From the NCBI GenBank assembly GCA_963924555.1, contig OZ004588.1, positions 4,092,001-4,156,000 of the forward strand: a DNA stretch of 64,000 nt, given 5' to 3'. The translations under genes were made by a program, and so were the position numbers. Source of the DNA: Crambe crambe (Eukaryota; Porifera; Demospongiae; Poecilosclerida; Crambeidae). Under the pieces are notes generated by a model. That model saw only the letters and a program-made list of their open reading frames with translations, had not been told where the DNA came from and made no database searches. Below, piece by piece: positions 1 through 64,000 of this stretch. Every line of letters begins with the position of its first letter. Within the stretch, counting starts at the first letter, position 1.

Positions 1-95
1 CATGGGGTGCTTGAGGAGTAGGTGGGATTATGAAGCTGTGTCTCATTATCGGCTCTGCATGTTTACATAACAGAATTATTGTAGTCTTTAAGTAG

Positions 96-2245
96 TCAAC
101 ATACTAACCTTTCTTGGATAGTGGATTTCCCTCTCCTCCTACAAGACCACGCCCATCCTAAGATCACACCCACCAACCCTAGGGCCATGACGACAGTCAA
201 TGCCCCCAGACCTCCAGCCAGTGCTGGGTAGTTGTTGGCTTGATCTTGTCCTCTTCTTTGGACGTTTCCATTAGCTGCAGGTGATGTGACAGTACAGGGG
301 GGCTGTTGTGTCCTGTTAGGCACCACCTCAGTACACTGTCCCCTCTCTGTCACTGTGGTAACCACTGCCACAGGAGTACACTGATTTGTGTGTGTGTTGG
401 TGGTGCACTGCTGACTGATGGTCCTCACTATTTGTAGAGTCTCAGTGGAAGTACTGGTTTGAATCTTAGTGGTGGTATGGGTTTGAGTCACTGGATTGCA
501 AGTTGAGTTAGATGGTATTGCTATAAAGAGAAGTGTTTATGTATGACACATCATCCCTATAATTTTTTATTCAAGGCCCAACTACATATATACCAAGTAG
601 AAAATTAATAAACACCTTGTAGAAGAAGCTAGCATAGCAGCATCAAGAAGTTCAATGTAGTTGGAATATTCAGTAAAGGTAATAATTTTGGTAAAGGGTA
701 AAGTGGCAGCTGCTATTATTTAATTTCCTACTTGGTTTTTATTTATTTATTTATTTACTTATTTTTTCAAGACTCGACCGCATACTAAGTAGAAAAAATA
801 TAAGTCTTATTCATATTTACAATGTATGATTTGTTTTACATTACAGATATGTACTGAGAGAAGCTGTCCAGGCAATCATTAAAAAAAATTTTTGTAGCAA
901 GTTAACAGGTGAAAGGTCAAGAAGCACAACTCTACTCTCTCACTACTGTCCCAAGTCACAGATTATTGAAGCTGGAAGGCCATAACCTGATAAAAATAGG
1001 AAACATTTCCATAATACAAGCAGTTGATTATGACCTAGCTGCTTTTTGTCAGCTATTAAGCTGACTCACCTGAACCACATAATGCCTGTACACAAGTCTC
1101 ATCTCTGTCTGCAATCAAGGCTTGCCGCTACAGGAGAAAGCTAAAGAACTCTGCTTGCATGTGTTCTTAGATTGCATGGTAAAGATCGTCAATATGGAGA
1201 CAGTAGTATAATTAGTAAAGCTGACTAGATATACATCTGAACCACATAACGCCTGTACACGCTGCTGCTTAGAGTCTCATCTCTGTCTGCAATCAAGCTT
1301 GCTGCTACTAGTCTACGTACAGGAGAAACTCTGCTTGCACGTGTTCTTAGATCGTATGGTAAAGATCGTCAACATGGAGACAGTAGTACAATTTCCGACC
1401 TGATGCGCAGTCCAAAACAAAGTAGAGTTAGGCGCTCTAAGTTAATAGCATGGAGAAGGACGAAGTTGCTTTAGAGATCTGTGATGGCAGCGAAGCGCTG
1501 AGGTACTCAGGGAAGGATCGCGCTTTGATTATTTACATTACGTATTTCTTTTTCTTTTTTTCTACTTGTATGTGATATGTAATTTTTTCTACTTAGTATG
1601 TTGTTTTTTTTCTACTTAGTATGTAATATCTACTTAGTATGTAATTTTTACCATAATAATAATAATACTCCATGTTCTTTCGGAGTACCAGCCTGCAATA
1701 TCCTATAAGAAAATAATGAAGGCATATAACTGTACTAACACTACACATACTTACCTGAACTTAATCTTGTTTCAAGGTCATTTAGGTTTGGGCACATATC
1801 ATTATAACTTTGAAAATCTCCATTGTTACTGCATTGTATTTCCTTCTTGCACTTCATGCATCCTGCATTGGTACATACTGTAATCACATACACTCAGTTC
1901 TTGATATATGTAGCTATAATTATAGTGTAGCTATAGGACTGTTCCAGTGATGACAAGTAATAGCTACTATGGAGGGCAACTGACCAATCAGATTACTCTA
2001 TTCAGTAAGAGCTATCCTTCTAATATCTACAATCATTTCGTAGCTATAAGATTTGAGGACAGGTAATATTAACTACTATGGAGGGCACTGTGAGATATAG
2101 TGCCCTGTAACTGACCAATCAGATTGCTCTATTCAGCAAGAGCTATGTTCTGATATCTACAATGGAGTATTGAGTAAGTACTTGATTGCTGTATGACTGC
2201 TCCAATGATGAGGACAAGCAGAGTAACAACTTGTGACCAATTCAT
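96..2245 (-). CDS. Small single-pass type I membrane protein (unrecognised family)
   Basis: Three exons read on the minus strand: 2245-2182, 1877-1755 and 520-96, giving 203 residues. All joins keep frame, with donors at 2181 and 1754 and acceptors just above 1877 and 520. The first exon starts with MNWSQVVTLLVLIIGAV, a typical signal peptide. Exon 2 is a short cysteine-rich segment with a CxxCxK pattern. Exon 3 is Thr/Gln/Pro rich with possible N-glycosylation sites (NST, NRT) and about four more cysteines. A hydrophobic helix (ALAGGLGALTVVMALGLVGV) follows, then a short basic tail ending near SCRRRGKSTIQERLVC. This predicts a cell-surface protein with a small ectodomain and a 15-20 residue cytoplasmic tail. 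I do not recognise the family and assign no function. It lies opposite and upstream of the visible nucleoporin exons, so it may be nested in an intron of that gene. Confidence 0.7.
1073..1392. repeat. Tandem duplication, about 160 bp, two diverged copies
   Basis: Copies at about 1073-1214 and 1239-1392 share gaaccacataa, gcctgtacac, tcatctctgtctgcaatcaa and ggtaaagatcgtcaa blocks in the same order. They lie in the intron between exons 2 and 3 of the small membrane protein gene. No coding function seen. Confidence 0.75.
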
Positions 2246-3720
2246 AGTCCCTTTATCACCATGTGTTCGGTAACGTACTACTGAGGTGACTGAAGTAGTT
2301 AATTAGAACTCGACTACAGCTCCAACATCAAGATGGTCATATAATGAGAGTAGCTTTAGCTGCAGCTAGTTTATATGAGAACTCATTGACAACCAGTTGA
2401 GGATGTTGTTTTATCAAAAAACAAGAACAAAAAAAACAACACTATTATGCTCAAAAAAACAACTTCATATTAGCATGGAGAGCTTTCTACATATATCAGT
2501 CCAAATGATCTCAAAAAACGAATAAAAGCTCTGAAATTTCGTAGGAATGTGATATAGCTCTAGGCTCATGCAATGGGTGATGTTACTACCATAAATTTCC
2601 AGCATAATATATAGAGTTTCAATGGGATTGTAGGAAATGTGTTTCATCTCTTGCTGGGGTTAGGGAGATAAAGTAAGTTTCTATTTATCATAGCTGTAAG
2701 CAATACGTAGTTGTATGGGTAGAATATTCCATACCAGAGATGAAGCACTTGAAAGTCAATATATTATGGAAACTATGATGTAGTAACACCATTCATCTAT
2801 GACCAGTCATATCGACAGTCAAAATAACTCCATCATGAGAATTTGATGTAGATAGTTATTTCAGAGAGCATAAGTTTGTCTATAATGAAACATGCAGTTG
2901 AATTAAGGGCATCTATCATACTGCTTAGGGTCGTTAGAATCAGAGCTTATGATTGCCCCCCCCCCCAATAATGCAAATTGATTGCATGCATATCACTTAC
3001 AAGGATGTAAAATTTGAAATAGGAGTACATTGCTTCACTCACTAACTGCACAGTCATGTAACTTCTTCCCTTTATACTACTACTGTCATAATTAACATAT
3101 GAACTGTTCTTTTGAATGAGGTTATATCAATAAAGAGCCATCTGTGATTGTGCATAATCTTATTTTTAAATTTCAATATTATGATGAGGAAATTGTTTTG
3201 TGACGATGCGTGACCAATGATAACGATTGCATAATATTGTCATTATAGTGGGGTTGATTTTAGTAGCATACTCAAGTCCACATACATAGACATGACAGTT
3301 GACAGTCCGGGTATAAATCAAATCAAAATCAGCTAACATGACAAATAGTCCCATGACTTCCGTCGTGACTGACTTTATACTGAATTTCAGCCCTAACACT
3401 AGCTACTCTGTAAAGGAATGAAGAAAAGAATGCCTCTAGCTAATACCCGATATCTACCCAGCACTGTCACATATGGTGTCATTATACTTCTCTTTACATA
3501 AGCATACATAATACCTTAACTTGCTTGACTTGTTCCTGTATGAAAATTCTTTGCAATGTGTAATTAGCTAATTACAATGAGCTGTATTAATATGAACATT
3601 TATTACATAAATTATTTTTAACATGAAATATTAGCTATGGTGACCTGTGCTCAATGAACCATGTGCACCAGATATGACCACCTCTCTCCTCTTTTTTCCC
3701 ACACACATACATGCCCACAG
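2246..3720. other. Stretch without a recognised gene
   Basis: About 1.5 kb of AT-rich sequence with a short poly-C run near 2957. I found no exon matching the N-terminal part of Nup205 on either strand and no other convincing coding segment. It is either intergenic or intron sequence of the nucleoporin gene. Confidence 0.5.
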
Positions 3721-6700
3721 ATTGGTGATCTGTACTCATGTGATCCCAACAACCTCCAATTATCCAAGGAATTCTGGCCTCTCGCTGACTCAGCACTCCA
3801 GCAACCCAGCCTACATTCAAGGTAAATTAATACAAAAAAAAATTGCTCCATTTCTATTGTTATGGGGCTAGCTATTTCTATGGTTATGGGGCTAGCTATT
3901 TCTGTGGTTATGGGGCTAGCTATTTCCATGGTTATGAGACTATTTCTATGGTTATGGGACTATGAATTTCTATGGTATTGGACATCAGTATGATACTAGG
4001 AGAGGCTATTCCTCTCATTGCATAGAAATAATTAGCATAATAATGTAGAAACCTAATTCCCAATGATATGTATACAGTACCCCATAACCACATTATTGCA
4101 GTACACCATTCCACTGGACCCCGTTACTATAGCATTCTCTCTCCACAGAGCTCCACATTGGCAAATCAGCTTGTCCAAGTTCTTGTCGACCTGCAGCAAC
4201 TTTCTACCTGCTGTACTTTTCTCTCCCTTCATGCAAATGTTGTGTGGTCTCTCCTCTTCTCCTCTCACTGCTCGCCATGCCTTTATGTTCCTCAAGGCCA
4301 ACAGCCCAACACTAGGTCAGTAGGGTAGACCCCCGACACCCCTGCCTGTATGCCCAACACTAGGTCAGTAGGATAGACCCCTGACACCCCTGCCTGTATG
4401 CCCAACCTTGTATCAGGCATACAGGGTGGGGTGGGGGGTCTCAGTAGGACATCTCTACCTGTATGCCCAACACTAGGTCACCCCCAACACTCCTGCATGC
4501 TTCCCTCACCTTCCATAGCCCAACACTATGTCACTAGGACACTGTCTATGCTATAATGCTTGAGGGCATTTATTTATATAGTGGGTGTGGCTTATAATGA
4601 TATATATACTTTAGGAGGGGGTGGAGCTAGTGCAGCCATTTCCTTGGAACATTTCTTCAAGTCATTGCGGCAGTACTACCTTGGTCTTCGGAATGGGGGA
4701 GGGGCTAGGGCTCCGTCCACAGGCTGTGCCATCTCTCCTCAGGAAGTCCAGGGACTAAAGGACATGCTCACCCTTATCAGCACCATTGCAAAACAGGTCA
4801 GACAGGTTTTCAAGTGAGAGTAAATAAATGAGGGATGACTATCTAAGACTGGTTTCCGGGGTTACCCTCAGTAAAAGGATCCCTGAAAGCAAGGTCCGTG
4901 GCTATGTGTATGGCTGGTCTGTATGGCTGAAAATGGTTGTCCCCACACTGCTTTGCATTTCCCATACTCCAAACTGAACGTGTGTAGGCTCCTCCCACAA
5001 TCCTTTGCATTTTCCATAGTGATATACAGGGTTCTGCTCAGGATTCTTAAGTGATGGCCAAAATTTATTTTTCCATGCCTACTTTGTTGGTCCCTTTGGC
5101 CATCACTCTGATAATGTACACGCCTAAAGTTACTGCAGCTAAGTATAATGAGTGGCCGAAATAGCCAAGTGGTGGCCGAAATGACTGAGTGGTGGCCAAA
5201 ATGGCCACTGTCGACCAGTGTGGGCAGAACCCTGGATATATAATATACATCTCCATAGATAGATATATATATACTCCAAACTCTTACATGTAGGATGAGA
5301 ATGCTCGTAGGGTGATGTATGAAAATCAATCCTGGTTACCAGTGGCCTCGCTCTTCGGACTGATTGGTTGCCCCATCCCTCGTGACCTCAAGGCTAAAGT
5401 CCTCCAGACTCTGGCCACCTTTGCTCTCTCTCCAGAGATAGCTGGTTCCATGTGGCACACCCTTGAAGCGGCACAGATCCTCAACACTATCAACACCCCT
5501 GGAGCCGATGGAAGGAGGGGTGTGGCACCAGGGGTATTTGGACATCAAGTGACCCAGGAAGGAAGCATTGAGGTAAGAGGGAAGAAATGATTAAAGTTAC
5601 TAAGTTACTAAGAGTGATAGGTAACTACTGTTTGTGTCTACAATACATTAATCATGTACAAACACTTTCAATAAAATTAATGCTACTATCTTTCCCTAAA
5701 TTGGGAAAATTTCAAGTGGTGTTTACAATATTCATAATTGTGACCAGGTTTGAGAAATATGGTACAATTTCACGAATTTCAAGATATTAGTACCAAATTG
5801 AAGCATTTTCATATAATTAATTTTGAATACTCAACCTAATTATTCATGGGGTATAAAAGTCCACATGACTTACAGGTGGAGTTGGAGGAGATCGAGTCAA
5901 AGGTTGGGGAGTACTGTCTGACACGCTCATTCCTAAACCTCCTCCTCGTCCTCGTTGAAGTCCCCATCCCTCCTACTCTGGGGGTGGGGCACAGGGTTCC
6001 TGGGTTCCTTCCTTACCTCAACTTCATCAGGGACACCGTCTTTGTGAATTTCGACTCGCGTTGCTATCAGGATACTAATGAGAAGGCAAGTGTAAAGGTC
6101 ATGTGATTATGAGTAATTGACCTTTCAATATTGTTGCTTTTGTTTTGATTTATTTGTTTGTTTTGTTGTTGTTATTGTTTTTGAAAAGCATATTATACAT
6201 ATGTACCACTTGCTTTGCTTGCCCAGTCATATGACTTCACTATCTCCATACTATGAAATGGCTATAGATATCATGTGACTTACAATTTTGTTATAGTGGG
6301 AAGTGGGCCGTCTGGCTCTGGATATTATGTCAAAGCTGCTCAATTCCCATAACGTATCTTCAGATGACTTCATGGAACAGAAGTATAAGCTTCCTGAAGG
6401 AGGCATGTCCACCATCCCTAAACCTCCAGGTCATGTGATCATTGAACACATGCTAAATGACTCCAAACTGCTAAAAAAGGTAAAAGCATGTGAGACGGTT
6501 GTCAGGCAATATAACAAGAGCAAGAGTATCTTTCAACTTAATAGCTAACATGACATTCATAAATTATTTGTGGCAAGGTCACGAGAGAGACCATCTCGGT
6601 GTGCAATATTACTGCTGACCACTGGCCATTTTTTTTCTCTTTGGCCAAACAATTTCAACTTTAGTCGGATATTCTATCCAAGAAGTCACATCATATAGAT

Positions 6701-9700
6701 ATACTCAAGAAGATAAATGACCAGCAAAATTGCTAATCAAAGTTGAATTTCAAACTAAAATTCTTATTTTGCACACTGCATCTTGGAGGGTGTACAAACC
6801 GTTATTCCTTAATAACATGTTCAGACTCTCTTTCCAAAGATTCCTTTTACCATGATTTGATTATACTCTAATCAGATACTGTCGGTATTGGATGAAGCCT
6901 TGAAAGTGCTGTCTGCATCTGGCCCCGCCCCTCCTGAAGGCGTGGCACATGCTGCCCTGCTGTGTCTGCAGTTGCTGAAGGCGACACTGGAAAAGGAGGA
7001 AGAGTTTCTCGACTGTGCACGACGAGTCAAGCAGCAGAAGATTTCCGTGCCACTCCACCAGCTATTGCTAGGAGTCAACCCATACTCTGGCAAGGCCGAT
7101 CACATGCTCAATATTGCACGGTCAGTATGTCCATGATCTTTTTTTCTTTTCTTTTTTTTTTCTTTTTTTTTTCCCGTCAGCAAGATTGGCACAAGGTTCT
7201 CTTATGGCCCCCACATTCACACATAGAGCACTCACACTTGAAATGGAGGTGCATCTCTTGTTCCATGGGCCTAGGCACATGATCCCCACGGCCACCCAAC
7301 TCCATACAGAGGAGTAATATATGATAAAATTAAATAGTCAGTCTTGAACACTCTCTCCACACTGCTCAGGATTTTTTCAGTGGGGGGGGGGGGGGGGGGG
7401 GGGGGGGGTGGGGGGACAGTTACTATATCCTCTTTTCTCTATACTTTTATATTGTAGTTATGTGGGTCTGACCAGATGCAGTCCTGAACTTGCCCTTGCT
7501 GCTGTACAAGTCTTGCATGGAGTCTCTCTATCTCCCAAAGCCGGAAAAGACATGACGGCCACCATTGTTGGAAACAAGGTAATGTTAGTAGCACAAGTAT
7601 TGTAAGCTGCACTGCACTCACTGTTAGTTAAACCTCCCTTATCTGACCTCCCAAGTCATTTTATCCAGATATTGATCATCAATCCTATCCTACTTACAGT
7701 GTGCAATATTACTGCTGGCCACTGGCCATTTTCCGACCATTTTGCCAGACCGGGCATTCTGTCAGAACAAATTCAAGAAGTCTCATTCATTGATAAATCT
7801 ATATATCTGATCAAAAGTTGAATTTGGTCAGACAAAATGTCTGAAACTCTTATTTTGCGCACTATTTTACTTATACTATTTTGAGTTTTGGGCAAAGCAG
7901 AGTAGCAGGTACCCCCTAAAAGGTTTCATCACATTATTGTACATGCTAAATGTTTTAAATAGAATTCTTTCATCTCCTACAGGAATCTTTTCCCTCAATC
8001 ATCCATGGTTTTGTAGAACATTTAGAGACAGATATTGAGCCACAAGATCCGTACGAAGGTGTGTACTATCACATGACCCACCCCATAAGTCACATGACCC
8101 TTTTTTTTTTTTTTGCATATAATAGTCCCACATTAATACTTCTGTACTCATAGGTGCTCCAGACTCCTTGGACACGGTTGCTGGGGTACATCGTGCCATC
8201 CAATTACAGATATTAAAAATGCTCTCCTCGTGCATCAACATGCCTGCTCCAAATATTGCCCACCTCCTACTAGGATTTGAGATGGGTAACAGTAAACATA
8301 TCTCTGAGACTACCCTCCAAGATCCAGGTCAGTTCAGTTCTAGCCACTCGTTCAGTGGAAACCTAGGACATTCCTATATTATAATATCATAATTAAAGAG
8401 GAGAAATTTAAACCTATCTCTCAACAAAGGACAATCTATGTATGTATATGAAGTGGGGATACTAAGGATGTGGTTAGTAGAAGTGGTAAGGGTAACTTAA
8501 TGATAAAATTGTAGCAATCAATAATTTTTGGAAAGCCTTATGGTGACCTTACCAAGGCCTAAAGTGTTGTAAAACAATTTTCATCCGTAATAAAATTATT
8601 TGAAGAGGGGAGATGATTCGGGAAGTGGGAGGGACTCTATACAAGAGAGGAATGTCACTCCAAACCCAATGTGCCTTATTACTGGTCCCTATATAAGAAC
8701 GTCATCTACACCCCTTATCATAAGAACACAACACATAATTTTCAGAAAGCCTCATGGTGGCCTACCCAAGGCTTGATTACAGTGAATCAACTTGACACTG
8801 GGACCTGGTGCACTGTTAGTCTAGTTTGAATTTTCATTCTGTCAGGGTAGCCCCTTCTGGTTTAGAAAGATAAGATTAAGCCAATAGTACAATAGTGTAT
8901 TAGGGTAGTTAAAGTCTTGAATGAAGTAATCCTGTAATGCACCCCAAAGATCCCAGTGGTGTAGGAAGATGGTTCTCTTTGTATAAAAAAAAATATGATT
9001 GATAGCTATTTCACAGTAACATAATGTGATAACAGGGCTTGATCCAGGGGTGGGACTGAGAGGATTGCAACCCCATCCCTCCTTTTGTTCCCAAGCCAGG
9101 CCTGTAGCTAAAATAGTGCACTGACTGTGTGCCCCATAAATTTCGACCTAGAAAATACATCCGTATTGCACTGTATTTCTTTCGAGGGCACACGTAAAAA
9201 CACAATAATTGTTATTTCCTTTAAAAATCGCACCACACCTGTGACCATGCACATAGAGATATCTCTTGGAAAATAGTCTATGTATACATGACACATCTGT
9301 ATAAATTCGGGTACTAACTGTTATTTCCTTTAACTGTGACCATGCGCATGTAACTTCAAAGATCGTCTCTCTAGAATTCAAAAAAAATCATGTATACAAA
9401 ACACATCCATATTTGCACTGTTGCACTTTCAAGGTCACATGTTAGATAACTATTACGTATTTCCTTTAACAATCACATGCACATATCACTTCAAAGATGT
9501 CTCTCAGAAAATAGAAAAAAGTCTATGTATATATGGTATTTCTGTACTTTGGCTAACTTGCATACTAACTGTTATTTCCTTTAACAATCACACCTGTGAC
9601 CATGCACGTGTCACTTCAAAAAGTCTATAATTTCAAGGACTTGCATACTAACTGTTATTTCCTTTAACGATCACACCTGCGACCATGCACATCCGTGTCA

Positions 9701-12700
9701 CTTCAAAAAGTCTATAATTTCAAGACTTGCATACTGTTATTTCCTTTAACGATCACACCTGCGACCATGCACATCCATGTCACTTCAAAAATATCTCTTG
9801 AAGATTGAGTGTAGCACATAATTTTGGGGACACCTTCCTAACAGTGCATGAAGCAAGTCACACCTTACTACCCAATAATGGGTCCTCAAAGAAAAAATCC
9901 CACACCCCACCCTGTGTGCCCCTAGCCCTGTAACCCCACCTATCTAAAATCTTGGATAATCATTTAGAAGGCTAACATCCAGATATGACTTCTTTTCTTT
10001 AGTGATATAATTGCAGCAAAATGTGATTTTAGTGCGATGTAAGACCATCCACCCTGGCAACCCATTGAATCACACTCACATGGTATTTGATCACCAAAAT
10101 GACGATACAGTTGCTAGGCTTACTAATGAAGTACAGTTGCTAGGCTTACTAATGAAGTGTGATTCGTACATCTATTGTGTGAATCTTGTCCTTGCAGTGT
10201 TGTGGATGTACCTGATATACATATTAATGTTGCAGCAATCACCCACAACATCAAAGTAACCAGTGCCTAGATTTTTAGCAATCACAATGTTCTAAGCATC
10301 GAGAGACCAGCAAGAGAAAGTTCACTTGACTCCTCTTTTACCAATCATTATAGCAGAGGTGCACTTCATTTGCTAGCCAAATAATGAGGACAAGGTCCGG
10401 GGTATAGTAGGGCATTTGCAAAAATGTCATTATCTACAATCAGCTCCGAAATGGTTCCAGCTTTAATTTATCATCATTTGATGAAATTGTCCCAAATTTC
10501 TATCATGTATTTCATAATGATAGGACATATCCACACCGAGTTTAGAAGTGGTTTTTAAGTTGTTGTTATTGTTGTTGTTGTTGTTTTTAAAACCTGGGAT
10601 CATGTTACATATTTGGCATGTATCTATGTGTAGGTGTATTTGGATCTCTACGCACTTGCCTGCACTCCATCTTGATGCTGGTGGAGCATGGTAGCGGGCA
10701 GACTGCCGGCTCCAGCTGCCACTATTCCTACCCACAACTAGCCGAGCTCTGCTACAAGGTGTTATACCAGCTATCTTCACACCAAGACCTCTCGATCCCA
10801 ACCTTACGTTACCTCAGAAACAACCATGACTTCCTCCACACTCAATTGACTCATCTACCCCTCAATCCTTCTAATTTACTCACTGATAAGGACGGCCAGG
10901 ACATAGGGGACGGGGATAAGCTTCCCACACTCACACAGATCTCTCTCCTCCATCAGCAGGCATGGCTGCTTCGTTCTGCAGCCATTGAGCTGAGAATGAC
11001 AGTGCTGAATCATCAACGCTCACACACTCAGCGTCTTCTGAACCTCCTACTCAGTGAACCCAACAATGGGAACAATGGAGAGCAGTTGGTGGTGGGCCTG
11101 GCCGGCAACCAGGACCAAGTCAAGTCTGACTTTGAGTTCTTGCAGGAAGGAAGAAGGAAGATTTTGGTGCTGCTTGATATGGTGGATTTCAAGGAGTATC
11201 CCACTCCACCTTTCAATCTGGAGTACTTTGACCTCACTGCTGTAGAGGGTGCTATAAAACTGTGTGAATCTAAGGTATGTCAATTAGTCTACCATAAACT
11301 TATGAGTTTTTTTTTTGCCCCCCCCCCCCCCCCCCTCCTCTTTACATATCTGTTTGTATGCAGGAGGCTTTGAGTGGAGCAGTGTATTATGATGTGAAGG
11401 CAGTGCACAGGATGCTCATGAACGAACTGAATGCAGCACAGACCCCTTTCCTAGCCAGTCGTCAACAGAGCATCATTGAGGTGTGTGCTGATGCAGCACT
11501 TTGAAACCAGGGAGGAAAAATACTCCTTATTGGGGCAAGCACAGCAAACTTTTCTTCCTCCCCCTCAAAGAGTTGTAACAGTTTTATTTTTGGACAACCA
11601 TAGCCTAGCCTGGGTCAGCTAAGCATGTGCCACGTGCTTTATTCCCTATAGGTCTTTCATGATTTACAAAGTCCACATAGCAGGGTTCTCCCCAAAGGGT
11701 GTTAGAGAGGTGCAACACCGGCCCATTTTTCTCTCATGTGGTTAAACAATGTATTTTAATAGCCACAAGAATATCAAATCCTTTAATGTGGTATTCAAGC
11801 ACCGCTCTGATCAGCATAGAGGGGTTCCACTGTATTACTATGAGATGATATGATGTGCTCTAATAGGAGATTCACATGATTTTGAGGGTTGTCGTTGAGC
11901 GTAACCAGTTGCAAAGAGCCTCTCACGTTGCTGTGGAGTTGTTCGAGTCATGGAGGCAATTGGTGGAGATCAGCCTGCACGCCATGCTCCAAGACGACAT
12001 CAAGAGGGAACTCAAAGTGGCCGTCCTCTTTGAACTCATCCAGGACTTGCTGATAAAGGTACAACACATACTGTATACTCTAGTGGGGAGTTTGTGATAA
12101 TAATCGTGTGATTGTGCCAGTAGAATTGTCCATTTTTGATACTTTAGCATAATACATAACTGTCATACCTAAAATAATTTTTCACATGCACAAAAATATT
12201 AAAACTGTTCATTGCTCTCTCTACATTGCATGCTATACTGTTTTGCTGTTGGGATCCTGCTCAAACTGACCGTCTCTCCTATAGTGTGTATTACGTACCT
12301 ACCACGACTAATTCCCTTATCATTTTCAAAAGCAAAAAAAAATCACACAAGACTCATTTTCAAAAGCAATATATATATCCCCCTCTCTTGTGTTAGGCTT
12401 CACACTGTGACTCTTCATCTCTGACTACCTCTGTCAATGGCGTGATTCTCATCCTTCTCTCTCACCTCCGACAAGCTGTCCTCTCCGGTCCCATACCATC
12501 TGAGGAACAAGGTGGGTGGGGTCTGGCAACACTCCATTTTCATGTAAACTTTTATCGCACAATACACATCACTGGCTTATGCATTCATGTACCCTTTACC
12601 CGATAATGAGTTAGGCACGTGGTAACTAAAGAAAGGTAGAAAAAATGTTTCTGCAAGCTTCAAGAACTACATGTGGAAAGTCATCAGTGTGTATATAGTT

Positions 12701-15700
12701 TCCCTTAAACTCTATAATTTGTAATATGGACATAAATGACCTGTGGCCTGCCTTGTTCTAGTACTAATTCTCAGCGTTGGGCTAAAGTTCATTATTTATT
12801 ACAGAAAGGACTGGAGTAGTTGTTAGTTCTTGATCAACCTCCTCTTTCTCTCCAGACACTCTACTCCCCTCTCTCTACTCTGGCCCTCTGCTTGCCATTA
12901 TGCAAGGCTTGATGGAGAATGTGCTGAAGGCCCCAGCCGGCATGCAACAAGTTCGAGCCTACCTGTATGGCTCTCTCCTCTACTACCTCACCATGACCAC
13001 CAACCAGCACGGAGAAGCAGCTCACCCTGGCAGAGGTGAGGAGAAAGGGAGTGTGATAGTATATCACTCTGTAGGAATGAAAGAAATGGGTTGGGCTGCT
13101 CTCATGAGTGCCTTATTTCAAAACTCGCTAGAAAAAGCACCCAAACAGTGAGTCTATCGAGTGGACCACACAATCTTTTTTCAGTAGGACAAAATAGCTA
13201 TTCTTTTTTGGTTTCCAGAAACAACACTGAGTTTCACTCATGTTGGAGTGAGAGATTTTATCAACTTCTTCTGATATTAATTTTGATACCTTTGCATTAA
13301 TTATAAATAACATCTTATAAATAACATCTTCCCCAGCTCTAGCAGGGCCGCCGGAACCGCTCCGGCTGGTCAGGCCAAAACCGGACCACTCGTCGATCGA
13401 ACAACATTGGTAATGGTCGTCAACATTAAAAAATTGCCCACGTGTTCAACTGTTAATATAGGTGGGTGTGGTTATAAAGTGGGCGTGGTCGGTAAAATTT
13501 TTCAGCGCGCATATTCAGCCTGACCACCTCAAAATTGCTTCCGGCGGCTCTGTCTAGTATGTCAATTTAATGAATCTATGTCATGTATCCATTGATATTG
13601 ATGAATGTGTCTTGTATGTTTAGGGCCGCAGCGATTATGGCAGCCTGATAGTGAGCAGAATACAATGGCTGCAACTAACCTCTCTGCTCTGAACAGCTTT
13701 GGGGAACCTTTCATGGACGTCCTGTGCAAAAATGCCTGCAATGGACATGATGTAGCTCGTGTAAGTCTATTCTACCTTTAGGACTGTGGAAATGCATTAA
13801 TATACGTATAGGTTTAACACCTCTCTCACTCATCCAGAAATTCCACTAGAGGTTTTGATAAAGGGGAATGTCCCCTCAATCAACTACTATTGCCCCCACA
13901 CATAATATCCTGTCCTCTTCCTTCTCCTCCTGCCCCCTCCCTCCCACCCCTTCTTCCTGTCCCCCTCCCCCTCTTCCTCCTTTCCTGTCCCCCTTCCTCT
14001 GCCCCCTCTTCCTCCTTTCCTGTCCCCTTCTTCATAGATGCTCTCACTGTGTGTGCTGGATGCCATAGTGAGCCTTGACTGGAAGACTGTCTGGTTGAAG
14101 TTCATGTCGGAGAATGGCTACCTGCAGACCTTGTGTGCTAGTCTGCAGTGGGAAGACGATGGACTTAAGAAGATGCTCCTCCCAGCCCCAGAAGCCCTCA
14201 GGGCTCTCTATATCTATGAGTCAAAGATGGTGAGCAAACTACACACTGTCAACTTGTAGAGATTCAGTGTTAGAATCTCTTTGTTAAGCAACATTCAAAT
14301 CACTTCAACCTAAGTTTGTGTGTATGAAGGGTTGGGTTTGGAATTTGTCCAGATAGTATTGTTACAGTATTGGTCTTGCAAGCACTGGCTGGGTGGTTCA
14401 AGGTTTCCAGTAATCCATGGATCAGTGGATTGAACTGCTTTAGCATTTGATTCTTCCCCTGTCCAGTAATGTTAAATATAAGTTATATCTAACTGTATGG
14501 TGCTTAAGTATATTAATGCCATAGACCCAGCCAACTTTCTTTGAAGTTTCTTAATCTGGCCCGCCCTGCATTTAGTATGCTAGGGGAAACACTGACAACA
14601 TAACCTATGTAATTTTCTGCTTTCTATGCATGAAAGTTTGCTCTTGCTTGTCATTGACTTTCTTTTGTTAATTAACACGTGTGCAGGCATTTCTGACTCG
14701 AGTGGCTAACAACAGTGTGGGGGCTAGAGAACTCACCTCCATCAATGCTCTCAACTATCTCTCACAGTGCCAGTTCATTGACCTCCGACCTAGTCACCAT
14801 GACAGCGGCAATCTGCTGAATCAGGAACAATCCTTCATTCCATCTGTGTCTGAACGCTATCAGCAGATGCTTTTCCCCTTGATGAAGTTTCTCCTAGCCC
14901 TCTTGACCTGCCCAGGCTCCCACCACAAAGATCTCACCACACAAGTCACTTCTCTAATTGGAGAGCACTCTGATGTTTTTGCTGCCATCCTGAAGGAGCA
15001 ACATCCTGTAGTTACCATGGCTACACTCCAGGAGCTAGCCCTGGTTACTGCTGTTATTGGTCATTCAGGAGTAGGTCAGTATAAACACTTAATGTGTAGC
15101 TACAAGCACATGTGTAATAAATTATTACAGGTCATGATTGGTCATCACAATCCTCCACTCCCTTTGGGTCTGGGTTGATCCGACTTCAGCGTCTCATGCT
15201 CACGCTAGTCCCACAGTTCTGGTGCAAGCAGGTGTGTGAATCAAGTTGTAAGTATTTGTAGTATTGCTAAGTCTGTTTTTTATGGGTGCAGAATTGGCAT
15301 ACAATTGTGGAGAAAGCTGTGAAAGGTGAAGATGACCCATTTTGTTCAGATGAAGCTTCTCTTCTAGTCCAGGAAATCTCTGCCAACATTGTGTCCTATT
15401 GTCGGGTTGCCATGACTATGGGTGGTGAGTTTCCATGAAGAAATCTATTCCGTATTGCAATATAGTACACCACTGTATGTACACTATGCCATAATCACTA
15501 TTGTATTATATGTATGTACCTATGCACAATATACTATTGTATGGTAATAAGAACTATTCTACACTTCTATTCTATTAGTACACTGTGGTATGTGCACTGT
15601 ATTGCATTATGTACAGGTACGGAATTCTCATCACCTTACTGCCGTATCTTGCTAACCCCTGACCTGTCTAAAGCTTTGTCTGTGCCCCCTAATCAGGACC

Positions 15701-16822
15701 CCTTTGCACCTCGCACCTCTGCCCCCTCAGCCGTCCACCCTCCGTCCCTTGGTCTGCTGATTCAGCATCTGAGGGAGTGTGCAGAGGCCTACAGTTCTGT
15801 GTTTGAAAGTTACCAACATCACTCCAAGAAAATGGAAGGCACGAACCCTCTTTCATCTGAAGACATTCGCCAGGTATGGAAAATATAATTCTTTATCTGT
15901 GGAAATTTTTCTGAAATTAATTTTACTACTACAAATTCCATGACCCCACAATACCTATGCAGTTGTTGCCTCGTTCTATGGTGATTGAAAAAGTGGCTTT
16001 TACTCAGCAGCAGGCCCTGGCTCGCAAGCGTCTCAAGACCCTGATTTCTAACAAGAAGCGAGAGCTCCAACATTATGCATGTATCTGAATCCTAAATACT
16101 GCTTGTTTGGGGGGATGGGGTGGGGACTGGAGAGCGGGTTCATTCAGTACAGCTAGCGACATGCTACACTACATACATCATGCATTTGAGATCCTCCACA
16201 AGTTGATTTCAGAGTGGGAGGGGGAATCTTGCCCCATGTTAATAATATAGCAGCCCTTGACTTATGATACTGCAGATGTGGTGGAGAACCTTCTGTACTT
16301 ATTGTGGAGGCACCTCCAGTTCTACTTGGTACACTGTAAGCCCATGGACCCTGAGCTGAACCTTGGAGTTCCAGGCATCAGGCATACTGCCATGAGAAAA
16401 CTCCAGGGTGAGATAAAACTCCTTCATCCACACTTTATAACCCCCCAACCAAAAAAGAGAGACTTTATGGGCAGTATTCAAGCTTGCTTTTGTTACCGTT
16501 TTCAGATAATGTTTCTGTTACTGTTGGAGATTCCACCTTTAACCTCTCTGGTTTGACTGAGGGAGTGAGACCACATGATTTAGAGCAGCTCAAGTCCAAT
16601 TCCCTCAAGTGCCTCACTGATGGTTTCTTCAAGAAGCTTTTGGACTTGGAGGAGGTGCTTTACTTAGCCTGCCTAGATTGCTCTGGTTATTACAAATATC
16701 ATTTCACCTTGTAGGCACAGCTCCAGGAAAGATCAGAGATGAAGATTGGGTTCATACAGGCTCTAGTGAGGCGGATAAAAAGACTTTTGAAGCTAAAAGC
16801 TACAGTTAGACCTTTGAAATGA
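3721..16822 (+). CDS. NUP205: Nuclear pore complex protein Nup205 (Nup192 family), N-terminus missing
   Basis: Inner-ring scaffold nucleoporin, an alpha-helical solenoid of the nuclear pore. Twenty-five exons: 3721-3821, 4149-4315, 4615-4796, 5294-5572, 5876-6085, 6297-6479, 6876-7120, 7458-7578, 7983-8058, 8154-8327, 10634-11274, 11364-11480, 11867-12058, 12397-12511, 12856-13035, 13624-13760, 14038-14229, 14687-15074, 15131-15231, 15292-15424, 15617-15873, 15963-16080, 16276-16407, 16506-16654, 16715-16822. Phases agree at every join, giving 1565 residues and a stop. Landmarks shared with animal Nup205 from memory: IGDLY near the start, SLEHFF, PGFLPYLNFIRD, LTRSFLNLL, LRSHTQRLLNLLLS-type segment (seen as RSHTQRLLNLLLSE), QELALVTAVIG, LLYLLWRHLQFYLVHC and the C-terminal FIQALVRRIKRLLKLK. 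The length corresponds to human residues from about 441 to the end, so roughly 440 N-terminal residues lie elsewhere. The intron after 6085 uses a GC donor. The 8328-10633 intron is the longest and is repeat-filled. Confidence 0.93.
4301..4540 (+). repeat. Tandem repeat (about 48 bp) that includes a splice donor
   Basis: Units begin gcccaacactaggtcagtag at about 4302 and 4350, with shorter degenerate units near 4468 and 4519. The first unit overlaps the end of nucleoporin exon 4149-4315, so the sequence around the donor ACTAG|GTCAGT is itself duplicated downstream. Confidence 0.8.
5037..5234. mobile_element. MITE, hAT5-like, in a Nup205 intron
   Basis: Terminal inverted repeat CAGGGTTCTGC at 5037-5047 matches GCAGAACCCTG at 5224-5234. 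Both sides carry the 6-bp flank gatata (5031-5036 and 5235-5240), consistent with a 5-6 bp target-site duplication. The interior repeats tggtggccgaaatg-like segments. No coding capacity. Confidence 0.75.
6597..6780. mobile_element. MITE copy 1 (TGTGCAATATT family)
   Basis: Begins ggTGTGCAATATTACTGCTG and ends TTATTTTGCACACTG, an inverted-repeat pair. Very similar internal sequence recurs at 7698-7864. Non-autonomous; lies in a nucleoporin intron. Confidence 0.6.
7382..7417 (+). repeat. Long poly-G run
   Basis: A run of about 27 G followed by T and five or six G, ending 40 bases before the acceptor of exon 7458-7578. Could form G-quadruplexes and is prone to length error in assembly. Confidence 0.9.
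7698..7864. mobile_element. MITE copy 2 (TGTGCAATATT family)
   Basis: CAGTGTGCAATATTACTGCT at the left and TTATTTTGCGCACT at the right. Same family as 6597-6780, diverged inside. Confidence 0.6.
9200..9800. repeat. Degenerate tandem repeats in a long Nup205 intron
   Basis: The block ctgttatttcctttaac followed by atcacacctg(t/c)gaccatgcac occurs near 9208, 9317, 9451, 9568, 9651 and 9735. Spacing is about 83-130 bp, and the last units are most alike. No coding meaning. Confidence 0.75.
13343..13552. mobile_element. MITE, hAT5-like, in a Nup205 intron
   Basis: Terminal repeats CAGGGCCGCCGGAA (13343-13356) and TTCCGGCGGCTCTG (13539-13552) pair with one mismatch. The 5-bp target duplication TCTAG is at 13338-13342 and 13553-13557. 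210 bp, GC-richer than its surroundings, no ORF. Confidence 0.8.
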
Positions 16823-17056
16823 TAACAGTTTTAGATAATGAAATTCATTGTTTTTTAATTACTTTTGCGCATGCTCAATGAGCTCGTGGATTAAGATGGC
16901 CTCCCGGTTTTCGGCCTTTACATAATGGCGGGGAAACTAAAATTCTAGCCTAAGTTAACGCTCATGTGGTGGTTTTAGAGGCAAACTGTCAGCTCCTAAC
17001 CGTCCCACCACAGTGACTAAAGCTAAGGTTCACCGCTGGGGCCAAACCAGGCTGCC
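16823..17056 (+). promoter_or_regulatory. Compact region between NUP205 stop and ARID2 ATG
   Basis: Only 234 bases must hold the nucleoporin 3' end and the ARID2 promoter and 5' UTR. It contains ttttgcgcatgctcaat (half NRF-1-like), aagatggcctcccgg (YY1-like ATGGC context) and aatggcggggaaac (E2F-like core). No TATA box was seen. Motif names are by eye only. Confidence 0.5.
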
Positions 17057-20000
17057 ATGAGCGCTAAAGAGAGCGGAGAAGACTACCAAACTGAGTCGAA
17101 GAAATTTTTGGCCAAACTGTTCGACTTTCACCAGAAAAATGGGTAAGCGCGGGAGTAATGAAGGGAGATATTCACGTAAAGGGGGTGGAGGCAGGGACGA
17201 GCGTGGGAAACAATTATTCCTGTCAGTTAGCTAGTAGCTTATAGGCGCTAAGCTATGGCTGGGAGTACCCGTTTGTGCCTTTGGTTGTTCCCTATCTCTC
17301 AGTCCCTGGTTTATTTGTTTGTGTGTCATAGCAACTCCAATTTCAGTGAAGTCAGGGTCTTAAGAATGAGGCAGCTGACATGTACAGCTAGCTATCATTG
17401 TGTTGGGGCATGAACCCACTGTTTTGTCTTATGCTATGGTTGTAGCACTACACTTCGGCGTATTCCCACTCTTGGAGGGCGGGAGCTGGACCTCTACCAC
17501 CTCTACAAGAAGGTGGAATCACTGGGTGGGTACGAAGTGGTCTCCCAAGGACGAATGTGGGGAGAGGTGGCTCGAAGTTTCAAACTTCCCCCTTCTGTAA
17601 CTAGTGCCTCGTATGCCATTAGACAGCACTACGTCAGGTGAGTTTGGTAATCACCTTTTACCTTTGGGGACAACAAAAAAGCATTATTATCACATAGCTA
17701 TAGGCTGTACCCCTCATATTGACAAAAGTGTGTTGTAGTGTGTAATAGGGAGCTGTGTCAATGGGGAACCAGAGATTTATCCTTGGCATAGGCCAGTAAC
17801 ACTAGCCAAGGCTCAAATTGAAGTATTGTAAATGCTCAACACTATTGGCGTTAAATGAAAGGAGAAACACATTTGTTATTTCAATAGGTTATTGGAGAAG
17901 TTTGAAGCATATGAAAAAGACCCAAATTTCTTCAAGTCACTCAAAGCACCAGTATCATATCATGCCGTTAACACTCCCAGTTCCTTGTCTTCCTCCTCCT
18001 CCTCCTCTCCTTCATCTGTCCAGCCTCGTACTTCACTCCCTTTCCTCTACTCCAAGAACTTAATCTTTCCTTCTGCTTCCTCTCCCTCTCCTTCACACCC
18101 TACCCCCAGCATTACTGCTTCCAAGGACAAGCCCAATGGAAAAAATGGAGGCTATGACAGACTGGCCCGCTCCCTCCTATCTGGTTACCCCAATGAAGTG
18201 GACTTTGCTTTCAATGTACTTATTATAATGGCCTACAAAGGACCATCAAGTCTCCCCATTACTGAGGTCAGCAATATAAATGTGAAAGTTTTCACGGATT
18301 CACACACACAAAGAATTTGAATGCCACAAAAACTTGTTTACCACAATGTTCCATTACACTGAATACTGATGTGGGTGGCTTCAAGACTACAAGGGTTTTA
18401 CCTGATTGGTGTCTTGCTTTTGACTGCCACACAGCTCAGAATCAAGGAAATCATTTTTTAATCCTCTTCTTGTCTTCTGCAGCTTCCTTACCTGCTGGAT
18501 TTGATATTGGCTCATGTAGCAGTCTTTCCTGCTAGTGATACCTATGGTAAGTAATAATTACAATGTGCTGGTTTTCAATTCAGCTCATTTGCATCAGATG
18601 ACTATGGGTTAGAAGCTCTCTATCATCACTGCTGGCACCTCAATTCACAAATCAATTACTTAGAGGTAGGTATAAAACATATTTTCTTATTGTATATGCT
18701 ATGCATGGCATCATTTCCTTTTGATGTTCATGTACAGTTAAGTCCTTGCATCCTGAATAATTTGCAAATGTCATATTTTTCATGGTAGGCACAAGACCTC
18801 TTCAGCCTCATACCCTGTATAAATGTAAAGTGTATTGGTTATACTCACTATGGTACTGTACTTTGCTATCACTTTAGTTTTGGGCAGTGACTGTGCCAGA
18901 GTGGGTTTATGCTGCTGTCCACTCCAACAACTACAATACTTGTGAGTAGCTTACATGACCTATGACCTTTTCTCTTATGCAATAATACATAGCATAGTTT
19001 GGGAACTAGCTGTTAATGAATTTGTGTTCCATAAGTCAGGGCTTCATTTGGGAAGGGGGGATTGTCTGCCCTCCCCCCTTGGAACCTTGCTATGAAATTT
19101 ATGTAATGGGTCAAAACATAGTATAGTGTGAATGTCTTAAGTTTGAAGATAAGACATACCCTGACAATGACCCTCTTAATTAAATTAATCCCCCCCCCCC
19201 CAAAAAAAAAATAATTATATATTTTTTTCTTCTAAATGAAGCACTCCTTAAACCTAGACATCCTGTTAATTGTTTTGATTATTTCTTAGCCCCCCACCAG
19301 TACAATGGCTTATTTGCTTCACGACGTGAATTGAGTGAGATGGAGGTGGAAGGTTATCGTGTCAATCAAGTCGCTGCCATTCTCAACAACCTCTCCCTGG
19401 ATCATAAAGCAGCTGAATTTTTGTCATCTCACAATGGAGTGCTTAGTTTCCTCTTGTTGGCTAACAACTGTTGCCTTCCAGAAGTGGCCTCTACTGCTAT
19501 GGATGTGTTGGTCTCGCTGGTTCCATGGATCTCTCTCCCCTCTCCTCTTGGCTTTGACTCTCTAGCTGAACTACTCCTTCATTGCATGCTTGAATCTCTC
19601 TTGTCATCTGATCGCATGATAATTCTTAAAGGTACCTGTGATCCTTACTTGATATACTAAATGCAGGGCGGGCCACTCTGTTTGGATAAAGAAACTTCAA
19701 AGAAAGTGGGCTGGGTCTATGGCATGGATATACTTCAGCACCCTATTTGAAAGTACAGCTAGGGATGACTCTGTACTATATTCAGTCTTAGCATATACAT
19801 ACATACCTATTGGGTATGTACTAGAGGCTTTCCACCATCTTGTACATATGGGATATGGTAGAGGAACTGATTCTATGCATTTAGGGGTGGCATAAATTAT
19901 AGTTTAATTAGAGGGTTTTACTCTTGGTTATACACATATGGTGTGTACAGGTTTCACTCTGCATAATTGCATAGATGGTGATATATTTTCTTGAATACAG

Positions 20001-23000
20001 GTTTAAGTGTACTGAGTCAGCTTTCCTGGGCACCACCTAATGAGGACTTTATGGAGAATATTCAAGAAGAAGTGTGGCAACAACTGTTCCAACTCCTTTT
20101 ACTACCAGATATTCAATTGGTGCTACTATGTTTGGATACCCTTTACCAACTTACTGCCCATGGATCTAGGCGTGCTACAGCTTCAATTCTCCAAGTCAGA
20201 AGGTGAGTCACGTGCTTAGCTCAAACTATACCTCATTGTTGTTGATATGAATTTCCCTAAGGACTACCTGTAAATCTGTATGTCTCCAGCTCCCAAAATA
20301 AGTTAAGGGGACATGTACTCCTTAGAAGTTATACCCCTATCCATCCCAAATACCAATAGTTGTAGGTATCGCCATTCTAGGCCATGACTGATAATGATTT
20401 CCCAGATAAATGAGTAATTTAGAAGTTCTGCTGTGTCGGCTAGGCCACAACTAATTATTATACACAAAATTCCCACATTTCAGTGAAAAAGAAAGCTAAT
20501 TGTTAATAAACAGAAGTTGGGATATGATATTTTGTGCAGGTCTTGTGAGATATTAATTTCCTTATTAACATTGGACATACGGAGTTTTGGGGATGAAGCT
20601 TTGAGAAAGATTCAGGTGGTGCGTATCACTCAAGCTCAAACTTCTTCATCATCTTTGTCCTCTGTTGCACCCCTGAAGGCAAATTCCGAACAACGCTTCA
20701 CACCTACCAACAGAAAGTCTATGGTTACTTCTCTTCCTTCAATGAAGTCCAGTGTTGGAGTCTCTATTCTCAATCCTGGTGGCTCCACTCCAAGTTCCGG
20801 ATCCAAAACTGTGAAGATTGGTAATTGTGTTATACCACTGATGCCAAAAGCCACCTCATTATCACAGGGGCACAGTTCATCTCCCCCTAGCCGTATTAAA
20901 GGTCCAACTTCAGTGACTATTCAGCAAATACAGAATCTCTTGGCCAAATGTTCCGGTACAACCACGCCCACACCCACCAATTTACAGGGTTTTGCAGGAG
21001 GAGGTTCCACCATCACAATAACTGGGGGGTCGAATATCACCATTCATAAGTCAACAAGTCCCCTTCCTAACAGCAGGGTGTCCCCTGAACCAAGCAATTC
21101 TAAGTCTGTTGGTAAAACGAGCAAATCTGTCAGTAATCTATTGCGTTCCTACCTTGCCAAGAATGCTACTTCTCCATTGCCATCTACATCTGCCACTCCA
21201 TCCCCACCACCTTTCACAGCTTCTACAATACCCTATACCACTGCCACTCCATCCCCACCACCTTCTATTGCTGTTGGATCCCCATCACCTTATATCCATG
21301 CCAGCTCCTTATCAGTGACTAGTACAGCAAGTACTGACACTGTATATACCCCCACACAAAATAATAGAACTCCCTCACCGATCACTGTAACTCCATCCCC
21401 ACGAACCACCTGTACTACAGCTCTCTCTTCACAAACTGACAGAACTCCCTCACCAGTCACTTTTACTTCTTCCCCTCAGACAAGTTCCTTACCAGCATGC
21501 AGCAATGGCCTCCATAATACCTCTCTCTTCATACAAACTAACAGAACTCCTTCACCAGTATCCCCGCAGACCAGTTCTTCACTGGCTGCAACTGCATCTT
21601 CACAGAGCAATAGCCTGCATACTGCGGCTCTTTCTACACAAACTACTAGAACTCCCTCACCAATCATAATGACTCCATCCCCACAAGCTAGCTGTGATCT
21701 CAACTCTGTAGCCATCTCCATACCAAGTTTACCAACCGTGATGGTTCCTGATAGTAATGGCTTCACTATGTCCATGTACAAAACTCCCTCTCCAAGTGTA
21801 GTGAGTACGTCACAGATGGAAAAACCTCCCTCACCAACTGATGGTTCTTCTATGAGTCCCTCACCAGCAAATGACTCTTCTTCATGTGCATCCAATCCTA
21901 GAACTCCTAACAATTCTTCTGGTAACCCCTCAATATCCATTAGTGCTCCCTCACCAGCAAATCAGTCTTCTTCAAGCATACCTAACTCCTCACAGAATCA
22001 GACGAGAACTCCCTCACCGGCTAATAACTCAAGTACGAGTACACCAAACCCCTCACAGATGAATACTCCCTCACCAGCCAATGACTCTCCTCTGAGTACA
22101 CTTAGCCCCTCACAGATGAAAGCTTCCTCACCAGCCAATGACCTTCTTGTGAGCATATCTAACCCTCTCTCACAAGCCAGTGACTCTCCTGTAAGTGTAC
22201 TCAACCCTTTGATCGTTAGAATTCCTTCCCCAACCAATACCATAACTCCCTCCGGTTCTTGTGAGGATACACCCATCTCCTCCTCTCTAACGATCAGAAC
22301 TCCCTCTCTAGTTCAAACCAGCAGCAACAGAAGTCCCTCACCGGCTGATGTAACTTCTGTGAATACAGTGATCACCTCCGAAACAAATTCTGTTCTACTT
22401 GATACTCAAACCTCATCCCAAATTGGAGATGAGAATGTACACATTCCTTTCACAGCCAGTAACATTCCCCTCCAACTCCAAACACAGGTACCCCTTCATA
22501 CCAACAGTACTCCCCTCAGTACAGGAGTAGCTCTACCGCAAACAAACACGCTAGTCCTCTCCCAAAGCAGCAGTACTCCATTACTGGTCCCTTCCCAAAC
22601 ATGCACAGGACTCACTCAAAGCAGCAGTGCTCCTTTGAATCTGCCAGCCCCCTCCCTAACCAGCACTTCACTCCCAGGCATACTGTCTCAAAACTGTACT
22701 CCTTCAGGTGTTCTACAAGCGTCCAAGGAAGAAACCTTTGCTACTGAGTGGTAGGTCATTTAAAATACTGGGGTGCTTTATTTAGAAAAATGGTAGTGCC
22801 TTGTTCATTCAGGTATTCACTACATGTGTGCATCACATATCCTCATTCTGAATCATCAGACCTCATATTCTGTGTACCGTAAATGCTGACACCGGGTGTT
22901 ATTTTTGGTAATATGATGTAGTAGAATGGGTGTTAGAATAGACGCCGGGTGTTACTATAATGTAGTAGAATGGCTAAATCAGCACCTGGAACTACTTTTA

Positions 23001-25336
23001 TATGGGGTATTATAAGTGCAATGATCCTGCAGTATTGGTTACTGGAATAGGGTGTTACTTTCGTCTGTAGTATACACAGAAAAAAATTTTCTTGAATGTT
23101 AGGATTAGTATTTTTGTTAATGTCTAGAGATAATGGTTATATCATTGTCTGTCATAGGCTGGAGTCTAATTATGAGGAGTGTCGAGGAAGTTACGTGTCC
23201 CAGCTAGAAATTTACTCTCTCTACTTGCTGGTCACCACCAAAACAGATCACCACACTCCACTCAGCAATACTGACTTCAACACTCTACTCAGGTACATGA
23301 TTATTATATTCCTACTTTCCAACAAATTATGAACTTGTGATTATAATATGCAGGAAAGTATTTCCTAATGCCTTATCTACTCGTGTCTCTGTGGGTAACC
23401 AGACTGTCTACATGATGGCTGGCCTCTCGAGCAAGAGAAATCTAGGCTCCCTGAGCTTGCGTGATGCAATTACAGTGCTAGCACCAGTCAGTTCAGCCTC
23501 AGCAAACACAATCACTCAACAAACAATGAAAGACTCCAGAGGACCACTGAACACTGGATCTACTCCTTCAACTGGTCAAACAGGTTTATCTGGGTTGCGG
23601 ATGGACTATTCCACTCAATCACCACTCTCTATTGCAAGTAAGGCTGCAAGTGATGCAGAGAAGATTGGTGTAGTTACTATGAATGGTATGGAGGTTGAGG
23701 AAGATGAAGTTTTGGAAAATGTCGGAAAGGCTAAGCGGATCAAACTGATGGGAGAGGATATGGACAGTGTTGTGAACTCAGTGAAAGAAAAGGTCAATTC
23801 TCCTTCTTCCATTGTGCATAGGACATTGAATACTGATGCTGGAAAACTATCACTCAGTGCCAAACTAGAGAGACTTGTGGCTAAGAATCACCAACTTATG
23901 TACCATGCTCAAGTGGAGAGAACTCCGTCCCCTTCCTTTGGTGGTAGCACGTCTTACTCTTCCCCTGTTGAATCCAGAAATATGTCCCCTACCCCACTGG
24001 CCACACCTCCCTCACATACCGAGAGTTCCATGGACAGGATGAGTGTAAGTCCTGCCCCAAGTGACCATTCTCTCAGTGGTGCTGATCACCTGGAACAAAA
24101 TAGAAAGTTGTGTCAGTGGAGCAAGTGTAACAGGTGTGTGTATTACTGTGTATGAAAAAATATTAAAAGCCATATCATTACAGGTGTTTATTTGCTTATA
24201 TACTTCTTGACACACCTAATAATGTATTGACTGTAGGTTTTATCTGGATTCTCCCTCCCTTTTGGATCATGTGGTCCACACCCATCTCTCTTCCCTTTTC
24301 CGATCCCCTTGTCTGTGGACTGGCTGTTCCAGCAAGGCCACTCGAAGCAAACCCTCCCTCCTCATCCACATTCAAGTCAGGGCAGATGTAGTCAGCTGTA
24401 CTTGCATACTATTTTAGTGATGAGGATGAGGACGTACACTTTCTTGTCCCCTAAGATATCCCTTTAATTAATCAGAGTAGTTACTTTATCTTGTCTGTAT
24501 TGTATATATTGTATGCTATGGATGTGCAGACTTGTCACTGTAATGGCGAGGCTTATCCACCACTCCCCAGCGTCCAGAAGACTTTGGCCAGACTCAAAGC
24601 TGTCCCCCAGCTAGAGGTACATACATATGCGTTAAGTTTAGTATGTATGCAGATTACCCATTTGTTTGTCAAGTACATTATTGTAGGGACTACCCTGTAA
24701 TCATCATTTTATCTTTAAAATTATAGAAGGATCTTGAGAACCCTTTGACTAAAGCTGTGCGATTAACTTCAGCTCTCATTCTCAGGAACATGGTGCAGTG
24801 TTTACCTGAGGCAAGACAGTAAGTACATTTCGATTGGTCACTATAATGAGCCCATATTGCACAGAAGGAGAGACAATAATTTTACTATAGTAACCAAAGA
24901 AAGCACCACAGCTAGCTCAACAAAAAGTGGTTAGTCTCTTGTATACAGATCATAAAACATGTAGTGACTAATAGCATAGAGTCGGGAAATATTCATTTCA
25001 AGGCTTCTGTATTGTTTTAGGATGACCAACAGAAACCCGTCAGGCCAATACTGCCAGCCTCAAACTTGAACTGAATATTTCCCCTCATTGCCCTCCCAGT
25101 CATGCAATGATATTGTGTGTGGCTCTTAATAATAAATCTAGCCATAACATAGCTGGATGGACTATACTTAATATTTACTTTGAAATATTGACCATAATTA
25201 AATTTCTTCATGCATAACACTAAATAATAGGGACTTGAGGAAATTTGAGCAGGTGTTATGTCAAGTGGCATTTTCTGAGAGTGAGGCCAGCACAGCTGCA
25301 GCTCAGTGTCTACACTATCTCCACATCCCATCTTGA
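17057..25336 (+). CDS. ARID2: ARID2 homologue (BAF200, PBAF chromatin-remodelling subunit)
   Basis: DNA-binding subunit of PBAF-type SWI/SNF complexes, nuclear. Fifteen exons: 17057-17142, 17446-17637, 17888-18266, 18483-18546, 18598-18665, 18878-18941, 19290-19631, 20001-20202, 20540-22750, 23158-23292, 23354-24133, 24237-24375, 24530-24616, 24727-24818, 25231-25336. Phases all agree, giving 1648 residues (human about 1835). The ATG follows gctgcc in a good context. The ARID domain is at about residues 14-105 (FLAKLFDFH, TLGGRELDLYHLYKKV, YAIRQHYVRLLEKFE). LLSGYPNEVDFAFNVL and armadillo-like helices follow. Exon 9 encodes about 737 Ser/Thr/Pro-rich residues with many RTPSP motifs, where vertebrate ARID2 is Gln-rich. 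An RFX-like domain (WLESNYEECRGSYV to RVSVGNQTVYMM) is at about 1202-1275. Two C2H2 fingers (CQWSKCNRF..H...H; CLWTGCSSK..H...H) follow, then the conserved C-terminal helix TKAVRLTSALILRNM. The acceptor at 18597 was chosen over 18583 because the latter gives a stop. Confidence 0.94.
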
Positions 25337-26526
25337 CACCATGGACTGTGTCTAGAGTGTATAGCTAACTAGCAATGTGTGTCTGCAAAAATCTATTATG
25401 TCACTTTATTTAATAATTTATCATCTCAAAAGTATTTTCTTCCGCATCATTTTCCATTTTAATAATGACAACAGCAATCCATTGTCAATGTTTTAATATA
25501 CAACTGTTTTTCAAAAAATTGCTCTGATGAAAAGCAAAGCATAATAATTAACTTGTTAATAGCTGCCACGACTTTAATAATGCTAGCTGAAACAACTTGT
25601 TTGTATTGGCTGGAGCTGGAGTTCAGTGCATGTTTTTTTTTCTTCTGTTATGTTGATGAGTCTTGGCTACAAAACAGAAACTTCTTTGTATGAAACTGCA
25701 ACTAGCTACTGCATACTGTAGCTATTAAGTTATGTTCACGGAGACCTACAGTACAAGAGACAGAAGTATAAAGCATCCACATTGCGGTTATTCTGGCTGG
25801 TAAGTGGTAACCCACAATCATCATAGTTATTTTGGGTTAAGAGTTCAAAATTTGCAGAATGTGTGCTCCCATATCCATCTTGAACATCTTTATCCAGATA
25901 TTTTTTGTAGCATCAATAGTTCTAAAAATTAATAATGGACTTTTAAAGACCCAAAAAATTTTCAAACTCAAACTTGAGAAATAGTGAACATTGTAAGTCT
26001 TCATGGTTTTCTAATCAACCTGTTAATGTAAAAAGGGGTGTGGCCATGGAAAGATCTAATGATGTCTTTTGAACTCTGGGCTAAAATGCTTGTGCATCTT
26101 GACTTGGCACAAAAATGGATACTGGTGTGTGTATTCTGAGTGAGATTTTAAGCATCCTTTTGGGGATCAGCAAGAAAATTGAATGCTACACACAATTCTC
26201 TTTCATGATATTTTGTTGAGAATGATAGGCTACTATGAAAAGAATAATGGGTCTGCTGGGGGAGCCAGCACTTGAGGAGCGCGTAGCAACTGCAGCCTAT
26301 TGTTGTTGTTTTTTGTTGTTGTTTTTTAGCCTATTATGTTGGGATTCCAGTAAGGCCCTATTATTATGCTAGCATATTAGCCCCATGTCTAACTCTTTAG
26401 CAAGAAAAGTAGATTTTGGAACAAACAGTCTTTATATTTGTAGCATGAGCAAACAGCCACCATCACAGTCACATGACTATCATTTGACTTTGAAAGCTCA
26501 ATGATCAGTATAGCGATTGTTAGAAA
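25337..26526. other. Gene-free stretch with interspersed repeat
   Basis: AT-rich. From about 25936 to 26290 is a repeat also seen around 31912-32090 (same direction: ccaaaaaatttt, aaaaggggtg, agatctaatgatgtcttttg). Its right part recurs inverted at 30040-30250 and 44045-44190 (gctaaaatgctc ... cccagcagac ... ttgctgatc). No gene recognised. Confidence 0.6.
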
Positions 26527-26837
26527 ATGGTGCTTTCTTGCTGTGCTCCCTTCTGTACTAACAGAGCAGACAGCGCAGCAAGAGAATGTTCATATAGGTA
26601 AAAAAACATGATGATCCTGAGTTACCAGGCTATGTGCCATCTATCTTTGGAAGTGAGCCAGGAAGGAGAGAGATCCATAGTCAGGCTGAAGCTGTACGCC
26701 AACAATACTTAATGCCACCTCAACACTGCCTACTGAATTTACCAGGAGCAAGGGAGGAGGTCCAGTTATTTTGGACAGTACAGGGGTGGAGTCTTAGGTT
26801 ACCTGACCACTTTTTAGTCATGAACTTCAAATGCTGA
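26527..26837 (+). pseudogene. THAP-like zinc-finger fragment
   Basis: From ATG 26527 the frame reads MVLSCCAPFCTNRADSAARE, resembling the C2CH start of a THAP zinc finger (Cys-x-x-Cys pattern after MV). It is interrupted after 26598 by an apparent donor (AG|GTAAAA). An open frame follows to 26837 with DPELPGYVPSIFGS, similar to the segment after THAP domains in transposon-derived proteins. No further transposase domain is visible, so I treat it as a remnant. The THAP identity rests on pattern only. Confidence 0.4.
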
Positions 26838-27093
26838 CCCAGAATGCACCAGATTCGATCTAAGAGGCCCTAAAAATCAAAATTTTTCTGGGAGGGCATG
26901 CCCCCAGACCCCTCTAGATGGCATGCGAAGCGCGCTGTGTAGTCACAACTACCAGTACTACCTGATCACTTCAATTTCAAAGACTTCATCCCTGCAGTAT
27001 TGTCAGAATATGCTGTGCACTGCACAATGTGTGTGATATTATAATCCCTTTTAATTAATAACAAAAATTTAATAGCTGATTTATTATAGTTAG

Positions 27094-27690
27094 CTACATA
27101 GTGTCATTCCTTCTTTTTGGTCTTGGCTTTCTTGTTCGTTCTAGCTCCTCTAAAGTGACATAAGGCACTTCTATGCAGGCTATTGGTAATGTAGGTAGGA
27201 GCCAACTATTTGGCATTGAGGTGCATGAAGTGGTATTCCTAATGCAAGCAGCTGTTTCTAGCCAGTATAATAGAGAATAGAGGCAATGTGAGAACAAGGT
27301 GGTACAGTGGCCATACTCGATAGAGCCATTCATTCTTACAGCTACCCATGGTAGCAAAGGTGAACTACTAACTGCAGGATAGCTGCATTAACAGAGAAGA
27401 GTTTCAGAATTAATGTCTTAGCTAAGTCTGGGAACTCATCACTTCGGCTGAGCTGGTTCTTTTTGAGCATCACATTAGGATCTATGCCTTCAAATAATGA
27501 TAACTTTTGTTTATATCGCTTCCTACTATCAGTATCCTGTAGAGTGTAGTAGTAATCTGATAGATCTCCCACAGCTAGCTGCCATGCTGCTTTTGCCATG
27601 CGCAACCATCCGTGCAGCGTGCGGTGACGTCACATGCAACCGCTCTGTAGCTGTACCCTTTAAAAGAGCTAGCTTATAATTATTATACTG
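27094..27690 (-). pseudogene. Unrecognised transposon-like ORF remnant
   Basis: Two overlapping minus-strand open frames (27605-27342 and 27357-27094). The upper one, with MRMAKAAWQLAVGD and KRYKQKLSLFEGIDPN, resembles the N-terminal part of uncharacterised repeat-derived invertebrate proteins that carry a K-L-x-x-GIDPY-type motif. The second ends in a basic LERTRKPRPKRR tail. I cannot name it. It lies downstream of tetraspan copy A and is absent from the paralogous block around copy B. Confidence 0.35.
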
Positions 27691-27791
27691 AGAGAAAAAA
27701 AAACCTATGATCTTCATTGATAAAATCACTCTTAGTTTGGCTATACTGTATTGTTCAAGTTCCTTTTGAATGATGATAGGATGACATGCCT

Positions 27792-28625
27792 CTATCTTGC
27801 CTGACAACGAACATAAAGTTCAAGTGTTGCCAGAAATCCATGAAATAACATCCCAATGAAGCTAAATACCTACAGTTGAGAAATATATATTTAAAGAATC
27901 ATCTATAATTAAGTGTGTTAATAACTCACAGCACTCAGTACTATTGGCCACCTGATGATAGCTGCTCCTGCTACTACTCTTGAGTTATTATTCACAATGC
28001 TTGGATTATCAACTATCTGAAAGAATGGAGCAGCAAAGACAGCACAAACTATTCCCGCAGCAAGGAATCCAAGCGTCAGAATCACACTGAAGATGGCAGA
28101 CTGCAGTACAAAACATCAAAAGTCATGACACTGGTTATTGCCTTGTATTTTCTGCATCACATGAGAGAGCTTGCTCAAAGACTTAGCTCAGTCAATATAG
28201 CTAGTTAGGAAGATTAGGATAGCCAGAGAAAGAAGTTGCATTTCAATGAATAGGTAGCTAGCTAGCCATGCTGACTCACAGTAGTGAAAAAACATGATTT
28301 GCTTTCATCCAAACTGAAGTTTTTCCTCATATACTTCCTGATGTTTATCATTACAATCTGCACTATCATTCCAACAATTGAAATTACGAGTGCATATCCC
28401 ACACCAATCGTTATAGAATTAACAATACCGCTTCCTGCAATCAGCCCAAAGAACACTGATGTAGTTATAAGGACCGGCAGGCATCCCAACTGATGAGAAA
28501 GAAATAAGCAATAGTTATTCTAGCTTCATAGCTAGCTAACCACTTACAAGCGTTGTAAGGAGCCTCATTATATATTCTAGAACGATATACTTATCGAAGT
28601 GGCTGGTAAGAGTGCCAGATTCCAT
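27792..28625 (-). CDS. Four-span membrane protein, cluster copy A
   Basis: Four exons, all phase 0: 28625-28548, 28489-28280, 28100-27930, 27869-27792; 178 residues. Exon 1 encodes MESGTLTSHFDKYIVLEYIM, an amphipathic N-terminus. Exon 2 carries two hydrophobic spans (LPVLITTSVFFGLIAGS; IVNSITIGVGYALVISIVG) and a basic loop (INIRKYMRKN). Exon 3 carries a third span (SVILTLGFLAAGIVCAVF) and a long polar loop with NNS. Exon 4 carries the fourth span (FSFIGMLFHGFLATLELY) and a short tail. The topology is tetraspan, loosely like MARVEL or MS4A proteins, but no diagnostic motif allows assignment. Five related copies follow within 17 kb. A TGCGCATGCGC palindrome lies about 110-120 bp upstream. Confidence 0.75.
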
Positions 28626-28735
28626 CTTTGAGCAAATCTATAGTGCTGATGTCTTGAAAAGTTGAGTTAATGGGCGATTGAATGATTTTTCGTCCTCCTT
28701 TCGACTTCTTTTATGGGCTCGTGCCCATCACTTAA

Positions 28736-28746
28736 TGCGCATGCGC
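28736..28746. promoter_or_regulatory. NRF-1-like palindrome upstream of copy A
   Basis: TGCGCATGCGC, 111-121 bp upstream of the copy A ATG. The same motif stands at nearly the same distance upstream of copies B, E and F. Confidence 0.6.
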
Positions 28747-29099
28747 TATGTGATGTTGTCTCGTTCAACAGTCTAGACTATACTTCCACTGGTTGGGACT
28801 TGGTTGGGACTTGAATCAAGTCCCAGTGGCTAGACTGTTTCCTAATAAAGCGAGCGAATATTATACTGCGATTTTATGGAATCTTGCAAAATGCTGAGTG
28901 TGCATTCTCGCGCATGCTCAACTTTGAGCCTCGAAAATTAGGTTAGAACTAATATACTAGAACAGTCACTAGCTAGCTCTTCAAAGCTTACTTCTCTAAA
29001 GTTCTTTCCAAATCTGAGCGCAATTTCAAAATTCAAGCAGTGCGCATGCGTATACGGATGACGCCAGGTGCATCGAAGGGCTGAGGAATCTCTTACGGG

Positions 29100-29402
29100 T
29101 GATTACATTCAGATTCCCACCCCATGCCATGCATGCTTGCCCCCTATGTGAGAGAGAAGACATCTGCAGAAACTCCCTGCTCAGCCACGTCCTCAACACT
29201 CACACCAACTGCCACCTCAGCAGCCAAGAACTCCTCTGAGAGCTTTCATCTGTCACAGACGCTGACTCAGTCTTCTTCAACCAATTATATCATTTCACTA
29301 AACTGTTTCAAACTTGAACCCTGTATTTTTTCTTATTTTGTTATGCCCACTTGGGTCTTTGCAATCAACTTTGACTTTGACTTTGACTTTGACTTGACTT
29401 GA
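29100..29402 (+). mobile_element. Non-LTR retrotransposon 3' fragment (CR1/L2-like)
   Basis: A short open segment with a CPLCERED...LLSHVLNTHT pattern is followed by untranslated sequence ending in (CTTTGA)n tandem hexamers, about 29366-29402. Short tandem-repeat tails are typical of CR1/L2-clade retrotransposons. 5'-truncated; clade is inferred. Confidence 0.45.
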
Positions 29403-29597
29403 CACCTCATGACGACCAATTTTTGCAAGATTCCCTAAAACCACTGTACTTGGTACGTCAAGAGCTTTCTACAGCATTTTGTCATAGAGCTAGAGGTGCT
29501 AAGTGGATTGTAGGCGCTTGGCTTTCAAAGTGCTTGTGGTAAGCATTATACAGCCTCCTGTGTAAGCAGCTGTCACAACCATTGCAATATCTTAGCC

Positions 29598-29890
29598 CAA
29601 AAATCGGTTATGCAGAACTTGACATAAAAGTAGTAAAAATGCCTTGAGTTACTCATGGCATTGAATTAAGTCATCCATGCCTTGAGTCACTCATGGCATT
29701 GATTTAAAGTCAAACATGCCACGAGTATACATGGCACTGAATTAAGTCAGTGACTTAATTCCATGCCAATATATTAAATGGCAGCTTTTTAAGTCAAGTA
29801 GGTCCCTGGTAATTAGAATAATAGGCTGACTTAATTCAGTGCCATTATAACTAAGTGGGCAATTATTTAAGTACACTCAAAAACAGTTAG
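29598..29890. repeat. Interspersed repeat family R1, copy 1
   Basis: Shares ttatgcagaacttgacataaa, gtgacttaattccat, ggtccctggtaat and aagtgggcaattatttaagt with 45368-45588. Contains internal inverted repeats around catggcactgaattaagtc. Confidence 0.75.
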
Positions 29891-30261
29891 CTATTATAAA
29901 TGGAAAAATTACAATCTAGCTGTAGCAACAGAAATAAATTAACATGAAAATTGTAAACAAGCCAATTTACAAGTAGCAACATAGCTGATAGATTACTGCG
30001 GTGATTGGGAGTATAAAATTTCTACACCATCTCAGATAGGCATTGGGGGCTAAAATGCTCTTTTTTGGTCTATTATTCTATTCCTCCAGCAGACCCATTA
30101 TAGTAGCCTATAACTATAGCTATTATCCTCAGCTATAAAATGTCATGAAAGAATACTTTTGAACTGTGTGTACACTGTAAAAAATGAAAATGTTTACTGC
30201 ATACCATCAATTTTTGTCCCAATGCACACACTGTTTTGTTTTCTTGCTGATCACATGCTAA

Positions 30262-31911
30262 GCTCAAACTATACCTCATTGTTGTTGATATGAATTTCCC
30301 TAAGGACTACCTGTAAATCTGTATGTCTCCAGCTCCCAAAATGTACTCCTTAGAAGTTATACCCCTATCCATCCCAAATACCAATAGTTGTAGGTATCGC
30401 CATTCTAGGCCATGACTGATAATGATTTCCCAGATAAATGAGTAATTTAGAAGTTCTGCTGTGTCGGCTAGGCCACAACTAATTATTATACACAAAATTC
30501 CCACATTTCAGTGAAAAAGAAAGCTAATTGTTAATAAACAGAAGTTGGGATATGATATTTTGTACAGGTCTTGTGAGATATCAATTTCCTTATTAACATT
30601 GGACATACGGAGTTTTGGGGATGAAGCTTTGAGAAAGATTCAGGTGGTGCGTATCACTCAAGCTCAAACTTCTTCATCATCTTTGTCCTCTATTGCACCC
30701 CTGAAGGCAAATTCCGAACAACACTTCACACCTACCAACAGAAAGTCTATGGTTACTTCTCTTCCTTCAATGAAGTCCAGTGTTGGAGTCTCTATTCTCA
30801 ATCCTGGTGGCTCCACTCCAAGTTCCGGATCCAAAACTGTGAAGATTGGTAATTGTGTTATACCACTGATGCCAAAAGCCACCTCATTATCACAGGGGCA
30901 CAGTTCATCTCCCCCTAACCGTATTAAAGGTCCAACTTCAGTGACTATTCAGCAAATACAGAATCTCTTGGCCAAATGTTCCGGTACAACCACGCCCACG
31001 CCCACACCCACCAATATACAGGGTTTTGCAGGAGGAGGTTCCACCATCACAATAACTGGGGGGTCAAATATCACCATTCATAAGTCAACAAGTCCCCTTC
31101 CTAACAGCAGGGTGTCCCCTGAACCAAGCAATTCTAAGTCTGTTGATAAAACGAGCAAATCTGTCAGTAATCTATTGCGTTCCTACCTTGCCAAGAATGC
31201 TACTTCTCCATTGCCGTCTACATCTGCCACTCCATCCCCACCACCTTTCACAGCTTCTGCAATACCCTATACCACTGCCACTCCATCCCCACCACCTTCT
31301 ACTGCTGCCCATCACCTTATATCCATGCCAGCTCCTTATCAGTGACTAGTACAGCAAGTACTGACACTGTATATACCCCCCACACAAAATAATAGAACTC
31401 CCTCACCGATCACTGTAACTCCATCCCCACGAACCACCTGTACTACAGCTCTCTCTTCACAAACTGACAGAACTCCCTCACCAGTCACTTTTACTTCTTC
31501 CCCTCAGACAAGTTCCTTACCAGCATGCAGCAATGGCCTCCATAATACCTCTCTCTTCATACAAACTAACAGAACTCCTTCACCAGTATCCCCACAGACC
31601 AGTTCTTCACTGGCTGCAACTGCATCTTCACAGAGCAATAGCCTGCATACTGCGGCTCTTTCTACACAAACTACTAGAACTCCCTCACCAATCATAATGA
31701 CTCCATCCCCACAAGCTAGCTGTGATCTCAACTCTGTAGCCATCTCCATACCAAGTTTACCAACCGTGATGGTTCCTGATAGTAATGGCTTCACTATGTC
31801 CATGTACAAAACTCCCTCTCCAAGTGTAGTGAGTACGTCACAGATGGAAAAACCTCCCTCTCCAACTGATGGTTCTCCTATGAGTCCCTCACCAGCAAAT
31901 GACTCTTCTTC
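30262..31911 (+). pseudogene. Broken duplicate of ARID2 intron 8 and exon 9
   Basis: Nearly identical to 20218-21887: the last part of ARID2 intron 8, the acceptor and the first about 1.35 kb of exon 9. Differences seen include scattered substitutions, a loss of about 16 bases in the intron part near 30340, and a 6-base insertion near 30990. A 7-base deletion near 31306 shifts the frame, and a one-base insertion follows in a C run near 31380. The copy stops abruptly at cttcttcat, where ARID2 continues with gtgcatcc. It lacks the other exons, so it cannot make ARID2. The right flank resembles sequence downstream of real ARID2, indicating duplication of the ARID2-to-copy-A block with an internal deletion. 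Confidence 0.93.
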
Positions 31912-32345
31912 ATTAAAGGCCCAAAAAATTTTAAGCTTGTATTTCCACAAACTCAAACTTGTTCTCTTAGAGTAAAAACATTATTGTTTTCTAATTAACC
32001 TTTGATTTTTGTTAGTGTGAAAAGGGGTGCAGCCATGGGAGGGGCATAAACCATACCCTGAATTAGAAGATCTAATGATGTCTTTTGAACTCTTTAGCAA
32101 GAAAAGTAGATTTTAGAACAGTCTTTAGATTTGTAGCACTGTAAAGCATGAGCAAACAGCCACCGTGTTACGTTGCAGTGCCCTTTAAAAGCTGCTAGCT
32201 TCTACAGTATTAAAGAGGAAAAAATAATAACTAGCTAACTAGCTATGATCTTTGTTGCTAAAATCATTCATAGTTACTGTATAATGGTTTTAATAGCTAC
32301 TGTATTGTTCAAGTTCCTTTTGAATGATGATAGGATGACATGCCT
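31912..32345. other. Duplicated flank between ARID2 fragment and tetraspan copy B
   Basis: Collinear with pieces of the copy A flank: 31912-32090 resembles 25945-26075, 32091-32165 resembles 26393-26465, and 32185 onward resembles 27650 onward. The THAP-like and unrecognised ORFs of the A flank are missing here. Confidence 0.7.
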
Positions 32346-33134
32346 CTAGCTTGCCCAATAACGAACATAAAGTTCAAGTGTTGCCAGAAATCCATAAAAT
32401 AACATCCCAATGAAGCTAAATGCCTATACAGTTGAGAAAATCATTCATCTATAGTTAAGTCTGTTAATAACTCACAGCACTCAATACTATTGGCCACCTG
32501 ATGATAGCTGCTCCTGCTACTACACTTGAGTTATTATCCACAGTGCTTGGATTATCGACTATCTGAAAGAATGGAGCAGCAAAGACAGCACAAACTATTC
32601 CCGCAGCAAGGAATCCAAGTGTCAGAATCACACTGAAGATGGCGGACTGCAGTATAAAACATCAATTCATGACACTGGTTAGCTATACAATATTATTGCC
32701 TGCATCACGAGATAGCTTGCTCAGGCTAGCCAGGGAAAGAAGTTGCATTTCAATGAATAGCTAGCTATGCTGACTCACAGTAGTGAAAAAATATGATTTG
32801 CTTTCATCCGAACTGAAGTTTTTCTTCATATACTTCCTGATGTTTATCATTACAATCTGCACTATCATTCCAACAATTGAAATTACGAGTGCATATCCCA
32901 CACCAATGGTAATAGAATTAACGATAATACGTCCTCCAAACAGCCCAAAGAACGCTGATGTAGTTATAAGGACCGGCAGGCATCCCAACTGATGAGAAAG
33001 AAATAAGCAACAGTTATTCTAGCTAGGGTAAAGTCATAGCTAGCCTAACCACTTACAAGTAGTGTAAGGAGCCTCATTATATATTCTAGAATGATATATT
33101 TATCGAAGTGGCTGATGAGAGTGCCAGATTCCAT
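32346..33134 (-). CDS. Four-span membrane protein, cluster copy B
   Basis: Four exons with lengths identical to copy A: 33134-33057, 32988-32779, 32646-32476, 32423-32346; 178 residues, no frameshift or stop. The protein is very close to A (MESGTLISHFDKYIILEYIM start; GLFGGRIIVNSITIGVGYA in exon 2; AFSFIGMLFYGFLATLELY in exon 4). Same tetraspan topology. It arose with the ARID2 fragment by duplication of the A block. The upstream TGCGCATGCGC palindrome is retained at 33243-33253, beyond which the A/B similarity ends. Confidence 0.75.
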
Positions 33135-33242
33135 CTTTGAGCAAATCTATAGTGCTGGTGTCTTGAAGTTAAGTTAAGTGGGCGATTGAATGATTTTTTA
33201 TCCTCCTTTCGATTTTTTTATGGGCTCGTAACGGTCACTTAA

Positions 33243-33253
33243 TGCGCATGCGC
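33243..33253. promoter_or_regulatory. NRF-1-like palindrome upstream of copy B
   Basis: TGCGCATGCGC, 109-119 bp upstream of the copy B ATG. Confidence 0.6.
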
Positions 33254-33261
33254 CTTGTGAT

Positions 33262-33325
33262 GAGACCCGCGCGCGCAGGCGCCTGCATGCCACCGGCACG
33301 GCCGGCCGGCTCGCGAGACAATGCG
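33262..33325. other. Small GC-rich, CpG-dense block
   Basis: About 60 bp of very high GC (cccgcgcgcgcaggcgcc, ggcacggccggccggctcgc) inside AT-rich DNA, exactly where similarity between the copy A and copy B flanks ends. Origin unknown. Confidence 0.7.
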
Positions 33326-33560
33326 TGATGCACGAAGGATCCAAAGCCTGATGTTAGTTCGGTATGTGTTAATATTTAATAAAAGGCCCAGAAGGCATTA
33401 AAAAGGGAACAAAAGAAAAATACATTGTTATCAAAAGATTAAATAAAGAAAATGGATCCTGGTTATGATGAGTTCAATAAAGTTCAACTGTGGTTGTTAT
33501 GACCAAAAGAGGGGTCAATTATTGATTGACTACAAGGGTCAGTCTCATAATAAGTGACTA

Positions 33561-34276
33561 ACATCTTAAGTTACATCTTGAGCCAAGTCAGTCTCACTTC
33601 CTCTGGCAAGCCATCTTGAGTTACATCTTAAGCCAAGTCAGTCTCACTGGTGTGGTGGGTCCCAACTTGATTGCATGCAACAGTGCAGCAGACTGACTTC
33701 CTCTGGCAAACCATCAATAGGATGTAGTTAGTTACAAACATCTTGAGTTACATCTTGAGCCAAGTCAGTCTCACTGGTGTGGTGGGTCCCAACTTGATTG
33801 CATGCAACAGTGCAGCAGACTGACTTCCTCTGGAAAACCATCAATAGGATGTAGTTAGTTACAAACATCTTGAGTTACATCTTGAGCCAAGTCAGTCTCA
33901 CTGGTGTGGTGGGTCCCAACTTGATTGCATGCAACAGTGCAGCAGACTGACTTCCTCTGGCAAACCATCAATAGGATGTATAGTTAGTTACAAACATCTT
34001 GAGTTACATCTTGAGCCAAGTCAGTCTCACTGGTGTGGTGGGTCCCAACTTGATTGCATGCAACAGTGCAGCAGACTGACTTCCTCTGGCAAATCATCAA
34101 TAGGATGTAGTTAGTTACAAACATCTTGAGTTACATCTTGAGCCAAGTCAGTCTCACTGGTGTGGTGGGTCCCAACTTGATTGCATGCAACAGTGCAGCA
34201 GACTGACTTCCTCTGGCAAATCATCAATAGGATGTAGTTAGTTACAAACATCTTGAGTTACATCTTGAGCCAACTT
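33561..34276 (+). repeat. 127-bp satellite/minisatellite array
   Basis: Units beginning catcttgagttacatcttga start at 33612, 33739, 33866, 33995, 34122 and 34249. The period is 127 bp, with 129 in one unit carrying an extra ta. Five full units are nearly identical; a partial unit with an internal deletion precedes (33561-33611) and a truncated one ends the array. Each unit contains gattgcatgcaacagtgcag. The open frame across two units is incidental. Confidence 0.95.
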
Positions 34277-34775
34277 GCTAGTGTGGGACTTGCACTCAGG
34301 TACAGTTACTGATATAATTCATAACTTCCCCTATGCATTGAGTATACATAGCTACACCTTTGTTAGCTAAACACTATAATTATTATTATATGCAGATGGA
34401 GCAATAACAGCCATGCAGGTTCACAAAGAATTGTGGCATAATAATGATAAGTTACATGTACAGCTGTCTATAGCCAAGGGAAGTTTGTTATGCTATTATT
34501 AAACCTTTATAACTATTCCTGAAACTGTTCAGCTTGAACAGATGGCTACTGAGCTAGCTATATAGCTATAGACCCGTCACCACAACAAAAATATAATCGC
34601 TGCATTGTAATGTATGCCACTTGACTGCAATTTATTATGACCAACTCAATAAATGTCATCTTTAGCTATGTAGCTAGGTGCTCAATTCATTCCAAGTTGT
34701 TAGATGTACAATGTCTAGTATTAGCTAAAGGCCTCCGATGTGAGTATAATTATTACACTGTATTAAAATAATGCC
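34277..34775. other. Gene-free AT-rich stretch
   Basis: No gene, repeat array or clear element seen between the satellite and the MITE at 34776. Confidence 0.5.
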
Positions 34776-35014
34776 TACACTGTAAAAACAGAAGCATTAT
34801 TTATTGTATATATGTATACTAAAATGTCCCAATACACACACTCTAGGTGTGCAATGTACACTAAATAATTATCCCTATACATACACTATAAGTGTGCAGT
34901 GTACACTAAATAATTGTCCCTATACATACACTATAAGTGTGCAGTGTACACTAAATAATTGTCCCTATACATACACTATAAGTGTGCAGTGTATGCTTTC
35001 ATTTTTACAGTGTA
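34776..35014. mobile_element. MITE with internal 45-bp tandem repeats
   Basis: Left terminus TACACTGTAAAAACAGAAGC (34776 on) pairs with the right terminus ending TTTTTACAGTGTA at 35014. Between about 34826 and 34990 are roughly four 45-bp units (cctatacatacactataagt, gtgtgcagtgtacactaaat). Because 45 is a multiple of three, an open frame of 15-residue repeats arises; I do not regard it as a gene. A truncated relative ends near 30170-30225. Confidence 0.7.
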
Positions 35015-35279
35015 AAGTTTGACATGCTAGAGCAGACCTACTTTGATGAGCTTATTGCTAATAATTGTTAAGAAATTGATGTCGAATATAAGAAAAAACT
35101 GAGCTGAAATTTGGACTAGCCACTCGTACAACCATAACTACTATATAATTCAAACAATGACATTATTCACAGAAGCATTGCAACTGTGATCATTTAAGAG
35201 CAACTGCATTGCAACTGTGATCATAAAAATTAGACTGTCATATAGTTTTAGTTAATGTTAAAAGCTTTGAATGATGATG

Positions 35280-36030
35280 AGAAAACAAATGTTGCCAGAA
35301 ATCCATAAAATAACACCCCAATGAAGCTAAAAGCCTACAGTTGAGACAATCATAATCATCTAGCTATAACAGAAGTCACAGCTATTGGCCACCTGGTGAG
35401 AGCTGCTACTACAACTATACTAGTAATTGTTGAGTTGACATTCACAATGATTGGATCATCAGCTACACGAAAGAATGGAGCAACAAAGACAGCATGCACA
35501 GCAAGGAATCCAAGAGTCAGGATCACACTGAAGATGCCAGGCTACATGCAGTACAAAAGATCAAGCATGCAAAGTCAGTCTAGAAGGTGACACTGAGTAT
35601 GCAACAATATATGAATAATATGATTGTAGCTACAAGCTAGCTAGCTATAGGGAGTAACTAAAATTAATGTGAGGTATTTCTGATTATGTCAACTCACAGC
35701 ATTGAAAAAACACTGGAGTTTTTCTTCATAATAATTATACTTCCTGATGCATAATTATTATTATCATTACAATCTACACTATTATTCCAACAGTTGAAAT
35801 TATGAATGCATATCCCACAGCAATAGTTATAGAATCAGTGATGATTGCTCTAAACAGTACAAAGAACACTAATGTAGTTATTAGGACCGCAACTGAGAAA
35901 GAAAAAATGCACACTCTAGCTATGAGAAACCGCATTGTAAGGAGCCTTAGTATATATTCTATAACAGTGTATTTAACATAGGGGCTGGTGGGAGTACCAT
36001 CTTCTAGCAAGTCTATAGTGATGATGCATG
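35280..36030 (-). pseudogene. Decayed four-span gene, cluster copy C
   Basis: All four exons are still recognisable by similarity to A/B: exon 4 at about 35335-35290, exon 3 at about 35540-35385, exon 2 at about 35892-35700 and exon 1 at about 36010-35925. The start region has lost about four bases, so the aligned ATG (35999) opens a wrong frame that soon stops. The exon 1 donor is changed, exon 2 begins with a deletion of about 10 bases causing a stop, and its 3' part carries insertions. Exon 3 has lost several codons. No upstream TGCGCATGCGC was found. Confidence 0.75.
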
Positions 36031-36591
36031 CCTTAATGATATAGCTCCAAAGTGAATAACATAGCCATATTTTCTATCATGTACGAGATAATGGTTCTCT
36101 GTGGCTGATTAAATAAATGTGGTTTTATCATCACTATCAAGTATCAACCCAAATTCCCAATTTGTTGACTGAAATTTGACTATTGTCTACACTGGTACTT
36201 TCACACTGTATACTTGGACTGGGTACACTCTCAGCCTCTTCATTAGCATGCATAATTACAACACCTTCCCTATCTTTGAAATCTTCTAATGCACGTTTAA
36301 TGTCTTTGGAATAGCGCTGCTACAAATTCACACTAAAATGGCACCCATTCATTATGACATTATATGTTCTAGGATACTGTTTGTATTCTATATTGTATTA
36401 TATACTGTCAATGGACTTCTGGGTTGCTGGCGGTTCAACTGCGTTAGTACATGTATTTGTTCCTTAAAAATAATCATTACTCTATAGGATCCAATAGTGG
36501 CTGGTCATGAAAGCGTAATAGAACACACCAGTGTATAGCTAAGCACTAAACTATTGTTAGTGTTCTTTGTAAAAGCTTTGAATGATCAACT
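36031..36591. other. Gene-free AT-rich stretch
   Basis: Nothing recognised between copies C and D. Confidence 0.5.
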
Positions 36592-38847
36592 TTAATTGAT
36601 GGCTATATACTTTGGACTCCAGTACCGAGTGTAAAGTTCAAATGTTGCCAGCAATCCATAAAATAACATCTCAACGAAGCTAAACGCCTACAGATGAGAC
36701 AATCATTTTTAAAGAATCGTTTATAATTTTGTTATGTTAATAACTCACAGCATTCAGTGCTAAACTTGTGTAGATGGCCGGTGTTCCTGACCCTATACTT
36801 TCACCTGACTTAGAGAGAGCTTTCACAAGGTTTGTGTCATTAATTACGAGAAAGAATGAAATAGCACAAGCTATACCCGCAGCAAGGAATCCAAGAGTCA
36901 GAGTCACACCGATGATGGCAGACTGCAGTAAATTACATATCAAGTAATAAAACTAAATAATTAAATAACACGATATAGCTGTAATGTTTCTGCTCTTACA
37001 TGCTATTAAGAGCTTGATTCTTCCCATCTCAGTACAAAAGCCAAAAATAATATAATATGCCATCTTCTAGTTCTCAGCCCCATTGCTGAGAAAACATAGA
37101 TAGTTCAGTGAGGCCAGCAGGATGCCATTTTCTTTTTTCTACATAGCATAGGTACAATATTGTGCAGTTTGAACCTATAATAGCTTAGATTAAAGAATAT
37201 AGCGCAAGTCAGCTGCAAAACTTCATGCACGGAGAATCCAGCAGCAAGAGAGTCATGTAGAAAATCACTAGTTTATACACTTGAAGATATAAACTAACTA
37301 AGCTAACTATGCTATACCTAGTGCCAGGGAGCACTAGTTTGAAACTCTGCCCCCTGCACAAGCATGACTGGAAGCTCTAGAAAAATTCAAAATTTTCTTT
37401 AGTTGCAGAGAGGAAAAAATCAATTCTAGATAGGCCATGGCAGATTAGCTATAATGGAAATTTACTTGTAAAACAACCCTTTTTGTGTCTTAGTTGTACT
37501 CAAAGAACCTAAAATGGAACTCATGTGGATGACTTACAAATGAGTTAGCAGCGTTATTCTCCAATTGGCTAAAGATGGTATTCCAAAGTTATATATTATA
37601 TTGCACATTGTTTGCAGGGTTCAAATTTTAGTAGCTAATACTACTATTGTACATGTCCATTAACACCCCTGGACATGATGTAGCAATCACACACACCCAT
37701 GCCAGTGGATTAACCATAACGAGTGTTAGCTACATGTAGGAGTGTAATCTTAATCTCAACAATCGCAGCTGCAAGCTAAAAGTCATTATTTGTATATATT
37801 TTTGCAGTGGGCATGGTTTGATATCCAAAAGGGGTGTGGTTAGACAAAAGTGGGCATGGTAAGGCAAAAAATTTTTCCTGCACACAAGTATCCCCCCCCC
37901 CCCAATTAAAAAATCCTAGATAGAACTAGGGTAATTGTTTTTGTGGTGGAAGTAAGGGAAAAAATAATACTCTCCATACTTTGAAGTGTATCAAGGACAA
38001 AAATTAAACCATTATAGGACATCCATCCCGCTCAGAGCACATACTTACTTCCAGAAGGTTAGTATATGTAAAAGCAAAGCTAAACTATGAGAACAGGCCT
38101 CTCCAATGCCATGCAAGTGCAGTGATGATAATTCCAGCAGTGAACCATGGTTGTAGCTGAGCTGCTGATACAATCCATTCTGAGAAGCCACCCAGATATT
38201 TATATCCCTCCATGCTTTTGAATACTTAAGTCTGTGGTGGATCATCCACTTCAGGTCCTATTTTTCAATGTATCATTAATTTTGTGCACAAGCAATCAAT
38301 CACATGTGTGCATGAAAGCTAGCACTGTACTGTGAAATTGGGTTCTGTATTTACATTTCTCCCATCGTGTTTCCAGTCCTAGATGCTCAGAAGCACCTAT
38401 TTAATTTTTCCCAAAAATAGTATTGTGCTAGAATAATCTCTTAATGCCAGTAAAAAGTCAGGGAAAGGTGTAAGGACAAACTTGCATTTCAGTACTGTAA
38501 TAATAATCATGATCATCATGCTACTCACAGTAGTCAAACAACATGATTTGCTTTTATCTGGACTGTTATTTTTATACATATACTTCCTGATTCTTCCAAT
38601 TATGAACTCCACTTTCATTCCAACAACTGAAATTACGAATGTATATCCCACACAAATAGTTGCAGAAGTATCATTAACAATTACGAGTCCAATAAAGGAC
38701 CATGTTGAAAATAATAGGAGCGGCAACCCAAACTGAGAAAATAATATTGAATAATAATTTGCAGGAGAAAGCCACTTATACCACCATTGCAAGGATCCTC
38801 AATATACTTTCTATAAGGATGTATCTATCAAAGGGGCCAGATTCCAT
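36592..38847 (-). CDS. Four-span membrane protein, cluster copy D
   Basis: Four exons, phase 0 throughout: 38847-38782, 38732-38529, 36922-36749, 36687-36592; 179 residues. It starts MESGPFDRYILIESILRIL. Exon 2 has two spans (LPLLLFSTWSFIGLVIV; ATICVGYTFVISVVGM) and RIRKYMYKNNSPDKSKSC. Exon 3 has a third span (GVTLTLGFLAAGIACAISFF) and a Ser/Gly-rich loop. Exon 4 has the fourth span (AFSFVEMLFYGLLATFEL) and a slightly longer tail. Diverged from A and B but intact. The intron between exons 2 and 3 is 1.6 kb and holds a degenerate MITE copy (about 37616-37931). Whether it is expressed is unknown; the TGCGCATGCGC motif is not seen upstream. Confidence 0.7.
37616..37931 (-). mobile_element. Degenerate MITE related to 40026-40379
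   Basis: Shares, in opposite orientation, tggacatgatgtagcaatca-like, catgccagtggattaacc, gatatcca and aattttt segments with the element at 40026-40379. Ends cagggttc (left) and agatagaact (right). Lies in intron 2 of copy D. Confidence 0.6.
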
Positions 38848-39027
38848 CTTTGAGCAAGTCTATGGATCAGTTGAGGGGCTGGTCAACACCGTATACTTGC
38901 CAAGAAAAAATACTTCCGGAACAGGAGGTGTGGCATATTAAGTTGGTAAAGGGTTGTCGGCATAGTGCAAGAGGATGATGTAAGATATCTTCTTGACTTG
39001 GTCATCTCTTGTCCTTGGATGGTTCAT

Positions 39028-39640
39028 TCATGTAGTGATAGAAGTAAGGGCTGGAATTGATTGATCGCATAGGCTGCATGGGATGCTGCCAAACACAGGT
39101 CTGGTCATTTCTTTGACTAGTGACTGTATTGCATTGCCTTGGTACCTCTTTGGCCAAAGTCCAGGGCTGTGTCCCAGATTTTTAGCCAGTTGGTAGAGGT
39201 AGCTAGCAATCTTGGCAGCCAAGTTAGAGCTAACATGGGTGTTGAAGTCGTTAAGACAGGTAGTCTGGTCGGAAAGTAGCAGCTCATCCTTGATCTCCCT
39301 GGGCGACAAAGAACCATCCTTTACTCTCACAACAATTCCCTCCAAACCAGCATCCTTGCTGTAACGGGGGCATTTTGTAATGTTTCCAGTAAGTGGGGAA
39401 AGAATTGGTTACTGAGAGACCCTTCATTTCCCATAATCCTTATTAGGAATGCTAGCTTCTTTGCCAAGATTCAGGTGGCAATTTAGGCCAGCCTGAAGAG
39501 TAGTATTGAGAGATCCTGAGTATCCTTCTCACGATTTCTGCCTGGAAAGCCTCCAATTTTGTGAGAAGAGAATCAGTTCTCGCAATTGTACAGCACGATT
39601 GGGATTACACAAGTCATTCTTCCAATGCTGTTGAACGCAG
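39028..39640 (-). pseudogene. Non-LTR retrotransposon reverse transcriptase C-terminal remnant
   Basis: On the minus strand the region reads, across several frames, IPIVLYNCEN, KLEAFQAEIVRRILRIS, then a 105-residue open frame with SPREIKDELLLSD. The pattern PIxLYxCEN followed by LExFQxEIxRRILR is typical of the thumb/C-terminal part of non-LTR reverse transcriptases. Multiple frame changes and stops, no upstream catalytic part. Confidence 0.45.
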
Positions 39641-39931
39641 GAACAAAAGTAATACACCAGATTCTTTGAAGTCAGCTATGATGAAAGTGTAGCTATAAGA
39701 TGGATAAGGAGCAGAAATAGATGTAAGTTTGTCATATAGATCAACAACTGAAGAAGCAAGGTGAGAAGCTGCTTTAATTAAAAGGAAGCAGAGAATGAAC
39801 TCAGTTCCTGACGAAACAGCCTTGTATGGACCACCTGATTGTGCATCTAACTTTATTCCATGTAATTCATCTCGTAAAAGGGAAAGATCTAAATCTCCAG
39901 TTCCTACCGTATGTAAAAAAAGCAAGATCAA
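39614..39931 (-). other. Unrecognised 105-residue open frame
   Basis: Contains LRDELHGIKLDAQSGGPYK and YSYTFIIADFKESGV. Composition looks protein-like, but I do not recognise it and see no splice context. It may belong to the surrounding transposon debris. Confidence 0.25.
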
Positions 39932-40490
39932 TAAAGTTTATTCCAGATAGTCATCCTGAACTTCAAGGGGAAAATGTAAGGATGAAATTTGAGGTCAAAC
40001 CTGGCCAACTGAAGTGGTACAATGGCAGGGTTCTATCTAGGATTTTTAATTGGGGGGGGGGGAAGAGTATCCGTGCGCTTGCACGCGGGAAAATTTTTGC
40101 CTTGGCCACGCCCACTTCTGCCTAACCACACCCATTTGGATATCAAATCAGCCAACCGTGCTACTTTTAGCTAGCAGCTTGATATGAGGAGATTAAGATT
40201 ACACTCCTAACACTCTCTCTTTATGGTTAATCCACTGGCATGGGTGTATGTGATTGCCACATCATGCCCAGGGGTGTTAATGGACATGCATAATAGTATT
40301 AGCAATGGAAATTTTTGGGGGGGAAACTTCCCCCCACCCCCCCCCCCCCCCCCCCCCCCCCCCAGTAGATAGAACCCTGAATGGGGTAATCTGCACATAC
40401 AATGGGATGACAGGAAAATATGGTGTATATTTTCCATGTGATGGACAAACTATTGAAAAATATTGGATGACAGTGACTTAGAGAAAACAG
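39906..40490 (+). pseudogene. Tudor-like coding remnant split by a MITE
   Basis: The frame before the element reads VRMKFEVKPGQLKWYNG. After the element and one copy of its target duplication, it continues VICTYNGMTGKYGVYFPCDG. Together this is a Tudor-like pattern (KWYxGVI...YN...GKYxVYFP.DG.T). Near 40465 the frame shifts by one, after which DDSDLEK appears in the other frame, and the original frame stops. No complete gene is visible; probably part of a repeat-derived or dead gene. Confidence 0.5.
40026..40379. mobile_element. MITE, hAT5-like, with perfect 5-bp target duplication
   Basis: Terminal repeats CAGGGTTCTATCTA (40026-40039) and TAGATAGAACCCTG (40366-40379). Target duplication AATGG at 40021-40025 and 40380-40384. 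Interior includes a poly-G run, a poly-C run of about 34 and cacgcccactt-type motifs. Inserted in a Tudor-like coding remnant. Confidence 0.88.
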
Positions 40491-40499
40491 CGATTAATA

Positions 40500-41337
40500 G
40501 CCATTTTTCTCAATCCTACAACTTCATCACAATCACCACAACATTTGATAAATGACTTTCACCAACTGCTTCGCTCGCCGATTGAATATGTTACACGAAC
40601 ATACCCTAGTTATTTACTAATACTGAAGTAGTGTAAAATCTTTCCACATAATCAAATTAAACAGCTATTAATAAAGGGAAGTTTTACACCAGTGTAAAAG
40701 TGTCCCTTAAAATTCCCCCTATAGTAACTGTAGGCAAAATTCCTATTTTATAAAAAATAAGGTGCCAAGAGAGGAAAATAATGAACAGAACTAGAGCAAT
40801 AGACAGGAACTGACAGGAGAGAAACTGAACTTATACCAGGAGGGATGGAGATGAACTTTCACTTCTGGCCATGAAATCATTCTTGAAGCTGCAATGGCTA
40901 TTCTTCAAGCTGCATTGAGCAGAGGTCTGAACTTTGCTTTGGGTATTGAAGGAAATCAGGACAGAGAGCACTGGAATACCAATGTAGCTAGGTCCAGATT
41001 GGGCTGTGCTGATCGATTCTGTTCAAGTTGTATGGGATAGGTGGTGACCTTGTTTTCTTTTTGTTTTGTTTGTTTATTTTGTTTTTGTTTTTCTCTATTG
41101 ATGAAGACTAAGCTTATCTCAGGACAGTCTGATGTTGTAAGAATAGTGGAGAGTACAGACATGGAGACTTCCATCAAAGATGTACCATTTCTGCTGGCAT
41201 TCAGTAGCTAATCAGAAATCGTTTCTGATATTTTTAACGTGCTTGCAGTTAAGAATAGGAAGGTGTTCCACACAGATAGGGAACCATTTTGTATGATTGG
41301 AAGGATGATACCATTTCCAGTTCCCTGAAGTGTAATA
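40500..41337. other. Gene-free stretch
   Basis: No gene recognised. A T/G-rich simple stretch (tttgttttgtttgtttattt) lies near 41057. Confidence 0.4.
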
Positions 41338-41389
41338 GTGATTTTGATCTGCACTGCTGCAAGAGATGATGGGGTTCCCAATGAGCTTT

Positions 41390-41890
41390 CATACAAAGAT
41401 GTGCATGTGCTTGTTATGATCTATAGACGCTTCTATGGAGTATGTGACTCGGACACGTTGTTACAGCTATACTTGAGCTATGTGAGACCATTTGTGGAAT
41501 ATGCTGCACCAGTCTGGGATCCTCATTTACCGACACAGTGTAAGGCCTTGGAGAAGTTTCAGAAGTTTTCTCTGAGGATGAGTAGCAAGCAATGGCAGGA
41601 ACCATATGATTCGCTACTATTGTCATCAGGCCTGCACACTTTAGAAAGCAGGAGGAAAATACTAAAACTAAGTCTATTTGGACAAGTGATGCATGGTACA
41701 GTACATGTAACTCACAAACTGCCTCAATTTGTTTGATGGATCAGAAACCTTACAAGTCCCAATCTCAAGAACCAGGGCTTATGAATTTTCCTTTTATCCA
41801 TGTCACTACTATGTGGAATGCCCTGCCTCTGGTAGTCTGGATGTGACCTCGAGTTCATTATTATTTATTAGCCTTTAAATATCATCTGAA
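41390..41890 (+). pseudogene. Non-LTR retrotransposon reverse transcriptase C-terminal fragment
   Basis: The open frame to 41736 contains IYRRFYG, LYLSYVRPFVEYAAPVWDPH, LEKFQKFSLRMSSKQW and LESRRKILKLSLF, the characteristic C-terminal end of CR1/Jockey-type reverse transcriptases. After a stop, the usual tail (TMWNALPLVV) is readable in another frame at about 41800-41840. 5'-truncated and frameshifted; no catalytic YxDD part. Confidence 0.85.
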
Positions 41891-42085
41891 TAATTTATTT
41901 TAGTTTTTGTTTATTTTTGTTCCGTTATTTCACTCTGTGTAGGATGTTAGCTAGCTTGCTAATGCTATTTTTAGTCTCCATGCTTTTTGCAAAAATTTTA
42001 TATATAATATATTTGAAGCTGAGTAGTTGTGCTCTAAGTTTTGACTTATTATCCAGCTGATATTCTATTAAATAATGTGCAACAG

Positions 42086-42091
42086 TATAAA
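42086..42091 (+). promoter_or_regulatory. TATA-like box upstream of copy E
   Basis: TATAAA within cagtataaaactagcg. The same sequence precedes copy F near 44240. It is about 190 bp from the ATG, so its role is uncertain. Confidence 0.35.
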
Positions 42092-42164
42092 ACTAGCGAA
42101 TAGCATTCGTGCAAGGAAGGCACATATTATGCACGCGCAAGGCGCTACTAATCCGGGACAGTTA

Positions 42165-42176
42165 TGCGCATGCGCA
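42165..42176. promoter_or_regulatory. NRF-1-like palindrome upstream of copy E
   Basis: TGCGCATGCGCA, 101-112 bp upstream of the ATG at 42277; matches the NRF-1 consensus palindrome. Confidence 0.6.
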
Positions 42177-42276
42177 GTGCAAGTCCACTAATTATTTAAC
42201 TAACTTTATAAATTCACAATTTGATTGCAGGCTCTGTACCCACATTCAATCCCTTAAAAATCATCAAGGAGGGAAG

Positions 42277-42834
42277 ATGGAATCACAGCAACAAGGCTCT
42301 GTTTTCAGCTACTGGCAGGGAATAGTGGAAATGGTCTTCAGGATCCTTGCAATAGTGTTGGTATGTGATTATCTAGATTCTAGCTGATAATCTGGAGCCT
42401 TTTTAGCTCACTAATTAATTAGCTAGGGTTTATTTTGTAACTTGTATTTATCTCACTGACAGGGATCTATTCCAGCTCTAATATCTGCTGCAATTATTGC
42501 GGGAGTACTTGGATCTAGAGGACTTATTGCTGTTGGATTAGTAGGAGCTGGTTTGGCGTTGGTGATTGGGATGAGTGTACTTGGTATTATACTGCAAGGA
42601 ATAATTATCATTCTGCGATTAACCCGTTGCATCTCAACCCACAACTTCCATAAAATTTTCAGTACTGTAAGTTGTAGCTACTGACTAGCTATGCATAGCT
42701 GGTTGCATGTACTATTCTCTCTTCTGCAGTCAGCTACAATCAGCATCATCGTGGCTCTTGGTTTCCTAGTTGGGGGCATACTCTGTGCATTTAATGGTCA
42801 TATTTCAGAATTTGCAAACATTACAAGGTATTAA
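42277..42834 (+). pseudogene. Truncated four-span gene, cluster copy E
   Basis: Exons 42277-42360, 42463-42666 and 42730 onward match copy F closely: MESQQQGSVFSYWQGIVEM, then two spans in exon 2, then the third span ATISIIVALGFLVGGILCAF. Where F has a normal donor after GCATTTGCAAGCAGTGCT, E diverges and reaches a stop (TAA 42832-42834). No fourth exon (AFSFI...) was found in the 1.6 kb before copy F. A 93-bp foldback element sits just downstream. The product would have three spans only, so I call it a truncated copy. A donor at AAG|GTATTA to an unseen exon remains possible. Confidence 0.65.
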
Positions 42835-42859
42835 GTTACATTGGCCATGCATAAATAAC

Positions 42860-42952
42860 CTAGCCTCGTTCCCAGGCCTTCCTCTCCACCTCGCAAATTC
42901 TTTCGCGTGTTTAATTTTGCGAGGTGGAGAGGAAGGCCTGGGAACGAGGCTA
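42860..42952. mobile_element. 93-bp near-perfect foldback MITE with 8-bp target duplication
   Basis: Left arm (42861-42897) and right arm (42915-42952) are near-perfect inverted repeats (tagcctcgttcccaggcctt...). Only about 17 bases separate them. The 8-bp direct repeat TAAATAAC flanks both sides (42852-42859, 42953-42960), as for hAT elements. High arm identity suggests recent insertion. Confidence 0.9.
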
Positions 42953-42960
42953 TAAATAAC

Positions 42961-44329
42961 CACTGTCCTACTGTAGTCATGCATGTTATAGATCACACTG
43001 TCCACCACAAGTGAATTTAGGGATAGCTAATTGAAACTCGATCTTGAATCCTCTAAACATTAAAATTTGTGTAGCTATACTCGTAACTATAAATTTAAAC
43101 TGTAATGTCATGAGACCAGATTATTATATAATATTATAGGCACTTCAAGAATTATGCTGGTGAATTTTTTCTGCTGATCAGATGACCATAGTCATCTTCA
43201 CAAGTTACGTATGAAACACACAAAAGTCCACACACACATACACGCACGTGCACGCATACACACAAGTTGACACACATTGGTATACATGTATTGCAAACCC
43301 TGTAGCTAGTAGCAGTTGTGTGGAGGACTATAATCATGGGCAGATGAGAATTTCTGGGGAAGTTCACTGTCCAGTCAAAGAGATGAGTTCAGTAGATTTA
43401 CCTAGACCAGTCTGTGATTATAGTGTGCCCTGTTGGCATGAGAACATCAAACCAAAATTCAGGGCCAGAGCCACAAAAAATTGAGTGATCAGGTTAATAT
43501 AATTATGAATTTCACCTTGGTGGAAAGCTCAATAAAAACTTGCAGAAAAGCCACACATCTACTGTCCATTGCAGGTTGGTTGTCAGGAAGGTTAGGGGAA
43601 TAATGGTTTACACAACTGCATGGATTGTATAGGATATAAAAGGATCAGGTTTCTTAGGTCCTTGTAAGCCACCACCTATTTCTCATTCCTTACGGACACA
43701 GCCTCAAGTTTACACAGCTCTTTAGATTTTGCATCTTACATTGGACAACCAACTTGCAATTCACTGTACTGCAATCCACTGCAACAAGACATAGAGCTCA
43801 GAGTGTTCCTTATAAGTAGGCCATAGGCGGTAGAACAGGTAAGGCCAGTCAGGCCCAGGCCCGACCAATATTTTGAAAAACAATTATTAAGTGGCTATCA
43901 AAGTATTATTATGTGGCTATCAATCAATAACTTAAGAAAGTATCGTATATACGTATGATGCTCAAGTATAGTAAATTGTAGAACTTCAATGGTCTGAGGG
44001 ATTACGTTTCAGTTTCGGGATCGAATCTTGCTTCCAACACCTCTGTAGGCATGGGGCTAAAATGCTCTTTTCTGCAGTGCTCCCCCAGCAGACCTATTAT
44101 TCTCAACAGTATGTCGTGAAAGAGTACTTTTTGAACTGTGCGTAGCATTAAAGATGTACAATTTTCTTGCTGATCCCCAAAAGGATACTAATAATGCTCT
44201 AAGTCTTGACTTATTATCCAGCTGATATTAATGTGCAACAGTATAAAACTAGCGAATAGCATTCATTTTTTTAGTGCAAGGAAGGCACATATTATGCACG
44301 CGCAGGGCGCTACTAATCCGGGCTAGTTA
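42961..44329. other. Spacer between copies E and F
   Basis: No gene recognised. Contains a CA-rich stretch near 43219-43275. An inverted copy of the 26100-26290 repeat lies at about 44045-44190. A duplicate of the E upstream region follows (44195 onward matches 42035 onward). Confidence 0.55.
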
Positions 44330-44341
44330 TGCGCATGCGCA
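44330..44341. promoter_or_regulatory. NRF-1-like palindrome upstream of copy F
   Basis: TGCGCATGCGCA, 108-119 bp upstream of the ATG at 44449. Confidence 0.6.
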
Positions 44342-44448
44342 GTGCAAGTCCACTATAATATTTAAAGGGATTAACTAACTTCATAAATTTACAATTCGAT
44401 TGCAAGCTCTGTACCCACATTCAAAACCTAAATCATCAAGGAAGGAAG

Positions 44449-45165
44449 ATGGAATCTAAAGAAACACAGCAACAAGGCTCTGTTTTCAGCTACTGGCAGG
44501 GAAGAGTGGAAATGATCTCCAGGATCCTTGCAATAGTATTGGTACGATATTAGCTGATAATCTGGAGCCTTTTTAGCTCACTAATTAATTAGCTAGTCTT
44601 TATTTTGTTATACTGTAACTTATATTTATCTCACTGACAGGGATCTATTCCAGCTCTAATATCTGCTGCAATTATTGCAGGAGCATTTAGAGCTAGAGGA
44701 CTTATTGCTGTTGGATTAGTAGGAGCTGGTTTGGCATTGGTGATTGGGATGAGTGCACTTGGTATTATACTGCAAGGAATAATTATCATTCTGCGATTGA
44801 CCCATTACATCTCAACCCACAACTTCCGTAAAATTTTCAGTACTGTAAGTTGTAGCTACTGACTAGCTATGCATAGCTGGTTGCATGTACTATTCTCTCT
44901 TCTGCAGTCAGCTACAATCAGCATCATCGTGGCTCTTGGTTTCCTAGCTGGGGGTATACTCTGTGCATTTAATGGTCATATTCCAGCATTTGCAAGCAGT
45001 GCTGTAAGTTTTTGCTGCAAGATTATAATTACAATTATGTCAGTGGATCTCCTACATGCACACAACACATGACAGGCATTCAGCTTCATTTCAGTGTTGC
45101 TGTATGGATTCCTTGCTGTCTGGGAATTTTGCTATGTTGGTGGACGTTTTGACATCAACTTCTAA
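44449..45165 (+). CDS. Four-span membrane protein, cluster copy F
   Basis: Four exons, phase 0: 44449-44541, 44641-44844, 44908-45003, 45076-45165; 160 residues. Starts MESKETQQQGSVFSYWQG. Exon 2 has two long hydrophobic spans (ALISAAIIAGAFRARGLIAV; GLVGAGLALVIGMSALGIIL) then a basic loop. Exon 3 has the third span (ATISIIVALGFLAGGILCAF) and a short loop. Exon 4 has the fourth span (AFSFISVLLYGFLAVWEFC) and tail VGGRFDINF. Same gene structure and topology as A, B and D but shorter in exon 3. Family unassigned. Confidence 0.75.
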
Positions 45166-45367
45166 CTTTATTAGCTATAGCTAGTACCATGAAAAAGACA
45201 GAAAATAGCTAGTAGCTATATAGCTAGCTACCTTAGTACAAGTTTTTAGAGCTATGTAAAAAAAATTTTGCGTCATTCATTAGCTAATTTTGCTGTAATA
45301 ATAGGCTAAAAGGCCATACGATTTGTTGCTTAACAGATTTTAAATTCATAAGGGAGGGAGGGAGGGA

Positions 45368-45588
45368 GGTGTTATGCAGAACTTGACATAAAAGTAGTAA
45401 AAATGCTTTGAGTTACTCGTGGCATTGAATTAAGTCATATACATGGCACTGAATTAAGTTAGTGACTTAATTCCATACTAAATGGCGGCTTTTTAAGTCA
45501 GAGTAGGTCCCTGGTAATGAGGCTGACTTAATTCAGTGCCATTATGACTAAGTGGGCAATTATTTAAGTACACTCAAAAAAACAGGTA
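45368..45588. repeat. Interspersed repeat family R1, copy 2
   Basis: Collinear with 29598-29890 (ttatgcagaacttgacataaa ... aagtgggcaattatttaagt), with an internal deletion. Confidence 0.75.
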
Positions 45589-46299
45589 GCAATTATAATC
45601 AGAGAGTGAGGCCATGTGTGTCATAAGTAATACTTGTGTGACATTTATAATGGAGCACTCCATATATAAATGCAGCACTCCATATAAATGGAACACTTCA
45701 TGGAGTGGTTCATTTCCAGTCCATTATAATCTGGTGCCATGTATGTCATGAGTAATACTTGTGTGACATTTAAATGGAGCACTCCATAGAAATTCATATA
45801 GCTAGCTATAAATGTCAAACACTCCCTATAGCATCATGTGACCTCCATGTGCTTCAATTAGCTATGTAGCTATTTACTCTTCAAGCTAAGCAGCTATCAT
45901 TCAGTTTCTTCAGCTGATTGGCATGACACTATTTTATAGCACTTGCCAAACACATGGCAGTGGTTAGGGTGGCCAGGTTAGGGGCATATTTTTTTTCAAA
46001 TTATAATAACAGGGATGGGTTGTAACCCCACCCCCTTTTGTTCCCAGGCCAGGCCTGTAGCTAAAAATAATGAAAACAGAAAATAGTCTATGTAGCTATA
46101 CTGTATATCACTTAGTAGAGCAGGGTAGCACTTTAATCATGCACTTTACGATATAACTATATGCAAGATCTATGCACACTGCCACCATAGTTTTGAATTT
46201 CAGATTAGTTGTATTTTAAAAATAAAATTAAAAATAAAAATTAATTTTAAAAATTAAAATTAAAATTAAAAAATGTCTATAAAGTATGCAATTATGCTC

Positions 46300-46938
46300 T
46301 ATCTTTGAGGGTGGTGGCACATCCCGCCCACACATGGTTGCTAAGGGGTCATATCTCCAAAACTACTTGCACCATAGACTTTAAACTGCACATGGCTATA
46401 AAGCAGCTTAGTAATACTACACACGCAAAAAAAAAAGAAGCAAGGTCAAATCCTACAGGTGCTATGAACAGTTTTCAAATTCAAACTAAAAAGCATTACT
46501 TCTCACCAACCACCAAACTTCACTGGCTGATTTTTGGTTTGTAGCTTTCTAGCACCACTCTCTACAAAATTACAGAAGGGTTTGTTGATATCTATTTTTC
46601 TTCTTGATTTAGCCCAGAAACTTAAATACTCACTTTTGGGAAGTCAAAAAGTAACCAACAAATCCTTCTGTAATTTTGTAGAGAGGGCTACTAAGAAGCT
46701 CTAGGCCAAAAATCAGCCACTTAATTCCAACGGTCAGTAGAAGCAATCTCTAAAGAGTAAAACGACTCATAGCACCTGTAAGAATTAACCTTTTTTCTTC
46801 ATTTTTAGTGTGTGTATTAGTGATATACTACCTTATAGCTAACTATGTGCAATTTGAAGTCCATAGCTATAGCTAGTAATTTTGAAGAAAGACTAAAATT
46901 TAATTGTTAGCACGTGCGTTGCTATGTGCCACCACCCT
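46300..46938. mobile_element. Large imperfect palindrome (foldback element)
   Basis: The left arm begins gggtggtggcacat near 46308 and the right arm ends atgtgccaccaccctt near 46937. Inner arms ctctacaaaattacagaagg (46559 on) and ccttctgtaattttgtagag (about 46665) pair around a centre near 46610. The reach of about 640 bp, arm divergence and lack of ORFs suggest an old foldback or long-inverted-repeat MITE. Confidence 0.75.
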
Positions 46939-47254
46939 TAAAGTGATGGGAATAGAACTACAGCTCTGAGCGGTAGTCATTTCCATGGGAGTCTGTAATC
47001 GCTGGACTGGATGGACTCTAAATTTTAGCCATGAATACCAATTTTTGGCCAATCAATCTTACCTAAGCACATAGAGTCCTTCAAAAAGAAAGAATGGCTA
47101 CAGCACAGCTAGTGTTCATTGTATATTAGCAATCCTTTAAGCTCTCTCACAGTGACCTCTAGAGAGTGCTTTAGGAAAAGCAAGCCAAGGACTCTTGCAA
47201 CAAGGCCAAAAATAGGTTTTTGTAGTTAAAGTTTGGAGTCCAGCAGTCCAGTGA

Positions 47255-47647
47255 TTACAGGCTGCCCATCTTCACCTGTGAAGTTATGAGTGCTTTAATC
47301 AGCACAAAATCTATCTTGAATGTGCAGAAAGTTTTTGAGTGGTAGTAAAAGTGTGGTAACAGTCGCAGAGGGCAGAGGGAAGCCTTGCTACACTTGCACC
47401 TGCCTGTGCACCCCTTTTTGCAGACACAGTGGTAGGATGATTCATATTGGTTGCCATCCTGTTCCGTCCTTCTTCCAACCCCAATTAGTTGGACTTGGGA
47501 GCCTACAGATTGCAAACTGGCCTTCCTGATGTGTTGCTTGAGTGCTTCTTGTGTCGGTGGTATATTTTCTAGGGAAATAGAGCTACAGCTCTGCAGTAGT
47601 TGAATTTCATCTCCATCTCCTTCTATTCTGAGTATTTTAATCGGCAC
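47255..47647 (-). pseudogene. Repeat-derived ORF fragment with cysteine-rich tail
   Basis: A 130-residue frame with ENIPPTQEALKQHIRKASLQ followed by CVCKKGCTGRCKCSKASLCP. The spacing of PPT...AL..H.rRA and a C.CKK.C...RC.C.KA tail resembles the ends of repeat-derived proteins in invertebrate genomes. No upstream part found; function not assigned. Confidence 0.4.
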
Positions 47648-50014
47648 AACTCTATCAGTTAATCTGCTGGTAAAGTGTTAATTAGGTATCATATATGGCA
47701 CAAAAGTGATTCTGCCTTGAACGATTTGTTGTGCTGCTTTATGACCGCATAAGTGACATTCTGAATGCCAGGAAGCAACTTTTCACACAGAAATCTAGGT
47801 CCATAGGAATCATTAATTTTGATTTGCTTACAGCCAATCCAGAATTTGTATAACTGTAAGCCTCATAGCTACAAAGTAAAAAAAATAATCATTTAATCAA
47901 CAAAAGCTAAATATATACAATCACTATAGTGCAATGTAACTGTTACTGAACACTGAAAGTAGTCACAGATGAATGCCATAAAATTCTTATATTCTAGTAT
48001 GATTACTGGGCCCATTTTTGTATGACTATTATGAGGTTAAGGGTTAGAGAACAAAGTTTCAATTTATTAACTGTTAACTGTGTTACATTGCACTGTAATG
48101 ATTGCATGTAGTATAATACATTCACATGGCACTGCATGTATATAGTAATACGCCAAGTAATAATAATCTAAATGTGTATTATAAATGTAGTAGCTTAATA
48201 GCTACATAGTGTATTATCTGGGGAGCCATGGCCTCTCTGTCCCCATAAGTTATGAATTATTTTAGGTAGTAGCTAATATGCACAATGATCATGATCTGCT
48301 TATTGAGCAGCTATCAGTCAGCCCACTGGGCATCCTTGCTACAATACGAATTGATAGACAACATTACTGCTAGCTAGACATTATCCCATACTCCTGAAAC
48401 ATGTAGTATATTAAAGTGGTTAAAGGTTAGTCCAGTAGTCCAGTCCAGTAGTCCAGTCCAGTGATCCAGTCCACTTGTCTACACACTCCACTTGAAAGGA
48501 GGGCTGTGTGAATTATGTTGCAAGATCACTGCAATCTGCTGCATTGCTATAGATACAATACCAAAATATATAGAAGTGATTCTGATTTTTTGTGGACCAG
48601 CAGGAAATCCAATTAATTCACCTTTCCAAGTATCATAGTTTATGGAACTGTAGATACCATTGCATTAAGAAGAATGACTAATTATGTCAGCAATTTTCAT
48701 ACATTGAAGACGATTATTTTTTAATGAGCGCGGGTGTTTTGCATGTCAGGCCTACATAGAGAGTGTTACACCCTATTTTTATGTTTCACATTATAATGGA
48801 CTGGAAATGAACCACTCCATGTAGATATGAAGTATCTCTAATAGGTTATGGGGGACATTAGCTGTATAAAAGTCCACACATTTGACACATGGCATCTGAG
48901 CAAAATCATCTGATGAGAAACAAATAGTGGCCTAATAACTATAACCTGAGTGGTATGAAAAATCTGGAAGGTGTCAGTAATCAAATTAGCTATAAAATTG
49001 TCACTAAAGTTATGCAAGCTGCATTAACGGACCATACAGTTGTAGCTCTCTGAAGCGAGACCATCAGGATGTGAAAGATGTGTTGATCAGGCAAATGCCT
49101 GACCTGCCTGGGCCTGACCCAGTGCTACATGTACACCTATGCCCCCATCCTAAATAATTAAGTTTATCAAATCTACATGGACATCAATAATAGTTCAATC
49201 CACACTTTTTATTAGATCTTGGCCTTAGGATGGCTGCTCAAAATGTGGGAGCTGAGTCTGACACATTTATTACGGCTAGCTAAACTTCATTTTAGAAATC
49301 ATTCGAAATGAAGTGATTCTGGTCAAACCCCTTGTGGCTAACAACACAAGCCTCATAAAAGCAACACAACCAGCTGCATAAGTTTGGTCTCCTGTAAAAC
49401 CCTATAAAAATACAACAAAACCAACTGTAATAGCTAGCTATAAGTCAATTGAGTCCCTTGACGTAACCCTGTAACTCTACAATACAGACATAATTATCCC
49501 TCCACCCCATGAAAATATTTTTGATAAACCATCAGACATGACAATAATTATAAGTTTTTCATGCTACACTGTACTGTGCATGGAATTGATGTTCAATTGT
49601 CAACATCAAGATATTATAGTGTCACTCAGTGAATTGAACACTGGAATGGAATACTGGAATGGAATACTGGAATGGAACCCTGGAATTAAAGTCTTGCACG
49701 TGCTTCGGGAACAAACAATGCTGACACATGAAGCACACAATATTCAAATTAAACAACCCTGGAAAATTCTTGGACAAGACGTTCAACAGTCATTTTCTAG
49801 GAGTAAGTCAGCATCTGAGATTTATAATTATCAGCAGTGAAATTAGTTCTTATTGAAGGCAGTATGAGGTTATAAAACAGATACAAAAATCACACTGATA
49901 ACAAAAAAAATGCTACATGTAAGATGACAGAAAAGAACTTGAGCTCATTCTTGATATTTACACAAACACACACGTTTTAAAAATAATTAAAAAGAGACAT
50001 AGAAAGATGTACTC
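47648..50014. other. Gene-free AT-rich stretch
   Basis: No gene recognised. A short tandem cagtccagtagtc repeat lies at about 48430-48475, and ggaatactggaatgg repeats near 49645-49680. Confidence 0.5.
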
Positions 50015-50979
50015 TCAATTAGGATGAAATTCATTTTTAAGAGCCTCTACACGTTTGAGAATTCGCGACCTGTGACCAAGAGCTGTGATGCCAAGGTCAT
50101 CCTTAAGTAACTGGTTGTCCAAAGTCATTAAACATTCTCCATCCACTTCATTCTCCTTGAAAGGATCCATAAAGTTCCCTAGATTCACTGACATCAGCCA
50201 TTGGCAAACATCATCTACACTCCAGCTGGTGAGGTTGGCTGGGTTCAGCCTGGACATAGAAACTGATGGTCCACAGTTCAGAGGTGGTCCAAGTAATCCT
50301 ACAATATTATTATTACTATAAATTATTAACACTCAGTGCATGCATGAGGGTTACAATAGCTAGTTGTGTGTATTATTAACACTCAGAGGGTTACAATAGC
50401 TAGTTGTGTATATTTCGTACATCAACTACTAAGCCAGAATGCTCCAACTTCAGCTTCAACAAGATTTTCCAGCATTTAATAATTTCCATAAAGACAAGAT
50501 TTGTAGTTATTACACAGCCGCCACGCCCCCTACTTCACATGCACATGCATATGCAAAAGGTTCAGAAGTAAGTTTCAAATCAACATGACTGCATGTGACT
50601 AATAGGTCTCAAATAACTACACAAACTGAAACATGATGCAATGATCAGTTCAGTGCCTGAGAGCATAGCACTGAATGAAGCAATGAAATCTACAGTTCAA
50701 CTGGGAAGTCTACTAAGAACTTAAAAACCAAGCCAGTGGTGAAACTGAGCCTACCTGGTGATGAAACAGGAGAGGGTAGTCTCAGTAGCGTGCTTCCTCC
50801 ATTCACTTGATCCGAATTGTCATGCGACTCATTGGCCCTGGAAGGGTTGGAAACCAGAGGAATCATGGTCAACCCAGTCTCCTGACCAACAGCTTCTTGA
50901 AAATGCTGCAATAGTACAAAGAGACTCCATTTTGAGATGTTACATTGGAAAAGAGAACTTAAACCACACCCCTGGTTAG

Positions 50980-51026
<47 letters not shown>

Positions 51027-54000
51027 ACTATTATTATTATCATCATCATCATCATGCCAAAACTGCATACCAAGCAGAAATATTATATAACCTAGCAGTG
51101 TTAAATGCAGATGGTAATGGTCGTTACATAGCATTGGTAAGGGACCCTCGTTAAGTAGTGTGAATGACACAAATTGGCGTCTATATACTGTATAAATCCT
51201 GTCTCTATATAGTTTCACTGGCAAAGAACTATAAGTTTCCCACTCTAGTTAGATGAAAGTAAGTGTGAAGGTAGCAGCTAAAACATGTAGAGAAGCAGTT
51301 ATAATTTTTTTCTACTTGTAATTATTATTATCACCATCATCATCTATGGGTTTGTCTTGATCTTTAATTGCATTCCAATATGAACTACTAACACTAATCT
51401 ACTTACAGCAATGATGTCATCTAATGAATTGTAGGGGTTAGGTCGTGGATGAACGTAGAATTTGTTGCTCTTGTTGACAATTCGCCAGTGACGAATATCT
51501 GTGTTAGTTCTGAATGCTAATGCATAGTCACCAGGTGTTCTCTCACTGGGACGAACCAGGAATGACCCTTTCCTACAGGAAGATAAACTTGATGAATACC
51601 GTAATCGTATAAATTTTCGATGGGGTTTTATTTTCGTTTTTTTTCGTAGTCGATCAGAATCCTCGAAAATAATAAACGAAGTCTTAGTACTATGACGTCA
51701 TATATGACAACGATGCGCATGCGTGTGCGATGCGATATCGATAGCAGCTGGAAAAAAACCTGGAGCAGATAGTCCGTGAGACGAAAGTATCATGCTTCAT
51801 TACCGGGATCATGGCCGTTACCTGTCTCTCTTCTACAACGAAGCGTCTCGCCTTCCATAGCAGTCTAGATTTTAGTCTGGCGTCGCCAGCCTAGCCTTCT
51901 TTTGGGGGGACTATCTAGATTTCTCTGTAGTAGCCATGAATATAGCCATCATCACTCGGCCCCAGCAGCAGGCAATGATATAGCTATTATGCGCATGCAT
52001 TATTTTCCATGTGCTTGCTACGAAAATTAGACCTGCGGAAATTTTTTATTATAGGAACAGCTCCGGAAATCACGAAATTTTAAACCTCCGAAAATTTATA
52101 CGATTACGGTACATGGCATATGTGATGCATAAGTGCATTACATCATTCACTTACTCTCCCTTTGAGTTCAAGATTTTCTCAGCTTCAATTTTCTTCACTT
52201 TCACTATCATCTATTATTATCAAGGTCAGTACTTATGAATCTAACATAAATTGGTATCTAATATTGAATATTGTGGTAGTAAGTTCATTAGACAAGATAC
52301 AAAGTAAATGTACATAAGGTAGATCATCCAGACTGAAACTTGTGCATCCTATAAGCTTACTGATTCATCCCAAAGGTTCAGTTTTGATATTTCATCTGGC
52401 TGGTGCTCTCCGTGTTGAGACTGAAAGTAAAATATTATCCAATGAATCACAATTAACACGTGTTACAACCAGTTGTCAGTGACTTTTATACCTCTGTAAA
52501 ACAACCTTTTTTTTTCTTTTTACCCATAAATCCACAAAGATTTTACCCAATGACTTTTGAGTCCTTTCCAAGTACAATCATGACCTTTGAATGAAAGCCA
52601 AACACAGACTTTGTATTTCCCAAATGGAATGCTCTAGTACCAGTCTTGAATCAAGTGCAGTCATGTTTATGTACATCTCAAAGACTCCACAAAATATCCC
52701 CATTACATCTGCTGAGGGTGTGTTCATATCCAACCTCATAAACATAATAAAAGTCCTAAAATTGTATATGGAGCATAACGATGTTGATTTGGTGTCTACT
52801 TATGCTCCAACCCACTTGAAAGGTTTGAAATTAGTGGTAACTTATGGGTAGACTTGCCATGATTAACTGTGGTATGTAACAACGTAAATACATGGTCACA
52901 TATTATTATTCTCTAATCCACATGAAAAGAAATGTTTGAGCTTGAAATTAGCTGTTATTATGGCTACAGGAAGTCCCCTTTACCACATGGGGGAATAAAA
53001 ATAGGAATAAATTTTAGAGCATAGGCACACCCAAAATTTTTGTGGCTGGGGTAAATTTTTGGTTTCGAAAAATTAATACACAAAAAGGTACAGATCATAC
53101 TTGCAAACTGAGAGATATAACATCTCCTACTACACAGTCTTAGCCAAGTAAAAATGCATTCATTAGCTCAATCTATGGTAAGCTCAATCTATGGAGAAGT
53201 TGGGAAAACTTTCATTAGTATCCTGGGACTGTCATAATAGCGATGACAATGATTGTTATGGATACGTTGTACACAAACAATAAAATAGTCCCCAGAGAGT
53301 TTCTTGTGAAATCTACTTCAGAGTAAGCCCTTTCAAATCACTGAGCAAAATATAACCTTTTCCCCAGGCTATACATCACTCATAATTGTGAAGACAATCA
53401 TATTGAGTCTCGCTTAATAACTTTTCTGATACTTTTAGTTAGTTCATCATTGCAAGCTGGTTCATAAGGAAAATTTTCATTCTCCTTAGTTGATCTTAGT
53501 TGATGTGTAACACTCATAGGTAGAGGAACCTATGGGGCAAGAGCCAATTAGCCTCTCCAGATCTCCACCTCTATAAGCTTACTTGGCATGTAGTAACATA
53601 CATGTAACAATATCTATACCCCGCGCGCATGTGCAGCAAGGGGTAAAGCAATTGGTTGTGGTGTATGCCAAAAATTTTGAAAAACCAGTAAATCGTCACT
53701 TTTTACGCTCTATTGCGATGGCAGAAGACTTACCTCTCAAATATAGCTCCACTACAGTAGTCTAACTTGGCAAACTGCCTTTATTGCCGAACAGAAATCA
53801 TAAGTTCTAACAAGTTCTAATTAAATGTATGTAATTCCCTCCATACCTACTACAAAATTTATACGGCATGCAAAATTAGCGTGGGGGGTATGAAATCTAT
53901 GATTGCTCTTGTTATAATTATGCAATCAATGTCAAATGATACAGTTAACTATTACATGCAATCACTACAGGTAAGTCACTGCAGTTATGTGATTGCAAAA

Positions 54001-57000
54001 TTATTATTATTATAAACTCAGTACACACCTCTGTATTACTTGTGCATGTTGCAATCACCTTATTAGTATTTAGATAAACAGTTGGGCACTATTTAAAACA
54101 CTTTCCATGATACTCATAGCTCTCATGTGATTCCAAACATTGGCCTGCCCTGACTCCCCCCCCCCCTTAATTTGAGTTCCCACATGTCAGGATTGGACCA
54201 TAATCTCTATAGGCCACTGTAACCCAAAGCAACTGGCCACCTGTAACTGAGAATAATGTGGATTAGCCTCGGCCCCAGGCACTCTTTTGTGACCCATCTG
54301 AAAGAGGGCCTAGTATCAGTTGTTCATGTTAGCCTTGGAATTCCAAGGCTTCCGCATATTCCTCATACACTCTCCATAAATGGATGTTTACTCACAGGAA
54401 AAAAAAAATTGAAAAACAAATTTGGTCAAAACTTGACTTGCCAAACAATACATCCTGCCTAAAGATAGCCTTTCAGAGCAAATGGTACAAAGAAACTGGA
54501 CAAATAGAAGGAGAAAGGAAGCTCACTCAGTAAACTTTCAGGTTATTGCCTGTATACTATACGCATGTGCAAACAATTAATACAGGTTCAATTTTCAATA
54601 GAGCCTGGGGACAAGGCTAAGTTGTGGATCAGACCATTTATTGGATAGCAGTTCTCAAACATTATAAAAAGAGTGTTAATTTGCTCACAAGTAATACACT
54701 CACAAGTTTCTTTTCTCTCCGTACTTCAAAGTTTACATCCTTAATGACCTTACACATGTGACCATACATTAGATCTTCATCTGCTTGATGTAAAGTATCC
54801 ATCACCTGTATAGAATTCAAGGTACGTATCAGTAACTCCCCTCCTTCCCCGTTTCCCTCTCCCTGATCATGTGATCATCATGTGATCATCATAATAATGA
54901 AATTAGAGGATTTAGAGGTCATTATCATAATACATACAAAAATATGGATTGGGTCACTGTAACGTAAGTTGGAGGGGAGAGAGAAAGGGAAAGGGGAAGG
55001 AAAGAGGGGAGGTGGGGAGAGGGAGAGAGAGAAGGGGAAAGGGGAAAGGAGGGAGGGAGAGGGGGAGAAGGGAGAAGGGAGGGGAGAATTAAAGGGGAGA
55101 GGAGGAGAGGGGGAGGAGGGAGGGAGAGGGGGAGAAGGAGAAGGAGAAAGGAGGGAGAGAGAGAGGAGGGAGGAGGGAGGGGGAATTAATGGGAGAGGAG
55201 GAGAAGGAGGGGAAAGGGGGGAGGAGAGAGGGAGAGGGGAGAAGGAGAAGGGGGAGAGAATTAAGAGGAGACAGGGAAGATTGAGTGTGAACTTACTGCC
55301 TGTTCCTCTGCTGTTTGTATGACTGGCTGAAGGCCTGAACTCATTCCGTAGTAGATGTGCAGCTTAGTAACTTGAGAGAGAGCTTCCACAAAATTCTACA
55401 AGGAACAACAATCAACTAAACTCATTCTCAACCTTCACTGAAAGGAGACAACTATATATGTATGTTATTGATGCTATTCTGGTCTATATACATCCACTGA
55501 AAGGAACTACTTCACTAACATCACACCCATGCAATGCCCACATTCATCCAGTACATGTACCAATGACAACTGTAAATCCTTTCATAAAGAGGAAAGAAAA
55601 CACTGAACCGAAAATGTGAGTATGCTCAATCAGAAACCAAACAATTTATGACTCGGGACTTTAGAGGAGGTAGCTCTCTCTACTGTACTTTTCACTTCAG
55701 TTGTCCAAGCATCGCTGGAAATGCTTGACTTAAACCACTCCATACTTGCTCTAAGTCTTGGAGCATGGACAGGTGCAAGCACAGTAATATGTGTGTAGAG
55801 ATGATTTGGAGGGCTCCATAGACCCATTAATAAACCTCACAATTGACTGGAGACAAGCTCCTCTATATCTTTTAACTCCCAACCCATTTAATATCACATT
55901 GTGATACTCTCCAGTATTAAGATCTTACCTCTTTAGATCTTACCTCTTTAGCTGAGTTATAGTTCTGTTGGTCCCACACACACTCACACAACACTACACT
56001 ACCTAAGTACAGCATTGCATTGCCAACAAGCCATAGACAACTCTATCTATACAAACTCTGAAGCTATGTATCTACAGCAGCTGCTATATAGTTTAAACTA
56101 GTGTGTTTTACACAAGCTAGTTCTATCTTCAAACGACCAATAAGCAAACATGAAGTCACGTGCACTAGAGAAAATGGACTAATTTGGATGATATTTGTAG
56201 TTTTCCTTTTGCATACACTAGATGTTGTGATTGTAACTGATAGAGTGACGTATGTAATTATGTACACTAGTACAGACTATTACAACACACTACTGGTCAT
56301 TCCACTGAAACTGAGTGTGTTCAAATATCTCACAATAATAACAACACTGGAAGATCAGCCTTTTAGCAAATTAGACACTTTCGGTTTTAATTTCTCTACA
56401 CCAGAACTGACCACAAACATAATTTTTTGAATATGTAGTGAAAAGGAGCTATAACTGCACATGATAACGCCCAAATACTACAGCCTGACCACACCTACCT
56501 ACAACCCAGGCCTCACTTTTGATTTTTATAATGGGAAGCTTGACAAGGGGTGAAGGGCTTCATCCCCCCACTTAAAAAAAAAATAATAATAAAAAATTCC
56601 AGTCTGAACTGTACAGACAGTGTTTATGTCTGTTTTTTGTTTGTTTTTTGTTGTTGTTGTTTAGGAGGGGGGTGGGTGGTGGTGACTGATCTGGGGAATA
56701 TGGAGGACCATCACTATTAAGTAAAAGGGGAGACTCTACATGAGTATGTACAGTGGAACCTCGATTATCCATATTTAAAAATATTAAAGGTCAATTTGGG
56801 ATACATGTTGCACATGCATGAATTTTTTGCAGCTGTTCTATCAAGGCTAAGAGAGTGGAAGAGTTCGTTCTGTGTCTCCTATAATTAGGTTTTCTACCTA
56901 GTTGTACTGTCTATCATAGTTTTTAGCTAGCTAAAGTGCCATCATAGTTGGTAGCCAGCAGTTCCACTTTAGTAATGCCACTTTGTAATGAGGGTGCAGT

Positions 57001-60000
57001 CATGTCAAAGTGGGTGTGGTTATGGCATTTTCATTATCCAAACATTCCCAAACATTAAACATTCACTTATCGAAGTTTCCACTGTATCAGGAGTTGTATG
57101 TGTAAATCAATAATGAGGTAAAGTGTTAGAAATAAAGGGTTCATGTAATGTGTTCTGGGTGCGGTGGAAATCAAAGTACCATTTTCCAAACATACTCCGA
57201 TAACCAAAATGTTGAGAGTCTAAACATATCAAAAATGGATATATTATGAATGTTATCATTATTATAATCATAGGAAAGTATCAGCAATATTATAAATGAA
57301 ATCAATAATTATCTATCCATTTTCATGGCATACCTACATAAGTTAAACCGGGGACTGTCACATTCAAGCAACAGCTTCAATAATAGCTTTAGGCATCCCA
57401 CAACTGAAGAACTATTATAATTAATTTTGGTGCTCATTGAGAAATATATACTTGAACTTCACTCAGGAGAGTTGAGAGATTTATCTCTGAGTCAGTGAGT
57501 CCATAGCTACTAACACTGGCTAGTCAATAATAAATATTTACTTTCTAGCAGTCAAAGAAGAAAGTGAAACACATTCACTTGCCTATACTAAAGAGACACC
57601 ATTATCATATTGCCATCTTTTCAATCGATCCTGTCATAACATGCTAGTTAACAGCTATGAGGGAAAACATTTTTATGAGCAGCAACACACTTAGAACTAC
57701 CGACTCTATCTTACTCAATATCCAATGATCACTCATTTACCTCCACAAATGAATCTAGTGAAGAGTGTAGTTCACTCGAGCCCCAGTAGAACTTGCCATT
57801 CTTGGTGGAGAGTTTCCAATGCTTCAAGCCGGTTTGATTTCTGGAATGATTTGAAAAGATTATTTCACACCATACAATTTTATGTGTGGGGTCAAAGGAA
57901 CCAGTTTCCTCTCTCATTGTAATTGAGAGAGGTACGTAATAATTCAATGCCTATTGTGACAACACTGCGGGAGAGACAGATTTTCTGTGAGAAGAGGAAG
58001 TAGCATGGGAAATGGTTTCATACACATAATATGAAGTAGAGAGCAGAGACAGGAAAATGACATGATGTCATCCAGAAGAATCAGTCCATGCCACTTCTAT
58101 AAAGAGGCTCTGCTTGATATTAAGTCCAAACATTCCAAATGGATGGCATCATAGTGCATTTTCAACACAGCTTAGCTATGCTAGTTGCATCAACTACAAC
58201 TCATTTTCAATCATTATGCCACTAGTCTTGGACTACGTAACTGGGATTGGAAATGCAATATGCCAGCCGCTCTTCATTGTATGCCCACAGCAACAATAAT
58301 AATCAAATTTTTGGATATCCATTGATCCTGGTGACTTCCTTCAGTTTCTTCTTTACCTCTGCACCTTCTTGTTCTCTGCCCAAACTAGCTATGAGTGAAG
58401 ATGTTGAAGCCTCCCAGTGGCCACAAGTCTCCCAAGCTAAGTGGCTGGCTATAGTCTCATAAGCTAAGCTAAGTGGCCACAAAGCTGAAAATTTATGGTA
58501 CCCCTGACATGATTTCCAGTTTGATTGGGACATCAAACCTAACGATATGGATTCTGGTCATGTCATTTAGTCCCAATTATCAATAGGTTATTTGATAACT
58601 TTGATCAGACCAAAATAATTATTAATCCTGTGTTCTCTGTACGTTATCAGCAACTCTGATAGCGTCATTACCATATAATAATGATCAACATGTGCATTGT
58701 AATACATAAGTAAAGTGACAAGACAATCTTACCCACCTGAACGAGAACACGTAAGCCCCTTCAACTGTGTTACTTCTTCGCAGTATATATGCCCCTGGAC
58801 TGATAAAAAGCAAAAAGGTGCATCCATTGAAGTTCTACCACTTATGTATGTATCTTACCTCATGTTCTCAAGGAGGCTCTCGCACATATCTCTGTCCATG
58901 CCTGTATACACCGGCTAATAAGGAAAAGAGGGTTCAACACATAAAATTTCAGGTATTATTACCAAAATTAATGTAATGGTTATAGTTAGTACAATCTTTG
59001 TTTATAAACTCAGTACCTTGGCCTGATTCAGTATCAGTATGGCCTGATTAGTATCAGTATGGCCTGATTTAGTATCAGTAATGGCCTCATTCAGTACTGG
59101 GCCAATCCAATACAGTATTGGCCTAATTCAATACCGGTGATTCAGTACCAGTATGGGCTTACAAGTAGTGGCCTTATTCATATAATTTAATTACCAGAAT
59201 GCTCCCAGGGATTCCCTCTTTTTTTTCCTTGATCAAGGCTTGGTGGTATCTAGCTGCATGAGACTGATGAAGGAATGCGTAGTTGGTATCTACCAGTTTG
59301 AAAACAGACTTCATGGCTGTCAAGATGTCTTCTGGATTTTCTGAATTTAGCTGGTTATTGAATTCACTCAATGCTTGCTCAACTGCAAAAGCATAATTTA
59401 TACATATAACCTATTTTCTCCCCACTGGGTACAAGGCCAACTACCATACTACCATAATGTGGGAAATAACTGCAGGACAAGGAAAAACCTCTAATTAGGA
59501 GGGGTGTCCTCATTTCAGGGATGACTTAATACTTCCCTCTATGCAGCTGCATTGAATTGAGGGGGCACTGCACTCAAGTACTTTTGGTAATGGTCATCAC
59601 ATAACATAAACCACTTATATATGGCCACATAATTATGTACGGCCATAAAGATTTTCATGGGGTCGATTTTATCAGCTTTAAAGAATACATTAAACAAATA
59701 CTTGAACACACTTCAACTTTGCAAACCCCATGAAAATTTCATGCTACAATAGCAATATTGCAGCTTCCAAAATTTGAGCTACTAAGCAACTCAAAGAAAG
59801 AACATGATCTGGGCAATCAGGTGCACATACAGACCACACCCACTTAATGAATAAATTTCATGATATGCAATTTGAGTGAAAATTAAGCCTCAAAATTTCT
59901 GAGCTGCTATAATAATATTATTATTATAGTAACTACTGCTCCAGGAATCTGGAATCCTTACCAAGTGAATTGCTTTGTCTGGTAGGTGATGAGCGAGCAT

Positions 60001-63000
60001 AAAGAGCAATTTTTAGTTCTGGGTTTACGCATGACATTTCTATCAGCTGCTCTCCTATCTCCTGGATAATCTGCAGTAAACAAAACAATAAATAGCTCCC
60101 AAAACTCACAATTGATGAATACAACCACAACAACAATAAAAACAATTCCAACAACAACAAGGTATGCTTTGAACACAAGGACACGACACGGATAAATATA
60201 ACTACAAAACGACAACAAAACATACCTTAACTCTGCCAACATATGTAGGATCATCGAAGAACTTCTTGGCTTCTTCAGTGTTCTTGACAACAAGGTTAGG
60301 AGAGCGGGGAGAGAGTTCTTCATCATACGACTCACACAGTCCCATGGCCTGGTACTGCAACTGCACACAGATACACCAAGAAAATACTTCAGTACAGAGC
60401 TAGAGAGCACAAAGCTAATGGTTCGGTTATTCGCTCCTAACTGTCATGCTCATGTACAAGGTCAAACATAACTAGAGCAGGGTATTATGGAACGCTTTCT
60501 TGAAATTCATTTTCTCACCAGCCCCCTACTTATATAGTTGTAATGGATGTTCCATTGTTCATAAGGAGCCAACTTCCAGCTGGTAACTATTCATGTCACT
60601 TACACCAAAAAATGTTTGTTAGGTGGGGTAATTTGGCTTTTTTTTAATGACTCTCCTAAAGTACTACATTTGAGCATCAGCATAATCTAATTAAGCATTT
60701 CATGGAAAAAATTGATCAATTACCCATGTCCTCAAACCGAAGGACTAACTACATCAAGTCTTTATGCTCACTCCCTCCTCTCTCCTCCCTGCCCCCCCCC
60801 CTAATATGCTTTGAAAGAGTGTTGTTTCGCTACATGAACACAATTTTAGATTCTATACACTGCATCATAAAACACATGTGCCTGATACAGCTACTTTGCT
60901 GCAGCTGTCCAAAAGAAAATGCAATCTTTCCTTTTGTTATAACAACATCCAGGGTGATTGGACAACCTCCAGGGTGATTGGACAACCTCCAGGGTGATTG
61001 GACAACCTCCCCTCTGTGGACATCACAAGCTACCTAATGTATTGTAAACCAACTGACTTCTTCTTCCACTAGATTCTCCACTATTCCAAAAGCTGGCATA
61101 TCCATGTATTTGATGGTTTTAAGGTTTTCACCAGTCTGCACCAGAGCATCATCTATATATATGCAAGAAGCATTGATATAAAAACACCCTTTACCAAATA
61201 CAAACCAAACTAAATATCCTTTACTGAGCTTGAATCATGCAGCAACTAAAATAACTTGACCCTTTACCAAATAAGACAGACTTCCATTGCATATTGTCTC
61301 TCTCTTCTTCTATGAAATGCCACACCCTTGAAGTTTGTAGGAGAGAGACATGTTGACATTATGCAGGTGTTATGAAACATTACAGTGCTGTAATGTACAC
61401 ATAAGGAATGAAGCTTGTGTATTTATGAGATTGTCAGTTTCACTTTACAACTCAATGGCATTCACATCCCTAAAGTTTTATGGATGGCCACATGGAAAGA
61501 GTTCACTCTTTGCTCAGCATACTTGTTCATAGGTGATGGACTTATTTATAACTTACGAGGAAACTGTGCAGATCCATAGAGGTCATCCACAGCACTCTGT
61601 GTCTGTCCTCTCCTCTTCATCAAGTGACTGCATAAAGGGAGTTATTTAGAGAGTAAAATTTGAACATACAATACATGCTTACGTAAGTGAGAGAATTAAT
61701 TATAAGTAAGCTGTAGCTATGATAATATTATTATACATATTATGGGCAAAATCAACCTTGCAGGAGCCCCAGATACTGACTCTTAGAATATGATCATTAT
61801 AATATTTCCCCAGCTATTAGAGATATCCTTTTCTTGAGCTCTGACTCTAGTTCAAAACTCTGCCCCTTGTGCGGGCATGATCGGGAATAATGTTCACGTT
61901 GCTTATTCAGCTTGTTTTCTATGAATTATCATTTTTCTACTTGGTATGCGGTTGCCCTTGAAAAAAGGAGTAAATTGTAAGCCAATGATATGTTCACTTT
62001 TAAAATTCGCACCAGACCCCATGCACTAGAGATAAAGTCCACAATCCACAGTTTACAATTAACATAGTTAACAATGGGAGCCAGGCGCCACGCATGATTA
62101 GCTTGCATTGGGACTCATTGCACATGAGCATAGATGCTGGCTCGCAGGTGCTTTCACGAGTGAGCTTTTTACCCTCCATCCTTCCCCATGCAACCTTCCC
62201 AGAGCTTTTTCCAGAAAGTTTATAGCAGAAGTCCCTCCATCATGATGGAGAGTGATCAAAATTCGGATCTTCCCTACCCTGGTCCTCATACTAAAATCCC
62301 CCCCCCCCCAAAAAAAATAAAAAGCTGGGGGAAAACCCCTGGGTTACGTGATGCCACGTAATGTCCCATGCATGACCACCACGGATGTCGCATGATGCCA
62401 TTCCATGGGTCATGTGACTGCTATGGATGTCGTGTGATGTCCAGAGTGACGTGGACCAGGGTAAACTGCTCTGGCTCCTGCCAAATACAGGTTACATACA
62501 CTTCCTCCACATGTGGGGCAACCATAATAGTTAAATAAGTCAAGTCACCTAGTGCAGGGCCTCTATAATAATAATAGCTGTGGCTTACTTTAGCAAGGAC
62601 ACATAAACACCAAGGCTCCACTGTATACGTGGCATTAGCCCTTATATGGAAGCTAGTAACTATTATTCTAGCGGTGTTTACATAAAGACTTCATTATGAG
62701 TGCAGTATGTGAATTGTTAAATACTACACTGTATCAATCTACTACATCATACCTTAGTGCATGAAGGCAGTAAATGAGTTTAGGCATGTCCTTTTTGTGG
62801 AATATATCAGTCATCACTGGATAGAAGACCTGCAATTATTCAGATTTATAAAAATTACTTCCTTCAGTGGAACGCTTCTAGTTCAGGTAAAAATTCGACA
62901 CACACAAAAAAGATTTTTTTTTTGGTACCTCATAAGCTTTGTTACTTAGTACTGTTACTTGGGCATTTGAGCAATGATTATGTATTTAAAAGATTTTGTT

Positions 63001-63948
63001 TTTCAGGTACCTCATAAGCTTTGTTACTTAGTACTGTTACTTGGGCCTTTGAGCAATGATTATGTGTTTGTAGGAGTAGGAAATGATAACAGAACGCTTG
63101 TACAGACAGACAACAAGCACCCACTGCCCCCCAATGTTATTGCTGCTATACTGACTTGTTTTTCATAAAAAACTTCCACAGTGGCAGCTGATGCCCAGCT
63201 TTGTATATTATAGTACTGTATATGTAAGTTATCAGAAGGGTTTGATCCAAAGTTCAATTAATGACATGTGATGGTCAGTCAACATGTCCAACTATGATAT
63301 CAGTTTGTTAGACCTGCATACACAAAATTTGTCCTGTCCACAATTTTGTTATAGGTATTTAACCGCTATCTCCTGCTCTGCAATGGACAGTCATGAACGT
63401 GAAGAAGAAAGCTGATATGCTTTGGCTACTCCATCAAAAGTTGTAAATACACTCTCTTTGTGAGCTCTGCAGCGATACCATATAATAGAACTCCTAATAC
63501 GTATGATTATTCATAGACTACCATAATGAGATGAACCTATCAGAGTCTTGATCTTAATTGTGTGTGTATTATACCACATGGACTAATAAGTATAAACTCA
63601 TGAGGTGGGTGTTGGCTGGTCCCACGAGATCTCATTATAATTACTATTAGGATCAAGTGTGGGCCAGCCTTCTCGATGCAATGCCTAAATATGCAATGAA
63701 CTATTCTATCAAGGTCATGATTAACTGTGAAAACCATATACTGGTAAGGGCAAATAAAACCGTACAGGTGAATCCCTCAAAGGATTCAGCACAGCTTAAA
63801 TATCTTATAGCAATGACTGCATCCCCCCTCTGGAATAAGATGTCATTCTAATAGGTACATACTTCCTCACCTTGGGTAAGCCCAACTTCACCAATGACTT
63901 CAGCCAGAAATTAATGTTGTCTGTATAACGATAATCTAGCCCTTTGAC
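50015..63948 (-). CDS. IQGAP-type CH / SH2 / SH2 / SAM multidomain signalling protein, 5' partial
   Basis: Seventeen exons on the minus strand, all phases consistent: 63948-63871, 62829-62753, 61627-61557, 61152-61058, 60360-60226, 60070-59962, 59382-59195, 58914-58859, 58799-58737, 57840-57741, 55395-55297, 54805-54704, 52420-52361, 52210-52155, 51572-51407, 50905-50755, 50298-50015; 629 residues and a stop. Residues 1-107 match the second half of the IQGAP calponin-homology domain and what follows (GLDYRYTDNINFWL, GLPKVFYPVMTDIF, MPKLIYCLHALS, MPAFGIVENLVEEE). Residues 108-251 are helical and IQGAP-repeat-like (VEQALSEFNNQL). SH2-1 is at about 252-324 (ESLLEN, AYILRRSN, LKHWKLSTKNGKFYWG). 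A helical linker follows to 411. SH2-2 is at about 412-490 (IEAEKILNSKGE, GSFLVRPSERTPGDYALAF). Both FLVR arginines are present. SAM is at about 555-625 (WSVDDVCQWL). Likely a phosphotyrosine-binding scaffold; no IQ, WW or RasGAP part is seen. Confidence 0.8.
50985..51055. repeat. (GTT)n then (ATT/ATC)n microsatellites
   Basis: About 14 GTT triplets at 50985-51026 and a short tat/cat triplet tract to 51055, in the intron before the 50905-50755 exon. Confidence 0.9.
51597..52111. mobile_element. TIR element with perfect 23-bp ends in an SH2 intron
   Basis: Left end TACCGTAATCGTATAAATTT (51597 on) is the exact inverse of the right end finishing at 52111. The outer TA may be the target duplication, giving 21-bp repeats. 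Interior is CpG-richer than its surroundings and has no transposase. It lies between the two exons of the second SH2 domain. Confidence 0.85.
54965..55272 (+). repeat. Polypurine (GGGAGA-type) tract
   Basis: About 300 bp almost purely of G and A, such as ggagagagaaagggaaaggg. Open in several frames, but a low-complexity artefact; lies in an intron. Confidence 0.95.
56751..57084. mobile_element. pogo/Tigger-like MITE
   Basis: Left end CAGTGGAACCTCGATTATCC (56751) and right end ending TTATCGAAGTTTCCACTG (57084) are imperfect inverted repeats flanked by TA. The CAGTGGAACCTCGATTATCC end is characteristic of pogo-type elements. Confidence 0.8.
59010..59160. repeat. Degenerate short tandem repeats
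   Basis: Units of about 25-30 bp around tggcctgattcagtatcagt, drifting toward the end; intronic. Confidence 0.7.
60943..61010. repeat. 22-bp tandem repeat, three copies
   Basis: Copies of ccagggtgattggacaac(ct/at), nearly identical; intronic. Confidence 0.9.
62908..63067. repeat. Tandem duplication, about 80 bp
   Basis: ggtacctcataagctttgtt through gagcaatgattatgt occurs at about 62925-62982 and again at 63008-63065 with one or two differences; intronic. Confidence 0.9.
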
Positions 63949-64000
63949 CTATAGGATAACAATAAATATGAGACACTCAACGATGCTAACACTCGCTTAT

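Follow-up and report, generated by a model that had tools for sequence, protein, structure and literature searches.

Does the window (the whole stretch of 64,000 nucleotides of Crambe crambe DNA analysed here) carry one gene in which an IQGAP-type CH domain is followed by two SH2 domains and a SAM domain, and if so, where did its parts come from and what could the protein do?

The IQGAP-SH2-SAM gene consists of 19 coding exons

Splice reconstruction gave a minus-strand gene of 19 coding exons with a product of 709 residues. Exons 3-19 lie inside the window (63948-50015), all with GT-AG introns and agreeing phases in the splice model. The sequence-only reading had described 17 minus-strand exons with agreeing phases, and this was borne out, as the outer limits, the exon count and the boundaries 57741, 55395, 54704 and 52420 were all reproduced. 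Exons 1-2, which hold the start codon and the first half of the CH domain, are located past the window end on the same contig (C11:4158350-4157916). Since the gene thus starts upstream of the window, at 66350 (extended coordinates), the sequence-only reading covered an incomplete CH domain. The exons and the support for each are as follows.

66350-66268 (extended coordinates), minus strand: exon 1, start codon, CH; splice model, tblastn match to relative P0003
66072-65916 (extended coordinates), minus strand: exon 2, CH; splice model, tblastn
63871..63948, minus strand: exon 3, CH domain; 78 nt, phase 0, length and phase equal to the IQGAP exon; tblastn
62753..62829, minus strand: exon 4, CH domain; 77 nt, equal to the IQGAP exon; tblastn
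61557..61627, minus strand: exon 5, CH end and IQGAP N-terminal extension; splice model, tblastn
61058..61152, minus strand: exon 6, IQGAP N-terminal extension (PAF..VENLVEEE); splice model, tblastn
60226..60360, minus strand: exon 7, linker with tyrosine motifs CESYDEE and FDDPTYV; splice model, tblastn; start 60360 agrees with relative P0001
59962..60070, minus strand: exon 8, linker/beta-hairpin region; splice model, alignment with relatives
59195..59382, minus strand: exon 9, single IQGAP repeat; hhalign; 5' intron column and phase common to an IQGAP repeat exon
58859..58914, minus strand: exon 10, SH2-1 start; splice model, tblastn
58737..58799, minus strand: exon 11, SH2-1 with FLVR arginine R357 (YILRRS); splice model, alignment, tblastn
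57741..57840, minus strand: exon 12, SH2-1 (LKHWKL..); splice model, tblastn
55297..55395, minus strand: exon 13, SH2-1 end and start of the inter-SH2 linker; sequence reading, tblastn
54704..54805, minus strand: exon 14, inter-SH2 linker; sequence reading, tblastn
52361..52420, minus strand: exon 15, linker, ends LWDES; sequence reading; WDESMIV across the exon 15/16 junction common to P0001
52155..52210, minus strand: exon 16, SH2-2 start (KKIEAEKIL); sequence reading, alignment with relatives
51407..51572, minus strand: exon 17, SH2-2 core (GSFLVRPSERTPGDY.., R517); SH2 HMM 49 bits, tblastn
50755..50905, minus strand: exon 18, SH2-2 end and proline-containing stretch; splice model, tblastn
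50015..50298, minus strand: exon 19, SAM domain and stop codon; SAM_1 E 2e-17, tblastn

The splice model is not fully independent, as the path-finder was anchored with nine domain peptides and misplaced several linker exons. Four exons (55297-55395, 54704-54805, 52361-52420 and 52155-52210) and the start at 60360 were set by reading the sequence with the earlier coordinates known and before homologs were fetched; the homologs fetched afterwards agreed with the model. With weak penalties the path-finder returned 71 to 161 exons, mostly spurious. Stronger penalties gave a low-complexity Ser/Pro "exon" at 54938-55326 and tiny linker exons, which were replaced by sequence reading, and the relatives later agreed with the replacement. 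A start of exon 7 at 60361 was rejected because it breaks the frame, which 60360 keeps.

In a tblastn search (E<=0.01), the Halichondria protein matched 15 of the 19 exons, in order and on the minus strand; exons 8, 15 and 16 gave no separate match, yet they fit the full-length alignment. In the real 18 kb the same protein gave 16 matches (E<=1e-3), possibly counting an SH2-1/SH2-2 cross-match, and in 50 dinucleotide shuffles 0. No AATAAA or ATTAAA was found within 515 nt after the stop codon, and such words are present in several introns; this pattern is uninformative.

The front half of the gene is derived from IQGAP

From its N-terminus the product has an IQGAP-type CH domain, then a tyrosine-motif linker and a single IQGAP repeat, then two SH2 domains separated by a helical linker, and finally a proline-rich stretch and SAM. 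When the spliced protein was searched with Pfam, CH (E 3e-11), two SH2 stretches (E 1e-27) and SAM (E 2e-17) were all found. The order proposed from the sequence alone, CH, helical repeats, SH2, linker, SH2 and SAM, was thereby confirmed, except that the CH domain in the window is partial and the "helical repeats" gave way to a single detected IQGAP repeat, that of exon 9 (family against IQGAP repeats, hhalign probability 98.4, E 8.5e-15). WW, IQ, RasGAP-related and RasGAP_C/RGCT domains were not detected in the product (Pfam, E<=1).

The same genome contains a separate IQGAP gene with RasGAP and RasGAP_C (C19:4039970-4055385), and both RasGAP_C matches in the genome are on C19. Seven of the eight introns of the IQGAP-like part share position and phase with those of this gene. 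The CH fold and the IQGAP identity are well kept, judging by fold comparison and sequence. In a CH tree of 29 rows the seven family rows were split from the IQGAPs with support 100/100, on a long stem branch (1.01 changes per column); this tree did not single out any IQGAPs as nearest to the family. The N-terminal part of the gene is IQGAP-derived. It shares the IQGAP-type CH, the N-terminal extension and a repeat with IQGAP1/2/3 and with the IQGAP of its own genome. However, one repeat was detected here versus about six in IQGAP, and SH2-SH2-SAM stands in place of the undetected WW, IQ, RasGAP-related and RGCT domains.

A structural model was made of P0001 (mean pLDDT 71.7, pTM 0.49), and because of these values the domain placement in it is not interpretable. 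With both SH2 domains superposed on SHP2 the rmsd was about 17, the predicted relative SH2 placement being of low confidence. The fold comparison barely covers the residues from CH to SH2-1; Foldseek against PDB again returned CH and tandem-SH2 matches.

The same domain order is found in other sponges

Relatives with this layout were found in other sponges: Halichondria panicea LOC135344660 (57% identity over 98% of the length), Amphimedon queenslandica LOC109589532 (43% over 98%) and LOC135811005 of the calcareous sponge Sycon ciliatum, which has an equal domain order and aligned end to end. We treat these three proteins as orthologues. They differ from the window protein in linker lengths and tyrosine motifs, and the linker motifs of demosponge members differ from those of Sycon-like members. 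Protein P0008 contains a second copy of the repeat and SH2-1 (three SH2 stretches), perhaps from faulty assembly, and was kept in the alignments.

A gene prediction that wrongly joins two neighbours, an IQGAP-N-like gene and an SH2-SAM gene, could look similar, and some features are in keeping with it: intron 57740-55396 is 2.3 kb long, exon 9 read beyond its donor reaches a stop within 21 nt, and a Geodia contig is annotated in pieces as "Protein pob1, partial" and "Ras GTPase-activating protein 1". However, the Halichondria, Amphimedon and Sycon records, together with P0003 and P0007, which are uninterrupted ORFs, all have every domain in one protein, and the 57741/55395 gap falls within a conserved stretch, since SH2-1 is spread over exons 10-13. 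We therefore regard such a misjoining as very improbable. Because the three sponge proteins carry the entire domain order, the locus is, as read from its sequence, one gene, a real fusion of an IQGAP front with two SH2 domains and SAM.

The searches scored the 7997-8000 candidates richest in shared words; among the named matches listed (15, 36 and 13 proteins, several listed rows having no name) no member outside sponges was found. The sequence-only reading knew of no described family with this order, and relatives do exist in databases, yet they are labelled as uncharacterized or by domain only. The CH-SH2-SH2-SAM architecture was not found described in the titles, abstract openings and passages surveyed in open-licence literature, nor was such a protein found in the available part of PMC4265756. 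The layout recurs in distantly related sponges under "uncharacterized", which suggests an adaptor family not yet described, close to the base of the animals.

Intact phosphate-binding arginines in the two SH2 domains

The FLVR arginine is kept in both SH2 domains (R357 and R517 in the alignment), and from these intact arginines the pair is predicted to read phosphotyrosine. The best single-sequence PDB match of SH2-2 is RASA1 C-SH2. With the family profile, RASA1 C-SH2 (55.9 bits) and NCK1 SH2 (55.6 bits) were tied, hence a single SH2 donor is not singled out. In a tree without an NCK row, RASA1 C-SH2 adjoins the SH2-2 group, the split from the 12 other SH2 rows (90/92) lying below the mark, and SH2-1 joins none of the other SH2s. 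Six of ten loci of the own genome entered this tree (L001-L004, L052 and L053); L006, L054, L057 and L059 were dropped, either for want of a plus-strand match (E 1e-3) or because the row duplicated another one. RASA1-like N-SH2 exons are present in the genome at C19:3.915-3.924 Mb. The idea that the SH2s were taken from RASA1 was not upheld, given the NCK1 tie and a tree split short of the mark.

According to the available part of PMC7530234, a beta-C5 Tyr and a beta-D4 Arg make RASA1 C-SH2 FLVR-unique; the window protein has Ala and His there, and 14/14 members lack both RASA1 residues. The C-terminal SH2 of RASA1 resembles SH2-2, but the sponge protein is missing these residues and the SH3, PH, C2 and RasGAP domains of RASA1 were not detected in it (Pfam). 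SHIP2 (SH2, 5-phosphatase, PRD, SAM) likewise has SH2 followed by a proline-rich stretch and SAM; however, it has one SH2 rather than two, and its inositol 5-phosphatase was not detected in the sponge product (Pfam). Vav combines CH and SH2 within one protein, as the sponge product does, but the number and order of SH2 differ, and the DH, PH, C1 and SH3 domains of Vav were not detected (Pfam, E<=1).

A possible phosphotyrosine-recruited adaptor

The proposal that an actin- or Rho-linked scaffold was converted to phosphotyrosine reading is supported in part. The IQGAP ancestry and the conservation of the SH2 arginines are established; actin binding and regulation are presumed. We consider it somewhat probable that the gene encodes a fusion adaptor, recruited by phosphotyrosine, clustered by SAM and directed to actin. 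Its origin would lie in the attachment of 5' IQGAP exons (CH, N-terminal extension and a single repeat exon) to a module of tandem SH2 and SAM. The IQGAP-type CH would touch F-actin, the two SH2 domains would dock the adaptor on tyrosine-phosphorylated, possibly doubly phosphorylated, proteins, and SAM would cluster it, replacing the missing dimerising part of IQGAP. In the linker between CH and the repeat, tyrosines may be phosphorylated and so serve for self-docking or hand-over. That the protein binds actin, clusters, selects its ligands and is regulated in this way is putative, and resemblance to SAM domains does not by itself prove polymerisation.

Actin binding is not common to all CH domains. 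The protein may therefore be a phosphotyrosine adaptor whose CH is a protein-protein module and whose SAM joins other SAM proteins, a reading that we find possible but rather doubtful. The long CH stem branch, which means that CH function may have shifted, speaks for it, and so does the binding of mammalian IQGAP2 to SHIP2 through the PRD and SAM of the latter, reported in the available part of PMC7139352, whereby IQGAP parts could meet SH2/PRD/SAM proteins without direct actin contact; the well-kept CH fold and IQGAP identity speak against it. Improbable, in our view, is a dominant-negative or decoy IQGAP relative that would compete for IQGAP N-terminal partners without the GTPase-binding half. 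Such a role would fit the retention of CH, extension and one repeat only, with WW, IQ, GRD and RGCT undetected, and the presence of a separate IQGAP with RasGAP and RasGAP_C in the genome, but it leaves unexplained the two intact-arginine SH2 domains and the SAM kept since the Demospongiae/Calcarea split.

Animals widely share other links between phosphotyrosine and actin, such as those through Vav, Nck and cortactin. The actin-directed fusion adaptor would be an extra, directly built route, seemingly confined to sponges and kept, with intact SH2 arginines, since before Demospongiae and Calcarea separated, and it would give a tangible way into the question of how tyrosine kinases became connected to the cytoskeleton in early animals.

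Geodia-like relatives appear to use an alternative first exon

Geodia-like relatives seem to have an alternative first exon through which a Brinker-type helix-turn-helix DNA-binding domain takes the place of the IQGAP half. At the locus of the window no credible match to this exon was found in 78 kb (best E 3), and five matches are located elsewhere in the genome, 0 on C11. There is perhaps some chance, judged from the Geodia-like relatives, that in part of sponges this is a two-output phosphotyrosine gene with one SH2-SAM reader and either an IQGAP front (long form) or a helix-turn-helix (short form). Through its alternative first exons one gene could then route phosphotyrosine signals to the cytoskeleton or, in the manner of STAT, to chromatin. 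If this is true, the Geodia-like DNA-binding isoform would add a rare case, beyond the STATs, of SH2 coupled to DNA binding.

The CH, SH2 and SAM domains are encoded by one gene

The genome containing the window comprises 143 Mb in 119 contigs. Since the gene runs beyond the window, 14 kb past the window end were added to the reading, and a splice path-finder scoring codons and splice sites was anchored by nine domain peptides. The linker introns of the model were corrected by reading the sequence, with the coordinates of the sequence-only reading already known. The corrected model consists of 19 GT-AG exons, whose phases all agree, and encodes a 709-residue product. Seventeen of the exons lie inside the window (63948-50015), and for these the model reproduced the outer limits, the exon count and the quoted boundaries of the earlier reading. 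The best PDB match of the CH domain is IQGAP1 (E 2e-48). The remaining part of the gene lies outside the window:

66350-66268 and 66072-65916, minus strand: two exons beyond the window end, carrying the start codon and the N-terminal half of the CH domain

The frame is open for 45 nt between the upstream stop and the start codon. A long pyrimidine-rich low-complexity stretch in the exon 13-14 intron (54938-55290) misled gene prediction, and a repeat fragment with similar copies at many genomic sites lies immediately upstream of the SH2-2 exon acceptor (about 51580-51680).

The CH, SH2 and SAM parts belong to one gene, as the earlier reading had proposed. Whole-length relatives carry all of these domains: in a protein search, Halichondria panicea LOC135344660 (P0001) matched with 57% identity and Amphimedon queenslandica LOC109589532 with 43% identity, each over 98% of the query, and both contain CH, SH2 and SAM, as do Sycon ciliatum LOC135811005 and the open reading frames P0003 (802 residues) and P0007 (819 residues). 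The contigs bearing the latter two, of 2585 and 3782 nt, are of a size that fits spliced mRNA. The Geodia and jgi family rows from the same search were without CH. A Pfam scan of relatives confirmed CH, SAM and a pair of SH2 stretches in P0001, P0002, P0003 and P0005 (the Sycon member). P0016 contains CH and a pair of SH2 stretches and stops short of a SAM; P0008 (three SH2 stretches) and P0009 have no CH. The Halichondria protein matched 15 of the 19 exons in order at E<=0.01 and, at E<=1e-3, gave 16 matches in the real region and 0 in 50 shuffles. Its alignment runs end to end, with WDESMIV identical across the exon 15/16 junction. On a 29208-bp Geodia barretti contig (pieces P0004 and P0047), the family gene is annotated as 'Protein pob1, partial' and 'Ras GTPase-activating protein 1'.

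Comparison of the IQGAP-like part with the sponge's own IQGAP

The genome's own IQGAP is a separate gene, modelled at C19:4039970-4055385 on another contig, with RasGAP and RasGAP_C matches and with WW and IQ parts identified by eye. Its CH part is 47% identical to that of the family gene. With both gene models made by one path-finder, 7 of the 8 introns in the IQGAP-like part share alignment column and phase with introns of the own IQGAP, the only one without a counterpart being that after residue 232. Of the helical repeats previously read after the CH domain, just one IQGAP repeat was found, between CH and SH2-1, with an hhalign probability of 98.4 (E 8.5e-15); four control stretches, each a single sequence, scored <1%. 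In a tree of 29 CH domains, a long-stemmed branch with support 100/100 separates the seven family rows from the rest, and the tree singles out no IQGAPs as nearest to the family.

The family is likely confined to sponges

Among the matches of three protein searches, all named proteins with both CH and SH2 came from sponges (Demospongiae and Calcarea). Kinship with these proteins also places the window itself in a demosponge. Apart from Geodia gene pieces, one PLC-gamma-2 and one SAM protein, the remaining named matches were IQGAPs or CH proteins, and the CH-SH2-SH2-SAM architecture was absent from other named groups among the matches listed. Restriction to sponges is thus likely, though short of proof, because each search scored only about 8000 candidates and some rows were unnamed. 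The earlier reading knew of no described family with this order, and our searches of an open-licence paper library likewise yielded no description of it. We conclude that this adaptor family is real, conserved and undescribed, a variant of the IQGAP/SH2-adaptor kind and not a new kind of system.

Linker tyrosines and a possible mode of action

IQGAP CH domains bind F-actin, and IQGAPs dimerise via a region that follows the repeats. SH2 domains recognise phosphotyrosine, and self-association is frequent among SAM domains. In the family protein, two SH2 readers and a SAM domain take the place of the IQGAP half that dimerises and binds GTPases. The stretch between CH and the repeat is probably disordered, judging by the low confidence of the predicted fold at P0001 residues 205-244. 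All nine members checked have an acidic-context tyrosine of some kind in this linker: DDP[TK]Y[VMI] in the window protein, P0001, P0002 and P0003, IYDP in P0005 and P0007, and IYDS in P0016 and P0009. These tyrosines are candidate phosphorylation sites. In the simplest reading, tyrosine phosphorylation would recruit the predicted actin-side adaptor and SAM would cluster it. Mammalian IQGAP2 is reported to bind SHIP2, an SH2/PRD/SAM protein, via the PRD and SAM of SHIP2 (PMC7139352); in view of this report, the fusion may unite functions that meet in trans elsewhere.

Helix-turn-helix sequences in Geodia-like relatives

Within the jgi pairs P0048/P0049 and P0006/P0051, which derive from different sequences, probably of two species, the last 251 and 257 residues, respectively, are identical. 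From a single point shortly before SH2-2 towards the N terminus, the two members of each pair are entirely different: one has the usual linker and the other a Brinker-type helix-turn-helix domain (PF09607, E 4e-13 and 8e-12). The junction is the same in both pairs, and the helix-turn-helix exon translations of P0049 and P0051 are 63% identical. P0052 shows 4 differences from the Geodia barretti piece P0047 in its first 241 residues, followed by an apparent retained intron and a similar helix-turn-helix exon. In P0049, P0051 and P0052 the helix-turn-helix joins SH2-2 and SAM in frame, at a site corresponding to the window intron 54703-52421; such an exon was looked for at the window locus and not found. 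These sequences point to a putative alternative first exon that would yield an SH2-SAM protein with predicted DNA binding in Geodia-like sponges.

Other features of the window and genome

The window also contains exons of a nucleoporin gene of the Nup192/205 family (PF11894):

10591-11370, plus strand: exon, E 7e-24
14672-15175, plus strand: exon, E 5e-16

A direct duplication (20208-21885 / 30251-31913) spans 1.7 kb at 97% identity, with copy 1 in a 755-aa open frame and copy 2 in 276- and 209-aa frames. Further repeats occur at 27647-28755/32172-33262 (83%) and 42030-42820/44195-44998 (88%), together with a 98% identical tandem repeat with a period of about 127 bp (33612-34273). An open frame at 41329-41736 on the plus strand resembles, by eye, the end of a non-LTR element reverse transcriptase. 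Elsewhere in the genome, 29 SH2 matches within about 105 kb (C5:1417826-1522148) suggest that SH2 genes have expanded in tandem there, and three SH2 matches within 6 kb (C15:2906819-2912354), in open frames of 397-413 aa, look by eye like tandem Src-type kinases.
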